DNA from: Periconia sp. R9002
Lineage: Eukaryota > Ascomycota > Dothideomycetes > Pleosporales > Periconiaceae
Assembly (NCBI GenBank): GCA_023627715.1
Contig: JAMAHW010000100.1
Coordinates: forward strand, 89,237-153,236
DNA length: 64,000 bases
Reading direction: 5' to 3'
Shown: in pieces, positions 1 through 64,000 of the stretch
Position numbering within the stretch: position 1 is the stretch's first letter
Layout: each line of letters opens with the position of its first letter
Notes under the pieces: model-generated
The model's database searches: none
Told to the model about the DNA's origin: nothing
The model's input: the letters and a program-made list of their open reading frames with translations, nothing else
Program-made: the position numbers and the translations under genes

Positions 1-358
1 TGACTCCTGGGTAAATGTTCGTTCGCTTGGCAATGTCGTCGACATCTCCAGGGTACCTAACTCCAGGATAGGAGTTGGTCCGTTTGGCAATCTCATCAGT
101 ATCACCTGGATATCTGACTCCAGGATAAGAGTTGGTACGTTTGGCAATGTCGTCGGCATCTCCAGGGTATTTCACTCCTGGGTAGATGTTGGTACGTTTG
201 GCGACCTCATCTGCATCCCCAGGGTATTTCACACCCGGGTAGATATTGGTAGGAGTGCGTTCTTTCAAGTCACTATGACCGCCTTCGTGAGGAAGAGGGG
301 CAGCAGTAGCCAACGCAAGCAAAGAAGCAACGAGAAGAGTGGTGCTCAACTGAACCAT
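1..358 (-). CDS. Kex2-processed repeat RiPP precursor (dikaritin type), partial
   Basis: The gene reads leftward from ATG at 358 and leaves the window at base 1, so the C-terminus is missing. Residues 1-20 form a signal peptide with a hydrophobic core and an Ala-Thr-Ala-Ala end. After a short linker come four complete 19-residue units (250-194, 193-137, 136-80, 79-23) and the start of a fifth. Each unit ends in Lys-Arg, the kexin cleavage site, and contains YPGV[KR]YPGD. The second residue of the unit is always Asn; the third alternates Ile/Ser. This architecture is that of fungal ribosomal cyclic-peptide precursors such as UstA of ustiloxin. Two UstYa-family oxidase genes start about 1 kb away on the other strand. 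Secretion, Kex2 cutting and Tyr cross-linking are inferred from family knowledge. A non-RiPP Kex2-repeat secreted protein is the alternative, less likely given its neighbours. Confidence 0.88.
   Translation of the reverse strand, partial: MVQLSTTLLVASLLALATAAPLPHEGGHSDLKERTPTNIYPGVKYPGDADEVAKRTNIYPGVKYPGDADDIAKRTNSYPGVRYPGDTDEIAKRTNSYPGVRYPGDVDDIAKRTNIYPGV
23..250 (-). repeat. Four tandem 57-nt repeats encoding the core peptides
   Basis: Four consecutive 57-nt units, in frame, encode near-identical 19-residue peptides ending in Lys-Arg; a fifth begins at 22. Differences cluster at the Ile/Ser position, at Lys/Arg between the two YPG motifs and in the acidic spacer, while both Tyr-Pro-Gly motifs are invariant. 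Confidence 0.92.
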
Positions 359-1358
359 GATGAATACTGGCAAAGATCGTTGTCTTGGAGGAGTTTGATA
401 GAATTTTAGTGTAGTTAAGAGGCATATTCACGGTCAAATGTCCTCAACTTAAACAGATTGAAAGGTCTGTCATGCCGGTATCGGGTGCTTCAGTCCATTA
501 CATGTCGAGCTACAAGGACAAAACTTCGACATCTTAGCATTGGTTTCACTAGGTCATTCTGCACTAGATTATTTTGCGTCTGTTCTAGAGCCACTATCAC
601 GAGTGCTTCTTAGCGGTGACCGCTTCCTCCTGTTTCTATCCACGATCTGCATCAACAGGCTTTGCAGGCGATCTGTTGGAGTGGAAATATACTTGCACCT
701 TCTGAATATGGTATGCGATAATCTTAGCCTACACGTATGAGCCATTCACAAGCGCAGAGAAGTCGATAACGTTTCCGAGCTGCAGCGTAAATCTACTGTA
801 GTCCAGCTTGAGTGACTTGAGTTCCACCATAAAAGAGGATGTGATTACCTCAAAGGGGAAGGTACAGAGATGCCAGGGTGAGGAACCTCAAATTTTGGTG
901 ACGTGAAGATCGCTGGCGACGATGCATGCCCCATGTAGTGTACATACGCGGTAAGCACTGTGGCCCTGCGCGCGACGCTACACAATCCTTGTTTCTAGTA
1001 CCGTAAGCATGCATATGCAGCATCGTTGAGGCGGCCCCGCCCGGAAAGTGCAATGGCTAGACTCAAGGGCCCGCTTCTGCTGAATGCTTCTGCGCCTAGC
1101 AGTGTAACATACCCCGTTGAGTAATCACTTAGGACTGGGTTTAATTGCGCTAGAGCTGAGTCCTAATCCCCACTTTGATACGGTCAGCTGCGCCCACATG
1201 CATAATTGACGCTTTCAATTTTCCGGGGAAATATGAATCACATGCAGCAATTTCAAGTAGAATAGCAGTCTTCTGCTTCATTAGTCTTCTGTTATCACTG
1301 TCTTTCATATCTTCTTTGTACTTTGTCAGATTTGCATCAAACTTCAATCTTGCCAAAG
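359..1358. promoter_or_regulatory. Divergent intergenic region of the RiPP cluster
   Basis: This 1-kb stretch separates the start codons of the precursor (minus) and the first UstYa-like gene (plus), so it must hold both promoters. Short frames across it show no recognisable protein. No specific factor site can be named from the sequence. Confidence 0.55.
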
Positions 1359-2446
1359 ATGTTGCCTCTTTTCAACACACAGTATTCATCTGTCGCGTCG
1401 GACGATGCATCGTCGTCTCGGAATTCCTGTGATGACACCAGCCCTGAGAAAGGTTTACTTACCAATGAACCTAAAATCAAAAGAATCACTAAAAGGACAA
1501 CAATACGTGGGGCAATCTTCACAATCCTCATATGTCTACTTGCTACAAGCCATTTCGCGCTATGGATCTTAGGGCGCAGAAGCATTGACGTTGATCATTT
1601 ATGTCTGCATCACACATCGACGTTTTGTAGGCTTTCCGAAAGCTTGTCAAATTTCACAGGGTTATTGACAAGACGCAGCACCCGTACTTGAAGCTATGGA
1701 ACCGAAATACAAAATGGTACAGTTCAATGGCACATTGGGTTATCCGTCTGAGTTCACCGGCGACCCAAGCCCAGAATTGGATGCTGTTTGGGATCGATGG
1801 GGCTATGGTACGTCAACCCGAGCAGTTTAAACATGGGATAAGAAAATTTTATCTGACTCGAGTGAATAGTGAAGTATGCGAGTATTCCGGAAGAGACGTT
1901 CATGAAACTTCCTGGAGCAGACCCTGATGCTGCTCGCCTGACGCCGGAATACGGAGGCGGCTATATTGGCTTCCTAGAGGTCAGCCATCACATGCATGTA
2001 AGAACTCAAGCATAACATCCCAGTAACTGTATTCTGACTGCTACCAGTGCTTGAATATGCTACGTCAGGGCATTCATCAAGACTACTACAATAATCCCGA
2101 ACACCCTGAGCGAATGGCACCTGTCTTCACAGACCGACCATATACGGTCAAAATACATCTGCGTAAGTTCGTTGACACAATTACAACCACCTAGCTAATA
2201 TTTTCTTAAGAACACTGTATTGAGATCCTACGGCAAAACATCATGTGCAACGCGGATGTAGGAGTCATTCCCCACCAATGGATTACGGCAACGCCGGATC
2301 CATATGCGAACTTCAACACTTGGCACAAATGCAGGGATTTGAGTAGCGTAGAGAAATGGATCCACGAGAATGAAATACCGGACACGCCTGATGGAAGTGA
2401 TTTGCCGATTCCGCTCAACTCAAAGATCTTTGCGCAGCCACCCTGA
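1359..2446 (+). CDS. UstYa-family (DUF3328) oxidase 1
   Basis: Five exons: 1359-1626, 1673-1807, 1870-1997, 2048-2162, 2211-2446, giving 293 residues; phases agree at every junction. An N-terminal cytosolic segment is followed by one membrane helix (about residues 52-75), then the conserved lumenal domain. Both family signatures are present: HHMHC followed by LNMLRQ, and HLQHC followed by IEILRQ, with the downstream motif CNADV. The HxxHC pairs are thought to bind metal in the UstYa/UstYb proteins, which form oxidative cross-links at aromatic side chains of the RiPP core. The gene is divergent from the repeat precursor and 446 bp ahead of a second family member in the same direction. Start ATG 1359 is the first Met of the open frame; an upstream TTG is not credible in a fungus. 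Which bond it makes cannot be read from sequence. Confidence 0.9.
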
Positions 2447-2892
2447 TCAGGTTGCGAATGAATCTCCAATGCCTAGCTCGGAAGACAGTTTTAATCCTGC
2501 GCGATGAAACAAGGGAGAAAAATGGAGATAATGCTTTTAGCAGAAATATAGGCTGATCAGCGAAATTCAAACGTCGTCATGTCTTCTTATATCAGTGAAA
2601 TTCAGATGCCGTAGTGTCTTCTTATGCTGATACCTAAATTTGAAACGTTGAGAAAGCGATATTTTATCGTGCAACCCATTTATTGTGCAAGGCACCCCAC
2701 TCGATACAGTGCTGCGTATTGGCGGTAAAGCGCGATAATACATTTTTAGCTTTCTGCAAAGTCAGCATGAACACTTGGGTGGCAGAAATGAGATATAAGA
2801 AGTGCTCGTCCAGCATTGAGGCTCCTCTCTTTTTTGCTCTGCTCAAATCTTTCGTCACCTGACCACAGTCTTGGCACTCAAGATACCTACCC
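2447..2892. other. Spacer between the two UstYa-like genes
   Basis: This 446-bp AT-rich interval carries the 3' end of the first and the promoter of the second oxidase gene. An imperfect duplication (sequences around 2575-2600 and 2598-2625 share a tcttcttat-containing phrase) is visible; no gene is seen. Confidence 0.5.
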
Positions 2893-3786
2893 ATGTCTGC
2901 AACTCAATACCACGACGTCACCTCCTCGGAGTCGATTGGCTTGTTGGACGAAGAAGTTCCAGGGGACGAGAAACCGCGACTACGAAAAAAGTCATCATGT
3001 TTCTATCTGCTCTGGCTGTTACAACTCATATTCTTCACTACTTCCCTCACCTTTTTCTTCGCTGCGCTTTCACTGTCACATTCTTCACAGAAGACCAAAG
3101 AATGTGTGGGTCTTACTTACTTTGATGAACATGTGGATAATACATGGGAAGAGCGGCGGTTTGAAGATAGCCTTGATTCGATCTATCGTGGTCCGCCGAA
3201 TCCGAGTGTTGATTTAGCGTGGCGCAGTTTGATAAACGGTATGCAGTTGAAAACGTCCAACACCGGCAGCCTAGCTAAAATCTTGAAGTAACACGGCACT
3301 CAATCACACTTGAGCAGATACGGGCCATTGGCGCACCGGAGTCATCAGTCAGGTTCCCCGAGAGAATGGGTGGAGGATATATGGCCAACACTGCCGTTTT
3401 TCACCAATTGCACTGTGTGGTAAGTTCCAAGACCGAAATTTTCTAGTTGGCCAGACTTTGACGTATATCAGAACTTGCTATGGCAATATACGTATCGGGA
3501 ATACTATGAACCACTAGAACCTATACTACAAGAGGGCGAAGAGAAAGTGCATCAGCATCTAGGTATGAAGACTCCAAAACATCTTGATAAAAATACTTAC
3601 ACGAGTCCAGATCACTGCGCAGATATAGTTAGACAAGCCCTTATGTGCCACGCTGACACCAGCACTCTGACCTATAGTTGGCCAGAACGCAAGGGTGATA
3701 CGCTGAAAGAAAACCACAGTCTCCCACGAAAGTGCCGAAGATTCGATCTCATCATGGATTGGGCCAAGGAACGTGAAGTAGTCTGA
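2893..3786 (+). CDS. UstYa-family (DUF3328) oxidase 2
   Basis: Four exons: 2893-3238, 3289-3419, 3472-3562, 3611-3786, giving 247 residues. The order matches the first oxidase: charged N-terminus, one membrane helix (about residues 34-61), then a domain with HQLHC and HLDHC, the latter followed by ADIVRQ and MCHAD. Two intron positions equal those of the first gene: a phase-1 intron seven residues after the conserved Trp, and a phase-1 intron splitting the codon before the second HC. This supports common descent by duplication, although the proteins have diverged strongly. It likely acts with oxidase 1 on the repeat precursor; two non-redundant oxidases for one core is inference. The C-terminus is shorter than in oxidase 1. 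Confidence 0.88.
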
Positions 3787-4411
3787 GAAGGTTTCGACAT
3801 TTAAAAAGACAGCAATAGTAAATTTATTGAGGATTTTACGCCTTGGAGGAGGCGCAGTCAATCATATTATGATTGTGGCTCCTGAGCCCAGTCACGCAAT
3901 CTTCCAGGTTTTTCAATTTCGAATCTGTAATCTTTCCTGGGATTTCAATGCCAGCGCATCGTACGAGCTATATTCAGACGAAGCCTTTGCTTATTTTGTC
4001 GGGGATAAAAAGACTTATGAACAATCCAAGAGGCGCGCAGTCAATATATTTTGCACAAGTGAAAGCATTTCTATTTAATGTTACGGAAACCTAAGTTGTT
4101 TGCCAAAGACAGATTCATTCCCACATTTTCAAAAGTGTAATTGAATCACATCCCCTCTGAATATCCACCGGCGATGCTTGATTCCTGATCAGTTCCTTCT
4201 TTATGAAAAGACCCGGGGCCGAGGACGAGGCATAGTGTTTCCTCCCTACCTGTGTTAATACCCAGGGTAGCAATACTCTGTGATGATCAATCCACAATAC
4301 ATAGTTGAAATCAAGGCCAGAAGTTAATGTAAAATTATAGCTGCCCTCATAAACAAACGTGCTGAAAACTTTCACTCATTGAAAAAATAGAGAGAAACTG
4401 CGACGCAGACG
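3787..4411. other. Intergenic, convergent gene ends
   Basis: The second UstYa-like gene and the bestrophin gene end facing each other across this AT-rich interval. Frames inside it give no family resemblance. It is the likely right edge of the RiPP cluster within this window. Confidence 0.5.
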
Positions 4412-6168
4412 TCAAACCTCCTCCCTCATAATTCCACCCCTCTTCGCCTTCCCAGTTTTACTACTAACTCTCAGATTTCCCCTCTCGATACTTTTTACCG
4501 CTCGTTTCCGCAGTCCCTCTCTAATGTCCTCGATGCTTCGTTCGTTCCATACGGAATAGCCTTCATTGCTCAGCGGGTGGAGGAGCTGGTTAGCAGGGTC
4601 GCAGATAAAAGTGTCGCTGGTCTTAGGCGTCGACGCAGCAATGATATTAATTTCCGCTTCGAGTTTATCACAAAAACTGTCGAGTGGGAGGTCATTGACG
4701 TCGTTGCCAAAAGGGTTCTCGAGCTCGGCGCCAATATAGGCAAAGCCTAGGATGATGTACGCTGCGACTGTCACGAGGGTTAGCAAGGTGTATTCTTTGC
4801 TGAGTTTTGGGAAGGGTGATTTACAAAGTGTGCCCGGAATCGCGATCATGCCTAGTCTGTTGTAGAGCTGAAACGGAAGGATTAAGATGTACACCCATGT
4901 AAGTTGTGAGATAGCGATGGTATATGCGAGAGGCAGGGGCGTGTTCAAAATCCTATCCGAGGTTTCTAGGATATCGTTCATGGTCGCAACGGCATTAACT
5001 ATCAATCATAGCAAGTAAGCCAGGCGGATCATCATGGTATGATGAAGGAGACGGCTCGTTATGGTACTTACAGGAGTGAGTAGCGTAAAGGTTTCCCTTA
5101 ATACCGCTGGCCGTGATGACCTCACGTAGGTATACGGCCAGGTGGTTCAATATCTCTAATGGTAGGTTGCCGAGTGGGTGTGTAGCCCGTTTAATAGTCT
5201 TTCGGGGGTTCGATATGGCAAAGGGGACACCAAGCTGCTCCCCTAGAGTCTTCCAAAAGCCCTTCTTGGAAGGCTGGTCGCGTTCTAGCTTGACCGCTGT
5301 AGCAGTTCTAGCGAAAGTGTCGAGATGAGGGATAAGTCCTTTAAGATCGGCATAGTCTGTATAGGGTTCGAAGCGGAGGCGGTGTTTGAGTGCGCGCGCG
5401 TATGCGACGATAAGATTCAAAGCAGTTCTGTCAAAACAGACATGTTAGACGCATTGGTTTACAAAAGATGCGGTTGAGTCATATGAGCGAGACGAACATC
5501 TTTCCAATCAAATCTTTTTTCTCACTTTCCTCCCTCTCTGCAACGTTGATCCAGATATGTCGCGCGAAATTATGCGATGTGTTCATTAGCAACGTCCACG
5601 CTCGCCTGCCCTCCATGTACCGCTCATACGCCGTCGTGCTGCGCACCGATAGTGACAATGCCACAATAAACCCCAGAACAGTAAGTAGTGTAGGTCTAAT
5701 AGAGACTGTCGAGGAAGACACGCACACATGCGTGAGCACCGGTCAGTGGAACTCTCGTGACAATGTCATCTTTACAGATTTCACTCACCATCTTTCACGT
5801 GTCGCATGAACATACAAACGCCCACTGTCCAGAACACCACGACAATCAAAGGAAGAATCAAGCTTGGGAGGCAGCTTCCGTGAATCCGGAGCATCATTGG
5901 CCATTTTGAGTGACGATCAAGCTCACGCGGACCGAGCTGGAGGAAGGGGTCTGTTAGCTATTATCGTGGCAACGGGAACATGTATAGCACGCACAAAGTA
6001 TTCGTCAAACTGGTGACTCTGGAAACTGCGGTGTTTTTCGTGGGAAGAAGACGGTATGAATGATTCAAAGTGACGGGGCGTGCTAGATCGCGACCCGAGT
6101 TTGTAGTCGTCTATCGAATCCCTACTTTCGTCCTTTTCCACGAACAGTGAGTGACGCACCGTGTCCAT
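4412..6168 (-). CDS. Bestrophin/UPF0187-family anion channel-like membrane protein
   Basis: Five exons on the minus strand: 6168-5995, 5936-5789, 5705-5498, 5427-5072, 4998-4412, giving 490 residues. An in-frame ATG at 6183 would add five residues. Hydrophobic helices lie in exon 2 (around the phrase LILPLIVVVFW), exon 3 and the last exon. The hallmark ENPFGNDVNDLPLD near the C-terminus, with ERYMEGRRAW in exon 3, identifies the family also known as bestrophin-like or YneE. Such proteins are membrane channels; substrate and organelle cannot be told here. The intron 3 donor is gttcgt, less typical than the others. It shows no obvious link to the RiPP genes. Confidence 0.85.
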
Positions 6169-6183
6169 AGCTGTCAAATACAA

Positions 6184-7953
6184 AATACTAAAAAAAGAGA
6201 TGAGGACAGAAACAAAAAGGTGGCGAGACAGTAGGATCTGTTCACTAAAACAGACACTTAAGTATACCGCGAGTCAAGGGGACGAAGGACTCATGCTGCA
6301 GGTGCTGCGCGCACTCGTATATATTTGTCCCATTTGTTGAATGCTACGCATGCATATCTCCATATCAATTTTGACGAGGATCCTACTTGTAAGCTGAGCA
6401 TGTAAGCTAAGCCTCCTGAGTAACTTACTCTCAGCTAGCAAATTAGTTGGGGCTACGTGTGTGAGTTGGTTGGTTTGTATAACTAAACCTGGTCCAACCT
6501 GGCCCCCAACCCTTACTAACATAGGTGACTGGTATGACCAACGCGCTAGCAAACGGCTAGGCTGTGGGGTCGCCCTGAAATGCAGTGAGCATTTAAAGGG
6601 CTTAAAAGAGATAAAGCTCCATAAGCGCGTCTCACGGAGCCGGAGAAATCGACTTTTCTGAGTGGACAAGCAATGTTTTGTCTACACGCAAATCTTTCGA
6701 GAATGCTAACCACAAGTGTCCACATAGTGCGCACAGATCTTTCCCAGGGGATTCAAAATTGTCATAAAAAAGGCAGCATGGTACCAATCAAATTCATGAA
6801 TTAAAGGGCCATATATGCGACAAAAATGCTTTCAGTATTCTACACTAAACGGTATGACATGCAAGTATGATTAGGAGGGATAAAATTGGCATGATGGCTA
6901 GGATACGCCGCAATGATGTGAGACGCTACGGCGTAGTATATTATTAGCAAAATTTGTACTCGGAAGTTCTTGGGTCTGCTGCGGATAGTGATACTGTTGG
7001 TAAATATTATGATTGGGGGTCTTTTACTCTTGTTATGATAGCATCAAGTTCTACAAAAGGTGGATTCAACTATGCTGATCCCTAAAAATTATAGCACCGA
7101 ATTCGTTAAGGATATGCTCCAGCTATCACCAAGCAACGCAACATGCATCGGATAGTTAGTCGCCTTGAGTTTGTCGTTCGTTTGGTTTGTTCCCCTCAAG
7201 TGCTCCGTGTATACATCAATTGATTAATGTTCTCTGTTTTTGCGCACACCCTACTGCAACTGCATGTTAGTAAACTAATCAATTGATCTTATTGATGTCT
7301 CGTACAAAGTCTACTATAAACCTAGGGTCAACTGGTGGTTACAGTATATAATAAGAGTCTCAATACACCATGCTATGTGGTATGCCTATAGCGAATGATG
7401 CATACCTATGTACGTACGTCGCATCGGTCCTATATTATTAGTATAAAGCCAGCTATATACAACTAGGGTAGTTACAAGTTATAACTTGTGTCTCAATATG
7501 CCACAGGACATAGTATCTTGATAACGAGCAACTCAGTACCTACTTTACATATGTATGTTTTGGCAGTCACAGAATTCTTAGAACTTTGAGTCGGGCTAAT
7601 GCATACATTGATCACTGATGGTAACAATTGAGTAGCAATGTTGACTGTACATGTATCAATTAATTGATGTAGCAATGGATCTAAGCTAGGTATGAGCTAT
7701 CCAAAGCCAAAGCGCTAGCCTCAAGGGATCTAGTCCTGACTCCTCCTCCATATCCCCAAATTAAGGTGTCTCGGCTGTTCTGTAACCCACCATCAAGCTT
7801 TTCAACGCCAAGCATGACGTCTTATCCGGGTTTAGCTTTCCGCGCGAGCTCTAGGAACCAATGAGACGCCAGTATCTAGACCGGGGGAATGATTGTTAGT
7901 ACCAGTTGACAACTGGTCTAACTAACGAGATGCTTTACTCACCATGCAGGATA
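6184..7953. other. Gene-poor AT-rich region, possible decayed repeats
   Basis: Nearly 1.8 kb without a recognisable coding region. Around 6440-6560 a less AT-rich patch contains repeated ggttggtttg / caacctgg phrases. Between 7200 and 7680 the palindrome atcaattgat and relatives recur. Both could be remnants of non-autonomous elements, but no terminal repeats with target duplications could be established by eye. Confidence 0.35.
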
Positions 7954-8226
7954 TCAGCAATATCTACATTTGGCATTGATTTGGGGTGCATCGACATTGT
8001 GTTTCGGTGCTGGGGTGCGGCAGAAGCCAATTTTTCCAGTTGGAGTCGTTGTCTTCTCACACCGGTATGGACAGTCCTGGTATACATGGCCACAAACGGA
8101 CGAGTAGTAGACATACCAGCCGCAGGAGCAATTGTTCGGGTTGGAGGGATGGTTGACCAGGCGATTGAGGACATCCTTTGCCATTTGTCCTGGTGGAATC
8201 GGCGCTGGCGGGTTCGGCTGTGCCAT
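7954..8226 (-). CDS. Small cysteine-rich protein, conserved-hypothetical type
   Basis: A single open frame of 90 residues from ATG 8226 to TGA 7954. The N-terminus is proline-rich without a signal peptide. The middle carries NCSCGWYVYYSSVCGHVY, then CPYRCE and GFCRTPAPKHNV, ending KCRYC: eight cysteines plus histidines in CxC and CxxxC-like spacing, consistent with a small metal-binding or zinc-ribbon-like fold. I recall comparable short uncharacterised ascomycete proteins with a CGH-Y / PAPKHN arrangement, but no function. A splice near the C-terminus could change the last residues. It is head-to-head with the kinase-like gene. Confidence 0.6.
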   Translation of the reverse strand: MAQPNPPAPIPPGQMAKDVLNRLVNHPSNPNNCSCGWYVYYSSVCGHVYQDCPYRCEKTTTPTGKIGFCRTPAPKHNVDAPQINAKCRYC

Positions 8227-8703
8227 GTTGATTGCTTGACAACGATATTTGAGGAGTAAGAGATTGATTATGTACCTACCAATATAGGCATGTTCTGTTT
8301 GCAAGTACGCGATTATCTAATCACCATTCAATCTTTAGGCAGCAGCCCACGTGATACTGTAGGCAGGCTCCAGCCTTGGAATTATTCAGATTGATGTCAA
8401 CAAACGCGTGAGTAGGTCTACCTATCAATGTACTTCAGTATCTGGCGCTAGGGTGCGTAAACTCTGGCCGAGGATTTTCCGGCAGCCTCACAGCCCCAAC
8501 CGTTCCTTGTGTTGAGACTAATCTGTCATCCATGCCAACTCTTCCTTCAATTGACCATGATTAAACCTGAGCACAGGTTTTGGAGCGAGGGGCAAATATT
8601 TACCCCAACGGGTGATGACCCCAGATCCCTAGCTGAATGCAACGTTTAGGATTAGGATCAACTCCGCCATATCAAAGTTAGAGGCACTGCCAAGCTCATT
8701 TGA
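8227..8703. promoter_or_regulatory. Divergent region between Cys-rich and kinase-like genes
   Basis: Shared upstream region of two divergent genes. It may hide a first exon of the kinase-like gene, because that frame has no ATG at its open end. No other feature is recognised. Confidence 0.4.
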
Positions 8704-9759
8704 CCTGAAGAGGACGTTGAGATTAGAATATTGGCACGATTCGTTGATTGCCTGTCGCCCAATGTTCACAGGGTAACCGTCGACGACGAAGGACTCATTT
8801 ATGAAGTTTCCACAGATCCGGATGAGGACACCTACGTAACATTCATTGCGTATCTTCCTTTCTCGATGGCTGAATCGCTTCACGATTGCCGTACAATCCA
8901 GCAATCCAAACTGCAAGAGCTCGACAGACTTGGACCAGGTGTTGACTTGTCAGCATACCACGACGAATCCGGAGTGTCTCACAAGGTTGCCTTCAAATTC
9001 AATCCTATTGCCAGACCTCTGAGGGCGCAGATGCAATGGGATGAAATCAACTTGCTCAAAAGCTTACCGCCGCATCCAAACTTAGTGCCTTTTGATCGAG
9101 TAGTTCTCGAGGACGTGGAGAGTCGGGTGATTGGATTTACAACAAAGTACATTTCCGGTGGATCCTTTAATGACCCAAAGCGGCCTTTCCGTTTTAAATG
9201 GCTGCAACAACTCACCCAGCTTGTTGACTTCTTAAATCTGGATCTGGGAATTATGCATCAAGACATTGCGCCCCGAAATCTACTCGTCGACCCCGAAACC
9301 CAGAATATTCTTCTATTCGACTTTGATCGGGCTGCATGTGGAAAATGGCGCTTATCGGACGGACGAGACGATGTATCTGGCGTGGTATATACCCTACACG
9401 AGCTCATCACGGGTGATGGGTCCTTCACAAAAATCCCTCATTGGGAGCGAAATATGGAATTGGTACAGAATATACCAGAGTGGATTTGCAACCGCGAACT
9501 TGACTCTGACGTATCAACGTTTCGTAACTTTTTGAACGAATGGGTAACGAAGCGAAAGTCCGGCGATGACATGCAAAGATATCTCGACGCGCCCAATCGC
9601 CCCCAATGGCCGGACCTCCCAACACCCCCCGACTACAGTGTACCTTTCGAGCTTGGCACGTTTGAGAACGGAGAGACAAACTGGGTCACGGGTTGGCGGA
9701 GCGTGTGCACTGCGAGGGAGAAAGGGCAATACATCTTTCGTTGGGAAAGGCCACCATAA
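8704..9759 (+). CDS. Protein-kinase-like domain protein (5' end uncertain)
   Basis: The frame is open from 8704 to TAA 9757-9759 (about 351 residues). It shows a kinase-like core: an acidic alpha-C-like EINLLKSLPPHPNLVPF, the catalytic-loop phrase HQDIAPRNLL and, 12 residues on, LFDFDRA in place of DFG. The Asp residues needed for catalysis and metal binding are thus present. Similar stand-alone kinase-like proteins are common and expanded in filamentous ascomycetes; substrates are unknown. The start is unsettled: a TGA precedes 8704, the conserved-looking segment begins before the first in-frame ATG (8866), and no convincing upstream exon could be joined. Either a short first exon exists or the protein starts internally. 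Confidence 0.7.
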   Translation, partial: PEEDVEIRILARFVDCLSPNVHRVTVDDEGLIYEVSTDPDEDTYVTFIAYLPFSMAESLHDCRTIQQSKLQELDRLGPGVDLSAYHDESGVSHKVAFKFNPIARPLRAQMQWDEINLLKSLPPHPNLVPFDRVVLEDVESRVIGFTTKYISGGSFNDPKRPFRFKWLQQLTQLVDFLNLDLGIMHQDIAPRNLLVDPETQNILLFDFDRAACGKWRLSDGRDDVSGVVYTLHELITGDGSFTKIPHWERNMELVQNIPEWICNRELDSDVSTFRNFLNEWVTKRKSGDDMQRYLDAPNRPQWPDLPTPPDYSVPFELGTFENGETNWVTGWRSVCTAREKGQYIFRWERPP

Positions 9760-10721
9760 AGCAGGTTAAAGAGGTCCGAAAACGCTGTGTGATAGCATAT
9801 CAACCACAGCGTCGCATCATCATCAGCTCGGACTATCTACAAGGATTGCTTTATGGGACTCAATAACGAGATACGGATGGATTTAATCATGGTGGTGGCT
9901 GGATTCAGTTCAGGATGTCTGACTTTTAAGCTCAAGACGTTCATCTAGATCTGTTGCTAAACTCGCCTGCGCAGAAACTCAGTGTGTAAGCTACCTGGAT
10001 AGCTAATGTTTAGCCGTCTCTAGGTGGTTTGTTTAGCCCTATAGGGACCTACACTAGCTGTTTCTTTTTATGGCGAACATCTTTCCGTATCATCTCTACA
10101 GAGCTTTCCCACCCCATGGGCTCAGCTTCCTTCACATTATGCACCTTACCCACTGTTTAGACTAGAAACCAGAGAGACTATCTTCTCTCCTAGTCTAGAA
10201 ATACCGGTCGTCCCAAAAAGAGGGAAATACGGGGGAATCCATAGCAAGGGTAGAATTATAGTAATAAAGCAAAATCATCATAGACAGAACCCTGTATAAA
10301 TTCAACTTGTGAACCTTGAAAAACGGATTGTATGCTGAGAAATCAGTGTTCATGGTCCTCTGGTCGAATCTGTTGTATGAGTTACGTACCTAGGTACTCA
10401 TAAAACATTAAGTACCTACAGGAGAATTGTATCGAAGGAGGTCACTGCGGTCCTCCAGTGAAAACTCGCGCCATCTCAATGTAGAGAGCATTTCAAATTT
10501 AAGATTCACGACAACAGGCCATTGCTCTTCGGTAAATATATATAACCTCAGACTCTTTGTCTTCTTCACGGGTGGAATGATATATCTCGTGTGCACGTCT
10601 ATAGCCAAGACTGACCTTTTATTAATGTCGATACTGAGGGCAACTATGCGATGAAATACAATTATTTTGATAAAACTTGACTATAAATAAGAACAATCAA
10701 TAACAATAAAAGCGAATAATT
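9760..10721. other. Intergenic, convergent ends of kinase-like gene and PKS
   Basis: Almost 1 kb with no convincing gene; a 66-codon minus frame at 10408-10608 has no recognisable motif. A nested inverted repeat lies at 10158-10197 (separate entry). Confidence 0.45.
10158..10197. repeat. Nested inverted repeat between convergent genes
   Basis: An outer pair tagactag (10158-10165) / ctagtcta (10190-10197) encloses an inner pair gagaga (10172-10177) / tctctc (10184-10189). The transcript could fold into a two-part stem. Its role is unknown; it may be a 3'-end structure or element debris. Confidence 0.45.
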
Positions 10722-13700
10722 TCAAGCCGGAGCAAGCAGCTTGCTCTTCTCTGCCAAATTCTGGGCCAATTGCGTCATGGGCACATTTTGCATAATGTCA
10801 AATACCGAGCACTCGACCGCCATCTCACGGGCAATCCAATTTCTCACCTCGACAGCCACCAGACTATCAACACCGTACGCGCTCAGGGGCCGACCCGCGT
10901 CAATGTCGGCTTCGGGCGTCATCATTAGGCTGGCAAGGCGCTGCACCATTGCTTCCGTGATGAGCTGCACAGCTTTCTCGCTAACGGTTCCGCACCGCGT
11001 TAGCTCTTCACGAAGTGAGATGGCCTGTCCAGCAATGGCCGAGGAACCGGCCCCAAGGTTTCGCAGGCCCGCAAAACGCGCATCGGCTATCCAGTACCAG
11101 GCGTCATCGTGCTCGTTAAAAGGCAGACCGCACATGACTTGAGCTGGGTGGTGCGAGGGACCTTCGATGGCGGTTGCCATGAGACCATGCAAGTCCGATG
11201 TATGCATGACCTTCAGCCCCATAGCCTTGACGTGGTCGACATACTCATCGTGCTCAGCTACAAATCCAACTGACAACAGGTAGCCAATGTCGATAGTCAG
11301 TGCCGGCAGACCTTGACTACGTCGGAATGCAGCAAATTCGTCTTGGAAGTTGTTACCACATCCATAGTTACCCTGTCCTCGGTGACCCATGACGCCGGCT
11401 AGTGAAGACAGCATGACAAAAAAGTCCATGTCGCGTGGTAGAAGTTCGTGCAGGTTCCATGTTCCATGAACTTTTGGACCGACCGTTGTACGGACATCTT
11501 CTGCCGTCATTTTATCAAAGAGACGGTCCTTAAGTACCATGGCGCCAGTTGCACATCCTTTGATAGGTGGCAAACCTCTGGCCTTGAGGTCATCGAGAAC
11601 TGTTTGTAAGTCGTCCTTGTTGCCAACATCGCAGTCATAAGCCAGTGGCGTAACGTTATATATCTTTTGCAGTTCCGAAGCAAACTCTTTGTTGCTTGCA
11701 CTGCTCGCTGCGGAGCGGGAGAGCAACACCAGATTCTTTGCGCCCTTGACTGCCAACCAGCGCGCAATTTCACGAGTGATGCCTCCCAGTCCTACGAGCA
11801 CATACGTAGCGTTGGGGTGGATATGCCCACGGGGAATTCGAGGTACAGCGCGAACAGTGTCTGCATCATCAACTCGAATAATCACTTTGCCCATGTGCTT
11901 GCCAGCCTGCATGTGACGAAAGGCCTTTTCGACTTCAGCCATGGTGAAGATTTGGAGTGGCGCAATAGGCTTGATTGCTCCTTCGTGGATCATTTTCGCT
12001 GTATCTTGCCAGAGCGCAACAGCCCGAGGCGTTGGATTGTTTTCAAAGTCAAGCAAATTGACACCGATATAGCTCTTGTTATCCAACAGAGGCTTCATAT
12101 CGAGTCCTGTGTTGGCGAACAGGTCTGCCTTTCCAATCTCCAGGAACCGACCAAACTTGGCAAGACAGTCAGTCCACGACAGACGGAGGGCTTCGCCAGC
12201 TAGCGAGTTCAGGACTACGTCCACACCCTGACCATCGGTAGCACGCAGCACACCCTTGACAAAACTGGTGTCGCGGCTGCTGAAGATGTGATCCTCGGGA
12301 ATGCCGTACTGCTCCACTAGAAGCCGTTGTTTTGCGTCTGCGCCAACTGTAGCAAAGATTTCCGCGCCCTTGGCTTGGGCAATCATAATGGCGGCTTGTC
12401 CAACACCACCAGCGGCAGCATGAATCAATATCTTCTCGCCAGCAATCAGACCGCCAGCTGTAATCAGGGCGTAGTAGGCAGTGAGAAAGATTAGGGGCAT
12501 CGAGGCGGCTTCTTCAAAGCTCATACCCGAAGGAATGGATATGGCGCCCTTGGCTGGAAAGCGAACGTAGGTGGCGAAGGTGTCGCAGGATGCAGTCATT
12601 ACTTTGTCGCCAACCTTGAAGTTTGTGACAGCAGATCCAACGCGGGTCACTATACCAGAGGCATCGACACCTAGCTTGTTCTCGGCCAGGTTTCCCAGCG
12701 CAACGAGTACATCCTTGAAGTTGAGACCGACGGCTTTGACTTCAATCTCAATCCAATCCTCGGGTAGCGGCGTGTGAGAGGTCTCATCCTCCTTCCATTG
12801 GAATGTGTCGAGCAGCCCAGGTGTCTTGATTGTCAGTTTGAGAGGACGTCCGCAGCCCTTGAACGAGACCATCTCGGGCTCACCTTTGGCCTCATACTTG
12901 CGCAATAATGCGTCGAGTTCCAGCGTTCGTTCAACACGGGGTACATAGACCTTGTCTTTACGCGCAGCGAACTCACTCTCTGTGCCATCGCCGCGGATGT
13001 GCGCTCGAGCGACTTTGAGGGTAGCCTGAGATGCCAGTTGGAAGTCAATTGTGGATGGTGATTCTAGATCGAGACAGGCGAGGCGAACACCGGCGTCTTC
13101 GTTTCGGATTGCTCTTGCGAGTCCGACCATCAAACTCTTCATGGGTTGAGGTGTGTCAAACGCACCACCGCCAGTGATCCACAACGCGCCCTCAGACGAC
13201 AGCACAACCTCGCGCAGTCTGTCCCAATCTTCATTAGTAAGATTCGCGAGGATGCCGTCTTCCCATTCAGCCAGGCAAAGGCAGTATTTGCCTTCCACAT
13301 GCGCCTTGGTAACACCACTCCATTCAGTAATACTGATCTGGTGCCCAGCGGACGTGAATGTGTTTTGAATAGCACTGGCAAGCTTGTCAGATACTTCGGT
13401 TCCAGTAGTGATGACAAGGCAGGGAGACAGATTGGGAACTTTTGTCTCGGGCTTGGTTGAGATGATCAGTGAGACCGGCTCCTTCGAAGTGTCTCTGTCA
13501 CCACGAATATCAACATCAACGCCAGAAAATCCTGCCTTGCTCAGTGCGGCATCCCACTCTTCGACATCCAAGAGCGGACCTCCTGTCCTACCATCTGCCT
13601 CACCTAGCCACCAACCGGGCAGCGGACCCATGATGAAGCCTGAGAAGATGCGCTTGATGGTGACCTCGGATAGGACAAGACGACCACCAGGCTTCAGCAG

Positions 13701-16700
13701 TGACTTGCAATGTGCCAAAGTCTCCTGAATGCTCTTTGTCGCGTGGAGTACGTTGGCACACACGATGAGATCAAAGGACTCAGGGCTGAATCCCTGCTTA
13801 GTAGGCTCGTTTTCGATATTCAGCGTGCCAAACTGCATAATGGATCTATCTTTGTTGAATCGGTCGGCTGCTTTGGCAAGAAAGCCAGGAGATATGTCCG
13901 TGAAGAAGTATTGCGCTGCCTTGGAACTGCCATCCGCGTTTCGCAGACGTTCAAGGACATGGTATGTAGTACCTCCCGTTCCAGCGCCAATCTCCAAGAT
14001 GCGCAAACCGGGACGCATGTCGGCAATCAGACCGACGTATTCGGCCACATTGGTGTTGAAGCTAGTGCCAAAGGCTCCACGGTAGAACGAATAGAGAAGA
14101 TCACCCTCAGTCATGCACTGCAAAGCCTCGACCTCGTGCGTGAAGATGCGGGAAAGGTTTTGCCCAAAGCGATCCACCATCTGCACCGTGATATCGCCAC
14201 TCTCCGACCGTACTATCCGCTTCCGGGCTTCTTGCATCTCGGTTTCAACGTCCTCGGGTAAGGGAGGAAATTGCTTTACGGTCTCGTGCATCCATTCGAC
14301 GTATGACTTCCAGAAACCATCCTGGGGTACGTGTGCCCTGCCTTGCTCGCTCTCGAACCAGACCAAGATGCGATAAATGTACACCAGTCAAACAAATTCA
14401 AGCTTGTCGAGCACCGAATCGTCGTCTTTACTCTTCAGGGTGCGCTGGTAGATGATTTCCTTGACCTGGGATGGCTCTAGCAAATCGGCATTCGTGTACC
14501 AGTTTTGCGTGAAGCATGAGGCGCGCGTTTCTAGCTGCTGGGATGCATTTTCTGTCGCACCAACGGATGCAAGTGTGACGCCCTCCATGATGACAACCGG
14601 TTCAGCCATGGCTGCATCTGACATGGTGATGTTGGACGTCCAAGTCGTGTAGCTCACCTTCTTTGCTGTGGAGCAGCCATGTAGCTCTGTGCCGGCGTTC
14701 TTTGATATATTAGCTGAGATGAAGACGCGGTCAAATGACCTAGGCACAACCGCCTCGCTGAGCACCTGTTCTTCGCCAGAGATGCTAGGGAAGACAAGGT
14801 GAAGGACCGAGTCCAATGTCGCAGGATGCACGACATGAGGGAACTCAAACTCCTTCGGCATGATGGTTTTGGTGTCGGGCACTTTTATGACGCCATAACT
14901 GCTATTCTGACCAGCGAATAGTTCCGTCATATTGCGGAAGGTAGGTCCATAGTTCATGCCAATCGTCTCGACGGTATCATACAGAAAACTTCGCGCCGGC
15001 TTTTGGCAAATCTTCCTGGCCTTGGTGATAGAAGACACATAACGCTCGTTGGCGAGAGCCACTTCATGTGCCATAGATGGAGAAAAGGACTTGAAGGTAG
15101 CAGAGACGAGACCACGAGCGTGAGCAGTCCAAGAGCTCATGTCCTCGCTCCAAGAAGAGACTGTGAACTCGTAAAGTGTACATGAGGGCGCTGCTCGGCT
15201 ACCAGTGCGGCGGTTGTGCAGCTGCGTCATGACTTCGACGCCCTTTTCTGTATCAGGTACACGAAGTGCCGTGTCAATACTGACATCGCGGAGTTCGAAA
15301 CCGTAAATTTCGTCAGCATTTGTCCCCTGCGCCAATTGATGAACTGCCTCGATTGCCATTACGAGCATGCCTGCACCCGGGTACAGAATGTCGCCCTGGA
15401 CCTTGTGCTCGCGGATCCAAGGGTTTTCGTTGCATCGCAAGAAATTCCGCCATGTGTACTCTGGAGTACCAGGAAGCCGATATCCGAGGAGGTCGGTACG
15501 GGGTGACTGACGCAGCCGGTATTGTCGGCTTAGATGCGCCTCGTCCCAGTACGACTTATGGTTCCAGCTGTATGGAGGTAAGTCGACTAGCGTTCTAGCG
15601 TCTTCAGGAGATGTATTGTTGGCTTTCTCAATATCAACTGTACATCCTTCAGCCCAAAGCTTACCCACTGCTTCTAATGTAGTAGCAGCTCCGTCGAACT
15701 TGCGGCGGAGAACGGTCGTGTATTTCAGATCCGTGATGCTGTCTTCACTGCTGAAAATGTCGAGGAGATAGCTGCGTAAGGCCGAGTGCGGGCCAACCTC
15801 AATGAAAAGGTTGGCAAAGGCTTTGCGCGGATTGCCAGAGTGCCGCAAAAGGGAGCGAGCTGCTCCGACAAAGTTGACGGGAGAGACCAGATTATCGACC
15901 CAATAGGAAGGCTTCATTTGCTCAGGAGTGATGAGCTCACCGGTTACCGAGGAAAACATGGGGATTGTTGATGTGGAACTGTGCGGAATACCCTCCAAGG
16001 CCTTCTCGTATCTTTCTCTCGCAGCCTCCATGTGGAAAGAATGATATGCAACGTCTATTGGGAGCCGGGTGCATGCTATTTGCTCATTCTTCAGCACTGT
16101 CTGCAGTGCCTCGATGGCAGTAGCATCGCCAGTGACGGTGCAAGCCTTAGTAGAGTTGTAGCATCCAATGACAGCCCTACCAGTAGCCAACGAATCAAGG
16201 TGATGTTGTATGCTGTCTACACTGGCGGAAACAGCCAACATGCCGCCATCTCTGCAAACCGTCTTGCTCACCTGTCCTCTGAGCCATGCGATCTTGATGG
16301 CAGCCTCCTGATCAATGAAGCCTGCGGTGTACGCAGCCGCGATTTCGCCACTGGAATGGCCAACGACAGCAACAGGACGGATACCAAAGTCACTCAAGAG
16401 GTCGACGAGAGCGACTTGAATGGCGGTACACGCCGGCTGGCTGTAGTCGGTTTCGCGGAGCTTAGACTCAGCTTCGGACCGATTCAATTCCTCACCCAGG
16501 TTCCATGGGCAACCGAAAGATTTTAGCAGCATCTCAGAACGTTGCATACTTTTGACGAATGCCGTGTAAACGGAAAGACCCTTGCCCATTGCATGCCATT
16601 GCGCGCCCTGGCCGGTGAAGACGAAAGCAACTCGCGGTACAGTGGAACTGGAGGAGCGAACTACGGGAGCGAGACTTGACAGCTTCTCCTGCAGGTCCGC

Positions 16701-18794
16701 AACGCTCGAGGAGACAACGTATGATTTCCATGGAAGAGTAGTCCTCTTGGAATTCAGCGTAAAAGCTAGGTCGCTGAGGTATGAGGGCCCGGTGGACGTT
16801 TTTGATGCGAGGTAGCTCCCCAGCCGCTCAGCATTGCGTTTAACTCCCTCCTGGTCATTGGAAGACAAAACAAGCAGTCTTGATGTGGCTTGGTTATCCT
16901 GCGGGATTGCGCTTGACACATCGCTTGTGGAATCACTTAGCTCATCGCTGGTAGCACTGCTCGAACTGTCAATCAGACACCGTCCTTGGATATTTTCTAG
17001 GTCTCCATTGCGCGCTATCGTGGCATGGCGTCCCTCAAGACCGTGACGGGAAAGGAAAGACGCTGCATCCTCAAGAATGACGTGTGCGTTAGCCCCACCA
17101 AACCCGAAGCTGTTGATGCTCGCACGGCGAGGTCCATTGTGAGGCCAAGATGTCAGTTTGAGGGGTATCCTGACGTTGTCTGGTAGATCAATCTCAGGGT
17201 TGAGCTTTTCGAACCTGAACGCTGTCAGTATGCATGGGTCAAAATCAATTTAGTTTGTTCCCTTACCAAAGATTCTGGGGTATCATTCCTCGCTCTACTG
17301 CTAGCGCGGCTTTAATCACACCGGCTACACCGGCCGCGCCTTCAAGATGGCCAATGTTAGTCTTCACTGATCCAACGTAAAGATCGGACTTGCGCCCCTC
17401 AACCGCCCCCACCGTCTTCAGAATTGCCCGAGCCTCCAGTGGATCACCTATGCATCTCTAGTCAGTAACATACCACTAAAATTATTCTTACCAAATCCTA
17501 GTGTCACTCACCGGCTTGCGTTCCAGTTCCATGTGCCTCGACATAGCCTGTCTCTGCGGGATCCACACCAGCCATTTGATATGCCCTTTGAATCAACTCT
17601 TGCTGCGCTTCGCTGTTGGGTAGCGAAATACCAGGAGTGTGACCATCTTCATTAGCGGCTGTGGCCAGCACAACTGCTCGAATGGTATTACCATCGCGCA
17701 ATGCTGCGTCTAGGGGCTATATGATGTCGTCAGTCAGTTCAAGGTTCAACAAGCCATATTGCTGTCTGCGAGAACGAACCTTCAAAATAGTAACCCCAAA
17801 ACCTTCTCCACGAGCAAAGCCATTTGCGCTCGCATCCCACATTTTGCTCTTGCCTTCCGGTGACAAGATTTTGGCAGCTCCCAAAAGAATAGACATATCC
17901 GGTCCAAACATGAGATTCGCTCCTCCAACCACGCTCTGTGGCCGGTTTGTTAGTAAAATGTTCTAGGACATGAGTGTTTGACATACCATCTCTGCTTCGC
18001 CTGTGCGAAGACTCTGACAGGCCAGATGGAATGCAGTCAGACTTGATGAGCATGCCGTATCTACTGTGAGGGAAGGGCCTTTGAGATTGTAGAACCATGA
18101 TAATCTGTTTGATGCCAGCGATGTTGACATGCCAGTTGCATCTTATCGTGAAAGTCAGTTCAAATGTGTTCGCATATGCCTTCTTGGCCGAGAAGCAAAA
18201 CTCGCGACTTACGGTATATCGAAGGTCCCTCATTGTCACGTGCCTGTAGGTTGGGAAAGTCTGCTGTGAAAGTTCCTATGTAGCACGAAGTCTGTGTGCC
18301 GGAAACATTTTCCAAGCTCAACCCAGCTTTTCACAAAACAAGTTAACATAGCTCAAGTTGTCTCACTGCGCACTTGGAGAACATACCATTTTCAAAGCCC
18401 TCATAAGTAGCTTCCAACAAGATACGATGCGTTGGATCCATTGCCTTGGCTTCCTTGGGTGTGACGCTAAAGAATGGAGCATCGAAAACTTTGAAATCTT
18501 GTTGCATAAAGTGTGCATGTCTATTGCAACCATCAGTCAGATATTTTATGGGCTTGAGACAGCAATGACGATGCCTTAATCTCACCTCTGCTGAATGCTG
18601 CCCAGCCGCTCCGGGTCAGGGTGGTAAAAAGCGTCGACGTTGTAACGATCTTTGGGAATCTCAGATCGTGCACTACGGCCCTCAACAAGCATACGGTAGA
18701 AGGCTTCAGGATCCTGAGCATCTCCAGGGCCCCTGAATGCAATGCCAATGATGGCAATTGGCTTGCTTGTGGGTGTTTCTGTGATGAAGGGCAT
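10722..18794 (-). CDS. Highly reducing polyketide synthase, interrupted by an in-frame TGA
   Basis: Eight exons on the minus strand: 18794-18586, 18520-18387, 18326-18213, 18141-17987, 17935-17780, 17716-17512, 17447-17267, 17214-10722 (2548 codons before the final stop). Domain order is KS (Cys183 in DTACSSS, later HGTGT), malonyl-type AT (GHSSGE, Ser672; YHSFHM), DH (His in [14 protein letters not shown], about residue 985), C-methyltransferase ([10 protein letters not shown], about 1460), ER ([10 protein letters not shown], about 2000), KR ([14 protein letters not shown], about 2210) and ACP (YGVDSL, about 2500). No thioesterase or reductase follows the ACP, so release needs a partner. The product would be a reduced, methylated chain. 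One TGA at 14390-14388 (codon 1327) interrupts the frame between DH and methyltransferase; everything after it stays open for 1221 codons. It may be a recent pseudogene, a sequence error, or rescued by readthrough or splicing. Confidence 0.88.
14388..14390 (-). other. In-frame TGA inside the PKS reading frame
   Basis: The codons around it read GTT TGA CTG GTG on the minus strand, within a helix-like segment [22 protein letters not shown] that homologous synthases keep as coding. Flanking frames are identical in phase, so no indel is needed. Confidence 0.85.
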
Positions 18795-20207
18795 GACTGT
18801 CGATTATGAGGTATCAATTAGATTTCAATTGTATGATATGACACAGGATATATAGATGAAACAATCGGTTGCCCTGGTTTGGTTCAATGATTGAGATTTA
18901 CGTATGTCTTTGAAGGTTTTATCCAGAATGTACTTTGTCTACACGTGCTGTTTTACCATCAGACCACCGCTATGTCTAGCCAACGTCCCATGGCTCGATT
19001 ACACGGGAGTCTCAGAAATCGCCTCAGATCGGCCAAAAAGATTCAAGTTATCTATCCAATACTATTTCATGGTTGGAGCACGAGGTAATTTGGTGTAGCC
19101 CTCTAGACCTTCAATCGCTAGATCTCCTTCTCAGTACCTGGTGTGGTCAAATCATTGCATATCTATTCAGGACGAGTCAGGTTGACCAACGTTATCACCT
19201 AGCTTGAAAGATATCAGTGCTTTGCAAACGTCCATAACTATCTAATAACAAAAATGTATCACTTTGTACAGTAAAGCACCGCTAAAGGTGCCGATGACTA
19301 TTGAAAGCACGATACACGTGGGAATCTGTTTTTACACACTATACCTTTTGTGGGTCAGTTCAAAATCACGGACTAGCTTAATTCTTGAAAGTTTATCTTG
19401 TACAGAGCACTTACAAAGATCTGTGGACCACATGAGATGCAAAGATAGAACCAGATAGATAGAATCCACCAATAAGACGGTGCAGACTTTTTTTTCCGCT
19501 CATCTTCACAATCAGGGGTACTGCATATATCAACTGCTGTCTCGGGAAAGTTTTATGTGGGGAGATCTAGAGAGACTACGGTCATATTGTATTGAACATA
19601 TACGCCGTGTAAGTGGGGGCGAACAGGGAGAAGCCGTCTTTAGCGTACTATTTGTGAAGGACGCAAAGAAGCCCCGATCTTCGGACAATGATTACAGTCC
19701 CCGGAATATCTATCGGGGAAATCATAGACCGACCGAAGTGGACCCTCCTTCATATTAGAAGCGAGCGTTATTAAGGGTGTATGGTTACTTATCAAACAGG
19801 GGAAGCAGGGGTCCGTTACTTTTTTCAGTCCGTAGCACTTTCCTGGTAAATATACCGGGGAAATAGGCACGTGGAGCAGGTACATGCACCAAGGAATGGA
19901 GATGCACTAAGACGATCCTTGTTGGTTAACGAGGTCTAACAAAGGCGGATGATGTAGGGTTGGCATGCTAACATGTTCGCCTACGCCCCTGCACAGCATT
20001 GCAAAAGCGTAGTCCGATCTTCAGCTGTAGCTAACTAGAGATCTATTTACGAATGCACCGGAGAAGCTCTCCGTCAGATCAAACCTATATGTAGAGCACG
20101 TGATGAGTCAGGGTTGCAAACGAATGGGCATCTGAGAGTTCTACATGAATTGATTCAGGTTTATATTGGTGACTCTACTACAAGTCTGGAGCTAACAAGC
20201 TATCTTC
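18795..20207. other. PKS promoter and intergenic region
   Basis: A TATA-like tatata at about 18848-18855 lies some 55 bp ahead of the PKS start codon on the minus strand and is a plausible core promoter element. The rest (to the end of the FAD oxidase gene) has only short frames without motifs; no pathway regulator is encoded here. Confidence 0.45.
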
Positions 20208-21852
20208 TTAAGACTCAATGATAGGTTGATACCATCGGAAAACGTTATCGGGATCGTACTTTTGCTTGAGATTTCGTAGCTTCTCTAGCCTCCATGGTTC
20301 ATAGCCATACAGTGACTCGAGCGGATCCTCCAAAGACGATGTACTGTTTCCGTAGTTCACATATTGTTGCAGGCGGCCGTACCCAGACGTCTGTATAAAT
20401 CGTTGCTTCCAATAGTCGATATGACCCTCAAAAACTGCGCGATCTTCTATATGCTTGGGCGTGGCATTCAACATCCTGAAGCTTGCGTATGAGCATTTGT
20501 TCGTCATCAAAGTTTAACGAAGCAACTCACAAGAAATGATTCGATCCCCCACGCCAAGGAAACGCCGTTGCATCATCAGAAATTTCGCGCACACGATGGT
20601 CAGGTAGGCATTCGAACATGGCACCAAACCAACCACGATCTTCCCATTCCTCGCTCATGGCCTTGACGCTCTCGAAAAACTCACGCGTTGTTTTCAGGTC
20701 AAATTGGGCCACGCAAGCGGCGCCCATCATCTTGAAGGGGGCTTTCGCCCAGATCTCAGGCTTACAGTAGAGCTTGTTTATCTCCTTGTATGTGCAGAAA
20801 GGGAGCTCTGGCCACGGCACTGATTTTCTTCCGCTGTTGAGAACAGGATTCAGAGACTCGAAGCGCTGTACCCAAGAATCTGCGCCGGCGGCTAGGCCAG
20901 ACCAGACCAGGTTAACGAGAATGATGTGCTGAGACCTGTCAGTGATGCAGGTATGGAGAGAATCGCCATAACTCACCTTGCGACCACTGCTCTGGCGCAT
21001 CCAGAGAACAAAGATTGCCAACTCAGCAGGCATTGTCTCGTAGACACTATTCAACGTCTCAAATACTTCGTCACATTGGTCTAGAGTGTACTCCAGGTCC
21101 CAAGTATGATGAATGCCGTTGTGCGCTTGCGGGTATATTTGGAAGGTGGCTTCGAGTGCGATACCAAAGTTATGACCGGCTCCACGAATGGCCCAGAACA
21201 AGTCTGCATGTGAATTCTTTGAGGCAGTGACTACACTTCCATCAGCGAGTACGAGTTTACACGAGATCATGTTGTCATTCAGAAAGCCGTATTTTCCCTG
21301 TAGACGTCCTAGACCTGCACCAAACGATACGCCAATGACACCAGTTGTGGGACATGATCCCACATCTTTGAATATCGTCAGAGTTCATATTAACGCAAAC
21401 TTCTTTCAGAAAAACTCACTGACTTCCATGCCCAAATCATGCACAAACCGCACAAACTCATCTGTAATTGCTCCTCCCCCGGCCGTGACACGCTTTTGCT
21501 TCTCATCCCATCGCATATGGTTGAGCGGGCGCATGTTGATGCAGATTCCATTTTGGAAGCGCCTCATAGTGCTGGTGACTGCATGATGGCCGCCGCGGGG
21601 CGTGAAAGGAATTCCCTTTTCCCGGGCGTACTTGACGATTTCAACTACATCATTCTCACAGTCCGGCTCAACCACGGCGAGGTACATCGGACGCTCATAC
21701 TGAGTGAATCGCAAATTGGCGGCATCGAAATCCGTTTTGTCCTCATCATACGGAAGGTGAATTCGCGCCTTGGCCGACAGCCTTTTGAGAAGCTCCGAGC
21801 GAATTTTGTTTGCGGAGGACAAAAGCGCGTCTGCGTCATTTTGGGCACTCAT
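20208..21852 (-). CDS. Berberine-bridge-type FAD-linked oxidase
   Basis: Four exons on the minus strand: 21852-21420, 21365-20977, 20928-20531, 20475-20208, giving 495 residues. The N-terminal PCMH-type FAD domain contains PRGGHHA (His about 89/90, expected site of covalent flavin) and [16 protein letters not shown]; the C-terminal BBE signature is YVNYGN and [14 protein letters not shown]. No signal peptide is seen. The 48-nt intron 20976-20929 has a multiple-of-three length and remains open if retained; it is called an intron because of the gtgagt donor, ctgac branch-like site and tctcag acceptor. Family members oxidise alcohols, amines or ring systems in secondary metabolism. It lies between the PKS and a P450 and is therefore a likely tailoring enzyme. 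Confidence 0.88.
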
Positions 21853-22825
21853 TCTTGAGATGTTGCCTTACGGACCCTGAATGTCAACGATTAATGCAGT
21901 TAGAATAGAGAGTTGCCTGTATCTCTACAATGATCAGCAAGATAATCATGGACACAGTCACTGCTGAAAAGAGAAGGGGATCGCACTTTGAGACTGATGT
22001 TATGATTAGATTCACAATCTAAGATTTGAGTATGGTCTATGCATGCTTCAGAAGATTTTTTCTCTAATGGATTATTCGTAGCCGTACATTATTACTCCTG
22101 TTGAAGTGCTTTGAAACACTACCAACGTATTACCCGAAACAACGTGCTCAGAGATACGGAGAGAAACCACGATAAGCTCCTGTCATCGGAGCACTGAAGC
22201 GACTAATCACCTATTTCCCCTATGAATGTAGCATTGATTCGGCTCGATAGTGAGAACAAACCACGATTTCCGACACACGTGGTTAAGCTGCACGTAATGA
22301 TTCGCCGCAGCAGTCCAAGCTTTGTCAAAAAAGCTTCATTTCAGCCCTGTTAAGCTGCTTCAATCCTGACAAGCATTATCGGTCGATTGTGGACCTTGCA
22401 GCCGTTGAGTCTAAAAAGGACCGTTTTGTCTTTCCAACGGGCCGTTTCGTTAAACTCAGGGCATCCCTTCCCGTAGTGAACTTCGGGCCGTGGTACCCAT
22501 GCTACACCCTGGCTAGGCTCAATACTTCTTAATCCCTTAGCACAGTAGTATAGTACAGACGATAGACGAACATACCTATACCCCACGTTATGGGTGTATG
22601 CGACAACGTGATAAAACAAGCAATTGTTACTGGCTCTATCTGCACTTAACGTACTTACTGAGATTGAGACATAAATTAGTCATTACAATGACGGGTGATG
22701 TAAAGAAGAGTCGAGACGGCCCGACGGAGGCTCTTACCTCTTCAATATGCATACGTAGGTCTTGTCGTTGATTTCGAAATCCTGAGACTGAGCTTCAGTT
22801 CATTACGTCTTCTACCCAAGAAACC
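21853..22825. promoter_or_regulatory. Divergent promoter region, FAD oxidase / P450
   Basis: A 973-bp AT-rich interval between the start codons of two probable tailoring genes. Co-regulation from here is plausible. No gene and no clearly nameable factor site is seen. Confidence 0.45.
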
Positions 22826-24650
22826 ATGGCAGATTCCTTATTGTCGACGTTTTGGGATCAACTGAATAAACGGCCTTTGACGATCAACAATATTTTCGCC
22901 AGTCTCTCTGCGCTTGTGAGTTGACAAATCAAATCTCAAAGCACTTCAAGAAGCAGTTTATAACCGCATTTAGATCGTTGTTTATATCACATCTAAAGCT
23001 CTCTACAACTTGTATCTAAGTCCGCTGTCCAAGTACCCGGGACCCAAGCTCTGGGCCATCTCCCGCTTACCATGGAATTATACCAACATGAATGGCCGCA
23101 TCAGCTGGAAAATCCGCGAACTTCACGATAAGTACGGTCCTGTTGTTAGAATCGCACCAGATGAGCTCTCGTACACGACATCGAGCGCATGGAAGAAGAT
23201 ATATGGACAGCGGAATCCCGAGTTTGTCAAGGCCCTCGACGGAAGGGGAATTGCACCCGCGAGTATTGGTGGCCAGCGCAGCTTGATGACCGAGCACCAA
23301 GATAGACATCTAAGGTTACGCCGGGCCATTGATCCAGCATTTAGTCAAAAAGCACTGTATGTTTGGTAGCCATTAATTATATTTCCGACAGATGCTGACG
23401 CGTTCTATCATTGTAGACGCGAGCAAGAAAACTACTTCCAAGACCACTCGGATAACCTTGTACAAAAGCTCAAGGAACGTTGTGCGCAAGGACCCGTTGA
23501 CATGGGCATGTGGTACAATCTCGTCGCATTCGACATTGTATCTGACCTAGCTTTTGGTGAACCATCGGGCTGTGTGAACAATCCCGATCAACCGTGGATA
23601 CAAGCCATTCTAGCCCGCGCCAAAGCTATTGTCTGGTTCCAGCTTGCCGTTCAGTACGGATTTATGGACTTACTGAACTGGTTGACGCCGAAATATGTCA
23701 CAGAGTCAAGAAAGAAACACATTGCCATGACTGAGGCGAAGTTGAAGGCACGGATAGAGGCTAAGAATCCCGGCAAGGACTTCATGTAAGTTCGCAGATT
23801 TCAGCCGAAATTATTCGAGGTCTTGCTAACGCCATGATCCCAAAGGTCCTACATCCTCGAAAATGATGAGAAATTCAATCATCTCGAACTTGTCATGCTA
23901 TCTTCTAATTTCATCGTTGCCGGCAGCGGCACTTCTGCAGGCGGCATGTCAGGCTTAACATACCTGCTCCTACGCAACCCAGACAAGCTTGACAAGCTCA
24001 AGCGAGAGATCCGCAATCTTTTTAAGACGCGCGAAGACATCACTCTCCAGGCGGTCACGGGCTGCAAATACTTGCGTGCCTGCCTCAACGAGGGCATGCG
24101 TCTCTATCCACCGACACCTGGCTCGCTGCCCCGGTTCGTTCCCGGGAAGGGCGAAATGATTGACGGCGCATGGGTCCCTGGTGGTTTCGCCGTCGGAGTC
24201 AACCAGCTGGCGGCTGGACACTCGGAGCGCAACTTCAAGCGTGCGCGGGAGTTTATTCCTGAGCGATGGTTGGAAGAAGCTGATTCGGAATTTCAGAACG
24301 ACGACCGCTCCTCTGTTCAGCCGTTTTCGTACGGCCAGAGGGCTTGCATTGGAAGATCGTAAGTTTCACAACCAAGAGGAGTCATAGAGTGATAACGTGT
24401 GCTAACTATTTTGAACTTGTAGCATGGCATATGCCGAGATGTCACTCACTATGGCAGTAAGTTTGATCCCCTTCGCAAATTGTTGAAAACGAATGTCGCA
24501 TACAGAAATGCTCACGCTTGAAAACAGAAACTCATATGGTATTTTGACTGGAAGCTGCACGACCCACAAGATGATTGGTGGAATAAGCAGGGCACCTACC
24601 TGGTATGGGAGAAGATGCCTCTACTTGTAGAGTTGAATCCTGTAGCGTAG
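22826..24650 (+). CDS. Cytochrome P450, isotrichodermin-hydroxylase-like
   Basis: Six exons: 22826-22915, 22974-23356, 23417-23785, 23846-24358, 24423-24456, 24528-24650, giving 503 residues; one exon is only 34 nt. A membrane-anchor segment near residues 20-40 is followed by the hinge YPGPKLW. The I-helix phrase is AGSGTSAGG, the ExxR segment is NEGMRLYPPTP, and the heme loop is FSYGQRACIGRS with the Cys ligand; all key residues are present. The overall layout resembles P450s of the isotrichodermin C-15 hydroxylase type common in polyketide and terpene clusters. It is divergent from the FAD oxidase, supporting a role in oxidising the PKS product. Substrate unknown. Confidence 0.9.
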
Positions 24651-25033
24651 CCACATAATTTTACTTGTGTTTTTGAATAATCGATGCTCGGATATGTAGG
24701 AGTCAGTGGTTGCTAGGCATTTCGATGTTGTGTAAAGTCCGCGAATTAGATCTAGCCGTGACAACAACCGTGATGATTCTGTCCCACAAATGAATTTGAT
24801 ATTGAATAGATCTACATATTAGCCGATAACAACTAGTCAGTAATGGTTATCGTACGAGGAAATCCGATTGTGGGTTCAGATAGAACAAGCATTAAGCCCC
24901 CAGCCTAGAATAGTGGACGTGGGCCAAGGGCTGTATCTTAGAATAGGCAAAGCGACTATTATTTAAACTAAAACGAGACGCTTTTGTGCGGCACAAGTAC
25001 ATCTTCAAATTCTTCAACAACACACCACCAAAC
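24651..25033. other. Spacer between two P450 genes
   Basis: A 383-bp interval holding the terminator of the first and promoter of the second P450; nothing else is seen. Confidence 0.5.
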
Positions 25034-26647
25034 ATGCAAACAAACCTATTCCTCGTAGCAACAGGTGTCCTATTCTTCGTTAAAATTACCCACACTTATA
25101 TCACCACCCCTCTTCTCCACCGTCTCAAAAGCCACAAACTCAACTGCGGTCCCGTTCCCTACGAGCCAACAAAATGGCCTCTAGGGATCGACGTAGTCCT
25201 CCGCAGTCTACAAGCCGACTGCGAACAACGCACGCCCGACTTCGTAGCCGCGCGCTTCGAAGCCATGGGTCGCTACACCTGGGGTCTATCCTTACTAGGG
25301 ACATCGAATCTGATTACTGCGGAGCCCCGTAACGTGCAGGCTCTGCTCGCGACGCAGTTTGACGATTTCGCCATGGGGACCGCGAGGAAGACGAATCTGA
25401 AGATTGTGCTTGGGCGGAGTATTTTTGCTGTGGATGGGAAGGCGTGGCATAGTGCGAGGGAGATGATGCGGCCGATTTTTAGTAGGGAGAATGTTTCGAG
25501 GCTGGAGTTGCTGGAGGTGCATTTGCAAAGTATGATGCGCGTCATAGAGGGAGCTGCTGGGGGACTTAGCACGGATAAGGAGGGACGAGCTTGGTCGGCG
25601 CCTGTGAGTTTGGCTACGTTGTTGCCGTGCTTGACGATGGATTCTGCGACGGAGTTGTTTCTAGGGCAGAGCACGCATTCTCTCGAGACACTCCTCGCTG
25701 GACAGTTGCAGAAGTCTGGGAAGGGCGAACATCACGAAGACACTTTCGAGCATGCTTTTGAGCGCATGCTCGCCATCCTGGGGAAAAGAATGCGCTTGCG
25801 AAGTCTCTACTGGCTCTACGGCAACACTGAACTCAAGAAATGCGTAAAAACGCTCCACAAGTTCGTCGACCACGCCATCGAAGCTGCAGACCGAGCACGA
25901 GATGAAGGCACACCGCAACTCCGCTACGATTTCCTCGATTCCCTCCGCACACGGTGCGCCGACCGTGCCGAGGTGCGCGAGCAAGTCCTCGGTCTGCTGG
26001 CCGCAGGTAGAGACACAACGGCATCCCTTATCGCATGGGTTTTCTACTGTCTGGTACGACATCCACGCGTCTACAACAAACTCCGACAAACCATCCTAGA
26101 CACATTCGGCCCCTACTCAACAGATCCCGCGGATACAATCACGTTCGCGAAACTCAAGGGCTGCGCGTACCTACAATACGTAATGAACGAGACACTCCGA
26201 CTCCACTCCGTCGTCCCATTCAACTCGCGCTGCGCAGTACGCGATACCACGCTCCCGACAGGCGGCGGACCCGATGGCTCGATGCCCGTGTTCGTGCCGA
26301 AGGGAATGGAGGTTAATTTCAGCACGCATGTGCTTCATCGACGGAAGGATCTTTGGGGCGAGGACGCAGATGAGTTTGTGCCGGAGCGGTGGGAGAAGAA
26401 GAGGGTTGGGATGGCTTGGCAGTATGTGCCGTTCAATGGTGGACCGAGGATTTGTATTGGACAGCAGTTTGCGCTTACGGAGGCTGGGTACGTGTTGGTG
26501 AGGATGCTGCAGAGGTATGATGGGGTTGAGGGGTTGGATGTTGATGCGGGACGCGATTGGCATAACTTTACGGTCGTGTGTAGTCCCGGGAGTCCGATGG
26601 ATAGAGAGGGTGCTGTGAGGTGTCGGGTGAGGGTTGCGGTTGAGTAG
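25034..26647 (+). CDS. Cytochrome P450, CYP52-like (fatty acid/alkane hydroxylase type)
   Basis: A single exon of 537 residues from ATG 25034; the frame extends upstream only through a GTG. An N-terminal membrane helix (about residues 4-25) leads to the catalytic domain. Motifs are the I-helix AAGRDTTAS, ExxR in ETLRLHSVVP, PERWEKKR, and heme loop FNGGPRICIGQQ. The AGRDTT helix and GGPRxCxG loop with an intronless gene are typical of CYP52/CYP539-type terminal hydroxylases of long chains. It could hydroxylate the polyketide chain or serve ordinary alkane or fatty acid metabolism; position next to the cluster favours but does not prove the former. Confidence 0.88.
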   Translation: MQTNLFLVATGVLFFVKITHTYITTPLLHRLKSHKLNCGPVPYEPTKWPLGIDVVLRSLQADCEQRTPDFVAARFEAMGRYTWGLSLLGTSNLITAEPRNVQALLATQFDDFAMGTARKTNLKIVLGRSIFAVDGKAWHSAREMMRPIFSRENVSRLELLEVHLQSMMRVIEGAAGGLSTDKEGRAWSAPVSLATLLPCLTMDSATELFLGQSTHSLETLLAGQLQKSGKGEHHEDTFEHAFERMLAILGKRMRLRSLYWLYGNTELKKCVKTLHKFVDHAIEAADRARDEGTPQLRYDFLDSLRTRCADRAEVREQVLGLLAAGRDTTASLIAWVFYCLVRHPRVYNKLRQTILDTFGPYSTDPADTITFAKLKGCAYLQYVMNETLRLHSVVPFNSRCAVRDTTLPTGGGPDGSMPVFVPKGMEVNFSTHVLHRRKDLWGEDADEFVPERWEKKRVGMAWQYVPFNGGPRICIGQQFALTEAGYVLVRMLQRYDGVEGLDVDAGRDWHNFTVVCSPGSPMDREGAVRCRVRVAVE

Positions 26648-27582
26648 GTTGTGTTGGTGGGCTTTGGGGAGAAGAGGTTGAGGCATTGTTCCTACTTTTT
26701 TTTTTCTTTCTTTGCGTGGGGGGTTTTCACATTACATTTTTTTCAATAATCATTGGAATGCTCTAAACTGCACAGCAGCTCGCTCTCTCACAAACTTCAA
26801 GGCAAGAAAAACAAAACTTCTTTTTACTCACCAACAACCTCTCCCTCCCCCTTCCACCTCTCAATCAAAACTCACGTCCCACACAACCCAATCTCGAAAC
26901 CATTCCCGAACCCCAACCTAGCAACCCAAGTATCCATCCCAACACGTATCAACCTAAATCGTTTACGACTCCCCAGGAACCACCTCCTCGTCCTCTCCCT
27001 CTAGTCAAACGTGCGTTCGGCCCGAAACATCTAACCCTCAACCAACCCCCCTTGCAGCACTGTTTTCGGGCCGAGAAATGCACGAGTAGCGTGCGTTGAC
27101 AACATTCCCGCGATAACTTAAAAAAAAAGTGGGGATTGATATACCCCGGGTAGCTACCTAGCTTAGTATGTAGCTTACTTAAATGAATGGCTCCGAAACT
27201 CCGGTGCTGGGAATCGTACGGTGGTGTGGGGCGCTTAGGGGGAGTAATGGAATGTTGCTTGTTGCTTTGAGGTGCGGAGAAGGACCGAGGGTGTGGTGTT
27301 GGATAATGGCGATGATTGTGTGCTGTGTGCCTGTTGTTTAGGCACGTGTTCGACATCAATCAATGGAGATGAAACGTGCGAGGTGATAAACACGATATCT
27401 TGAATGGTTTATAATAAGATACTGTAAGAAGCTGGAGGAGGTGTTTTTCAGGTGTGAAATATAGGATTTGTTGAGGTGGTTGAGGTAGATTTTTGGTTGT
27501 TCCTGTTTGCTTGCTTTTGGTTCATCTATCTACATTGATTCTTTGCAACGATTCACTGTGAACGACATCTCCCCAACCTATA
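26648..27582. other. Intergenic, repeat-poor
   Basis: Contains 3' and 5' flanks of the P450 and sulfotransferase-like genes. CT-rich stretches at 26800-27000 probably reflect promoter composition. No gene is recognised. Confidence 0.45.
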
Positions 27583-28536
27583 ATGGCTCCACCACCCCCC
27601 ATCGACGACCGCCCCAAGCGAGAACTGCAAATTCTCTCTCTAGGAATGACACGCACTGGTAAGTAACATCAACTGATGTTCAGCAACATCCAAAATCCCC
27701 ATCCAAACCCTCAATTAAACCCATCCCTCCCTCCCCCAGGCTCCGCATCCATAACCTCCGCCCTCCACACCCTCGGCTACCACAACATCCACCACGGCAT
27801 CCACACCATCTCGCACCCCCACGAATGGACCCTCCTCTCCCTCGCAGCCGACTCCTTCTTCCCCACCCTCACCACCTACACAGGCACCCCCTTCACGCGC
27901 GCCGATTGGGATGCCCTCCTCTCGCCCTACGACGGCATAACCGACATCGCCTCCTTCTTCGCCCCCCAACTCATCACCGCATACCCCACCGCCAAAGTAA
28001 TCCTCGTCGAACGCGACGTCGAGGAATGGTACCAAAGCATGGAAGACGCGATCTTCAGCACAACCTGGGGGTGGCGTGCGGATATCATAATTAATTTTTT
28101 AGGACCGCTGTATGGGTTGAATGGCGGGAAGACGATTCGGAAGATTATGTTGGGGTTTTATGGGGTGCAGAGTGTGGGGGAGATGAGGAGGGTCGCGAGG
28201 GAGAGGTATAGGAGGCATTATGAGGAGGTTAGGACGTTGGTACCTAAGGACAGGTTGTTGGAGTTTAGGTTGGAAGAGGGGTGGGGGCCGCTTTGTAAGT
28301 TTTTAGGGAAGGAGGTTCCGGATGTGCCTTTTCCGGTAAAAAATAAGCGGGAAGAGCACGTGGAGAGGGTAAGGCGGAAACAGAGTATGTTTTTTAGGTT
28401 TGTGGCGAAGAGGTTTTTCTTGAAGGGTTTGACGTGTGCTGTTGGGGCTGGGATTGTTGGGTTGGTTGTGTTGAGGTGGAGGGAGGTTAGGGGGTGGGTT
28501 GAACTTGTGGGGTTGAGATGGGGGAAGGTTTTTTGA
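27583..28536 (+). CDS. Sulfotransferase-like P-loop protein with C-terminal membrane helix
   Basis: Two exons: 27583-27658 and 27740-28536, giving 290 residues. The N-terminal nucleotide-binding loop reads LGMTRTGSASI and the second cofactor motif is LVERDVEEWYQSM, matching the fungal Sulfotransfer_4 type, often mis-titled as NAD-dependent epimerase. A hydrophobic helix near the end (GLTCAVGAGIVGLVVL) suggests a tail anchor in an internal membrane. Whether it transfers sulfate has to be treated as open. It could tailor the nearby polyketide or be unrelated. Its 3' end faces the mucin-like gene 227 bp away. Confidence 0.75.
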
Positions 28537-28607
28537 TGGGAGAGGGGGGGGGGGGGTGGATAGGACTGTATAGATATTGAGTATTGATGCATGTATTAAA
28601 TTGAATT

Positions 28608-28654
28608 TTGGAATTTGGATTGTTGCTAATACCTAAACCCAAACCAAATTCCAA
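28608..28654. repeat. Inverted repeat between convergent genes
   Basis: TTGGAATTTGG (28608-28618) and CCAAATTCCAA (28644-28654) form a perfect 11-bp stem with a 25-nt loop in the space between two convergent genes. It may shape both 3' ends. Confidence 0.5.
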
Positions 28655-28763
28655 GTCTGTCAATTCATCATCTATTGAATCTAAATTACACACTGCATTT
28701 TCATAACCAACATCAATATCAATACACGTAAAACCCATCACCATTCATACAACACCACCAAAA

Positions 28764-30917
28764 TCACACTCCCCCTACAACCCCAACAACAAACCCAGCA
28801 ACACAAACACTCAACCACCAAGACCCCTTACCCGCCAACATCGCACCCCCAGCAAAAATCTCAGGCGCATTCACACCGCTTGACGGCGCAACTACACTCC
28901 TACTCGTACTACTACTGCCGCCAGTGGAGCTCGGCACCGGCAATGTAGTCACCTGCATGGTCGCCCCGTTCCACACACTCACCACCGAGCTGCTGGCGCC
29001 GGTTTGAATGGCGATGGTGTTGCCGTCGATGATGGTCGTCGAGCCGGGGACTAACGTGCCTCCGTTAGGGAGAAGCACGCCTCCTTGGCTACCGCGGCCG
29101 CTGCCACTGGGGGCAACGGGAGAGAGCGTCAAGACGGAGCTGGAAGCTCCTACAGCGGAGCCTCCTACAGCGGAGGCAGCTGGTGGAGCGGTGGGGACGG
29201 GGACCACGCGCGTGCTTCCGTTTTCGATGATTTGAACCGCTGGCGGTGCGGCGGTGGAAGCAGGGCCGTTGTTGTTTGCATTGTTATCATTGTTGTTGTT
29301 AGTTGCGGCGGCAGGTGGGAAGACGATGGTCTGAGAACCAATGATTGTTTGGCTTCCGGGCTGGAGAGTGTTGCCGCCGGGGAGTATCACGTCCGGTGCG
29401 GAACCGCTCTGAGAAGGGGGTTGCACGGTGATGACTTGGTTGTTTCCGATAGTGATTGGGACTGGGGCCGGTGCGGGAACGGGAGATGGGTTTGGCGATA
29501 AGGTGATGAGCACTGGAGGAAGTGGGGCGGGATTGTTGGGGGGATTCTGGGGCGAGTCGTTTGAGGCAGGGGAGGTATTGGATGAAGGGGAGTTATTTGA
29601 AGAGGGTGAATCGTTCGAAGAAGGCGGGTTGTTCGAAGAAGGTGGGTTGTTCGAAGAAGGTGGGTTGTTGGAGGAAGGCGAATCATTAGGAGAAGAGGGG
29701 TTGTTAGGGGAGGAGGGGTTGTTAGGAGAAGAGGGATTATTGGAGGAAGGTGGGCTATTCGAGGGAGGATTGTTGGAAGAAGGTGGATTACTAGAGGAAG
29801 GCGGATTGTTCGACGAAGGTGGATTATCCGACGAAGGCGGGTTGTTCGACGAAGGCGGGTTGTCCGATGAAGGTGGAGGGTTATTGGAAGAAGGCGGGTT
29901 GTTAGAAGGTGGGTTGTTAGAGGGAGGATTATTAGACGGAGGGTTGTTGGAGGGAGGATCATTCGACGGGGGATCATTCGAAGGCGGAGGGTTATTCGAA
30001 GGAGGATCAGGCGGTGGAGTCTGCCCGGGCGGCGAACCACTCATCCTTATAGTCGTCGAAGCATGCGCCGTCAACGCCGTAACAGGGACATGTACAGAAG
30101 GCTGCCCCGAACCGCCCACGACACTGCACTCCCTAAGATCCGGCAACTTCTGAGTAATTGTAGGCGTGTGCTTTATCCAGTAATCAATCACTTCGGTACC
30201 GGGGGCGTCCACAGATGCGGGCTCCGTTCGAGTCGCCAGCGGCGTCTCAACGTAGCCCCATTCTGGCGAGAGTTGATAGAAACTTGGTAATCCTCCCGAT
30301 CTACTCGTCACGCAACTTGTGACACCATTTGCTCCGGTTGAAACCGTGCCGTTCACGTGAAGAAGGATTCCCACTCCAACGAATGGGGTGGGTGAGGCTC
30401 TGGGATTGATATGTTAGTCCTGCTGAACAGTGCAGGTATCTGGATTGTAACTTACACAACCGTCGTGGGTAAAGCAACAGAGGTGTTGGTACCATAGAAC
30501 GTCCTGGTATATAACAGACCACCACCCATGTCTGGTATAATGCCTGAAGGTGCCTTGACATTTGCGACGGCCGAGGAATTGTAGACGGTTGTCGTGCTAG
30601 TGATGACCGTGTTGTTGTACTGGAGATATTGGGTGATCACTGTAGCAGCCGTTGCCGTTAATGTTTGATTCCACCAGAAGTTGAGCCCGACGGTCTGTAT
30701 TGCGACTTCACAACAGTGCTGCCCAGCATTCGTGACTGTGCCTGGGAGTGCTGAGCTTGTTCTGGTCGCATTGTAGCCTGCTGTTGGTCCTTTGTTTCCA
30801 TTAGCACACAATGGATTAAGTTTGATTTGCAGATAATTAACACGTACTTTGAGCAAGAGAGCCTTGAGCGATGAGCAGCAAGCTCAGTCCGAGCGAGAGT
30901 ACTGATTGAGACATCAT
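28764..30917 (-). CDS. Secreted GPI-anchored mucin-like cell-wall protein with SNPP repeats
   Basis: Three exons on the minus strand: 30917-30848, 30789-30456, 30399-28764, giving 679 residues. A signal peptide (about residues 1-23) precedes an Asn- and Thr-rich domain containing HCCEVAIQTVGLNFWWNQT. A long segment of Pro-Ser-Asn units of the PPSSNNPPSS type follows, then Ser/Thr/Ala-rich sequence. The C-terminus has small residues followed by a hydrophobic tail, consistent with GPI anchoring. It should be heavily O-glycosylated and sit in the wall or on the plasma membrane. The repeat array predicts length differences between strains. No enzymatic domain is recognised. Confidence 0.82.
29530..29995. 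repeat. Imperfect coding minisatellite (Pro-Ser-Asn units)
   Basis: Short units of roughly 21-27 nt, such as gaaggcgggttgttcg, recur over about 460 bp inside the mucin-like gene with synonymous and length variation. The opposite strand therefore carries a spurious Glu-Gly-rich frame. Confidence 0.85.
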
Positions 30918-32132
30918 GACGGGTAAAGGGTGGATTACGCCCAAGTTCTGCGGTGGGGATCTGGCAGTGTCGCTGCTCTCGTAGAATGAGCGAAGGCCTC
31001 TTGATATTTACACCGTCGTTATCCACTCTCAGCGCCAAGGTAAGCAATGTTCCTTCTACAAACTAGTCTCCTTGAAGATACCGCTCAATCCTTGGACTCG
31101 TACATATTCCCTTCAAAAGATTGCCCATAAGCTTGGGATCCGATTGGGACCTAACTAGTCAGTGAGGTTTGGGTATAGTGCTAGAAGCACTGGTATAATT
31201 CCGGCCCCCATCTCCTTTCTAGCGCCCCAATTGCAGCTATAGATCTGGCTAGCCTTCACGTAGCCTTGACATTTAACTACCGTTCTGCGTATAGCAGGGC
31301 TGACTATAAATAAGCTGACTACCTACGAATTTTCCGATGGCGTTTCCTTGGAAGACGGCAAGAGAAGTCGATTAAACGTTTCTAGGGCTTGCATATCGTG
31401 TTGTCGCAAGATATTCAATACTACTCGCAGACCCAACACACGTAAAAGTTTTACAATAACGTCCTCAACCCCACCCTCCTTATATTTATCATCGCTATAC
31501 TATCCATCGCAAATTCATAGGTATCCCCGCCCTAAAACTCAAAACACCCCGTTTCCCACCCAACTAGCTTACCCTCGTAAGTACCATGTCGCCAAGCCCC
31601 ACTCGCCACAGCATCAAAAAAGCTTCAACGGGCAAATTACTGAAATGCACGGGATTAACCGTGCCCTTACTGTGTAAGATTTCATATCGAAGTTTTTCGC
31701 AGTCTCAGCTCAAATATACTCAATGGTCAATGGCAGCTACTTTCTTCAACCCCCCTCGTTCTCCATTTACCCCAGTCATCAATCAATGTTGTTTGTGTCT
31801 GAGGTTTCAGATACAGATGCTCCTTGTGCCGTTCATAGTAAGAAAGCATACCAAAGGGATTTGTGTTTAATAACTGCCAAGTCAGGTCCCCTCGTACTGT
31901 CCTACAAACACACCAAGTTTACTCCCTTCCACCCCCCCCAACGATGCACTCCATCCGGATCGATACTCATCAGAGAACAACACATAACCAACTACTACAT
32001 CTTTATTGAAAAAAAAAGAGACTCGATGTGCCTAATACCAGAAAATAACAATGTACAGCAACATCTGCTGACAGCCAATAAGAGCGTCTTACTACTCTAC
32101 AAGAATAAGGTATCTATCTATCTAAATATCTA
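30918..32132. other. Intergenic, no gene seen
   Basis: The mucin promoter and the 3' flank of the PPPDE gene. Several short plus frames between 31348 and 32271 have no motifs, no good codon pattern and many splice-unlike breaks; nothing is claimed. Confidence 0.45.
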
Positions 32133-34023
32133 TCACACATCCAACAAAGTCTTCACCTCCGAAATCAACGCACGATCCTCCGCCGTCTTGCCCTTGAGTT
32201 TCCCCACCGTACCAGCGGCATCCATGACTTTCCAAAGGTCCTTGACCTCTCCGTTCATGTCGGCGCAGTAAATCAGCCACCCGATGCTGATCAGTGCCAT
32301 TTTCTTCACGTCGCTCCATTCGGTGTTGTCGGACAGCGTTTCCAATAACGAAGCGAGCAGTTCGACTTGTTCGGATTCGTCGAGCTCGGTGCCGGATGGG
32401 GAAGAGGTGGTGTGGTTGGCTGTGTGTTTGTTCATGCGGATTTTGTGGTTGGAGGAGGCGAGGTTCATGGCGAGGCTGAGCGCGGAGGCTTTGAGTGCGG
32501 GGTGTTTCTCGTCGAGGAGGGCGGTGGTGAGGATGGATATTAGGGTGGATGATAGCGGTGGTGAAAGGACGTGTGGGATGAAGAGTGGGGAGTTGAAGAG
32601 ATTGCATGCTAGATGCAGTGTTGTTAACCTCAGGGGATAAGGTGCCTTTTCTCCGAGGGCGTTGACGTGCTCGAGGAGATGGGCGACGGTAGCTGGTGTT
32701 CCGGTGGCTCCCTTGTGCTCTTCGGCAAAGAATCCAGCTACACGGACGTCTGTAAGTGTGACGCGGAGCAAGTCATAGGATACGAAGAGGAGATCAGGTG
32801 GAAGCGTGGATGTGCTTTTTCGTAGGTACTCAGCAAACTGAGGGAGTTGGGTGAGTGGTGCTTCGAGAGCGCCAAAGCGTTCGCGGTTGTCGATGAAAGA
32901 AACGATCGAATGTACGGCGGGATCTACGCCTACGTCCTTGAGCTTTGCAACCAATTTCTCCAGAGGCGGCACCTTTGTGTATGTAATGGGTCGTTGACTT
33001 TGTCGCAAAAACGTGGGCACGCTCTTGGAAAGATGGGGGTTGGCAGGGAACGCCTCGTTCACAAGCATCTCGACATTAGTACGCAGCTGTCGTGGATCCG
33101 CGCCACTCCACTCGTCACGCTGATGGCCTCGTAGATATGTGACAAATGTAGGTGTCGCACGGATATGCGGATACCGGGTGCTTATGGAGCGATCCGCGTA
33201 ACTGAAATCGATTTTGAGAAATACGCATTTGTCTCCCACCTCGGCTGCGAGATCGTCATAGGGTTGATACATGATTTTACAGGGGCCACAAGTAGAGCTG
33301 GTGAAGAAGATGATGGCACTTCGATCTTTTGCAATATTCAAAAGACGATCCACAGCCTGGATAGTTGTCACGCTATTGACTTTACCAGTGGCTTCAGCTA
33401 GCGCGGTCTCGGTTGCTGACATAGGGATAGGTTTCGATACTGGTGCTCCATTACTTGCAGAACCATTTGTTGAAGGAGTCCCGGCTGGCTTCGGTGCAGG
33501 TATAGCTCCTTGTTGCGGTGTGGGTGCTTGAACGATTGGTCTCATCATGGCGTCCAAGCGAGGTTTCAACATTTGTCCAAAGGGCGTATTCAACACCGTC
33601 TGTGGTAGACTTGTGATGTGTTCTGGAATACCCTTGCCTACCAAAAACATGGCAAAGTCGTTCGAGAAGTTATTGCAGTTATGCAGGAATAAGTCATAGG
33701 CCTCTGCCGTATAAATGGACTTCAAACTCTCGAGATACTCCAGAATGACTTCCATGGGAAGCTGGGTGGTTCCCAAGGGGATGATTTCCATGGGTGCCCC
33801 ATGATGGGTAGCACCAGCACGGCATGTTTGCACGCCTTGGCCATAGTAATATTCGACAGAGTCTATCACAATCGAAGTGTGGTAGACGGCGTCAATCTGC
33901 ACGCCTACCATGGCGAGTGAAAGAGAGCGAGCCAGACCCTGCACGTGTTAGTGTACACATGTGGACATGGCTGGGGGTGCGGCGTACCTGTGAGAGGTCG
34001 TACACATACAGCTGCACATCCAT
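32133..34023 (-). CDS. PPPDE peptidase-thioredoxin-PUL domain protein
   Basis: Two exons on the minus strand: 34023-33988 and 33938-32133, giving 613 residues. The first tiny exon encodes MDVQLYVYDLSQ, the typical start of a PPPDE/DeSI domain. Catalytic residues are seen as His in AVYHTSIV and Cys in LFLHNCNNFSNDF. A thioredoxin domain follows with the intact redox motif CGPC in SSTCGPCKIMY and the cis-Pro phrase ATPTFVTY. The C-terminal third is a helical PUL-type repeat domain. PPPDE proteins are isopeptidases acting on SUMO or ubiquitin, and PUL domains bind Cdc48. A role in modifier removal linked to redox state or Cdc48 is inference; the three-domain arrangement recurs in fungi. Confidence 0.87.
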
Positions 34024-34462
34024 TGGAAATGAAATGATGGGTTGGACGGAAATTGTGTTATTGATGCTTATTTGTTTTCGTGGCAGCAGCAATGATTATT
34101 ATTGCGATTGAAGATCGTGAGACGAAAGCAAGCAAACGGATTCGAACTCGAATATTCTAGAAGATGGGATCTAGGCAGGCAATGGTTGACGTGTGAGATG
34201 CGGCAACTGTTCCAGATTCCGGTGTGGCGGTGGCGGGGCATCACAGACAGGGTAAAGCGCGCTAGCACGTGCGGTTTCGTCCGACCGTAATCAGACGTTA
34301 ACATGGCCGCAGGGTAGAATTGCACTTTTGCATTGCTCGCATGGTAGGAAACGTGCGGGGGTTTTAGATGAATGTATAAAGTACGTTAAAGAGTTGGGTG
34401 CAGCTTGCTACATGCATTCAGTCATCCCCAAATGCTATACTGTGGGCTGCGATTCCTTCAAG
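34024..34462. other. Spacer between PPPDE and ADAL genes
   Basis: 439 bp holding the PPPDE promoter and ADAL 3' end; short frames only. Confidence 0.45.
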
Positions 34463-35857
34463 TCATGTGCTGAATTGTGAAAACAGCTCATAGAGGCGTG
34501 CCTTTTCACCCTCTCCTCCAAATATACTAGGAATTGGACTTTCTGCCAGCGCCTTGAGCTGACCTCGATCGAGACCAAAATGGGTAGACGCAAGGTAATA
34601 TTCTTGGGAAAGAGGACTGCCGAAAACACCCACGTCATCCGTCTGACACACGTTAGCCAGAGGGTTATACCATGAACCAAAAGATCAACGAACGCTAAGG
34701 GCGAGTGGAACACTGCTGTGCCTCCAAGTGCCGAAGTGATGATCGGGGAAAGATCCCGCGATCATTTTGGCTTGGACGTTACAGCTAAGGCATAGTTCGA
34801 CGCCAATTTTGTCTTTCTCGATCTGCTCTCGAAACCTGTCTTTGACTTGAATGACATGTCCCAAGCGATCAGGTTGGAAGGAGAGAAGGGCTTCGAGCTC
34901 CCCGTCCGTTGCAGAAGCTTCCACCTCTGCAAAATGTAGCGTGATCTTCAACCCTGCTGCTTTTGCACGAGCAAACGCACCGGAGAAGATGCGAACGTCT
35001 CCCTTTGAGCAATCACCACACAGATCTAAGCCTACTACGCCGGCGGATTGATACTTGAGGGCGAGGTCGACGACTTGGTCGGCTTCTACGGCTGAATTAC
35101 GCCGGTCTATAGACAGGATCAGGTATACTTTCATGGCATTTTCCGGGTTGCTGTTGTGGTTCCGAAGGATGGTGAGAATGGTCTGGACATAATCATGTTT
35201 TGTCATTCCGTCTTCCGGGACTGCCCTCGGCGTAGTGCGGAGCTCCAGGTAGACGACCCCGTCATCTTGAAAGTCGTGCAACACGGCCTCTGTGGAATAT
35301 CTAGATGGGCGTCATTCGATTTGCGCCAGACGTTGGATCCCTATGGACATGACAAGCAGACATACTCTATGCTGTAGCGGTCGTTGCAAAGCTTATAGGT
35401 ATACGAAGAGAAGAGTGAGAAGAAGCTGTACAGGACATTAGTGCAAGAGCTTGGTGGTCAGTATAGCAATAAATGTTGGATGCGACCGAGGCTTGGCCGA
35501 TTCGTACGTGTTTATGTCATATTCCGGCAGCATGGCCACAAGAGGGTCTAGCAGAGCATAGTCTGGGTCTCGTGCTTTCTTCGTCTCCCAGATTTGGTGC
35601 AGACATTGTCGACTGATGCTACCGGTGAGGTGTGCATGAAGCTGGCGTGTGGGAGGTTTGTATTAGCAAGCAATGCTTCATTCCTCCGCGTGCGGACTTT
35701 TTAGTATTGGAAGTCCATGCGCCCTCGGCAACGCGCGAGTAGTACTTAGACAGCGGATATCGGATGACGGCGAAGATTGAAGAAACAGTACCTCGATCTT
35801 AGGGAGTCGGCGGGTGTAGGGTAGGTCTACGGGGAATGGCGGATGATGCGCAGGCAT
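34463..35857 (-). CDS. Adenosine deaminase-like protein (ADAL / N6-modified AMP deaminase type)
   Basis: Five exons on the minus strand: 35857-35792, 35641-35508, 35425-35366, 35300-34694, 34642-34463, giving 348 residues. The metal-binding start is LPKIELHAHLTGSIS, where the intron falls between KIE and LHAHL. Further motifs are LRTTPRA, VGLDLCGD, the catalytic HFAEVEA, DRLGHVIQ and STDDVGVFG, in the order expected of the deaminase TIM barrel. The LTGS (instead of LDGS) and RTTPR features point to the ADAL branch, which removes N6-alkyl groups from modified AMP, rather than classical adenosine deaminase. The last intron donor gttcgt is unusual but the join restores STDD exactly. Confidence 0.9.
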
Positions 35858-36878
35858 GTGGAGAAGTATTTAAAGGAGGAGAAGGTAGCGGAAGGAGTAT
35901 CGGTATTTACAGTATGGAAGGCGAGGATGTGAAGGTGCAAAAGCAACGAGATTGGGACCAACAGGAGTGGTGAATGGGTGGGCAAGCGTTAATTAGCAGC
36001 GGCCAATCAGAGCGGGGCATGGCAGGGAAATGGGGTCCGTATCGGGGCTAGCGCGGTGGCCGTCGAAAGAAGGAGCGCCCCGGGAGATTACCAATTGACG
36101 AAGAAGGCGCGCGCAAAGGCAAGAGGAAGGGCCTCATCAATAATCTAGCACGGCAGTAGTAGCATGCTAGCCATCACCAGCTTCTTTTTTGTCTCTTCTC
36201 CTATTCCTTGTCTATCTTGAGAGAGTGCGCGAAAGATACAGAGAGACTGATCCATCCTCCATTCTGCCGCGGCTTCTGCATCGGGCTTCCTCTCCGTTGC
36301 TGCGTTGCGTTGCGTTGCTCTGCTCTGGTCTGCTCTCCTGCGAGTAACGAAAAAGAGCGCGAGCCACGTCCTCTCCTTCCAGTCTCCACTCACAGTCTTG
36401 TCCGTCCGTCTCTCTAAAGGCTTGACGTTTCTCGGTTAAGCCAAGCTCCCTCTCGCACCCTGACCCCAATCCCAGCAAGCCCGCCCGCCGCCGCCGCCGC
36501 CCCCGTACCTCTCTCCTGGCTTTGGCTCTGGCTCTGTCTGTCTGCACGTCCCGGACGCTCTCCCTCCTCCCCCAAAGCCAATCCTCAGCCCACCCACCCC
36601 CATCCATCCTCGCCAGCCCATTGTCCAACGTCGCCTCACGCGCGAGCAATTGCTACTGCACAGTGCACCGCTCCTCTGTCCAGTCTGCCCCTCTCGTCGT
36701 CGCTGACCCGTCCCTCCTCAGCTCGGCTTTGCTCTGCTCCCATCGCGCGTCTCGGTCTTCCCACTAGCCCACTGCGCTTTGCTGCGAGGCCCCTGGATCT
36801 ACCCCCGTCTCGACCTCCTTCCTCTTCTCTGCGCCGACGCCTTCTCCCATCTCCCTATACACCTCACAACACCATAGC
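35858..36878. promoter_or_regulatory. Divergent promoter with long CT-rich leader of the G-beta gene
   Basis: Just over 1 kb between divergent start codons. From about 36200 to 36870 the plus strand is strongly pyrimidine-rich (ctctcc, cgccgccgcc and similar tracts), as in promoters of highly expressed fungal genes. The start-proximal part is probably 5' UTR. Confidence 0.55.
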
Positions 36879-38181
36879 ATGGCCGATATGAGCGCTGAAT
36901 CCATCCAGCAAAGGATCCAGGTCGCCCGTCGCGACGCCGAGGCCTTGAAGGACAGGATAAAGCGGAAGAAGGACGAGCTCGCTGACACTACCCGTACGTC
37001 TGCTGCACCTTGCCGTCCTCCTTTATCTGCATGCAATCCTCCAGCTAACTTTTGATTCCAGTCCGCGATGTCGCCAAACAGCGAGTCGAGGCTCTGCCGC
37101 GCCTCACCATGAAGACGAAGCGCACCCTCAAGGGCCATCTCGCAAAGATCTACGCCATGCACTGGTCCACCGACCGCCGACATCTCGTCTCCGCCTCCCA
37201 GGACGGAAAGCTCATCATCTGGGACGCATATACTACCAACAAGGTCCATGCCATTCCCCTCCGTTCGTCATGGGTCATGACCTGCGCCTACTCGCCATCC
37301 GGAAACTACGTTGCTTGCGGTGGCTTGGACAACATTTGCTCCATCTACAACCTGTCTGCCCGTGAAGGCCCTACCCGCGTTGCCCGCGAGCTGTCTGGTC
37401 ACTCCGGATACCTCAGTTGCTGCCGCTTCATTAGTGATAAGCGCATCCTCACCTCCTCTGGTGACATGACTTGCGTACTCTGGGATCTCGAGACCGGCTC
37501 CAAGGTGCACGAGTTCGCCGACCACCTGGGTGATGTGATGAGCTTGAGCATCAATCCTCTTGACCACAACCAATTCGTTTCGGGTGCTTGCGATGCCTTC
37601 GCCAAGCTCTGGGATATTCGTCAGCAGAAGTGCGTCCAAACGTTTGCCGCCCACGACTCGGACATTAACGCCATCCAATTCTTCCCCAACGGCAACGCTT
37701 TCGGAACCGGATCTGATGACGCGTCCTGCCGTCTGTTCGACATTCGTGCTGATCGCGAACTGCAATCTTACACTGTACGAAATCCACTCATGCACCTGCT
37801 CCCATCGTCTATTTATTCTCCTCATACTGACATTTCCGTGACAGATTCCCGAGCCCGTTTGCGGTATCACATCGGTGGCGTTCTCCGTCTCTGGTCGTCT
37901 GCTTTTCGCCGGTTACGACGATTTCGAGTGCAAGGTAAGTCGCGGATATCTTCCCAACAAACTTGATTCAATTGAGACTAACATTGCTTCAGGTGTGGGA
38001 TGTTCTTCGAGGAGAGCGTGTCGGTACGCTGCAAGGACACGACAACCGAGTCAGCTGTCTCGGCGTGAGCAACGATGCGCTCAGTCTCTGCACAGGGTCT
38101 TGGGACTCCATGGTACGTCTGAGTCCTTACTACATCATGATGTTTATAGCTTACTCGATACAGTTGCGCATCTGGGCATAA
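36879..38181 (+). CDS. gpb1: Heterotrimeric G-protein beta subunit
   Basis: Five exons: 36879-36993, 37062-37774, 37845-37934, 37993-38112, 38164-38181, giving 351 residues, the usual length for fungal G-beta; the last exon encodes only LRIWA. An N-terminal coiled coil (about residues 5-35) for G-gamma pairing precedes seven WD40 blades, with phrases such as [53 protein letters not shown] and [11 protein letters not shown]. It works with G-alpha and G-gamma at the plasma membrane in signalling for development, mating and virulence in related fungi. Product identity is secure; the symbol varies by species. Confidence 0.97.
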
Positions 38182-39087
38182 TCGCCGCCATTCCTCAAGA
38201 TACCATATCCAATACTACTGGCATAATACAAAAGCGAATGACGGCGGGTGCACCATAATTTGTTCTCCAACCACGACAAAATCCTTGTACGCTTTCTTAC
38301 TCCATACCCTCTCAAAACCTTCAGCGACCCATCTCGGCATGCCCGGGTGTCTCAAATAATACCATCATTTTCCTGGAAATCGATACAAGATTGTATCACG
38401 AGGCTGGCACGAGGCGCTTGGGCTTTTCATGTTCTGTTTTCCTTTCATACCACTTTGCTTTTTCTATTCCCTTCTTCTTTTCGACCAGACGGGCCCTTTT
38501 TCTGCCGCCTTTTTTTTCTTTCTTTGCAATGATGGGCCGGCTATCTTCTACGTACATGAATAGCGTCTGCTATCGATCGACCCGTTTGCTTGCTCCTCGC
38601 TTCCTTTACCCTCTTTGAAAACCGTGTTATCGTACCAAACCCCCCTTGTCCCCTTTCCCACAGCCGTATTTTTCTTCTGACTCCCAACCACCACCAAAAA
38701 AACCAACAGGCAATTTGGCTTTTGCCATTTTCCGACGACAATCAAGCATGCATCATGGATGGGTCGATTAGGGTTATTGCGCAGACTTTTTTTTTTTAGT
38801 TTTCTCCTTGTCTGTTTCTTTCACCCAATTTTGGTGGCGGCGTTTGCGCGGAGGGAGGAAGGGGCTGTGAGAGTTGGAGTGTATGTGTCGTGTATGTTAG
38901 GTGAAAGGAGCGAAGGTGAATAGGGATCTGACCCCAGAGGGGAACAATACCGCGGGGAGAATGATGATGTGGAAATACGAGACACAAGGTCTGGGAATCA
39001 GGGCAGGGCGATAAGGAGCGAGGGGGAAAGTTGTTGTGTGTTTCGTTTTCGTGTGGAGTGGGTCGGTATGTCTCATGTGTAGTACTC

Positions 39088-39119
39088 TGTGTGTGTGTAT
39101 GTGTGTGTGTGTGTGTGTG
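39088..39119. repeat. (TG)n microsatellite
   Basis: About 16 TG units, interrupted once by tatg near 39098. Confidence 0.9.
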
Positions 39120-39639
39120 AATTGATTTCTTTTTTCTGTCTATGTTTATGCTTGTGTCGTGCGTTGTGGTTGTGTTGTGTTTGTATGAATTTTTCAAAGA
39201 ATGTGAATGCCGTGTAACGTCGATTGTGTTGTTGGATGGGATTGATACATGTATGTATGTCACTCAGCTTAAGTCCCTCCCCTTTTTTTGGTGTCGTGAA
39301 AGGGGGGAGAGAAAAAAAAAATTAAAGTACAAAATACTCGACTTTTTCATCCCTCGTGCCTACGCTATATATATACCGCTCGTAAGGGTTTTGCGTCGTA
39401 AGTTTCTTCTTCTTCTTCTTCTTGTTGTCGTTTGACGGGTAATGTTTATTTATATGTATGTGTATAGGGAGATGTAGATAGGGAGGGGATGTTTTTGCGG
39501 TGTAATTGGTGTAAGTACCTACGTTACGTACCATGTAGGGTATGAGCCAGTTTTTTTTAATGATGGGTATATGTGACGGTGATGGATTTAGGTAGGTAGG
39601 TAGATGGACAGGTGTGGGGAAAGTGTGATGTTGCGTGTA

Positions 39640-39640
<1 letters not shown>

Positions 39641-39675
<35 letters not shown>
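39641..39675. repeat. (TG)17 microsatellite
   Basis: An uninterrupted run of TG units followed by a T-rich stretch. Confidence 0.93.
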
Positions 39676-39677
<2 letters not shown>

Positions 39678-40265
39678 CTCTTTTTTTTTTTTGTTTGTTT
39701 GTGGTTGTTTGCTTTTTAAGACGGTGCTCTCTCTGTACGTACGTATGTGTATGGGTGGGTTTCAGAGGATGTTTTTCTGGGTGGAGGTTGTTGAGTGGGT
39801 GAGGGGAAAGTTATCTCCGGTGTTGTATTTTTCTCTTTTTTTTTCATGCCATGATTTTACGTATGATTACTTTTTCAATGATTTTGCAATTATTTCTTTT
39901 TTTTTTGTTCTGGTTGACTACATGCATACTTTTTTCTTCAAACTATTAGGAGGTGCTTTTACCTCGACAAAAACCGAGATCCAAAACTACATGCATAGGT
40001 ACATATTCACCTATGGGAATTAAGGTAACACTTCTTCTTTTTCACGTAGTTGGAGTGATAAAAGAATGGTTCAGTTTTTTCCTATCGGTGGAAGTTTTTA
40101 TTCTTTATTTTTATTTTTCTCAAAAGAAGGTTCCTCACGACGAGGAAAACCCCCGGGTATCAATCTATCTACCAAGCTCCAATAAGACCTAAGCAAGGAC
40201 AGGACTGTAAAAACACTAAACATGCCCCCATTCACCGCTTCTAAATCCCTCCTTCTGCCCCTCCA

Positions 40266-42267
40266 TCACAACTTCTTCGACTCCATAATAGTCGTATTAA
40301 AAGGGCTAAAACGCCTGACCCAATAATCAGCCTCAGCATGTGCGCCAATAGCTTCACCGTACTCCTCGAGGCAGCATTCGAACGGCACGTTCTGGAGTTT
40401 GAGCTGCGGGTCGTCGGAGGGGAGCGGGAGCCGGATCTTCTTCTCCTTCCAGAGAGCGAGTTTCCGCTCGTAGAGATTACCCCAGATGACGAAGAGGGCC
40501 TCTTCGAGCTTGGTGCGTCGGAGTTCGTCTTTTTCGATGCTGGGATGTCTCGTTAGTGTTGGTGTTTTTAGGGGGGTGGGGAGGGAGGAGATGTACTCAA
40601 AGGCATCCATCTGGAGTAGATTCTGGCCTTGGAGGTTCCCAATCACGAGGGGGATGCGCTCGTTGTCGTTCCGAGCGGGCGAGGCAGCGTCTTCGACTAA
40701 CAGAACAAAGTTCCACTCAAAACGACGCTTAAGCTTGCGTCTCTCTTCGTCTGTGGCTTTGGTGTTGAAGTCCGCATCCTTTATGCAGCGGGCGAATTTC
40801 GAGAGGGTCATGGGCCAGAAATCGACGACTCGTAAGTGGGCACGGTACTTGCAGTTGATGAAGGGGAGATTGAGGGGAAGTCCATCTTCTGTTGTTGTTC
40901 TGCGCATGGGATTGTTGACGATTTCGCGCACGGTGGAAAGCTTGACTGCGGGGTTACCGCCGCGGACTAAAAATACAAGGTTATTAGAGGTGACGATAGT
41001 GATGTGGTGATGTGTTCTTACTGTATTTGTTTAGGCCTGCTCGATCTCTCTCGTTCTCGGTGAGCTTTTTTTGAAGTTCCTCCTGCTCCAACTCCTTCTG
41101 CAGCCGCATCTGCTCCTTTCTCTCCTTCTTTTTCTCCTTTTTTGCCCGGTTAGACAGTTGTTTTGGTGAATATTGGGGTGGTTTTTCGGGTAGATTCCGT
41201 GGGGCGTTGTAGAGTGCATTGGAGGTACTAGGTTGATCGCCATTCCCCCCATAAGCCCTCTTGCGCTGAATTAATGAGTTGATCTGTGCTGGATCCACGC
41301 ATTTATGCACACATTTCTTGTCAGGATACTTCGTATCCACACTCATAACACCCTCAAGATGGTTTTCTGGTGACCATTTTATCCGGACGTTCTGCAGATA
41401 TGCAATATCTCCTTCTTTGAGGCACTGCTGAGCAACAATGCCGTGGTTATCCCACAAGTGAACCATGAGCGTCAGTTGCCCATAAGGACCGCGCCAGTTT
41501 CGGGCTCCCATACCCATGTTGTCGGGATCATTTGGATCGAGGTAAGTAAAGAGATTCTTGTTTTCGGTGTAGTCTGTGATGTAGAGATCCAATGCATTAT
41601 GCACGTAAAACATCTTCACTACCTCACCAGTGAGGTCGTAAAATTTATCGGGGACGACATCCTGGATGAGGGCCTGTTTATATGAGGTGCGAGAAGATTT
41701 GATTCGTGGACTTTGATTGTAACTCAGGGCAGGCGGCAAACCAGTGGTGATTTGCCGCATGATCAAGGGTAGGTAGGGGGCGGCGGCATTTTTCATCTCA
41801 ATAACAGCAAGCTGTTCGCTAGGAGTAGGCGGCTTAGAATCCACCATGGCCTCAAATATGAGCTTTGATGTTCCACCCGGTGCAAAAGGTGTTCTTAATT
41901 GTGGTGTAGGGATATGACGAGCTGGGAAGAATGTAGCCTCGGACGACAGTCGACTGGCGTTCGAAGCAACGACATCTCCGTTACTCTTCACCAAGCTCAT
42001 ATACCTCAGTATGGCAATATCTCCTACTGATCCCTTTGGAAGGCGTGATTCTGATCCTCGATTGAGACGACATTTCAATTGTGACCGGGGATCCGGATTC
42101 GGAGAGAACTGGTCTTGGATTGTGAACTCAAGAGAGACGACTGAGGAACGATCTTTTTGAACAGTGGTGAATGGGGATTTGATTTCCACAATCACCCCAA
42201 GAAAAGAGCTGCCATCTGGAGCCGTCGCTGCTTCTTTGATTGGGCTAAAGTTGGCCAAACTAGACAT
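40266..42267 (-). CDS. pot1: POT1-like telomere end-binding protein
   Basis: Two exons on the minus strand: 42267-41022 and 40966-40266, giving 648 residues; the exon junction forms codon A|TC. The N-terminal OB fold (about residues 15-150) has GVIVEIKSPFTT and VSLEFTIQDQ, typical of the Telo_bind domain. A second OB fold (about residues 215-330) starts YDLTGEVVKMFY and contains DLYITDYTENKN, as in the POT1PC domain. A lysine- and glutamate-rich coiled segment follows, then a C-terminal region that would contact the TPP1 partner. POT1 binds single-stranded telomeric G-rich DNA in shelterin. Start ATG 42267 is preferred over an upstream TTG. Confidence 0.85.
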
Positions 42268-42681
42268 GCTACAGAGACTAGACAAATGAGGTTCCGTAAG
42301 CGGTTAGTGCCGAGATGATGTGTTTGGTGGATACGTGAGGAGACTGATCGGCCTTGCAGGGTAGAACTGGCAGCGTCTCGGTTGTCTCGGGAAACCCCGT
42401 AGACCGTTCAAAGAGGTTGCGAAGTAATAGATAAAGAAGGACTCGAGGAGAGAGGACAATCACAAGGTGGTCGCGTTGTCGCGTCGTCGTTTGATGCTCG
42501 TTGCCAAGCCAATTAAGCGAAAGCGGACTAGCGTGGGCACGCTCTTGCCGTTTCCGCCTTTTCAACTCCCCTGCCCCACGACGAAGTTTACTTATAATCT
42601 CCCCCTCCAAAACAATACCCACCCTCCTACATAAACACAACCACGCACCTACTGTCAGCCAGAAAAGCGTCAACCACCATC
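42268..42681. promoter_or_regulatory. Divergent promoter, POT1-like / importin alpha
   Basis: 414 bp shared between two divergent nuclear-protein genes. The side near importin alpha has CT-rich sequence (ctcccctgcccc, ctccccctcc). No other feature is seen. Confidence 0.5.
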
Positions 42682-44473
42682 ATGGCCGACAAGTACATCC
42701 CCGAGCATCGACGCACCACCTTCAAAGCCAAGGGCGCTTTCAAGCCTGACGAGCTCCGCCGTCGCCGCGAGGAGCAGCAGGTCGAGATTCGCAGGGCAAA
42801 GCGTGATGAGAATCTCGCAAAACGACGAGGTATCGCTGGCCGCGACCAGCCAGGTGCCTCCCTCGGTGCCGCCCCCGACAGCGATGATGAGGGCGGCAAC
42901 ATCGAAAGCCAGGTAAGTTACCCCTCCTCTCCGCCACGGACGGCTTCAGACACACATCAACCTCCCACCAGATGGCTAACAGCATGCGCTAGCTGAATGA
43001 GGAACTCCCTCAAATGGTCAAGGGCGTCTTTTCCGAGCAGATCGATGAGCAAATCCAGGCCACGACCAAGTTCCGGAAACTCTTGTCCAAGGAGCGCAAC
43101 CCCCCCATCGAGCGTGTTATCGAGACCGGCGTCGTGAGCCGATTTGTCGAGTTCCTCCGGTCGCCACACACATTGGTACAATTCGAGGCCGCATGGGCTC
43201 TTACTAACATTGCCTCTGGCTCTGCCCAGCAGACCCAGGTGGTCATCGAGGCCGGCGCCGTCCCCATCTTTGTCGAATTGCTTAGTAGCCACGAGCCCGA
43301 TGTCCGGGAGCAGGCTGTTTGGGCACTGGGAAACATCGCCGGTGATAGCCCCGCCTGCCGTGACTTTGTCCTCCAAGCTGGCGCCCTTCGCCCTCTGCTT
43401 ACCCTCTTGGGCGACAGCCGCAAGCTGAGCATGCTTCGAAATGCTACTTGGACTCTCAGCAACTTCTGCCGTGGAAAGACACCCCAGCCTGATTGGCAAA
43501 CTGTGAGTATAATTGCCAGTTCTGATTGGAGCCGCCACTGACCTATTGTTAGATTCAACCTGCCCTGCCTGTCCTCGCTAAGCTTGTCTATTCTCTCGAC
43601 GATGAAGTCCTCATCGACGCCTGCTGGGCCATCTCATACCTTTCTGACGGATCCAACGACAAGATCCAGGCTGTCATCGAAGCTGGAATCCCTCGCCGCC
43701 TTGTAGAGCTCCTCATGCATGCTTCCACATCGGTTCAAACACCTGCTCTGCGCTCCGTTGGTAACATTGTGACTGGCGACGATGTACAGACCCAGATCAT
43801 CATTAACTGTGGTGCTCTGCCCGCTCTGTTGTCGCTTCTTAGCTCCACCAAGGATGGCATCCGCAAGGAAGCGTGCTGGACCATCTCCAACATCACCGCC
43901 GGAAACTCTACCCAGATCCAATCCGTGATTGATGCAAACATCATTCCTCCTCTGATTCATTTGCTTCAAAACGGCGACTTCAAGACCAGGAAGGAAGCAT
44001 GCTGGGCTATTTCTAACGCAACTTCCGGAGGCCTACAGAAGCCCGCTCAAATCAGATATCTTGTCCAATCCGGTTGCATCAAGCCGCTGTGCGATCTCCT
44101 TGCGTGCCCCGACAACAAGATCATCCAGGTCGCTCTTGACGGCCTCGAGAACATCCTCAAGGTTGGCGAGATGGACAAGGAATCCAACGCCGAGGCTGGC
44201 GAGCCCATCAACCGCTATGCTCTCTTCATTGAGGAAGTCAACGGCATGGAGAAGATCCACGACTGCCAGAACAATGCCAACGAGGACATTTACATGAAGG
44301 CATACAACATCATTGAGAAATACTTCTCCGATGAAGAAGGCGAGGCCGAGAACATGGCCGAGACCGGTCCTCAGGTTACTCAGGATGGGCATTTTGGCTT
44401 TGGCGCACCGCAGACACAACAGCAACAGAACTTCAACTTTGCCAACGGCGGCGGCGATTCCATGGATATGTGA
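42682..44473 (+). CDS. srp1: Importin subunit alpha (karyopherin alpha)
   Basis: Three exons: 42682-42912, 42993-43502, 43553-44473, giving 553 residues. The basic importin-beta-binding domain (about residues 5-60: [20 protein letters not shown]) is followed by ten armadillo repeats bearing the diagnostic [45 protein letters not shown] and WAISNATSG tryptophan-asparagine motifs that grip nuclear localisation signals. The C-terminus is acidic and Gln-rich. It carries cargo into the nucleus with importin beta. An alternative acceptor at the cag near 42970 would run into a stop, so 42993 is chosen. Confidence 0.97.
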
Positions 44474-45516
44474 GATGCTTCACCAGCCTTGTTTGCCTGT
44501 AGTAAAAGTAATTGCGTTCCCGCCTCCCCGACCTCCTCAAGGGTCCTGCCCCACTGCCTGTCTCCCAGACTGCGACTGGTAGGAGACAAGGTTTATACGA
44601 TTTAATAGATGATGAGCCTTTCCCAACAACAGCCAGCCCTGAACACGGAAGTTCAACCATTCCCTTTCCAACCACAACCCCACCCCCTAGTTGATGACTT
44701 TCTGTTTATGTTTATTTATGATAGCATCGTACGATACACCGTCTTGTAAACCCCTATGAATTATCCGCATCATATCCCCGGCGTTGCTTGCGAGTTCGTT
44801 TCCCCCCCTTCCTTTTGTTCTTGGACGGCCAATGGGGCCGATGGGAATGTTCGTGGTGCAAATGGGCTATCTATGGCAGGACCGTGAAATTGGGAGGGAC
44901 ATGGAGCGAGGTGGTCAAGTGCGATTCCCTTGTCCGATCTCATTGATAAACATGGTCAGATAAATAATGCACTTTGTCATTTAAATTTCTCTTCATCATA
45001 CCGTGTACATAGCTAGTTGTGAATGTACATACTTGGGGAGCCGTAACATGACATGTCATGGTGATACATATTCCTGATGATAGCGTGAAGCGTGTGCCCC
45101 GCACGGCATCATTGCTGCATACTAGTCTTGGCAACCCCGTCATCTCGAAACCCCCACTCCGCACACATCGTCTTGAACGAACATGCGTGGGGGCTTTAGC
45201 TGTCTTGGTTTTGTTCGGAGCGAGTGTCCCTTGTACCTGATCACATCCCCATGTCTAAAAGACGCCGTTGTGGGAGGCATCTTTGACACGTTGCTTGCCC
45301 AATGACAATCACCATATCAGAGATGAATGGCGCAATCTCACCGCCACGACCGCTCGTCAAACCTCTCCAACATTGAATTGCAACTTTTTACACAGACGTC
45401 CAAGAGTCACTTGATATTCACAAAAATTGCAACCCTCATTGCAGATACGCAATTTCTGCTCTACTGTGACCCATTCCACTCCGTCCGTACGTCGTCTTCC
45501 GGCTGCTACAGACAAC
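44474..45516. other. Intergenic, importin 3' UTR and DUG3 promoter
   Basis: One kilobase with only short frames. The palindromic phrase acatgacatgtcatggt lies near 45047. No gene is seen. Confidence 0.45.
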
Positions 45517-46844
45517 ATGTGTAGATTCATGGTGAATAGTGTCGCGTGCCCGCAGATCCAAACAAATGCTTACAGAGACAGGTATATAAAGGCACAGATG
45601 AGATTCTACTCTCCGAGCTCATCCTAAACCCTACACACTCCATTTTGACCCAATCGTTCGACTCGCGCCTACGCCTAGTACGTCCTCCATCGTCCTCCCA
45701 TTTCATGACCGTTCGCAATCCACTGACTCCTCCAAGGATACCCGGCGTCCACATAACGGCGATGGCTTCGGAATCGGATACTATACCTCGCCATCACTTG
45801 GCCCCGAGCCCTGCGTGTTCACATCTACGATTCCCGCCTGGAACTGCATAAACCTATCGCGAATCGCCTCCAAAACCACCTCGTCCCTCATTTTCGCCCA
45901 CGTCCGCGCTACCACAGAAGGCAACCTCTCCGACTCGAATTGCCATCCTTTTACCTATAAATCCTTAATGTTTATGCATAATGGTGGGATCGGTGCGTTC
46001 CGGCGCATCAAGCGGAAGCTCGCCCTCGGGATCAACGAAGCATGGTTCCAACTCGTCCAAGGCTCCACAGATTCGGAATGGGCATTCGCTCTCTTTCTCG
46101 ATTGCTTGGACAAATCGGGACACAACCCTGACAAGGAGGGCGATTTCGGACATACCGTACTGCGAAAGGCGATCCTGAAAACGATCGAGAGGATCAACGC
46201 GCTGATCAAGGAGGCCGTGGGCGAGGACAGAGTAGGCGAAGAAGATAGTAGGAGCTTGCTCAACTTTGCCGTTACCGACGGCGAGAGCGTGGTCTGCACG
46301 CGGTATGTGAGCAGCAAGACGGACGAAGCGGCTAGTCTGTTTTGGAGCAGCGGAACCAGCTGGAAGGAATCGAGGGGCGGGGAGAAACCGTCTTCCAACC
46401 CCTCCGAACCAAGTCAGAAAGATTACATCATGGAGAGGAGGGACAAAGGCTCCGACATCGTGCTCGTAGCCAGCGAACCACTCACTTTCGAACGAGGTAT
46501 GCATGCCGTTCTTCTCCTATGTACTAACTATTACATCAAATTTGAACCTAACTAACGCATACAATACAGATAATTGGGTCACCGTCCCCACAAACTCAAC
46601 CGTCACCATCCACAAGCAGACCGTCATGATCCACCCCATCATCGACGAGTTTTACAGCGCCAACCCGGCGCACGCGCGCTCCGCTGGCTTCGCCCAGGCT
46701 AAAGGGCAGACCATTACGGGCCCGGATAAGCGAGTGCTTCGTGGCATGGGTGCAGCGTCGACGATGAGTACTGATAATGAAAGCCCGCCGCCGCGCAGCG
46801 AGGAGGTGGTTAGTGGTGCGATTTCGCGGTTGAGATTGGGGTAG
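45517..46844 (+). CDS. dug3: Class II glutamine amidotransferase, DUG3-like
   Basis: Four exons: 45517-45531, 45582-45677, 45737-46496, 46570-46844, giving 381 residues. The first exon is only five codons (MCRFM) and places the nucleophile Cys2 after the initiator Met. Further Ntn-hydrolase motifs follow: YKGTDEILLSELI, RRPHNGDGFGIGYY, FAHVRATTEG, HPFTYKSLMFMHNGGIGAF and FAVTDGESVVCTRYV. In yeast, Dug3 with Dug2 breaks glutathione down in the cytosol. The 15-nt first exon is easily missed by prediction but restores the catalytic residue. Identity is secure; the partner gene is not in this window. Confidence 0.92.
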
Positions 46845-46904
46845 GGTGGTGAGTAGTGTGTATGTAGGGTTGGTGAACTGGGGTGGATTGGGGGAGAGGT
46901 GAAA

Positions 46905-46994
46905 GTATTCCAAGTTCATAGCAAGTGACGAGGCGTGTTTCTCATTCGTTTTTAGAGAGAAACACGCCTCGTCCATGCTGTGGACTTGGAAGAC
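46905..46994. terminator. Long hairpin between convergent genes
   Basis: GACGAGGCGTGTTTCTC (46927-46943) pairs perfectly with GAGAAACACGCCTCGTC (46957-46973) around a 13-nt loop. The stem continues outward imperfectly (46905-46926 with 46974-46994); several outward differences are G-U compatible in RNA. It lies 60-130 bp from both convergent gene ends, so a bidirectional 3'-end structure is possible; a small inverted-repeat element is the alternative. Confidence 0.6.
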
Positions 46995-47121
46995 CTTACC
47001 ACATAATAAATTGTTTACATACAAATCTTCTTTACATCGCAAAAAAAAACATTACTCCCCTTCCTCACATACTACGACATGCCGCTACCTATATACACCC
47101 CAGTCCCTATCACCTTAACCC

Positions 47122-47688
47122 TTACATTCCCCCCAAAGCAACCACCAACCCACCCAGCACAACCCCAGCCCCAACCGCCGCATGATTCGCCAGCCCCGAA
47201 CTCGACGACGCAGGCGCGCTACTACTCGAACTACTCTTACTACTACTCGTCACACCCGTCGTCGTCGCACTACTACTACTATTCACAAACGAACTAATCG
47301 AACTCGTAATCGCGCTGAAAGTCGAGAAGCTCGTAGCCGGCGGCGCCAACGACGTGTTCGTAGAAGGAGGTGTAGGGATCGGCGTGGTGATGGGTGTGAA
47401 GGTTATGGAAGCGGTCGCGGGGGGAGCGAGGGATGTGGGTGGTGGGGGTGGTGGGATGGGGTTGTTGTTTAGGTTGTTGTCGCCGAATTTGGGGGCCGTG
47501 GATGGGTCGAAGACGGGGATTGTGTAGATTTCTGTGAGGGGGAGATTGTTAGGATTGGGGAGTAGGGGAGGGGGGAGGGGGCACTTACGGCCGCTGTAGG
47601 TTACTACGACTTCGGAACCGGTGGGTTTGTTTTCTTGCGCGTGGAGGGTCCCTGCTAGGGAGAGGAGGAAAAGAGAGGAGGGTTTCAT
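47122..47688 (-). CDS. Small secreted Ser/Thr-rich GPI-type protein
   Basis: Two exons on the minus strand: 47688-47589 and 47531-47122, giving 169 residues. The 57-nt intron is a multiple of three and open if retained, but has a gtaagt donor and a ctcacag acceptor. A signal peptide (about residues 1-18, ending HAQ) is followed by a short N-terminal region, a proline run and a long Ser/Thr-rich segment. The C-terminus (ASSSSGLANHAAVGAG then hydrophobic) looks like a GPI attachment signal. No domain is recognised; a cell-wall surface role is inferred. It shares this plan with the larger mucin-like protein at 28.8-30.9 kb, but not its repeat. Confidence 0.75.
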   Translation of the reverse strand: MKPSSLFLLSLAGTLHAQENKPTGSEVVVTYSGRKCPLPPPLLPNPNNLPLTEIYTIPVFDPSTAPKFGDNNLNNNPIPPPPPPTSLAPPATASITFTPITTPIPTPPSTNTSLAPPATSFSTFSAITSSISSFVNSSSSATTTGVTSSSKSSSSSSAPASSSSGLANHAAVGAGVVLGGLVVALGGM

Positions 47689-49273
47689 GGTTGTAGAGGT
47701 AGGTGGGTGGGTTTGTTGCGCGGGAGAGTGGTGGGTTCGTTTGGTGGAGGAACTCGGTGGGTTTGTTTTCGAAGGGTATGAGAGGGTGATATTGCAACGA
47801 AGATGGTGAATATGGTAGATATAAAAGTGCTAAATGGGCTCGTGTAGGCGCAGCGAAATCGACGTAGGTTTGTACTTGAAAGAAGAATAGACAAGAAGAC
47901 AAAGAACTTGATGGTCAAAGGAATCTTGCTCTCTCGGGTCAACAAACCGATTATTATATATTTCCAATAAGGATCGCGACTGCGGTTTTGAAGCGGCGAA
48001 GCTACGTCAGCTGCCCGTACCTACTGACCACGACCACTTATTGAAAATGGATGCAATTGGAGAAACGAGAGGGACCAGTGGGAGCCCTTAAAGAGGGCAG
48101 TGATTTACGGCGCGGGCCTTTGTCCCTTTTGTAATGGTGATCATGGCGCGGTTGGGGGTCAGCTATAGTCCTCGCACTAGGGGCGGTTACGAGGGTTGAA
48201 ACAAAGAGCTCGGTCGTATTTAGTATTGCTGACAGCTTGCCTGCTAGCCAGTCGCGAACTCGTGTCTGGGGGGCGCTTAGGGGTGAGTATGTGCGGAGCC
48301 TGTTAACGTTTGTGCGTGCTGTGTTATGGGATGGCGGATGGGGTAGCGCTGCACGAGACACCCTCTGGCTGGATGGCGATCCAGCTGATTGCTATTGAAA
48401 CAAGCGTGATATTGTTGCTTGGGGAAAATGGATCGATGGATGGTGTAGGCGAACGGCTGCGACTTTGATTGGTGGCTTGGCACCCCCTGGGGAAGGTAAG
48501 CTAGAGACGGAAGTAGTTAGCGGTCACAAGTACATTCATCAATCATCGTTCGATATAGGTACACCTCCAACAGTTTGCATCCAATAATCCCCAAGAGGAA
48601 ACTGCAGAGCCTCAACATCAGTCTCGTGGCCCTGGTTAATGAATAACTTATCAGTAACATTGAACTGTGCTTTGACCCAACTGGAAAGGTCCCCACGGCT
48701 ATCCCTCCCTGTGACCCGAACAACCCCCCGTGCGGAAAATCAACAGGGGCACACTTCAGATACGATTAACGTCCAGAGAACACGCATATCGGTAGTGGCA
48801 GCACAATCGTAGTTGTTTATCCAGATTGCTATGGGAATTTGTAAGCTCTTCGTTTTTTCTTCCTTTAATTCAGGGATGTTCAGGCTATGGGGCGATATGA
48901 ATATGAGGGGAGTGGTAGAGGCGTTAAGAGGTGGGCGATGGAAAGGGTTGAGTTGGCTGACTGGAAGTTTGTGATGGTCGATCTGTTGGATTGGGGAGAT
49001 TGTGTCATGGTATTCGATGAATTCGCAATGGATTTGTATTCTGTTCTTTCTATGTTGTCCTACCAACACGGTCCTACATGCATTGTCCCATCCAAGTTGC
49101 ATACACGCATACAGTGAATTGTCTCCTAAGCAGCATTCACTGTCCTACCCACGTTAAATCCATGTATATATATTTAGGATATACTATCCTAAGGGCTTCT
49201 ATCTAGACCAAAAACATTTAAGAGAATGGTTCCGAAAGCTTCAAAAAAGAGTAACAAAAGAGGAGAGCGGCCC
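47689..49273. other. Intergenic, no gene seen
   Basis: About 1.6 kb. Short minus and plus frames (for example 48887-49117) lack motifs. No element is recognised. Confidence 0.45.
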
Positions 49274-50656
49274 TTAAAAACCATCAGTTGTGGGATCCAT
49301 GTCTAAAGTGAATCTTTCCCAAAGCGCACTCTCGATGCCCTTTGTACCAGTGTTCCATGTCTCATCGTGGTCTAACTGATATAACCACTCACTCTCTATC
49401 TTCTTCCTCTTCTCGCCATCTTCCTCATTCCACTCCTTGTATGTCTTGTTGATAACGATTCCTAATTGCCCCCACTTTTTACTTAAACTATCTTTTCGTT
49501 CCTCAAATTTCTTGCGTAGATCATCCGGTAAAAGGTCAAACTTTAACTTGCACATGAGGTCGAAAGTATGTGTATTTGTCTCTGCCGCGTGTATCGTCCA
49601 TTGTCCTGCTTTTTCGAAATACGCATCGCACTCAGGCGCAGGACAATGGAATGGACTGGGATCCTGTTTGTCGAAGTGATAGCGATCCAAAGCTTCGATT
49701 GCAAGAGCCCCCAGGCCATATCTTTGCAGATCGATTTTGTTGGATTCGTAGTTTGTACCCTCCCATTCACCAACCGGGCCCTGAAATTTCTTTGGGGGTA
49801 TGAGAACAGTTTTCCAATTGAATCCAGACGTTGTAACTCGTTCCCATCCTCCTTCCTTTCCTGGTCGATAAAGCACTTTGTGCCAATTGCTCACAACCCC
49901 ACGCATAGTGCGTTCGGGGCGTCCGGTTGATTTCTCGATGGGCACATAAACCGAAACATCAAGACAAGCGGGGCGTGTCTCGACAAGCATGTTGAGACAG
50001 CGAGAAACGGGCTCCGATCCATCCAGTAGCCAAGGGGGTGGATCGTAGTTCTGATTGAACACCACTTTTTTGGCCGATGGAAATCGCCTTTGAAAGGCAT
50101 TCCAAAACTCAAGGGCCCTGTCATGACGGAGATGCAGGACACCATCGTGTTTAGGACCCAAGTCGCCATCACAGGTATCGGCGTAGTTAACCTCAACATT
50201 CTGGACGTACGCCATGAAGGAAAGGTCGTAATATGTATAAGCTGAATGTCCGCCTCCCAAGAGCCAGGATGCCTCAATGAGATAGTAAGCTCCTGGATCT
50301 GACCAGAAAAGTTTCGCAGCTTCGGTGCGATATATTGGCATCTTCATTAACTGATAGAGGGTGGAGGGAGAACTGAAGGCCAGGATACGGAGCTGCAGTT
50401 CTGTAGGAAGCTGAGGGAAGCGTGGAAACGACGAGGTATGTAACGAAGAATAGGAAGATGCAGTATCGCATTCGACGTGCAAATGAAAGGGGACGTATTC
50501 TTCTCCATCTTGCGTCATCTGAAGACTCCAATCTAGTGGTTTCGTCCACGGATGTTTAGACAGCGCGGCTGGCAGATTACAGACGCAAAGCCCCCACATA
50601 TTAGGCATGCTGTGCAGTGAACTAAAATGATTTGCCGTTGAATGCTGTGATTTCAT
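49274..50656 (-). CDS. F-box-like protein with a C2H2-type segment
   Basis: A single exon of 460 residues. The segment FPQLPTELQLRILAFSSPST, near residue 80, is an F-box-like helix pair of the kind common in fungal proteins, followed by a region with aromatic-rich phrases. Near residue 345 lies CPAPECDAYFEKAGQWTIHA, continuing to a second His after six residues, which fits a C2H2 zinc finger. A role as an SCF adaptor is possible but not shown, since the F-box match is weak. A second in-frame Met 16 codons downstream could be the start. The gene is divergent from the thioesterase gene. Confidence 0.68.
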   Translation of the reverse strand: MKSQHSTANHFSSLHSMPNMWGLCVCNLPAALSKHPWTKPLDWSLQMTQDGEEYVPFHLHVECDTASSYSSLHTSSFPRFPQLPTELQLRILAFSSPSTLYQLMKMPIYRTEAAKLFWSDPGAYYLIEASWLLGGGHSAYTYYDLSFMAYVQNVEVNYADTCDGDLGPKHDGVLHLRHDRALEFWNAFQRRFPSAKKVVFNQNYDPPPWLLDGSEPVSRCLNMLVETRPACLDVSVYVPIEKSTGRPERTMRGVVSNWHKVLYRPGKEGGWERVTTSGFNWKTVLIPPKKFQGPVGEWEGTNYESNKIDLQRYGLGALAIEALDRYHFDKQDPSPFHCPAPECDAYFEKAGQWTIHAAETNTHTFDLMCKLKFDLLPDDLRKKFEERKDSLSKKWGQLGIVINKTYKEWNEEDGEKRKKIESEWLYQLDHDETWNTGTKGIESALWERFTLDMDPTTDGF

Positions 50657-51012
50657 AAGATGATTGTTCTGGGTTGTTGTGGATGCAACGATGAAGATAA
50701 AACGATCGCCGGAACAATAAATATGACACGTGTGGAATCACGTGCGCCATAATTTACTTACATGTGTGTACATCCCGACCGAAGACTTCCTCGTGATTTT
50801 CTATTGGGTTTATACCGCGAGTAATTTAATTACCCTGTGATAATAAACTTTCATTGTTCGTGACACATGTGAGGGGGCTATGGCGGGGATCAAGATTTGT
50901 CAGCACCAGGCAACGAGATTTCAATTGCGGCACAGAAACATAGAGTTGTTGTGTTTGATAAATTTTCTATGTGTGTCAAAATCATAGGATTCACATGAGG
51001 TGAAGCGACCAT
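50657..51012. promoter_or_regulatory. Divergent promoter, F-box-like / thioesterase-like
   Basis: 356 bp between divergent start codons. Two copies of a gacacgtg/acatgtg-like phrase occur (near 50727 and 50864). No gene. Confidence 0.4.
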
Positions 51013-51936
51013 ATGACACCCAAGTCATCGCAACAAGCATCTTGGCGCACGCCATTGACAATCGAACCCACATCACTACCACATACCAAAACCTTCATCC
51101 TGCTTCATGGCCTAGGAAGCAATGGCGAAAGGTTCGGACGCGAACTTCTCGATACAGGAATAGCCTCCAACGGCCAAATCCTCCAGACTGCGTTCCCATC
51201 TGCAAAATTCATCTTCCCAACCGCCAAAATACGTCGCGTGACCGCGTTGAAGAGATCCAGGGTCCCAGCCTGGTTCGACATGTACAGTCTCGGGGACCGG
51301 GTACTGCGTGAGGACGTACAAATTGATGGTCTTGTTGAATCCTCAGAGTACATTCGCTCCCTTATAAAGCACGAAATGCAAGAGTCGTCGCTGCAACCTG
51401 AAGATATTGTGCTGGGGGGGATAAGTAATGGGTGTGCACTTGGGCTCATGACTCTTCTGAGCTTAGACTTCCCCATTGGCGCTTTCGTGGGGTTATGTGC
51501 GCGACTTCCTTTTCGTACCGAGGTTGAAGATGTTATTCGCCATGCTGGCGCTGTTACTAGCGATGATGACGAAGGCCGCGTCCTATTTGCCGGAGATGAT
51601 GACGCCGAAGCAGCTGAACCTCGGGATGCCACAACTCAAGCTCTGGATTTCGTACGCGATTTAGTTTCTCTCGATTCGAGAACAAACGGAACGTCAATGA
51701 CGACTCCTTTGACAACTCCGGTCTTCTTGGGTCACGGAGGGAAAGATGAGGTGGTACCTCATAATTTTGGCAAAGAGGCTGCTGAGACACTCACATCACT
51801 CTGCATGGAAGTCACTTGGAAGCTTTACCCGGATCTGGCACATTGGTACCAAATCCCCGAAGAGATTGACGACATATTAGCCTTTCTACAGGATAAAACG
51901 CGACTACGCGAGTCTAGAAGTGAGATCAAGACATAG
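51013..51936 (+). CDS. Acyl-protein thioesterase/carboxylesterase-like alpha/beta hydrolase
   Basis: A single exon of 307 residues. The oxyanion phrase ILLHGLGSNGERF, the nucleophile elbow GGISNGCALGL (Ser in GxSxG), the acid GHGGKDEVVP and the base DLAHWYQIPEEI occur in the order of the phospholipase/carboxylesterase family that includes APT1. There is no signal peptide, so it is probably cytosolic. An acidic insert (DDDEGRVLFAGDDDAE) before the Asp strand makes it longer than canonical APT1 of about 230 residues. Substrate may be palmitoylated protein or a small ester. Confidence 0.85.
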   Translation: MTPKSSQQASWRTPLTIEPTSLPHTKTFILLHGLGSNGERFGRELLDTGIASNGQILQTAFPSAKFIFPTAKIRRVTALKRSRVPAWFDMYSLGDRVLREDVQIDGLVESSEYIRSLIKHEMQESSLQPEDIVLGGISNGCALGLMTLLSLDFPIGAFVGLCARLPFRTEVEDVIRHAGAVTSDDDEGRVLFAGDDDAEAAEPRDATTQALDFVRDLVSLDSRTNGTSMTTPLTTPVFLGHGGKDEVVPHNFGKEAAETLTSLCMEVTWKLYPDLAHWYQIPEEIDDILAFLQDKTRLRESRSEIKT

Positions 51937-54787
51937 TACATTACTGAGTCCCAGATCCCTAGATTTCCGCTCCCCAGATTGATGAACAGTAAAGTAATTC
52001 ATCACACCTGCTCTTCGCTTTTTGACGTCAATGATAGCAAGAACAACAAGACAACAATCTGGTTTGTATCTGCAGTTCTATCGCTCTTGGTTAAGATCGA
52101 CAATCGTGGGTACGAATCACTAAGCCCAAGTAAAGCCTCTCACCCAGCTCCACGATTTGAGTGTCTCCCTGGAACGATCTTATCCAAATCTCGCATGTTT
52201 ATCATGTAGATAGATACGCGAGCTGAAATACTCTTCTCACCTGTATTTTGAGCGTCGAGGGTCGAATGTCTGGGGTCTCAGATAGTGGCATGCCTTAATG
52301 ATGTTGTTTACGCTTCACTCGCTTCACCTTGTCCTGTGCCGATATGTTCTAAAAATGGGAGCCGGTATCGGTCGATGAAATGAACGCGACTTTGTGATCG
52401 CGTGCTCTACTTGGATTATTAAGAAAGAGTCTAGTCTTCATGTGGGGAATCACGATACGATACATGGAGAGTTATGCAGTCCAACGAGGAGAACATGGTG
52501 AAAAAAACAAATTCGTCAAAATGCAGCTTGGGTCCGAACACTCTAGAACAAAAGGAGGCTCCTCTCTCAGCCAGGTTCTCAGTCTATTTGATTGCTAAAC
52601 TCCAAATTCCATTGTATCTCCGAGAGTTATGTAACCAGTCCGAAAAACTATCAGACTCAGCTCAACTCGAATGCGCGGCATCCTTTCGCTGTCTCACGGG
52701 ATACCTCCGCTTCCGCGCACGCTCTCTTTCATCATCACCCCCAGCACAGAAAATCCCGCTTCCCCGACTGAAACCGCCCTTCTTACTCTCTTTGGGACTC
52801 TTCCCCATCTGAACACAGGACGCTCGGCCTCGAATGATCCCCGCGCGGGGATGGGGAAAGAAGGGAAGACACAGAAGGGATGAGACAACGTCTTACAACA
52901 CGCAGATGGGCGCAGTATTATAATCGCTAATCTTCGATCTGGAACTTTTTCCGCGGACGTGGGGCTGCGTGTATCCATCTAAGCCTCCATCCAACCGAGG
53001 CATTGACCTTGACTTTGACCTTGACTCTGGGGGTAGCCTACGGGGAACATCCGAACGACACTTACAATGAAAAAGAGATAGGTAGATACGCGCTTGCATG
53101 GCGTGGGGAGACGCAGAGTGTCCCGAGGTTGTGGTTGTAGCTCCTCGGTCGCATGTCGGGGCTGTTTTGTCTTATTTTCTTTTTCTTGTCTGTCTCGTGT
53201 TTTGCTTTTTCGGCAGTCGGAGAGGAGGCGAAATGAGGTATGAGCGAACACAATGGCTTAATTGGGTGCTTTTGACTCGCACGAACCTGTTCGAATCACA
53301 TCATGCATATGTGTATACATGACATATCCGAATGCGAGCCTCCGAGGACCCTGTGCATGAACGCTTTCTTTTTTATTTCGTCACTTCTACCTTGTAGCAT
53401 GTGCTGGTACATATGCCATGCCATGTCAATAACATCAATCACTAAAGCGCCTAATTATAGAACACGACAGACGGATCTAACAATTTGCATTTTCAAGTTT
53501 GTTTTATCGTCTTCTAAGGCATATACGATTGACCGAAATCTAGTACATTGCAGATCTATCTCCCCGCTTGCGTAACGAGCACGCCTATCGCTAAACCCTC
53601 TCACCGATCTATCTACACCCCTAGACTAATCGCCAGATCCTTGTTTAGTCTACACAACGCATCCCACGGTCCCCACGCCAAACGCCAAAACCTCACGCTT
53701 CGGTGGCCACACGCCCCAAATACATGGCGAAAGGGCGAACTCGCGCCACAGGCCTTCATTTCCGAGGACAGGAACGGCTCAACGCCCTCAATCTCATTCG
53801 GTGAATTACTCAGGTACCTTTCGTATCCGTTGCTCTTCCCGCCCGAACGGCACAGCTAACCCATTCATGGGTATACGCATCCAAAAATGCTTAGATGCAG
53901 ATGCAAGTAGGGCCCCTGTTTTGAGGGCGTGGGCGGGACAGTAGGAGGTGTGACAGGGAGAAGCGTTTGGAGTATGGATTGAGGTGTGCGAAGATAGCCT
54001 TCAGTGCATGTACGCAGCCATGCATATGTGCATGTGCTTGTTGTACATGCCAGTGCTTTTCAAAGCACTTTTAGGGAGGTTTTGGAAAGGGGGAAGGGGT
54101 ATCCCTATGCAATATGTTATGGTTCGGGAAAGTCATGGTTGGGCGGCGCCGTCCTCCGGTTTCTCGGGGTTCAGCGCTCGAACCCCTCGAAAGCTGAGAA
54201 CGAAAAAAGGGTATACATGCAAAAAGACAATCCAGAAAATGACGTAAAAACAAGCTCCTCCATTGCATCCTGACAAATCCTTCAGTCGCCGACGAAACGC
54301 TACACGCAATGGCCCAGAAAAGCTTGACCACTACGAACTCCCAGCACCCCCCAATTACACACTCGTTTTCATTCCTTTTTCTCGCTCCTCCACCCTCGGC
54401 TAACGGAAACGGGATGGAAGGGAAAGGCGGAAGGGTCCTCGCCGTCTTTTTGGCCCTCCCGTAATCTGCTGTTTCAGGTGCCCTGTCTTACGCTCCTGTC
54501 TAGCATCTGTCTGTGGAGGTCGTTCCAGAGCGCTGGGATCGGCAGTGCTTGATATAGATAGGGTCGGCGTGGGGAAGTGTTCTTTCTGGGATGAGTTTCT
54601 TTTCTCTCGGTATCGTTCGAAAGGGTTCTTTTTGGGCTGTGTGGTCAGCTGGGGTTGGGTATCTTTTCTGCTGGTGGGTATATGTATATGTGTTCGGGTA
54701 CGGATACACATACGTGCGAAACCTCTTTTTTCTCCTTTTCCCCTGAGTTCTCTTCCAAAACTTTCAAATCTTTGTTAAACCCCAACG
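51937..54787. other. Long intergenic region, no gene seen
   Basis: Almost 2.9 kb. Frames of up to 112 codons lack motifs and consistent splice signals. A tRNA-like patch at 53240-53305 was examined and rejected. Probably UTRs plus non-coding sequence. Confidence 0.45.
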
Positions 54788-56106
54788 ATGGATGACGGGG
54801 GAATGGTTTTGGCGGTAGTGAGTTGGACGTTCTATGGAGTGGGAATCTGTTTAGTCTTGACTAGAACGTATGTCATCCTCGAGAAAGGTACTTCTTGTCC
54901 ATTGAAAGATGATATCTGACAGAACCTAGTATATCACGGCTCATTACGTTTCGATCGTTGAAAAAGCTTCAACTTGATGACTGGCTCATGGTGTTCGTCC
55001 TGGTAAGTTGGACACCGTCACCCGATGGAATTTCTATTACTAACTGGATGTAGGTACCTTTCATAGGCACTGTGATTTGCGCAAATGCCGCATCATCGGT
55101 ATACGGACCAAGAGAAGCAAATCATAGCACGTTGATACGGGGTTTGGAGATGCGCTTCGCACTGGAGGTTCTACAAATTTCCACCAATTGGCTAGTCAAG
55201 GGGTGTCTCTTGATATTGTACTGGCGGATTTTGTAAGAAGAATTACGCTCTAGTTCTTACGTAGCTAACCCTAATAGCCCAGCCTCCACCAACAAGAAAC
55301 AACGACGATACTTCACCTACGCAGCAATCTTTTGTCTGATATCCTACCTCACCATTCATGCCCTACTACCCGTGTGGTGCCATTCGATGACACAATACTG
55401 GAACCCCACGCCTTCCAACAGTAAGTAACGACAAACCCATCTCTCTATCTTCACACTACAGCAATACTAATACCTTAACCCAGTACAATGTATAACGTAC
55501 CGCAACCACAACATGATCACGCTAATTCTCAACACCCTCACAACACTCGCCCTTTTCCTCCTCCCAATCCCTTATATTCCCACGCCACGCACGCTTCTCC
55601 TCCTCGCCCTACTCGCCCTAGGCGTCGTAGGATCTGTTACCGGTGTTCTTGGTCGATACTACGTCATTCAAAAACCTTTATCTCCTAGGTATCTGCCTTG
55701 GTACATAGCAGAAACAACCACATTGATCGCGTACGCCAACATGCCATTCCTCAGCTCGCTGTTTAGTTCGAGTAGTAAAGCCAGCTATCGATACACCAGC
55801 CAAACTTCTTTAGTTCACTGGCCGCGGACTCATAAGGACCTACGCACAAGACGAGGTGCCCGGGACCGATTGGGAAGTGAGGTAGAGGAAGGTGGGGTTA
55901 GCGAGGCGTCGCGAGGAAGTGACGAGACTTGGACGGAAGATGTAGACGGGGTTGAGGAAACTGTTGCTGTACCACAGGCTGCAGTGCGTAAGTTGTCGTT
56001 GAAGAGTCCGCCGCCGGAACTGGAGGCTTATTGGACGGCACGGAGGGTTTCAGTGAGGGGGGTGAAGTTGGGTGAGGGGGTGCAGGAGGTACGGTTGAGT
56101 AGGTGA
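54788..56106 (+). CDS. PTH11-like rhodopsin-domain membrane protein
   Basis: Five exons: 54788-54867, 54930-55002, 55054-55232, 55278-55420, 55484-56106, giving 365 residues. Successive membrane helices are visible, with the family hallmark LQLDDWLMVF after the first loop and a Cys- and Tyr-bearing loop before helix five (QCITYRN). The C-terminal tail is hydrophilic and acidic. The intron 1 acceptor is chosen as cctag at 54927-54929: the earlier cag would put a stop in frame. Such seven-helix fungal proteins include PTH11-type sensors, but many members have unknown ligands. No CFEM domain is present at the N-terminus. Confidence 0.8.
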
Positions 56107-56538
56107 TAGAAAGGTGTCTGCATATGAGACTGATAATTTGGGTTCTTCAAACAAATGGGCGTCATGGTTGGCTTTTAACAATGGTTATGTTTTATGAAAA
56201 GCACATGGGAAAAAGGGCGGAATTAGCGTGAATTATCTTATTGTGTTTCAAAATCCAATTCAGATGTAATTATACTGTCAGTCAAAAGAGACGAGATTGT
56301 TGATTCGGAGTGAACAGTGCTCAATGTAGGATTAGTGAAGACGTCTCCTTGTTGCAATGAGAGAAATGATTGACCTTAAAATCAAAGGCTGAAATCCGAG
56401 GTGTCTATTTCGAGCGTATCTGGGCTTCTCGGCTGTTGTTAAGGTTGTTATGGTGTAGAGAGTTGTTGGGTTTTCGGTGCGCTCGGGTTTCCGTGCCTCA
56501 CGGGGGGATCTTGGGTCCTTGACGAGACGCAAATCATC
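56107..56538. other. Convergent intergenic spacer
   Basis: 432 bp between the ends of the rhodopsin-domain and HET genes; AT-rich, nothing recognised. Confidence 0.45.
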
Positions 56539-58578
56539 TCACCGGATATCGAATGATTTCGACTCGAATCCCATAGTCATGACTTCGCCGTCCATAATAC
56601 TATGAACGTATGCTTCACCGATGAGCTGGTAATAGCCCTCGTTGTCTTGACGAAGGACGAGTGGAAGCTCGGCACCAAACAATACAACTACTCTATCCCC
56701 AGGCAACATGTCTACAGGTCCCAAACCGAGATGACCTCTAGATGTTATGAATGGGCGTCTTGCAACATGTCGGTATAGTATATGCAGTTGCGAGGCTGGC
56801 AATTTTCTTGACGTTTCGAGCACTTTTTCCTCAGTGCGGTCGACGAATGTATGATATATTTCCCGGATCAGGTCAGGACTAGCCCGGCGATTTTTGAATG
56901 TGCCATCCAAATTCCAGTAGAGTTCTATATCAGTAATCGTGGTACGGATAACGTCATCGTAAGAGGCTCTTTCCGCAGTGGCGTGTTTTCGTTTCAATTC
57001 CCAGAGCGCTCTTCCGCGGTCAGCAATCGCAAGATGGACCCGATAGAAGCCGCCATCACGGGGAAGGTGAGACATATCGAAAGCAGACCGCATGTCGTCG
57101 ATCGTATCAAATTCGTACCCTTGCATATGGAGCAGCATATGCGTATCTCTTCCGCTAAAGCTTATTATCGGTCGGGACTCTCCTGCCGCCCTAAATATTT
57201 GACCCGATCGTCCATATCCGCCGTCTTCAGACAGATACCGGTAGTCGTTTTGCCAAGGGCCAGACCAGTCAGGCACCCAAGACGGAAGACCCCTTAAGCT
57301 TCGCGGCTGAGAGCAAAACCATAACAAGCGAAGCCTCCCTTCAGCAAGAAATGCCTTTGCCGTTTGGAGGTAGACGTACTTGACATCTCTCGAATAATCA
57401 GGATAGAGCAGTTTTGAAGCAGCATCGGCTGACAGCCCTGTCAATGCGTAGACTAAGTCCCGGCTATCGGACGCCTGCATGCCGCTACGCTTTAAGGCAA
57501 GCAGTTCCCACATGGAGAACCTCTCATTCTCCCTTTTCAACATTTCGCGAATATGGAAGAGCCGCAAGATGTTGTGGATTGCTGACATCTCAGCCATAAA
57601 ACGTTGATAGTCGCCTCCATGCATACCCCCTCTCCAGCCTTCGATAGCGACTGATGCCATGGATTGCTTGATTAGATCGAGGGCTTTAAAGAATGGCTGG
57701 CACCACACCGTCGTATCTCCACACATGAACAGAACGTCTTTAGCAAACGAAAACTCCTGTACCACCCATATACGTGCCCACCAGGATCGTCGGAATAAAT
57801 CAGTAAGCGAAGTTCCCATAGAGACGTCAATGTTTGGTAGGGTCCTGAAGAGGTTGAGCGCGGAGCCGTTGAAGTGTATGTCACCTGCTCTTCCGACCTT
57901 TTCGGTCTTTCCGACATGATCTAGCTCTTTCATCGCTGTTGTAATTGAGTCGGATGCTGAGCCTAACCAAACGAGAGTATACTCTGCATTCTGATAAATC
58001 TGGCCCATTTGGCTCACCTGCCAAGTCTTCTCGACATCATCGTCTTGGTTGATGCATACAGCGTCTATCCAAAATCGACTCTTGCTGGGCAGATCTCCAT
58101 TTTTCATCATGCGGCGAACCTGTCGGAGCGCCGTGTCTAAGCTCTTTGTTATCCTCAACATCTGTCCATTGACAATCAACGATTCTGTCCTCCTGATGCT
58201 ACCCCACGCGTACGAGAGGGCGAGGTACTTCGGATGATCATCTAGCGCGAAATGATGGATAGAGCAAGCAATAGGCCTATCCTCCGCGTTGTCCTCATGG
58301 TCTTGTTGGGGGAGTAACTCAATGAGGCGAACCTCGTTCGCAGCCCAATTTAGTCGTTCATAGGAGAATACTGGATTAGATCGCGAAAAACCCCTGCAAT
58401 CTTTTGCAAGTGCCGTGCTGAACGGTTTGGCATATATAGGTGGCCGTGAGCTTGCGAGTGAAAAGACCGTGACGCGGCTGGGAAAGATGCCATGACTTCC
58501 CGAGAGATAAGATATCGCCCATTGCTGAGTTTGTGCTGTTTTGCCTCTAGTAACCAGTAGAGCTCGGCAGACGCTCAT
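56539..58578 (-). CDS. HET-domain (heterokaryon incompatibility) protein
   Basis: A single exon of 679 residues. The HET core shows LALSYAWGS, LRITKSLDTALRQVRR, FWIDAVCINQDD and QVSQMGQIYQNAEYTLVWLG in order, about residues 115-235. The rest follows the usual long fungal HET layout, with WARIWVVQEFSFAKDVLFMC and RDLVYALTGLSAD. An N-terminal stretch of about 60 residues before the domain is basic and Ser/Arg-rich and could be a targeting sequence or an over-long start. HET proteins trigger cell death on fusion of incompatible hyphae; large families exist and most members have no assigned partner. Confidence 0.92.
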   Translation of the reverse strand: MSVCRALLVTRGKTAQTQQWAISYLSGSHGIFPSRVTVFSLASSRPPIYAKPFSTALAKDCRGFSRSNPVFSYERLNWAANEVRLIELLPQQDHEDNAEDRPIACSIHHFALDDHPKYLALSYAWGSIRRTESLIVNGQMLRITKSLDTALRQVRRMMKNGDLPSKSRFWIDAVCINQDDDVEKTWQVSQMGQIYQNAEYTLVWLGSASDSITTAMKELDHVGKTEKVGRAGDIHFNGSALNLFRTLPNIDVSMGTSLTDLFRRSWWARIWVVQEFSFAKDVLFMCGDTTVWCQPFFKALDLIKQSMASVAIEGWRGGMHGGDYQRFMAEMSAIHNILRLFHIREMLKRENERFSMWELLALKRSGMQASDSRDLVYALTGLSADAASKLLYPDYSRDVKYVYLQTAKAFLAEGRLRLLWFCSQPRSLRGLPSWVPDWSGPWQNDYRYLSEDGGYGRSGQIFRAAGESRPIISFSGRDTHMLLHMQGYEFDTIDDMRSAFDMSHLPRDGGFYRVHLAIADRGRALWELKRKHATAERASYDDVIRTTITDIELYWNLDGTFKNRRASPDLIREIYHTFVDRTEEKVLETSRKLPASQLHILYRHVARRPFITSRGHLGLGPVDMLPGDRVVVLFGAELPLVLRQDNEGYYQLIGEAYVHSIMDGEVMTMGFESKSFDIR

Positions 58579-59609
58579 CAGTCTGGTGCCCAGCAGAAGT
58601 CAGGCAGAACACTATTGATAGGAAAGCGCGGCGGTAATACTGGCGGCAAGGTGCGAAGTTGATTTCTCAATGAATTGCGGCTGAGGAGCTCGTCCCGTCC
58701 GGTGTGAATGTTCCGATCCAGCACGCTATACCGAAAGCGTACGATCTAGTACATGTTCGTACGCATCCATTAAGAGCAGAAACAGCCTCGAAAGATTCAT
58801 TTAGAAATGCCAATCTGCTTTAGCACGCTAAACTTATCTCTTCTTCCTACAAAGGATTGATCTATTCTTTAGAAGGGGGTACAGTAGATTGGTGTCGTGG
58901 CTCGAATCGACCGTGACTCTACGTAGCTTCGCTTTGCCACTGCATTTTCGAAATTTGGATTAAAAATACTACTCTACTAATGATAGTGTCCTTGGGATGA
59001 AGTTAGCAACACTTAAAAAAATGTCGGGTACGATTGTAGAGTAATGAACCATTTCACGGATTCTTGCAGGTTTGACGTTCACAATCAATCCAAAGTTTTT
59101 CCATTCTACGTTCGCTACTAAAAGCGCTGGAATGTCTTTTTATAGATTTTATAGAGTAAATCCTAGATTACTCATTCTTAGGAACGACTATTGTCTTCGA
59201 TGCGTCCAAAATCCTTTAGATCAAGCCCTCTACCCGAATGAATGGATTCTTTGACGATATCCGCCACTCTTTCCTTCAAGCTACACGGGTGTTGAGGAGG
59301 CCATCGAAATTGACCCGGATGGCACCATGATGGAGACCTAAAATTCTGCGTTTTGGATACTATTTCGGACAAGTTCATGCTCCGAACTGATGAGGCCGTA
59401 TCTGATGCTAACAATCCTGTCGTCTGCATTTCTCTTCTTAGGGCACCGTAAAGGATAGATCCGCACTCGAATGAGTGATCACTGTTCGGACAGCGGTATT
59501 TAGAATCTCCATATTCCTCAAGAAGACAGTGCAGTTTTGAAATGATGGCTTTGATGCCATCAATACAGACTTGTTCAATCTTGTCTATTTCGAAATTAGT
59601 CTTCTAGTC
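58579..59609. other. Intergenic, no gene seen
   Basis: About 1 kb with the HET promoter on one side. Short frames only (for example 59178-59429 minus); no motifs. Confidence 0.45.
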
Positions 59610-60661
59610 TTAGGCGGATCTTTCACGAGACTCACCGATGCAACTCGTGATAGGAAGTCCTAAAGTGGATAGTACTTGATGCTCTTCCCGCATGATGGCA
59701 ACATTTGTCGTCTGTGAAAATTCATCCGGTAGTCTTAACACCCACGCAATGCACATCCAAAGCATAAGGTTTCTACAAAAACTTGACGGTACGGGGGAAG
59801 TTAGCTTGAGTTTTTCGACCCATCGTTCGGTGCAAAGCTCCACGGCTTCGGCACAGTCGTAGTAGTCGATGAGAACAGCTATCTTGGCGAGCATTTCCAA
59901 CGACACTGAACGAGGTACTTGGCGGTTGCGATGATGAAGAACGTTAAGGAGAATGAGAAATGCCTCTGGGTCCCAATCCTCGGCGGATATGTGGTAAAGG
60001 CCATCAAGCTCGTCGGGAACACCTTCCTTCCAATTTCCCCCGGAAAGCATGCTTTGGAATCGTGTAGATGCTAAACTGAGATGCCGTGAAGATACATGGT
60101 AATGGATCTCTTCTTCATCGATGGATGGGTCGTTTGTGCTCGGCTCAGCAGCAAGGTCTTCTGCACATTTCTCTGTAATAGGAGCAGAATGTTCTCGGTC
60201 ACTCAGCTCTTGTGCAGCGGGTTCGCTAGAAACAGGCTCATCGGCAACAAGTTCATTGACTTCAGGTACATCGGCTAAAGTTTCGTCGACGAGGGTTTCA
60301 GTTGCCTCTGGCATGTATTCTAGCTCTTCTTGGGCAGCAGGTTCATCTGCAGTAGGTTCCTCGGCAACAGGTTCTTCTGCAATAGATTCCTCGGCAACAG
60401 GTTCATCAAAAGCAGGCTCCGGCCAAGCAGGTTCTTCGGCACTAGGTGCAGGCTCCTCCCATGCAGGTTCCTCAAGAGCAGGCTCATCAGCACCATTTCC
60501 ATCGACGGAAACAAATCGCTCACCTCGGTGTCACCGTTAAGCTCTTGATGAACTTCATGGGGAATGTCATCACCCTGGTTCCAGACGGCGAAGGTAGTAA
60601 GTGGATTCTTCAAGATGACCACAGTATCTGGATGAGAAACAACATCAAAAACTTTCGTCAT
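59610..60661 (-). CDS. BTB/POZ protein with Glu-Pro-Ala repeat inside the domain
   Basis: Two exons proposed on the minus strand: 60661-60524 and 60482-59610, giving 336 residues; the 41-nt intron is short but has gtgagc and a tgatgag acceptor and restores frame. The first exon holds the opening BTB strands (DTVVILKNPLTTFAVWN). The rest of the BTB domain (EEIHYHVSSRHLSLASTRFQ, then GGNWKEG) comes only after about 140 residues of acidic repeat made of EEPA/DEPV units. The remaining helices (MLAKIAVLIDYYDCAEAVEL) are the standard fungal BTB type. Function unknown; such proteins mediate protein contacts. The repeat's location is the odd point. Confidence 0.75.
60258..60482. repeat. Coding repeat of Glu-Glu-Pro-Ala units
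   Basis: Units of 12, 24 or 30 nt built on gcaacaggttc / gcaggttcctc recur on the plus strand and encode EEPA/DEPV repeats on the minus strand inside the BTB protein. Confidence 0.7.
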
Positions 60662-61356
60662 AATGATTGTACCTGGATGGAAGGCGTGGGGTTTAGTTCA
60701 AATCATTGTGTCAAGTCGCAAGTCGCAAGTCGTCGTCTTTTGTTTGCTTCTTCTCAAACCCCGCACGCAACGGCGGGCTGCATGCGCATGATGTGTTGTC
60801 ACAACATCAATAGCTATTCTACTGGCACGCTCAAATCCACTGCTATGTTAACTTTATTTCTGGTAACGGCATACTGCATTGCGACATTTCTGTGGCTGGG
60901 CAGAATTCAGGCTGCGCGAGATCTGTTTGTGATAGGTTGGGCAGACGCAGCTGAAGGCTGTGTCCGAAATGCGCGAAGCCAGGTGTCGTGGCGGCTTAGA
61001 TCGCATGTACGCGTGTCTTTTGGCATGTTCAGAATATATTATATCTCGTTGTAACTACACAATGTTGGAACCTTCCATGCTCCATAATGTAGATTGGCAT
61101 TCGTAAATCCGCCTGATAGGTATAGAAAGCGAGGCCAAATAAAATAAATAGTTAGAGCTTTATACCAATATTGAACTGACGATGCTAGGGGATATTGGTA
61201 CCTACGCTATTGTTCTGCTAAGTGTGTGTTTTGTGGCTGTATCAGCCTCCTATTCAGGGATTGATTCTGGGCGAGCGGTGATGGGTTTGCACATATGATT
61301 CGTCGCAGGACACGAGCTTCTCGTATTGCGAAAGGCTGAGCGTTTGGAGCACACTT
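60662..61356. other. Divergent intergenic region
   Basis: 695 bp between divergent starts of the BTB gene and the membrane protein. A direct repeat caagtcgcaagtcgcaagtcg lies around 60713-60733. No gene is recognised. Confidence 0.45.
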
Positions 61357-63261
61357 ATGTACACCATAAATGGGTCGGCGGGGCCGTACAGTGAGCGCTC
61401 GTCTCCCATGAACACAAGTACCATGCAAACCTTTCGCGTTAACTGTACCCTTCCGCCGGACAAGGTTAACTTTGTCTCCGCGCCCAATGTTCGAGGAACA
61501 CTCGATATCGTATGGAATTGTATGAGCATTATTTTCCTCTGTACCTGGTCGATTCTCCGTCTGAATGTTCCCATACAATCGACCCCGTCGTCCAAGCAAC
61601 ACTCTAAGCACCCCCTAAGGATATTCTGGGACCAGAGGTTCTGTAGAACCGTACTTCGGTTACGAAAAAAGGCCCAATGGATGTGTTTCACTTTTATTTT
61701 CCCGGAACAAATCCTCGTGCAAGCATGGAGTGAGTGGCGTGTAGCTTCTTCGCTTACCAAGATGTTCGAGGAGTATGTGGACAACGACAATGTCTCCTGG
61801 ACCCGATCCCATATCTACTATGCAAATATGGGTGGATTTCATATCCGATTTCCTCCTGACCCCGAGGTGAACGTAAACTGCCATAGTGAATCATTTGATG
61901 TAGTCTCGGCTCCAGCGGTGAACGGCTTACCCTCCTCTGACGCAAATAGAGACTGTAAGTCTACTCATCTTCTTAACTCAGCCTATTCAATACCCAATCA
62001 CGGCTAATAAATCATAGATGAGTTAAATACGATACTTTCCCAACGTAACGAAGTGGAAGGGCAGGATGAATCTCGTTTGTCTAATAATATGGCTCGCCAG
62101 GGTCTCCCAAGCTTACAGCACAGGAGCCCTGAAAACATGGAGCTACTGCGGTCTGATGGATCTTCTCAAGAACGACCCGGTGTCTCCCGCCGTCAGCTAC
62201 CTCATTATATCAGAAAACAATTCGACGACAGTTTTGAGGCAGATCAGGTCTTCCTCCAAAAACAGGAAGAACAGATCAAAAAGCTAGCTCCGAAGATTGG
62301 CGAGATTGGTTGGGAGACAGATTCATTGAACACCCAAATCATCCAGCAGGCAATTAGCAGCGTCGATTTTGATCATTTTCCAGAAGGATTCGAACTGGAT
62401 AATTTCAAGGAAGGTTACTTGGAATGGAAACACAACATGTATAGGCTCCGTGGCAACTTTTGGGTTCTATCCGCTTATCAGCTTCTCTTGGCACGTGAGT
62501 TCGGGATCATCGAGAACCTACCGTATTTGTCTGAAGATTCCTTAGAGGACCACAACAAGGGCGGTTCTATCATTACAGGTCTCGCATTGATACAGATCTT
62601 GTGGTTAGTTATTCAGCTAATTGTACGACTGTATCGAGGCCTTCCATCAACTCTCCTAGAGATATCCACGCTCGCCTTTTCCATCCTTTCGATCGTTACG
62701 TACAGCCTACTTATCCACAAACCCCAAGACATACAGACAGCATATGTAATAGGAGCTTCCAGACACCCTTCTATCGAAGAAATGGTTCGTATCGCCAACG
62801 TAGGACCTGACCTCGTTTTTAACCAGTACGAACCAGAAGATGCGTTACGGCTGAGCAATCTCATCATTCATCCGGGAACCCATTCAAGTTTTGATTCCTC
62901 GGTAGCACAAGTGATTCTGATTTTAATTTTATTCAGCGGAATTCATGGTATCGCTTGGAACTTTACATTCCCTACAGCTGCGGAGAAGATATTATGGCGA
63001 CTGAGCTCAATCGGGGTCATTGGTCTGATTTGCTCAGTCGTGGTCTTTGGTTTGATTTGCCCATGGATTATCGCGATTATGTTCTTTAATTCTCGCTTGA
63101 AAGGCTTTCATATCATTGCGCAAATTTTGACGGTGCTGACGATTGTGCTATCCGCTCTCGCAAGATTGTATACAACGATCGAAATGTTTCGATCGCTGGC
63201 CTACCAACCGCCCGAGGTTTTTGTAAGCACTTGGACCGCAAACGTACCTCATATCGGCTAG
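61357..63261 (+). CDS. Polytopic fungal membrane protein of unknown function
   Basis: Two exons: 61357-61954 and 62018-63261, giving 613 residues. The N-terminal part has VRGTLDIVWNCMSIIFLCTW and SILRLNVP, a phrase typical of a large ascomycete-specific family of uncharacterised membrane proteins. A hydrophilic middle contains MGGFHIRFPP. Five or six membrane helices follow from about residue 385 on, such as ALIQILWLVIQLIV and VILILILFSGIHGIAWNF. No enzymatic motif is seen. The start could instead be the next Met (17 codons on). Confidence 0.78.
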
Positions 63262-64000
63262 ATAGGATCAGGAACATTACCTTAGAAGATAATTCAGAAG
63301 AAGAGATCCTGGTCCCCAGATACTGATCACTATTACCTAGAACTCCCATACCGCAGGTGATTAACATCCATCCGCGGGATGATAGACAAACCTTCTATTA
63401 CTTTCAAGAATTTTTAAATAGGCAAATAATTGTCTAATACAGGCTTCCTTAGATACGTAGAAAACAAAGGTTACTCCGCCTCCCCCTGAGGGAGGTGCGC
63501 CCGCGGGTTCGCCCTGGGTGTTGGATAAAAATGATGTGTTTTTTGTATATATTATGGTTTTTTGTATGGGTAGGGATAGCCCTTAGTACTGCGGTACTAA
63601 TAAAATATCTAAATCTGACAAGAATAAAAAAAATTCGTAATTAAGACTTCATTCGAAAAAAAGGAGAGAGAATATAGGTTAAGACTTACCAATTCATTCG
63701 ATGAGATTTACGCCATCTGTGTATGAGAATTATTAGGAGGACGCAGGAAAGAGGAAGGAGGGGAAGAGGTTTTATGTACTGTAGTGAGGTAAGGTAACTG
63801 AGGTAAAGATGATATTGAAGAAGAAGAAGGAGGAGGATATGTATGTAAAATGTAAATAAGGAGAGTGGGTATCTATATATACGTAACATGTAGAATGTAC
63901 AAGGCTCGTGGCTATATACCTATCGATACATATATAAAATAAAGAAAGACGTTAAGATCCCGGGTATATATCGTTTTCCTCTCGCCCGATAAAGCGGGGG
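63262..64000. other. AT-rich right edge with a GC-rich hairpin
   Basis: A GC-rich island (63478-63525) stands out in AT-rich sequence: cctccc / gggagg form a 6-bp stem (63479-63495) and a cccgcggg palindrome follows. The rest is AG-rich or AT-rich simple sequence. It may be the border of a mobile or repetitive element continuing past the window, but that cannot be shown here. Confidence 0.35.

What the first reader, a model, noticed from the sequence alone, without database searches (positions are those of the whole stretch)
1..3786. Probable undescribed dikaritin-type RiPP cluster with a double YPG core
A secreted precursor with Lys-Arg-bounded 19-residue repeats faces two UstYa-family oxidase genes carrying both HxxHC motifs. 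Precursor plus UstY proteins is the minimal signature of ustiloxin/phomopsin/asperipin pathways. The core YPGV[KR]YPGD does not match any dikaritin core I can recall. Standard genome annotation tends to miss this precursor because it has no conserved domain.
Basis: partly seen in the sequence, partly recalled or inferred. Interest (0 to 1): 0.92.

Follow-up and report, generated by a model that had tools for sequence, protein, structure and literature searches.

The report
Fungal ribosomal peptide cluster, YPGV core
A mould related to Periconia carries a compact gene cluster that appears to make small oxidised peptides from a nine-fold repeated precursor with copper-type oxidases; it is a new-looking member of a known kind of fungal peptide pathway, with its product still unseen.

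Summary
The window's left edge cuts a complete 202-aa secreted precursor (contig 88986-89594, minus strand): signal-peptide-like start plus nine units TN[IS]YPGV[KR]YPGD-xD..., joined by eight KR sites. It faces two intact UstYa (PF11807) genes with paired HxxHC motifs. Leftwards the cluster continues: a third UstYa gene, three divergent HxxHC proteins, an MFS transporter. No tyrosinase or S41 peptidase match lies on this contig.

Precursor relatives exist in Periconia macrospinosa, Aspergillus alliaceus and, tentatively, Penicillium hordei. In the first two the UstYa-A ortholog has the next locus tag. Across genera the conserved part is TNIYP[GC][VI]; the second YPG is seen only in Periconia and the window, though strongly conserved within this array. 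So the "double YPG core" is a lineage feature.

Best explanation: Kex2 releases the units and binuclear-copper UstYa oxidases modify them in the secretory lumen, most plausibly Tyr4-O to Cbeta of Val7; the ring is inference. Verdict: real, a new member of the UstYa-type Kex2-repeat RiPPs (dikaritins in the broad sense), not ustiloxin/phomopsin type.

Side finding: two genes elsewhere in this genome fuse such repeats to an HxxHC domain in one polypeptide.

The parts
1..358 (-). 5' part of the Kex2-repeat precursor gene (signal-peptide-like start and first units TN[IS]YPGV[KR]YPGD...KR); the gene continues beyond the window to contig C100:88986 (nine units, 202 aa in all)
   Evidence: Contig coordinate = window coordinate + 89236.
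1359..2446 (+). gene A, UstYa-family oxidase, exons 1359-1626, 1673-1807, 1870-1997, 2048-2162, 2211-2446; motifs HHMHC and HLQHC
   Evidence: model; PF11807, E 5.3e-51; orthologs; motifs. The first intron (GTAGGC..AAG) is the least certain boundary; no transcripts were available.
2893..3786 (+). gene B, UstYa-family oxidase, exons 2893-3238, 3289-3419, 3472-3562, 3611-3786; motifs HQLHC and HLDHC
   Evidence: model; PF11807, E 8.4e-49; motifs. The third intron keeps the frame either way; it is chosen because it completes HLDHC.
359..1358 (.). 1.0-kb divergent intergenic region between the precursor start and gene A
   Evidence: read directly; no gene was assigned in it. Promoter function is inferred from position only.

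Best explanation
A UstYa-type (DUF3328) RiPP biosynthetic cluster. SHOWN by sequence: a multicore precursor of nine units joined by KR; two intact UstYa genes beside it in the window and a third to its left; three further divergent proteins with the same HxxHC-x(n)-HxxHC signature and an MFS transporter just beyond; conservation of the precursor/UstYa-A pair in two other species. INFERRED from characterised relatives: the precursor enters the secretory pathway, Kex2 cuts after KR and a Kex1-type carboxypeptidase trims KR, giving 17-mers TN[IS]YPGV[KR]YPGDxDxxx (14 residues for the last unit; the first unit would need another cut before it). UstYa proteins, anchored by one N-terminal helix with the catalytic part in the lumen, use a binuclear copper site (the two HxxHC motifs) and O2 to attack C-H bonds. 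MY SPECIFIC PROPOSAL: Tyr4-Pro5-Gly6-Val7 forms a turn and gene A makes an ether from the Tyr4 phenol O to Cbeta of residue 7 (Val, or Ile in P. hordei, hence beta-branched); the acidic tail serves as recognition follower; in Periconia the second Tyr9-Pro-Gly-Asp is a second modification site for one of the extra oxidases; the transporter exports the product. Two product series (I/K and S/R) are encoded.
For: Precursor anatomy and purifying selection on the units. PF11807 matches for A, B, C. Three HxxHC proteins: D (contig 86131-86808 -) and E (ORF 84997-85923 +) between precursor and transporter, F (ORF 81839-82450 +) just beyond the transporter; MFS transporter at 82830-84254 - (MFS_1 6.6e-13). 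Consecutive locus tags and equal contig lengths for precursor and UstYa-A ortholog: Periconia macrospinosa DM02DRAFT_625319/625320 (both 279770 bp) and Aspergillus alliaceus ETB97_011436/011437 (both 310319 bp). UstYa chemistry: CctR is a lumenal, membrane-anchored binuclear copper enzyme whose HxxHC residues are essential (PMC12435403, parts 1 and 2 of 3 read); DUF3328 proteins install ethers, hydroxyls, chlorines and dehydro-residues (passages of PMC10880069, and PMC12048977). In the AlphaFold2 model of a 66%-identical relative (P0005) the motifs, at residues 178-182 and 218-222, fall in two long helices, 175-190 and 212-233, after a long N-terminal helix 44-75.
Against: No product, transcript or enzyme activity was seen. 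Which residues are joined is not shown: Ile3 is Ser in 4 of 9 units, and UstYa proteins can hydroxylate or desaturate instead of cyclising. The short last segment of the P. hordei protein, TIYSCA, has Ala at Tyr+3, against a beta-branched residue there, though it may be a truncated gene model. No tyrosinase and no S41 peptidase match on the contig. Whether C, D, E, F and the transporter accompany the precursor in other species was not tested. D, E, F do not pass the PF11807 cut-off; their kinship to UstYa rests on the motif pair and a weak profile match (three-sequence profile: probability 1.5%, E 0.035; five sequences, global mode: 72.7%, E 4e-6 for the single comparison). The P. hordei relative is weak (E 4.4e-3, 62 aa). 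The AlphaFold2 model has mean pLDDT 72.4 and pTM 0.58 and no PDB match.
Confidence: 0.8

Rival explanations
1. The oxidases act on the same peptides, but by hydroxylation or dehydrogenation rather than by closing a ring; the product is a linear oxidised peptide.
For: DUF3328 members are known to hydroxylate (CctR) and to install dehydro-Ile, dehydro-Asp and dehydro-Pro in phomopsins (passage). Ile, Asp and Pro are all in the unit.
Against: Tyr4 is present in every TN unit seen: 9 of 9 here, 4 of 4 in P. macrospinosa, 3 of 3 in A. alliaceus, 1 of 1 in P. hordei, as expected for a phenol cross-link donor; V or I at +3 in the same units fits an acceptor. Neither is proof.
Confidence: 0.25
2. The precursor gives unmodified signalling or pheromone-like peptides; the UstYa genes beside it serve something else.
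For: Most Kex2-repeat proteins are not near DUF3328 genes (6120 of 7878 in PMC7329392, passages), and some are pheromones.
Against: Three UstYa genes flank this precursor and the precursor/UstYa-A pair is kept in Periconia macrospinosa and Aspergillus alliaceus. The same paper finds Tyr-containing repeats more often among DUF3328-linked precursors (65.6% against 38.2%).
Confidence: 0.07
3. The UstYa genes belong to the polyketide cluster further right in the window and not to the precursor.
For: A highly reducing PKS (10725-17249), an FAD-binding oxidase (20530-21384) and a P450 gene (24947-26644) lie 7-23 kb away, and DUF3328 proteins also occur in non-RiPP clusters (passage).
Against: A bestrophin and a kinase-like gene lie between; in two other species the precursor has the locus tag next to the UstYa-A ortholog.
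Confidence: 0.04
4. The cluster is decaying and makes nothing.
For: None seen; gene models were made by hand without transcripts, and the start of F is not settled.
Against: Open frames, the motif pair in A, B, C, D, E and F, and strong purifying selection among the units.
Confidence: 0.02

Closest known systems
Ustiloxin / phomopsin clusters (dikaritins in the strict sense)
   Same: secreted multicore Kex2-repeat precursor, several UstYa (DUF3328) proteins, Tyr in the core
   Different: ustiloxin-type repeats carry YXIX (passages of PMC7329392); here YPGV. No tyrosinase and no S41 peptidase match on the contig.
Asperipin-2a cluster
   Same: repeat precursor plus UstYa; more than one Tyr per unit (here in Periconia)
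   Different: one DUF3328 gene according to PMC7329392 (passage), here three plus three divergent ones. The asperipin core FYYTGY and the lack of a tyrosinase there are recalled, not from a call.
Epichloecyclins (GigA)
   Same: imperfect core variants in one precursor, Tyr internal to the unit
   Different: cross-link there is Ile (N-terminal) to Tyr (passage of PMC9233826); here the residue before Tyr is Ser in 4 of 9 units.
CctR / cyclochlorotine DUF3328 enzymes
   Same: family PF11807, HxxHC-x(n)-HxxHC, one N-terminal helix; binuclear copper by inference

Membership tests
UstYa-type Kex2-repeat RiPP (dikaritin, broad definition with DUF3328 as class-defining enzyme, as cited in PMC12048977) | DUF3328 (PF11807) protein with two HxxHC motifs beside a precursor | tested here: met
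   genes A, B, C over the Pfam cut-off (C on one ORF piece); motif pairs present
UstYa-type Kex2-repeat RiPP (dikaritin, broad definition with DUF3328 as class-defining enzyme, as cited in PMC12048977) | secreted precursor with repeated cores between Kex2 sites | tested here: met
   202 aa, nine units, eight KR sites; signal peptide judged by eye; no KR before the first unit
UstYa-type Kex2-repeat RiPP (dikaritin, broad definition with DUF3328 as class-defining enzyme, as cited in PMC12048977) | cross-linked peptide product | not testable with these tools
   no metabolite data
Dikaritin in the strict five-gene sense (Ding et al., as cited in PMC12048977) | tyrosinase in the cluster | tested here: not met
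   0 of 32 PF00264 matches in the genome lie on contig C100 (exon-wise search, best candidates only)
Dikaritin in the strict five-gene sense (Ding et al., as cited in PMC12048977) | methyltransferase in the cluster | tested here: inconclusive
   none among the selected ORFs scanned around the precursor; the only methyltransferase seen is a domain of the PKS at 10725-14387; no genome-wide methyltransferase search was made
Dikaritin in the strict five-gene sense (Ding et al., as cited in PMC12048977) | transporter or peptidase | tested here: met
   MFS transporter at contig 82830-84254; no S41 peptidase on C100, 0 of 4 matches
Ustiloxin/phomopsin type (G-10 of PMC7329392) | core tetrapeptide YXIX | tested here: not met
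   YPGV and YPGD in 9 of 9 units
PF11807 family, for genes D, E, F | profile score over the Pfam cut-off | tested here: not met
   D 12.5, E 13.5 bits against 25, F no match; motif pair present in 3 of 3, and in 0 of 200000 shuffles of D
Alpha-pheromone precursors | Pfam mating-factor or pheromone match | tested here: not met
   no such match for the precursor at E up to 1; the five weak matches listed are below their cut-offs

The most novel reading that the evidence does not exclude
The TNxYP[GC][VI] peptides are a distinct RiPP family made by two kinds of copper oxidase: classical UstYa proteins plus a separate HxxHC family below the Pfam cut-off (D, E, F) that in this genome lies within 7 kb of a Kex2-repeat gene at all three loci where one query found it (5 of 5 genes). 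Together with two other genes in which repeats and an HxxHC domain are one polypeptide, this would mean that fungi have split and fused HxxHC-oxidase RiPP systems, the fungal counterpart of split and fused BURP cyclases in plants.
Probability: 0.35. Interest if true: 0.8.

Novelty: new member of a known kind. Interest (0 to 1): 0.5.

Why it matters
A DUF3328 enzyme was shown in 2025 to be a binuclear copper enzyme, and few ribosomal substrates of the family are known to me. This locus supplies a short, well-bounded substrate series (two natural core variants in one precursor, and Aspergillus and Penicillium versions with other tails) next to an oxidase whose ortholog travels with it, so the site and kind of modification can be tested with synthetic peptides. 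It also points to a divergent HxxHC family and to precursor-oxidase fusions that Pfam does not recognise. As one more of many DUF3328-linked repeat precursors (1758 were counted in PMC7329392) it is in itself only moderately surprising.

Tried and rejected
Rejected: 'double YPG' as the family core (relatives lack the second Tyr); link to the PKS cluster (see rivals); the idea that the contig ends at the window (one search showed 89 kb more to the left, of which I read the nearest 30 kb; the rest was seen only by genome-wide searches). Led nowhere: no PDB relative by sequence or fold (no match under E 0.001); core strings in the literature (0 papers); names of four species with UstYa or RiPP (nothing to the point in the 20 listed of 34); Pfam on the fusion ORF (nothing above cut-off). 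My first splice attempts for gene A failed through off-by-one exon ends and a wrong required peptide, corrected; one search read the wrong strand. My repeat scanner missed the C11 fusion, which the motif scan found, so its yield is a lower bound; in the window it also flagged a low-complexity ORF that I did not count. In the tree gene B sits on a very long branch and its place means nothing. The single-sequence precursor search could not see relatives shorter than 0.55 of 202 aa, such as the 107-aa P. macrospinosa one that one search found; longer ones may be missed too.
Full report
WHAT IS THERE. The window is contig C100:89237-153236 of a 42.9-Mb genome in 267 contigs. It begins MVQLSTTLLVASLLALATAAPLPHEGGHSDLKERTP and continues with nine units TN[IS]YPGV[KR]YPGD-xD-xxx-KR, the last ending ...TD-stop; there are eight KR sites and none before the first unit. 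Five units are TNIYPGVK and four TNSYPGVR; positions 3 and 8 are fully linked, so two core variants are encoded. The search found this precursor only at this place in the genome (three overlapping matches at one locus).

SELECTION. Among the nine units, 10 of the 12 core positions never change in protein although each of them varies in codon (Sd 196 of 264 synonymous sites, Nd 0 of 816 nonsynonymous, summed over the 36 pairs; pairs are not independent). For the second YPGD alone it is 75 of 96 against 0 of 336. The spacer has pN/pS 0.30. The whole core, second YPG included, is thus held constant in this array.

THE ENZYMES. Gene A (window 1359-2446) and gene B (2893-3786) run away from the precursor on the plus strand. 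Spliced, they are 293 and 247 aa, match PF11807 at 5.3e-51 and 8.4e-49 and carry HHMHC/HLQHC and HQLHC/HLDHC. Left of the precursor lies a third UstYa gene, C (contig 87544-88396, 251 aa in the model I prefer of five that fit; C-terminal ORF piece PF11807 5e-20; HQLHC/HTLHC). Further left are D (86131-86808, minus), E (ORF 84997-85923, plus) and F (ORF 81839-82450, plus, start not settled), short proteins with one N-terminal hydrophobic stretch (by eye), a cysteine-containing middle (CxCG...CKYD...WLPxxCRDDEL in D and F) and an HxxHC pair. They miss the PF11807 cut-off (12.5, 13.5 bits, none). Profile comparison to UstYa was weak with three sequences (probability 1.5%, E 0.035) and better with five sequences aligned in global mode (72.7%, E 4e-6). 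The motif pair arose in 0 of 200000 shuffles of D. An MFS transporter lies at 82830-84254 (MFS_1 6.6e-13). Beyond it are a GNAT acetyltransferase (79614-80702) and a GMC oxidoreductase (about 76300-78765) whose membership is open, then genes of other kinds (phosphorylase, IBR, Ras, WW). To the right follow a bestrophin (pieces within 4415-5742) and a kinase-like gene. None of the 32 tyrosinase matches and none of the 4 S41 peptidase matches in the genome are on C100. Pfam was run on selected ORFs, not on every ORF of the region.

CHANCE. 64 exon matches to PF11807 merge into 43 gene loci, 0.010 per 10 kb. Three within 5 kb of one repeat precursor are far above that density, but of the 9 pairs of UstYa loci closer than 10 kb only 2 are here and 7 lie elsewhere, so these genes cluster anyway.

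RELATIVES. Searching 5.8 billion proteins gave one precursor relative for the single sequence (7991 candidates scored) and three for the two-sequence profile, of which two are new (7987 candidates scored). They are: Periconia macrospinosa DM02DRAFT_625319 (four units, near identical), Aspergillus alliaceus ETB97_011436 (E 1.2e-16; three TNIYPGVGLAG[DE] units), and Penicillium hordei N7537_007020 (E 4.4e-3, 62 aa; TNIYPCIKLEGEEGENLEKR then TIYSCA), the last tentative. UstYa A has 30 relatives at E 1e-10 among 1455 candidates: DM02DRAFT_625320 (95% identical over 67% of the query) and ETB97_011437 (60% over all of it) carry the tags next to those precursors, on contigs of the same length. So 2 of 3 relatives have the pair; for P. 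hordei I could not look. The tree puts window A with Periconia and Kalmusia (99/96), then a metagenome row, then an Aspergillus/Penicillium group (99/97 for the seven). The host is therefore probably a Periconia or close to it; no name was given to me.

WHAT IS CONSERVED. Between the genera the shared part is the leader end and TNIYP[GC][VI]; then xxxG[DE] and an acidic tail. The second Tyr is in the window's species and P. macrospinosa only.

MECHANISM. UstYa-type proteins are known oxidases. CctR has been shown to be a membrane-anchored dimer with two Cu per monomer, assigned to the HxxHC pair, needing O2 and electrons; its authors place the catalytic part in the organelle lumen (PMC12435403, parts 1 and 2 of 3 read). 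Phomopsin PhomYc-e were linked by gene inactivation to dehydro-residues (passage of PMC10880069). A JACS 2025 paper on a copper-dependent DUF3328 macrocyclase in fungal RiPPs was seen only as a reference; it is not held. In an AlphaFold2 model of a 66%-identical relative of A the two motifs (178-182, 218-222) fall in two long helices after a long N-terminal helix (mean pLDDT 72.4), compatible with the CctR description. From this I infer Kex2 release, trimming, oxidation and export. The ring Tyr4-O to Cbeta of Val/Ile7 is my proposal: Tyr4 is in every TN unit seen (9, 4, 3 and 1 in the four species), residue 7 is V or I in the same units, Pro-Gly between them favours a turn, while residue 3 is Ser in 4 of 9 units. 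Against it: the terminal TIYSCA of P. hordei has Ala at Tyr+3. I give that ring about 0.35; the RiPP assignment itself about 0.9; the composite statement 0.8.

MEMBERSHIP. Under the broad definition (DUF3328 as class enzyme, as cited in PMC12048977, passages) it is a dikaritin. Under the older five-gene definition it is not, since tyrosinase was sought and not found on the contig. It is not of the ustiloxin/phomopsin type (YXIX; passages of PMC7329392).

NOVELTY. Searches for IYPGV, YPGVKYPG, YPGVRYPG and YPGDADE in the full text of the held library returned 0 papers; on the wider topic showed no description in the listings or passages I saw (PMC6339444: passages). Supplementary files could not be read. 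PMC7329392 refers to supplementary tables of its 7878 precursors, and Periconia is among the genera it mined (named under type G-8, a di-histidine type), so this peptide may already be listed there as an unnamed type. Hence 'new member of a known kind'.

BEYOND THE FINDING. D-type proteins number five in the genome at E 0.001 with one query (a lower bound): three here, one at C136 and one at C47. Fetching those two places showed a Kex2-repeat gene 2.4 and 1.2 kb away, so 5 of 5 genes at 3 of 3 loci lie within 7 kb of such a gene; the control is thin (no convincing other repeat gene in the remaining window and the 30 kb to its left). At C136 the repeat gene is itself striking: one open frame of 331 aa holds five DAPWYRDSAAS units (four ended by KR) and then a domain with HQYHC and HVIHC. 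A second such gene lies at C11:439811-441063, eight xWYxDS units over two ORFs joined by what looks like one intron, then HQTHC and HAIHC. Both have a signal-peptide-like stretch upstream (by eye). The C-terminal domains are 58% identical over 175 aa. Pfam gives no match above cut-off for the C136 ORF (the C11 ORF was not scanned); profile comparison to UstYa is weak (15%, E 0.0018). Plants have fused and split BURP cyclases (passages of PMC12186524); these genes look like a fungal counterpart, untested.

Noticed in passing
L037:2450-3442 minus (C136:17949-18941) and L038:6612-7864 plus (C11:439811-441063): Two genes in which Kex2-type repeats (five DAPWYRDSAAS units; eight xWYxDS units) and a C-terminal domain with two HxxHC motifs appear to be one polypeptide; the domains are 58% identical over 175 aa. 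Possible self-modifying precursor-oxidase fusions.
   Followed up: partly
L050:2702-3175 minus and 4384-5247 plus (C47): Kex2-repeat gene with five QHM[VI]DPP units beside a D-type HxxHC gene; none of the 64 PF11807 matches lies near it. A transferase-family and a fungal transcription factor ORF flank it.
   Followed up: partly
L037:5847-6809 plus (C136:21346-22308): Another D-type HxxHC protein, beside a PF11807 gene, the fusion gene and a sulfotransferase-like ORF.
   Followed up: partly
L007 and L021 (C60, repeat ORF at about 46.0-46.4 kb): Kex2-repeat ORF with AxWYDITYID units between two UstYa genes.
   Followed up: no
L036 start (C75, about 42.3 kb): Partial Kex2-repeat ORF with VAYPESY units near two UstYa genes.
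   Followed up: no
L044:6881-7840 plus (C65): Long array of KGRKNNRR / EARDPHH units near a UstYa gene.
   Followed up: no
L042 (C64:200325-202541): Two UstYa loci with a tyrosinase match 479 bases further on, an ustiloxin-like combination; my scanner saw no repeat precursor in the 10 kb fetched.
   Followed up: no
window 10725-17249 minus, 20530-21384 minus, 24947-26644 plus: Highly reducing PKS (acyltransferase, dehydratase, methyltransferase, enoyl-reductase-like, KR and ACP domains), an FAD-binding oxidase piece and a cytochrome P450: a separate polyketide cluster.
   Followed up: partly
window 28767-30413 minus: Open frame of 549 aa with long runs of PPSSNN/PPSNNPP, low complexity.
   Followed up: no
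window 2556-2625: Two-copy 35-base tandem repeat between genes A and B (82% matches).
   Followed up: no
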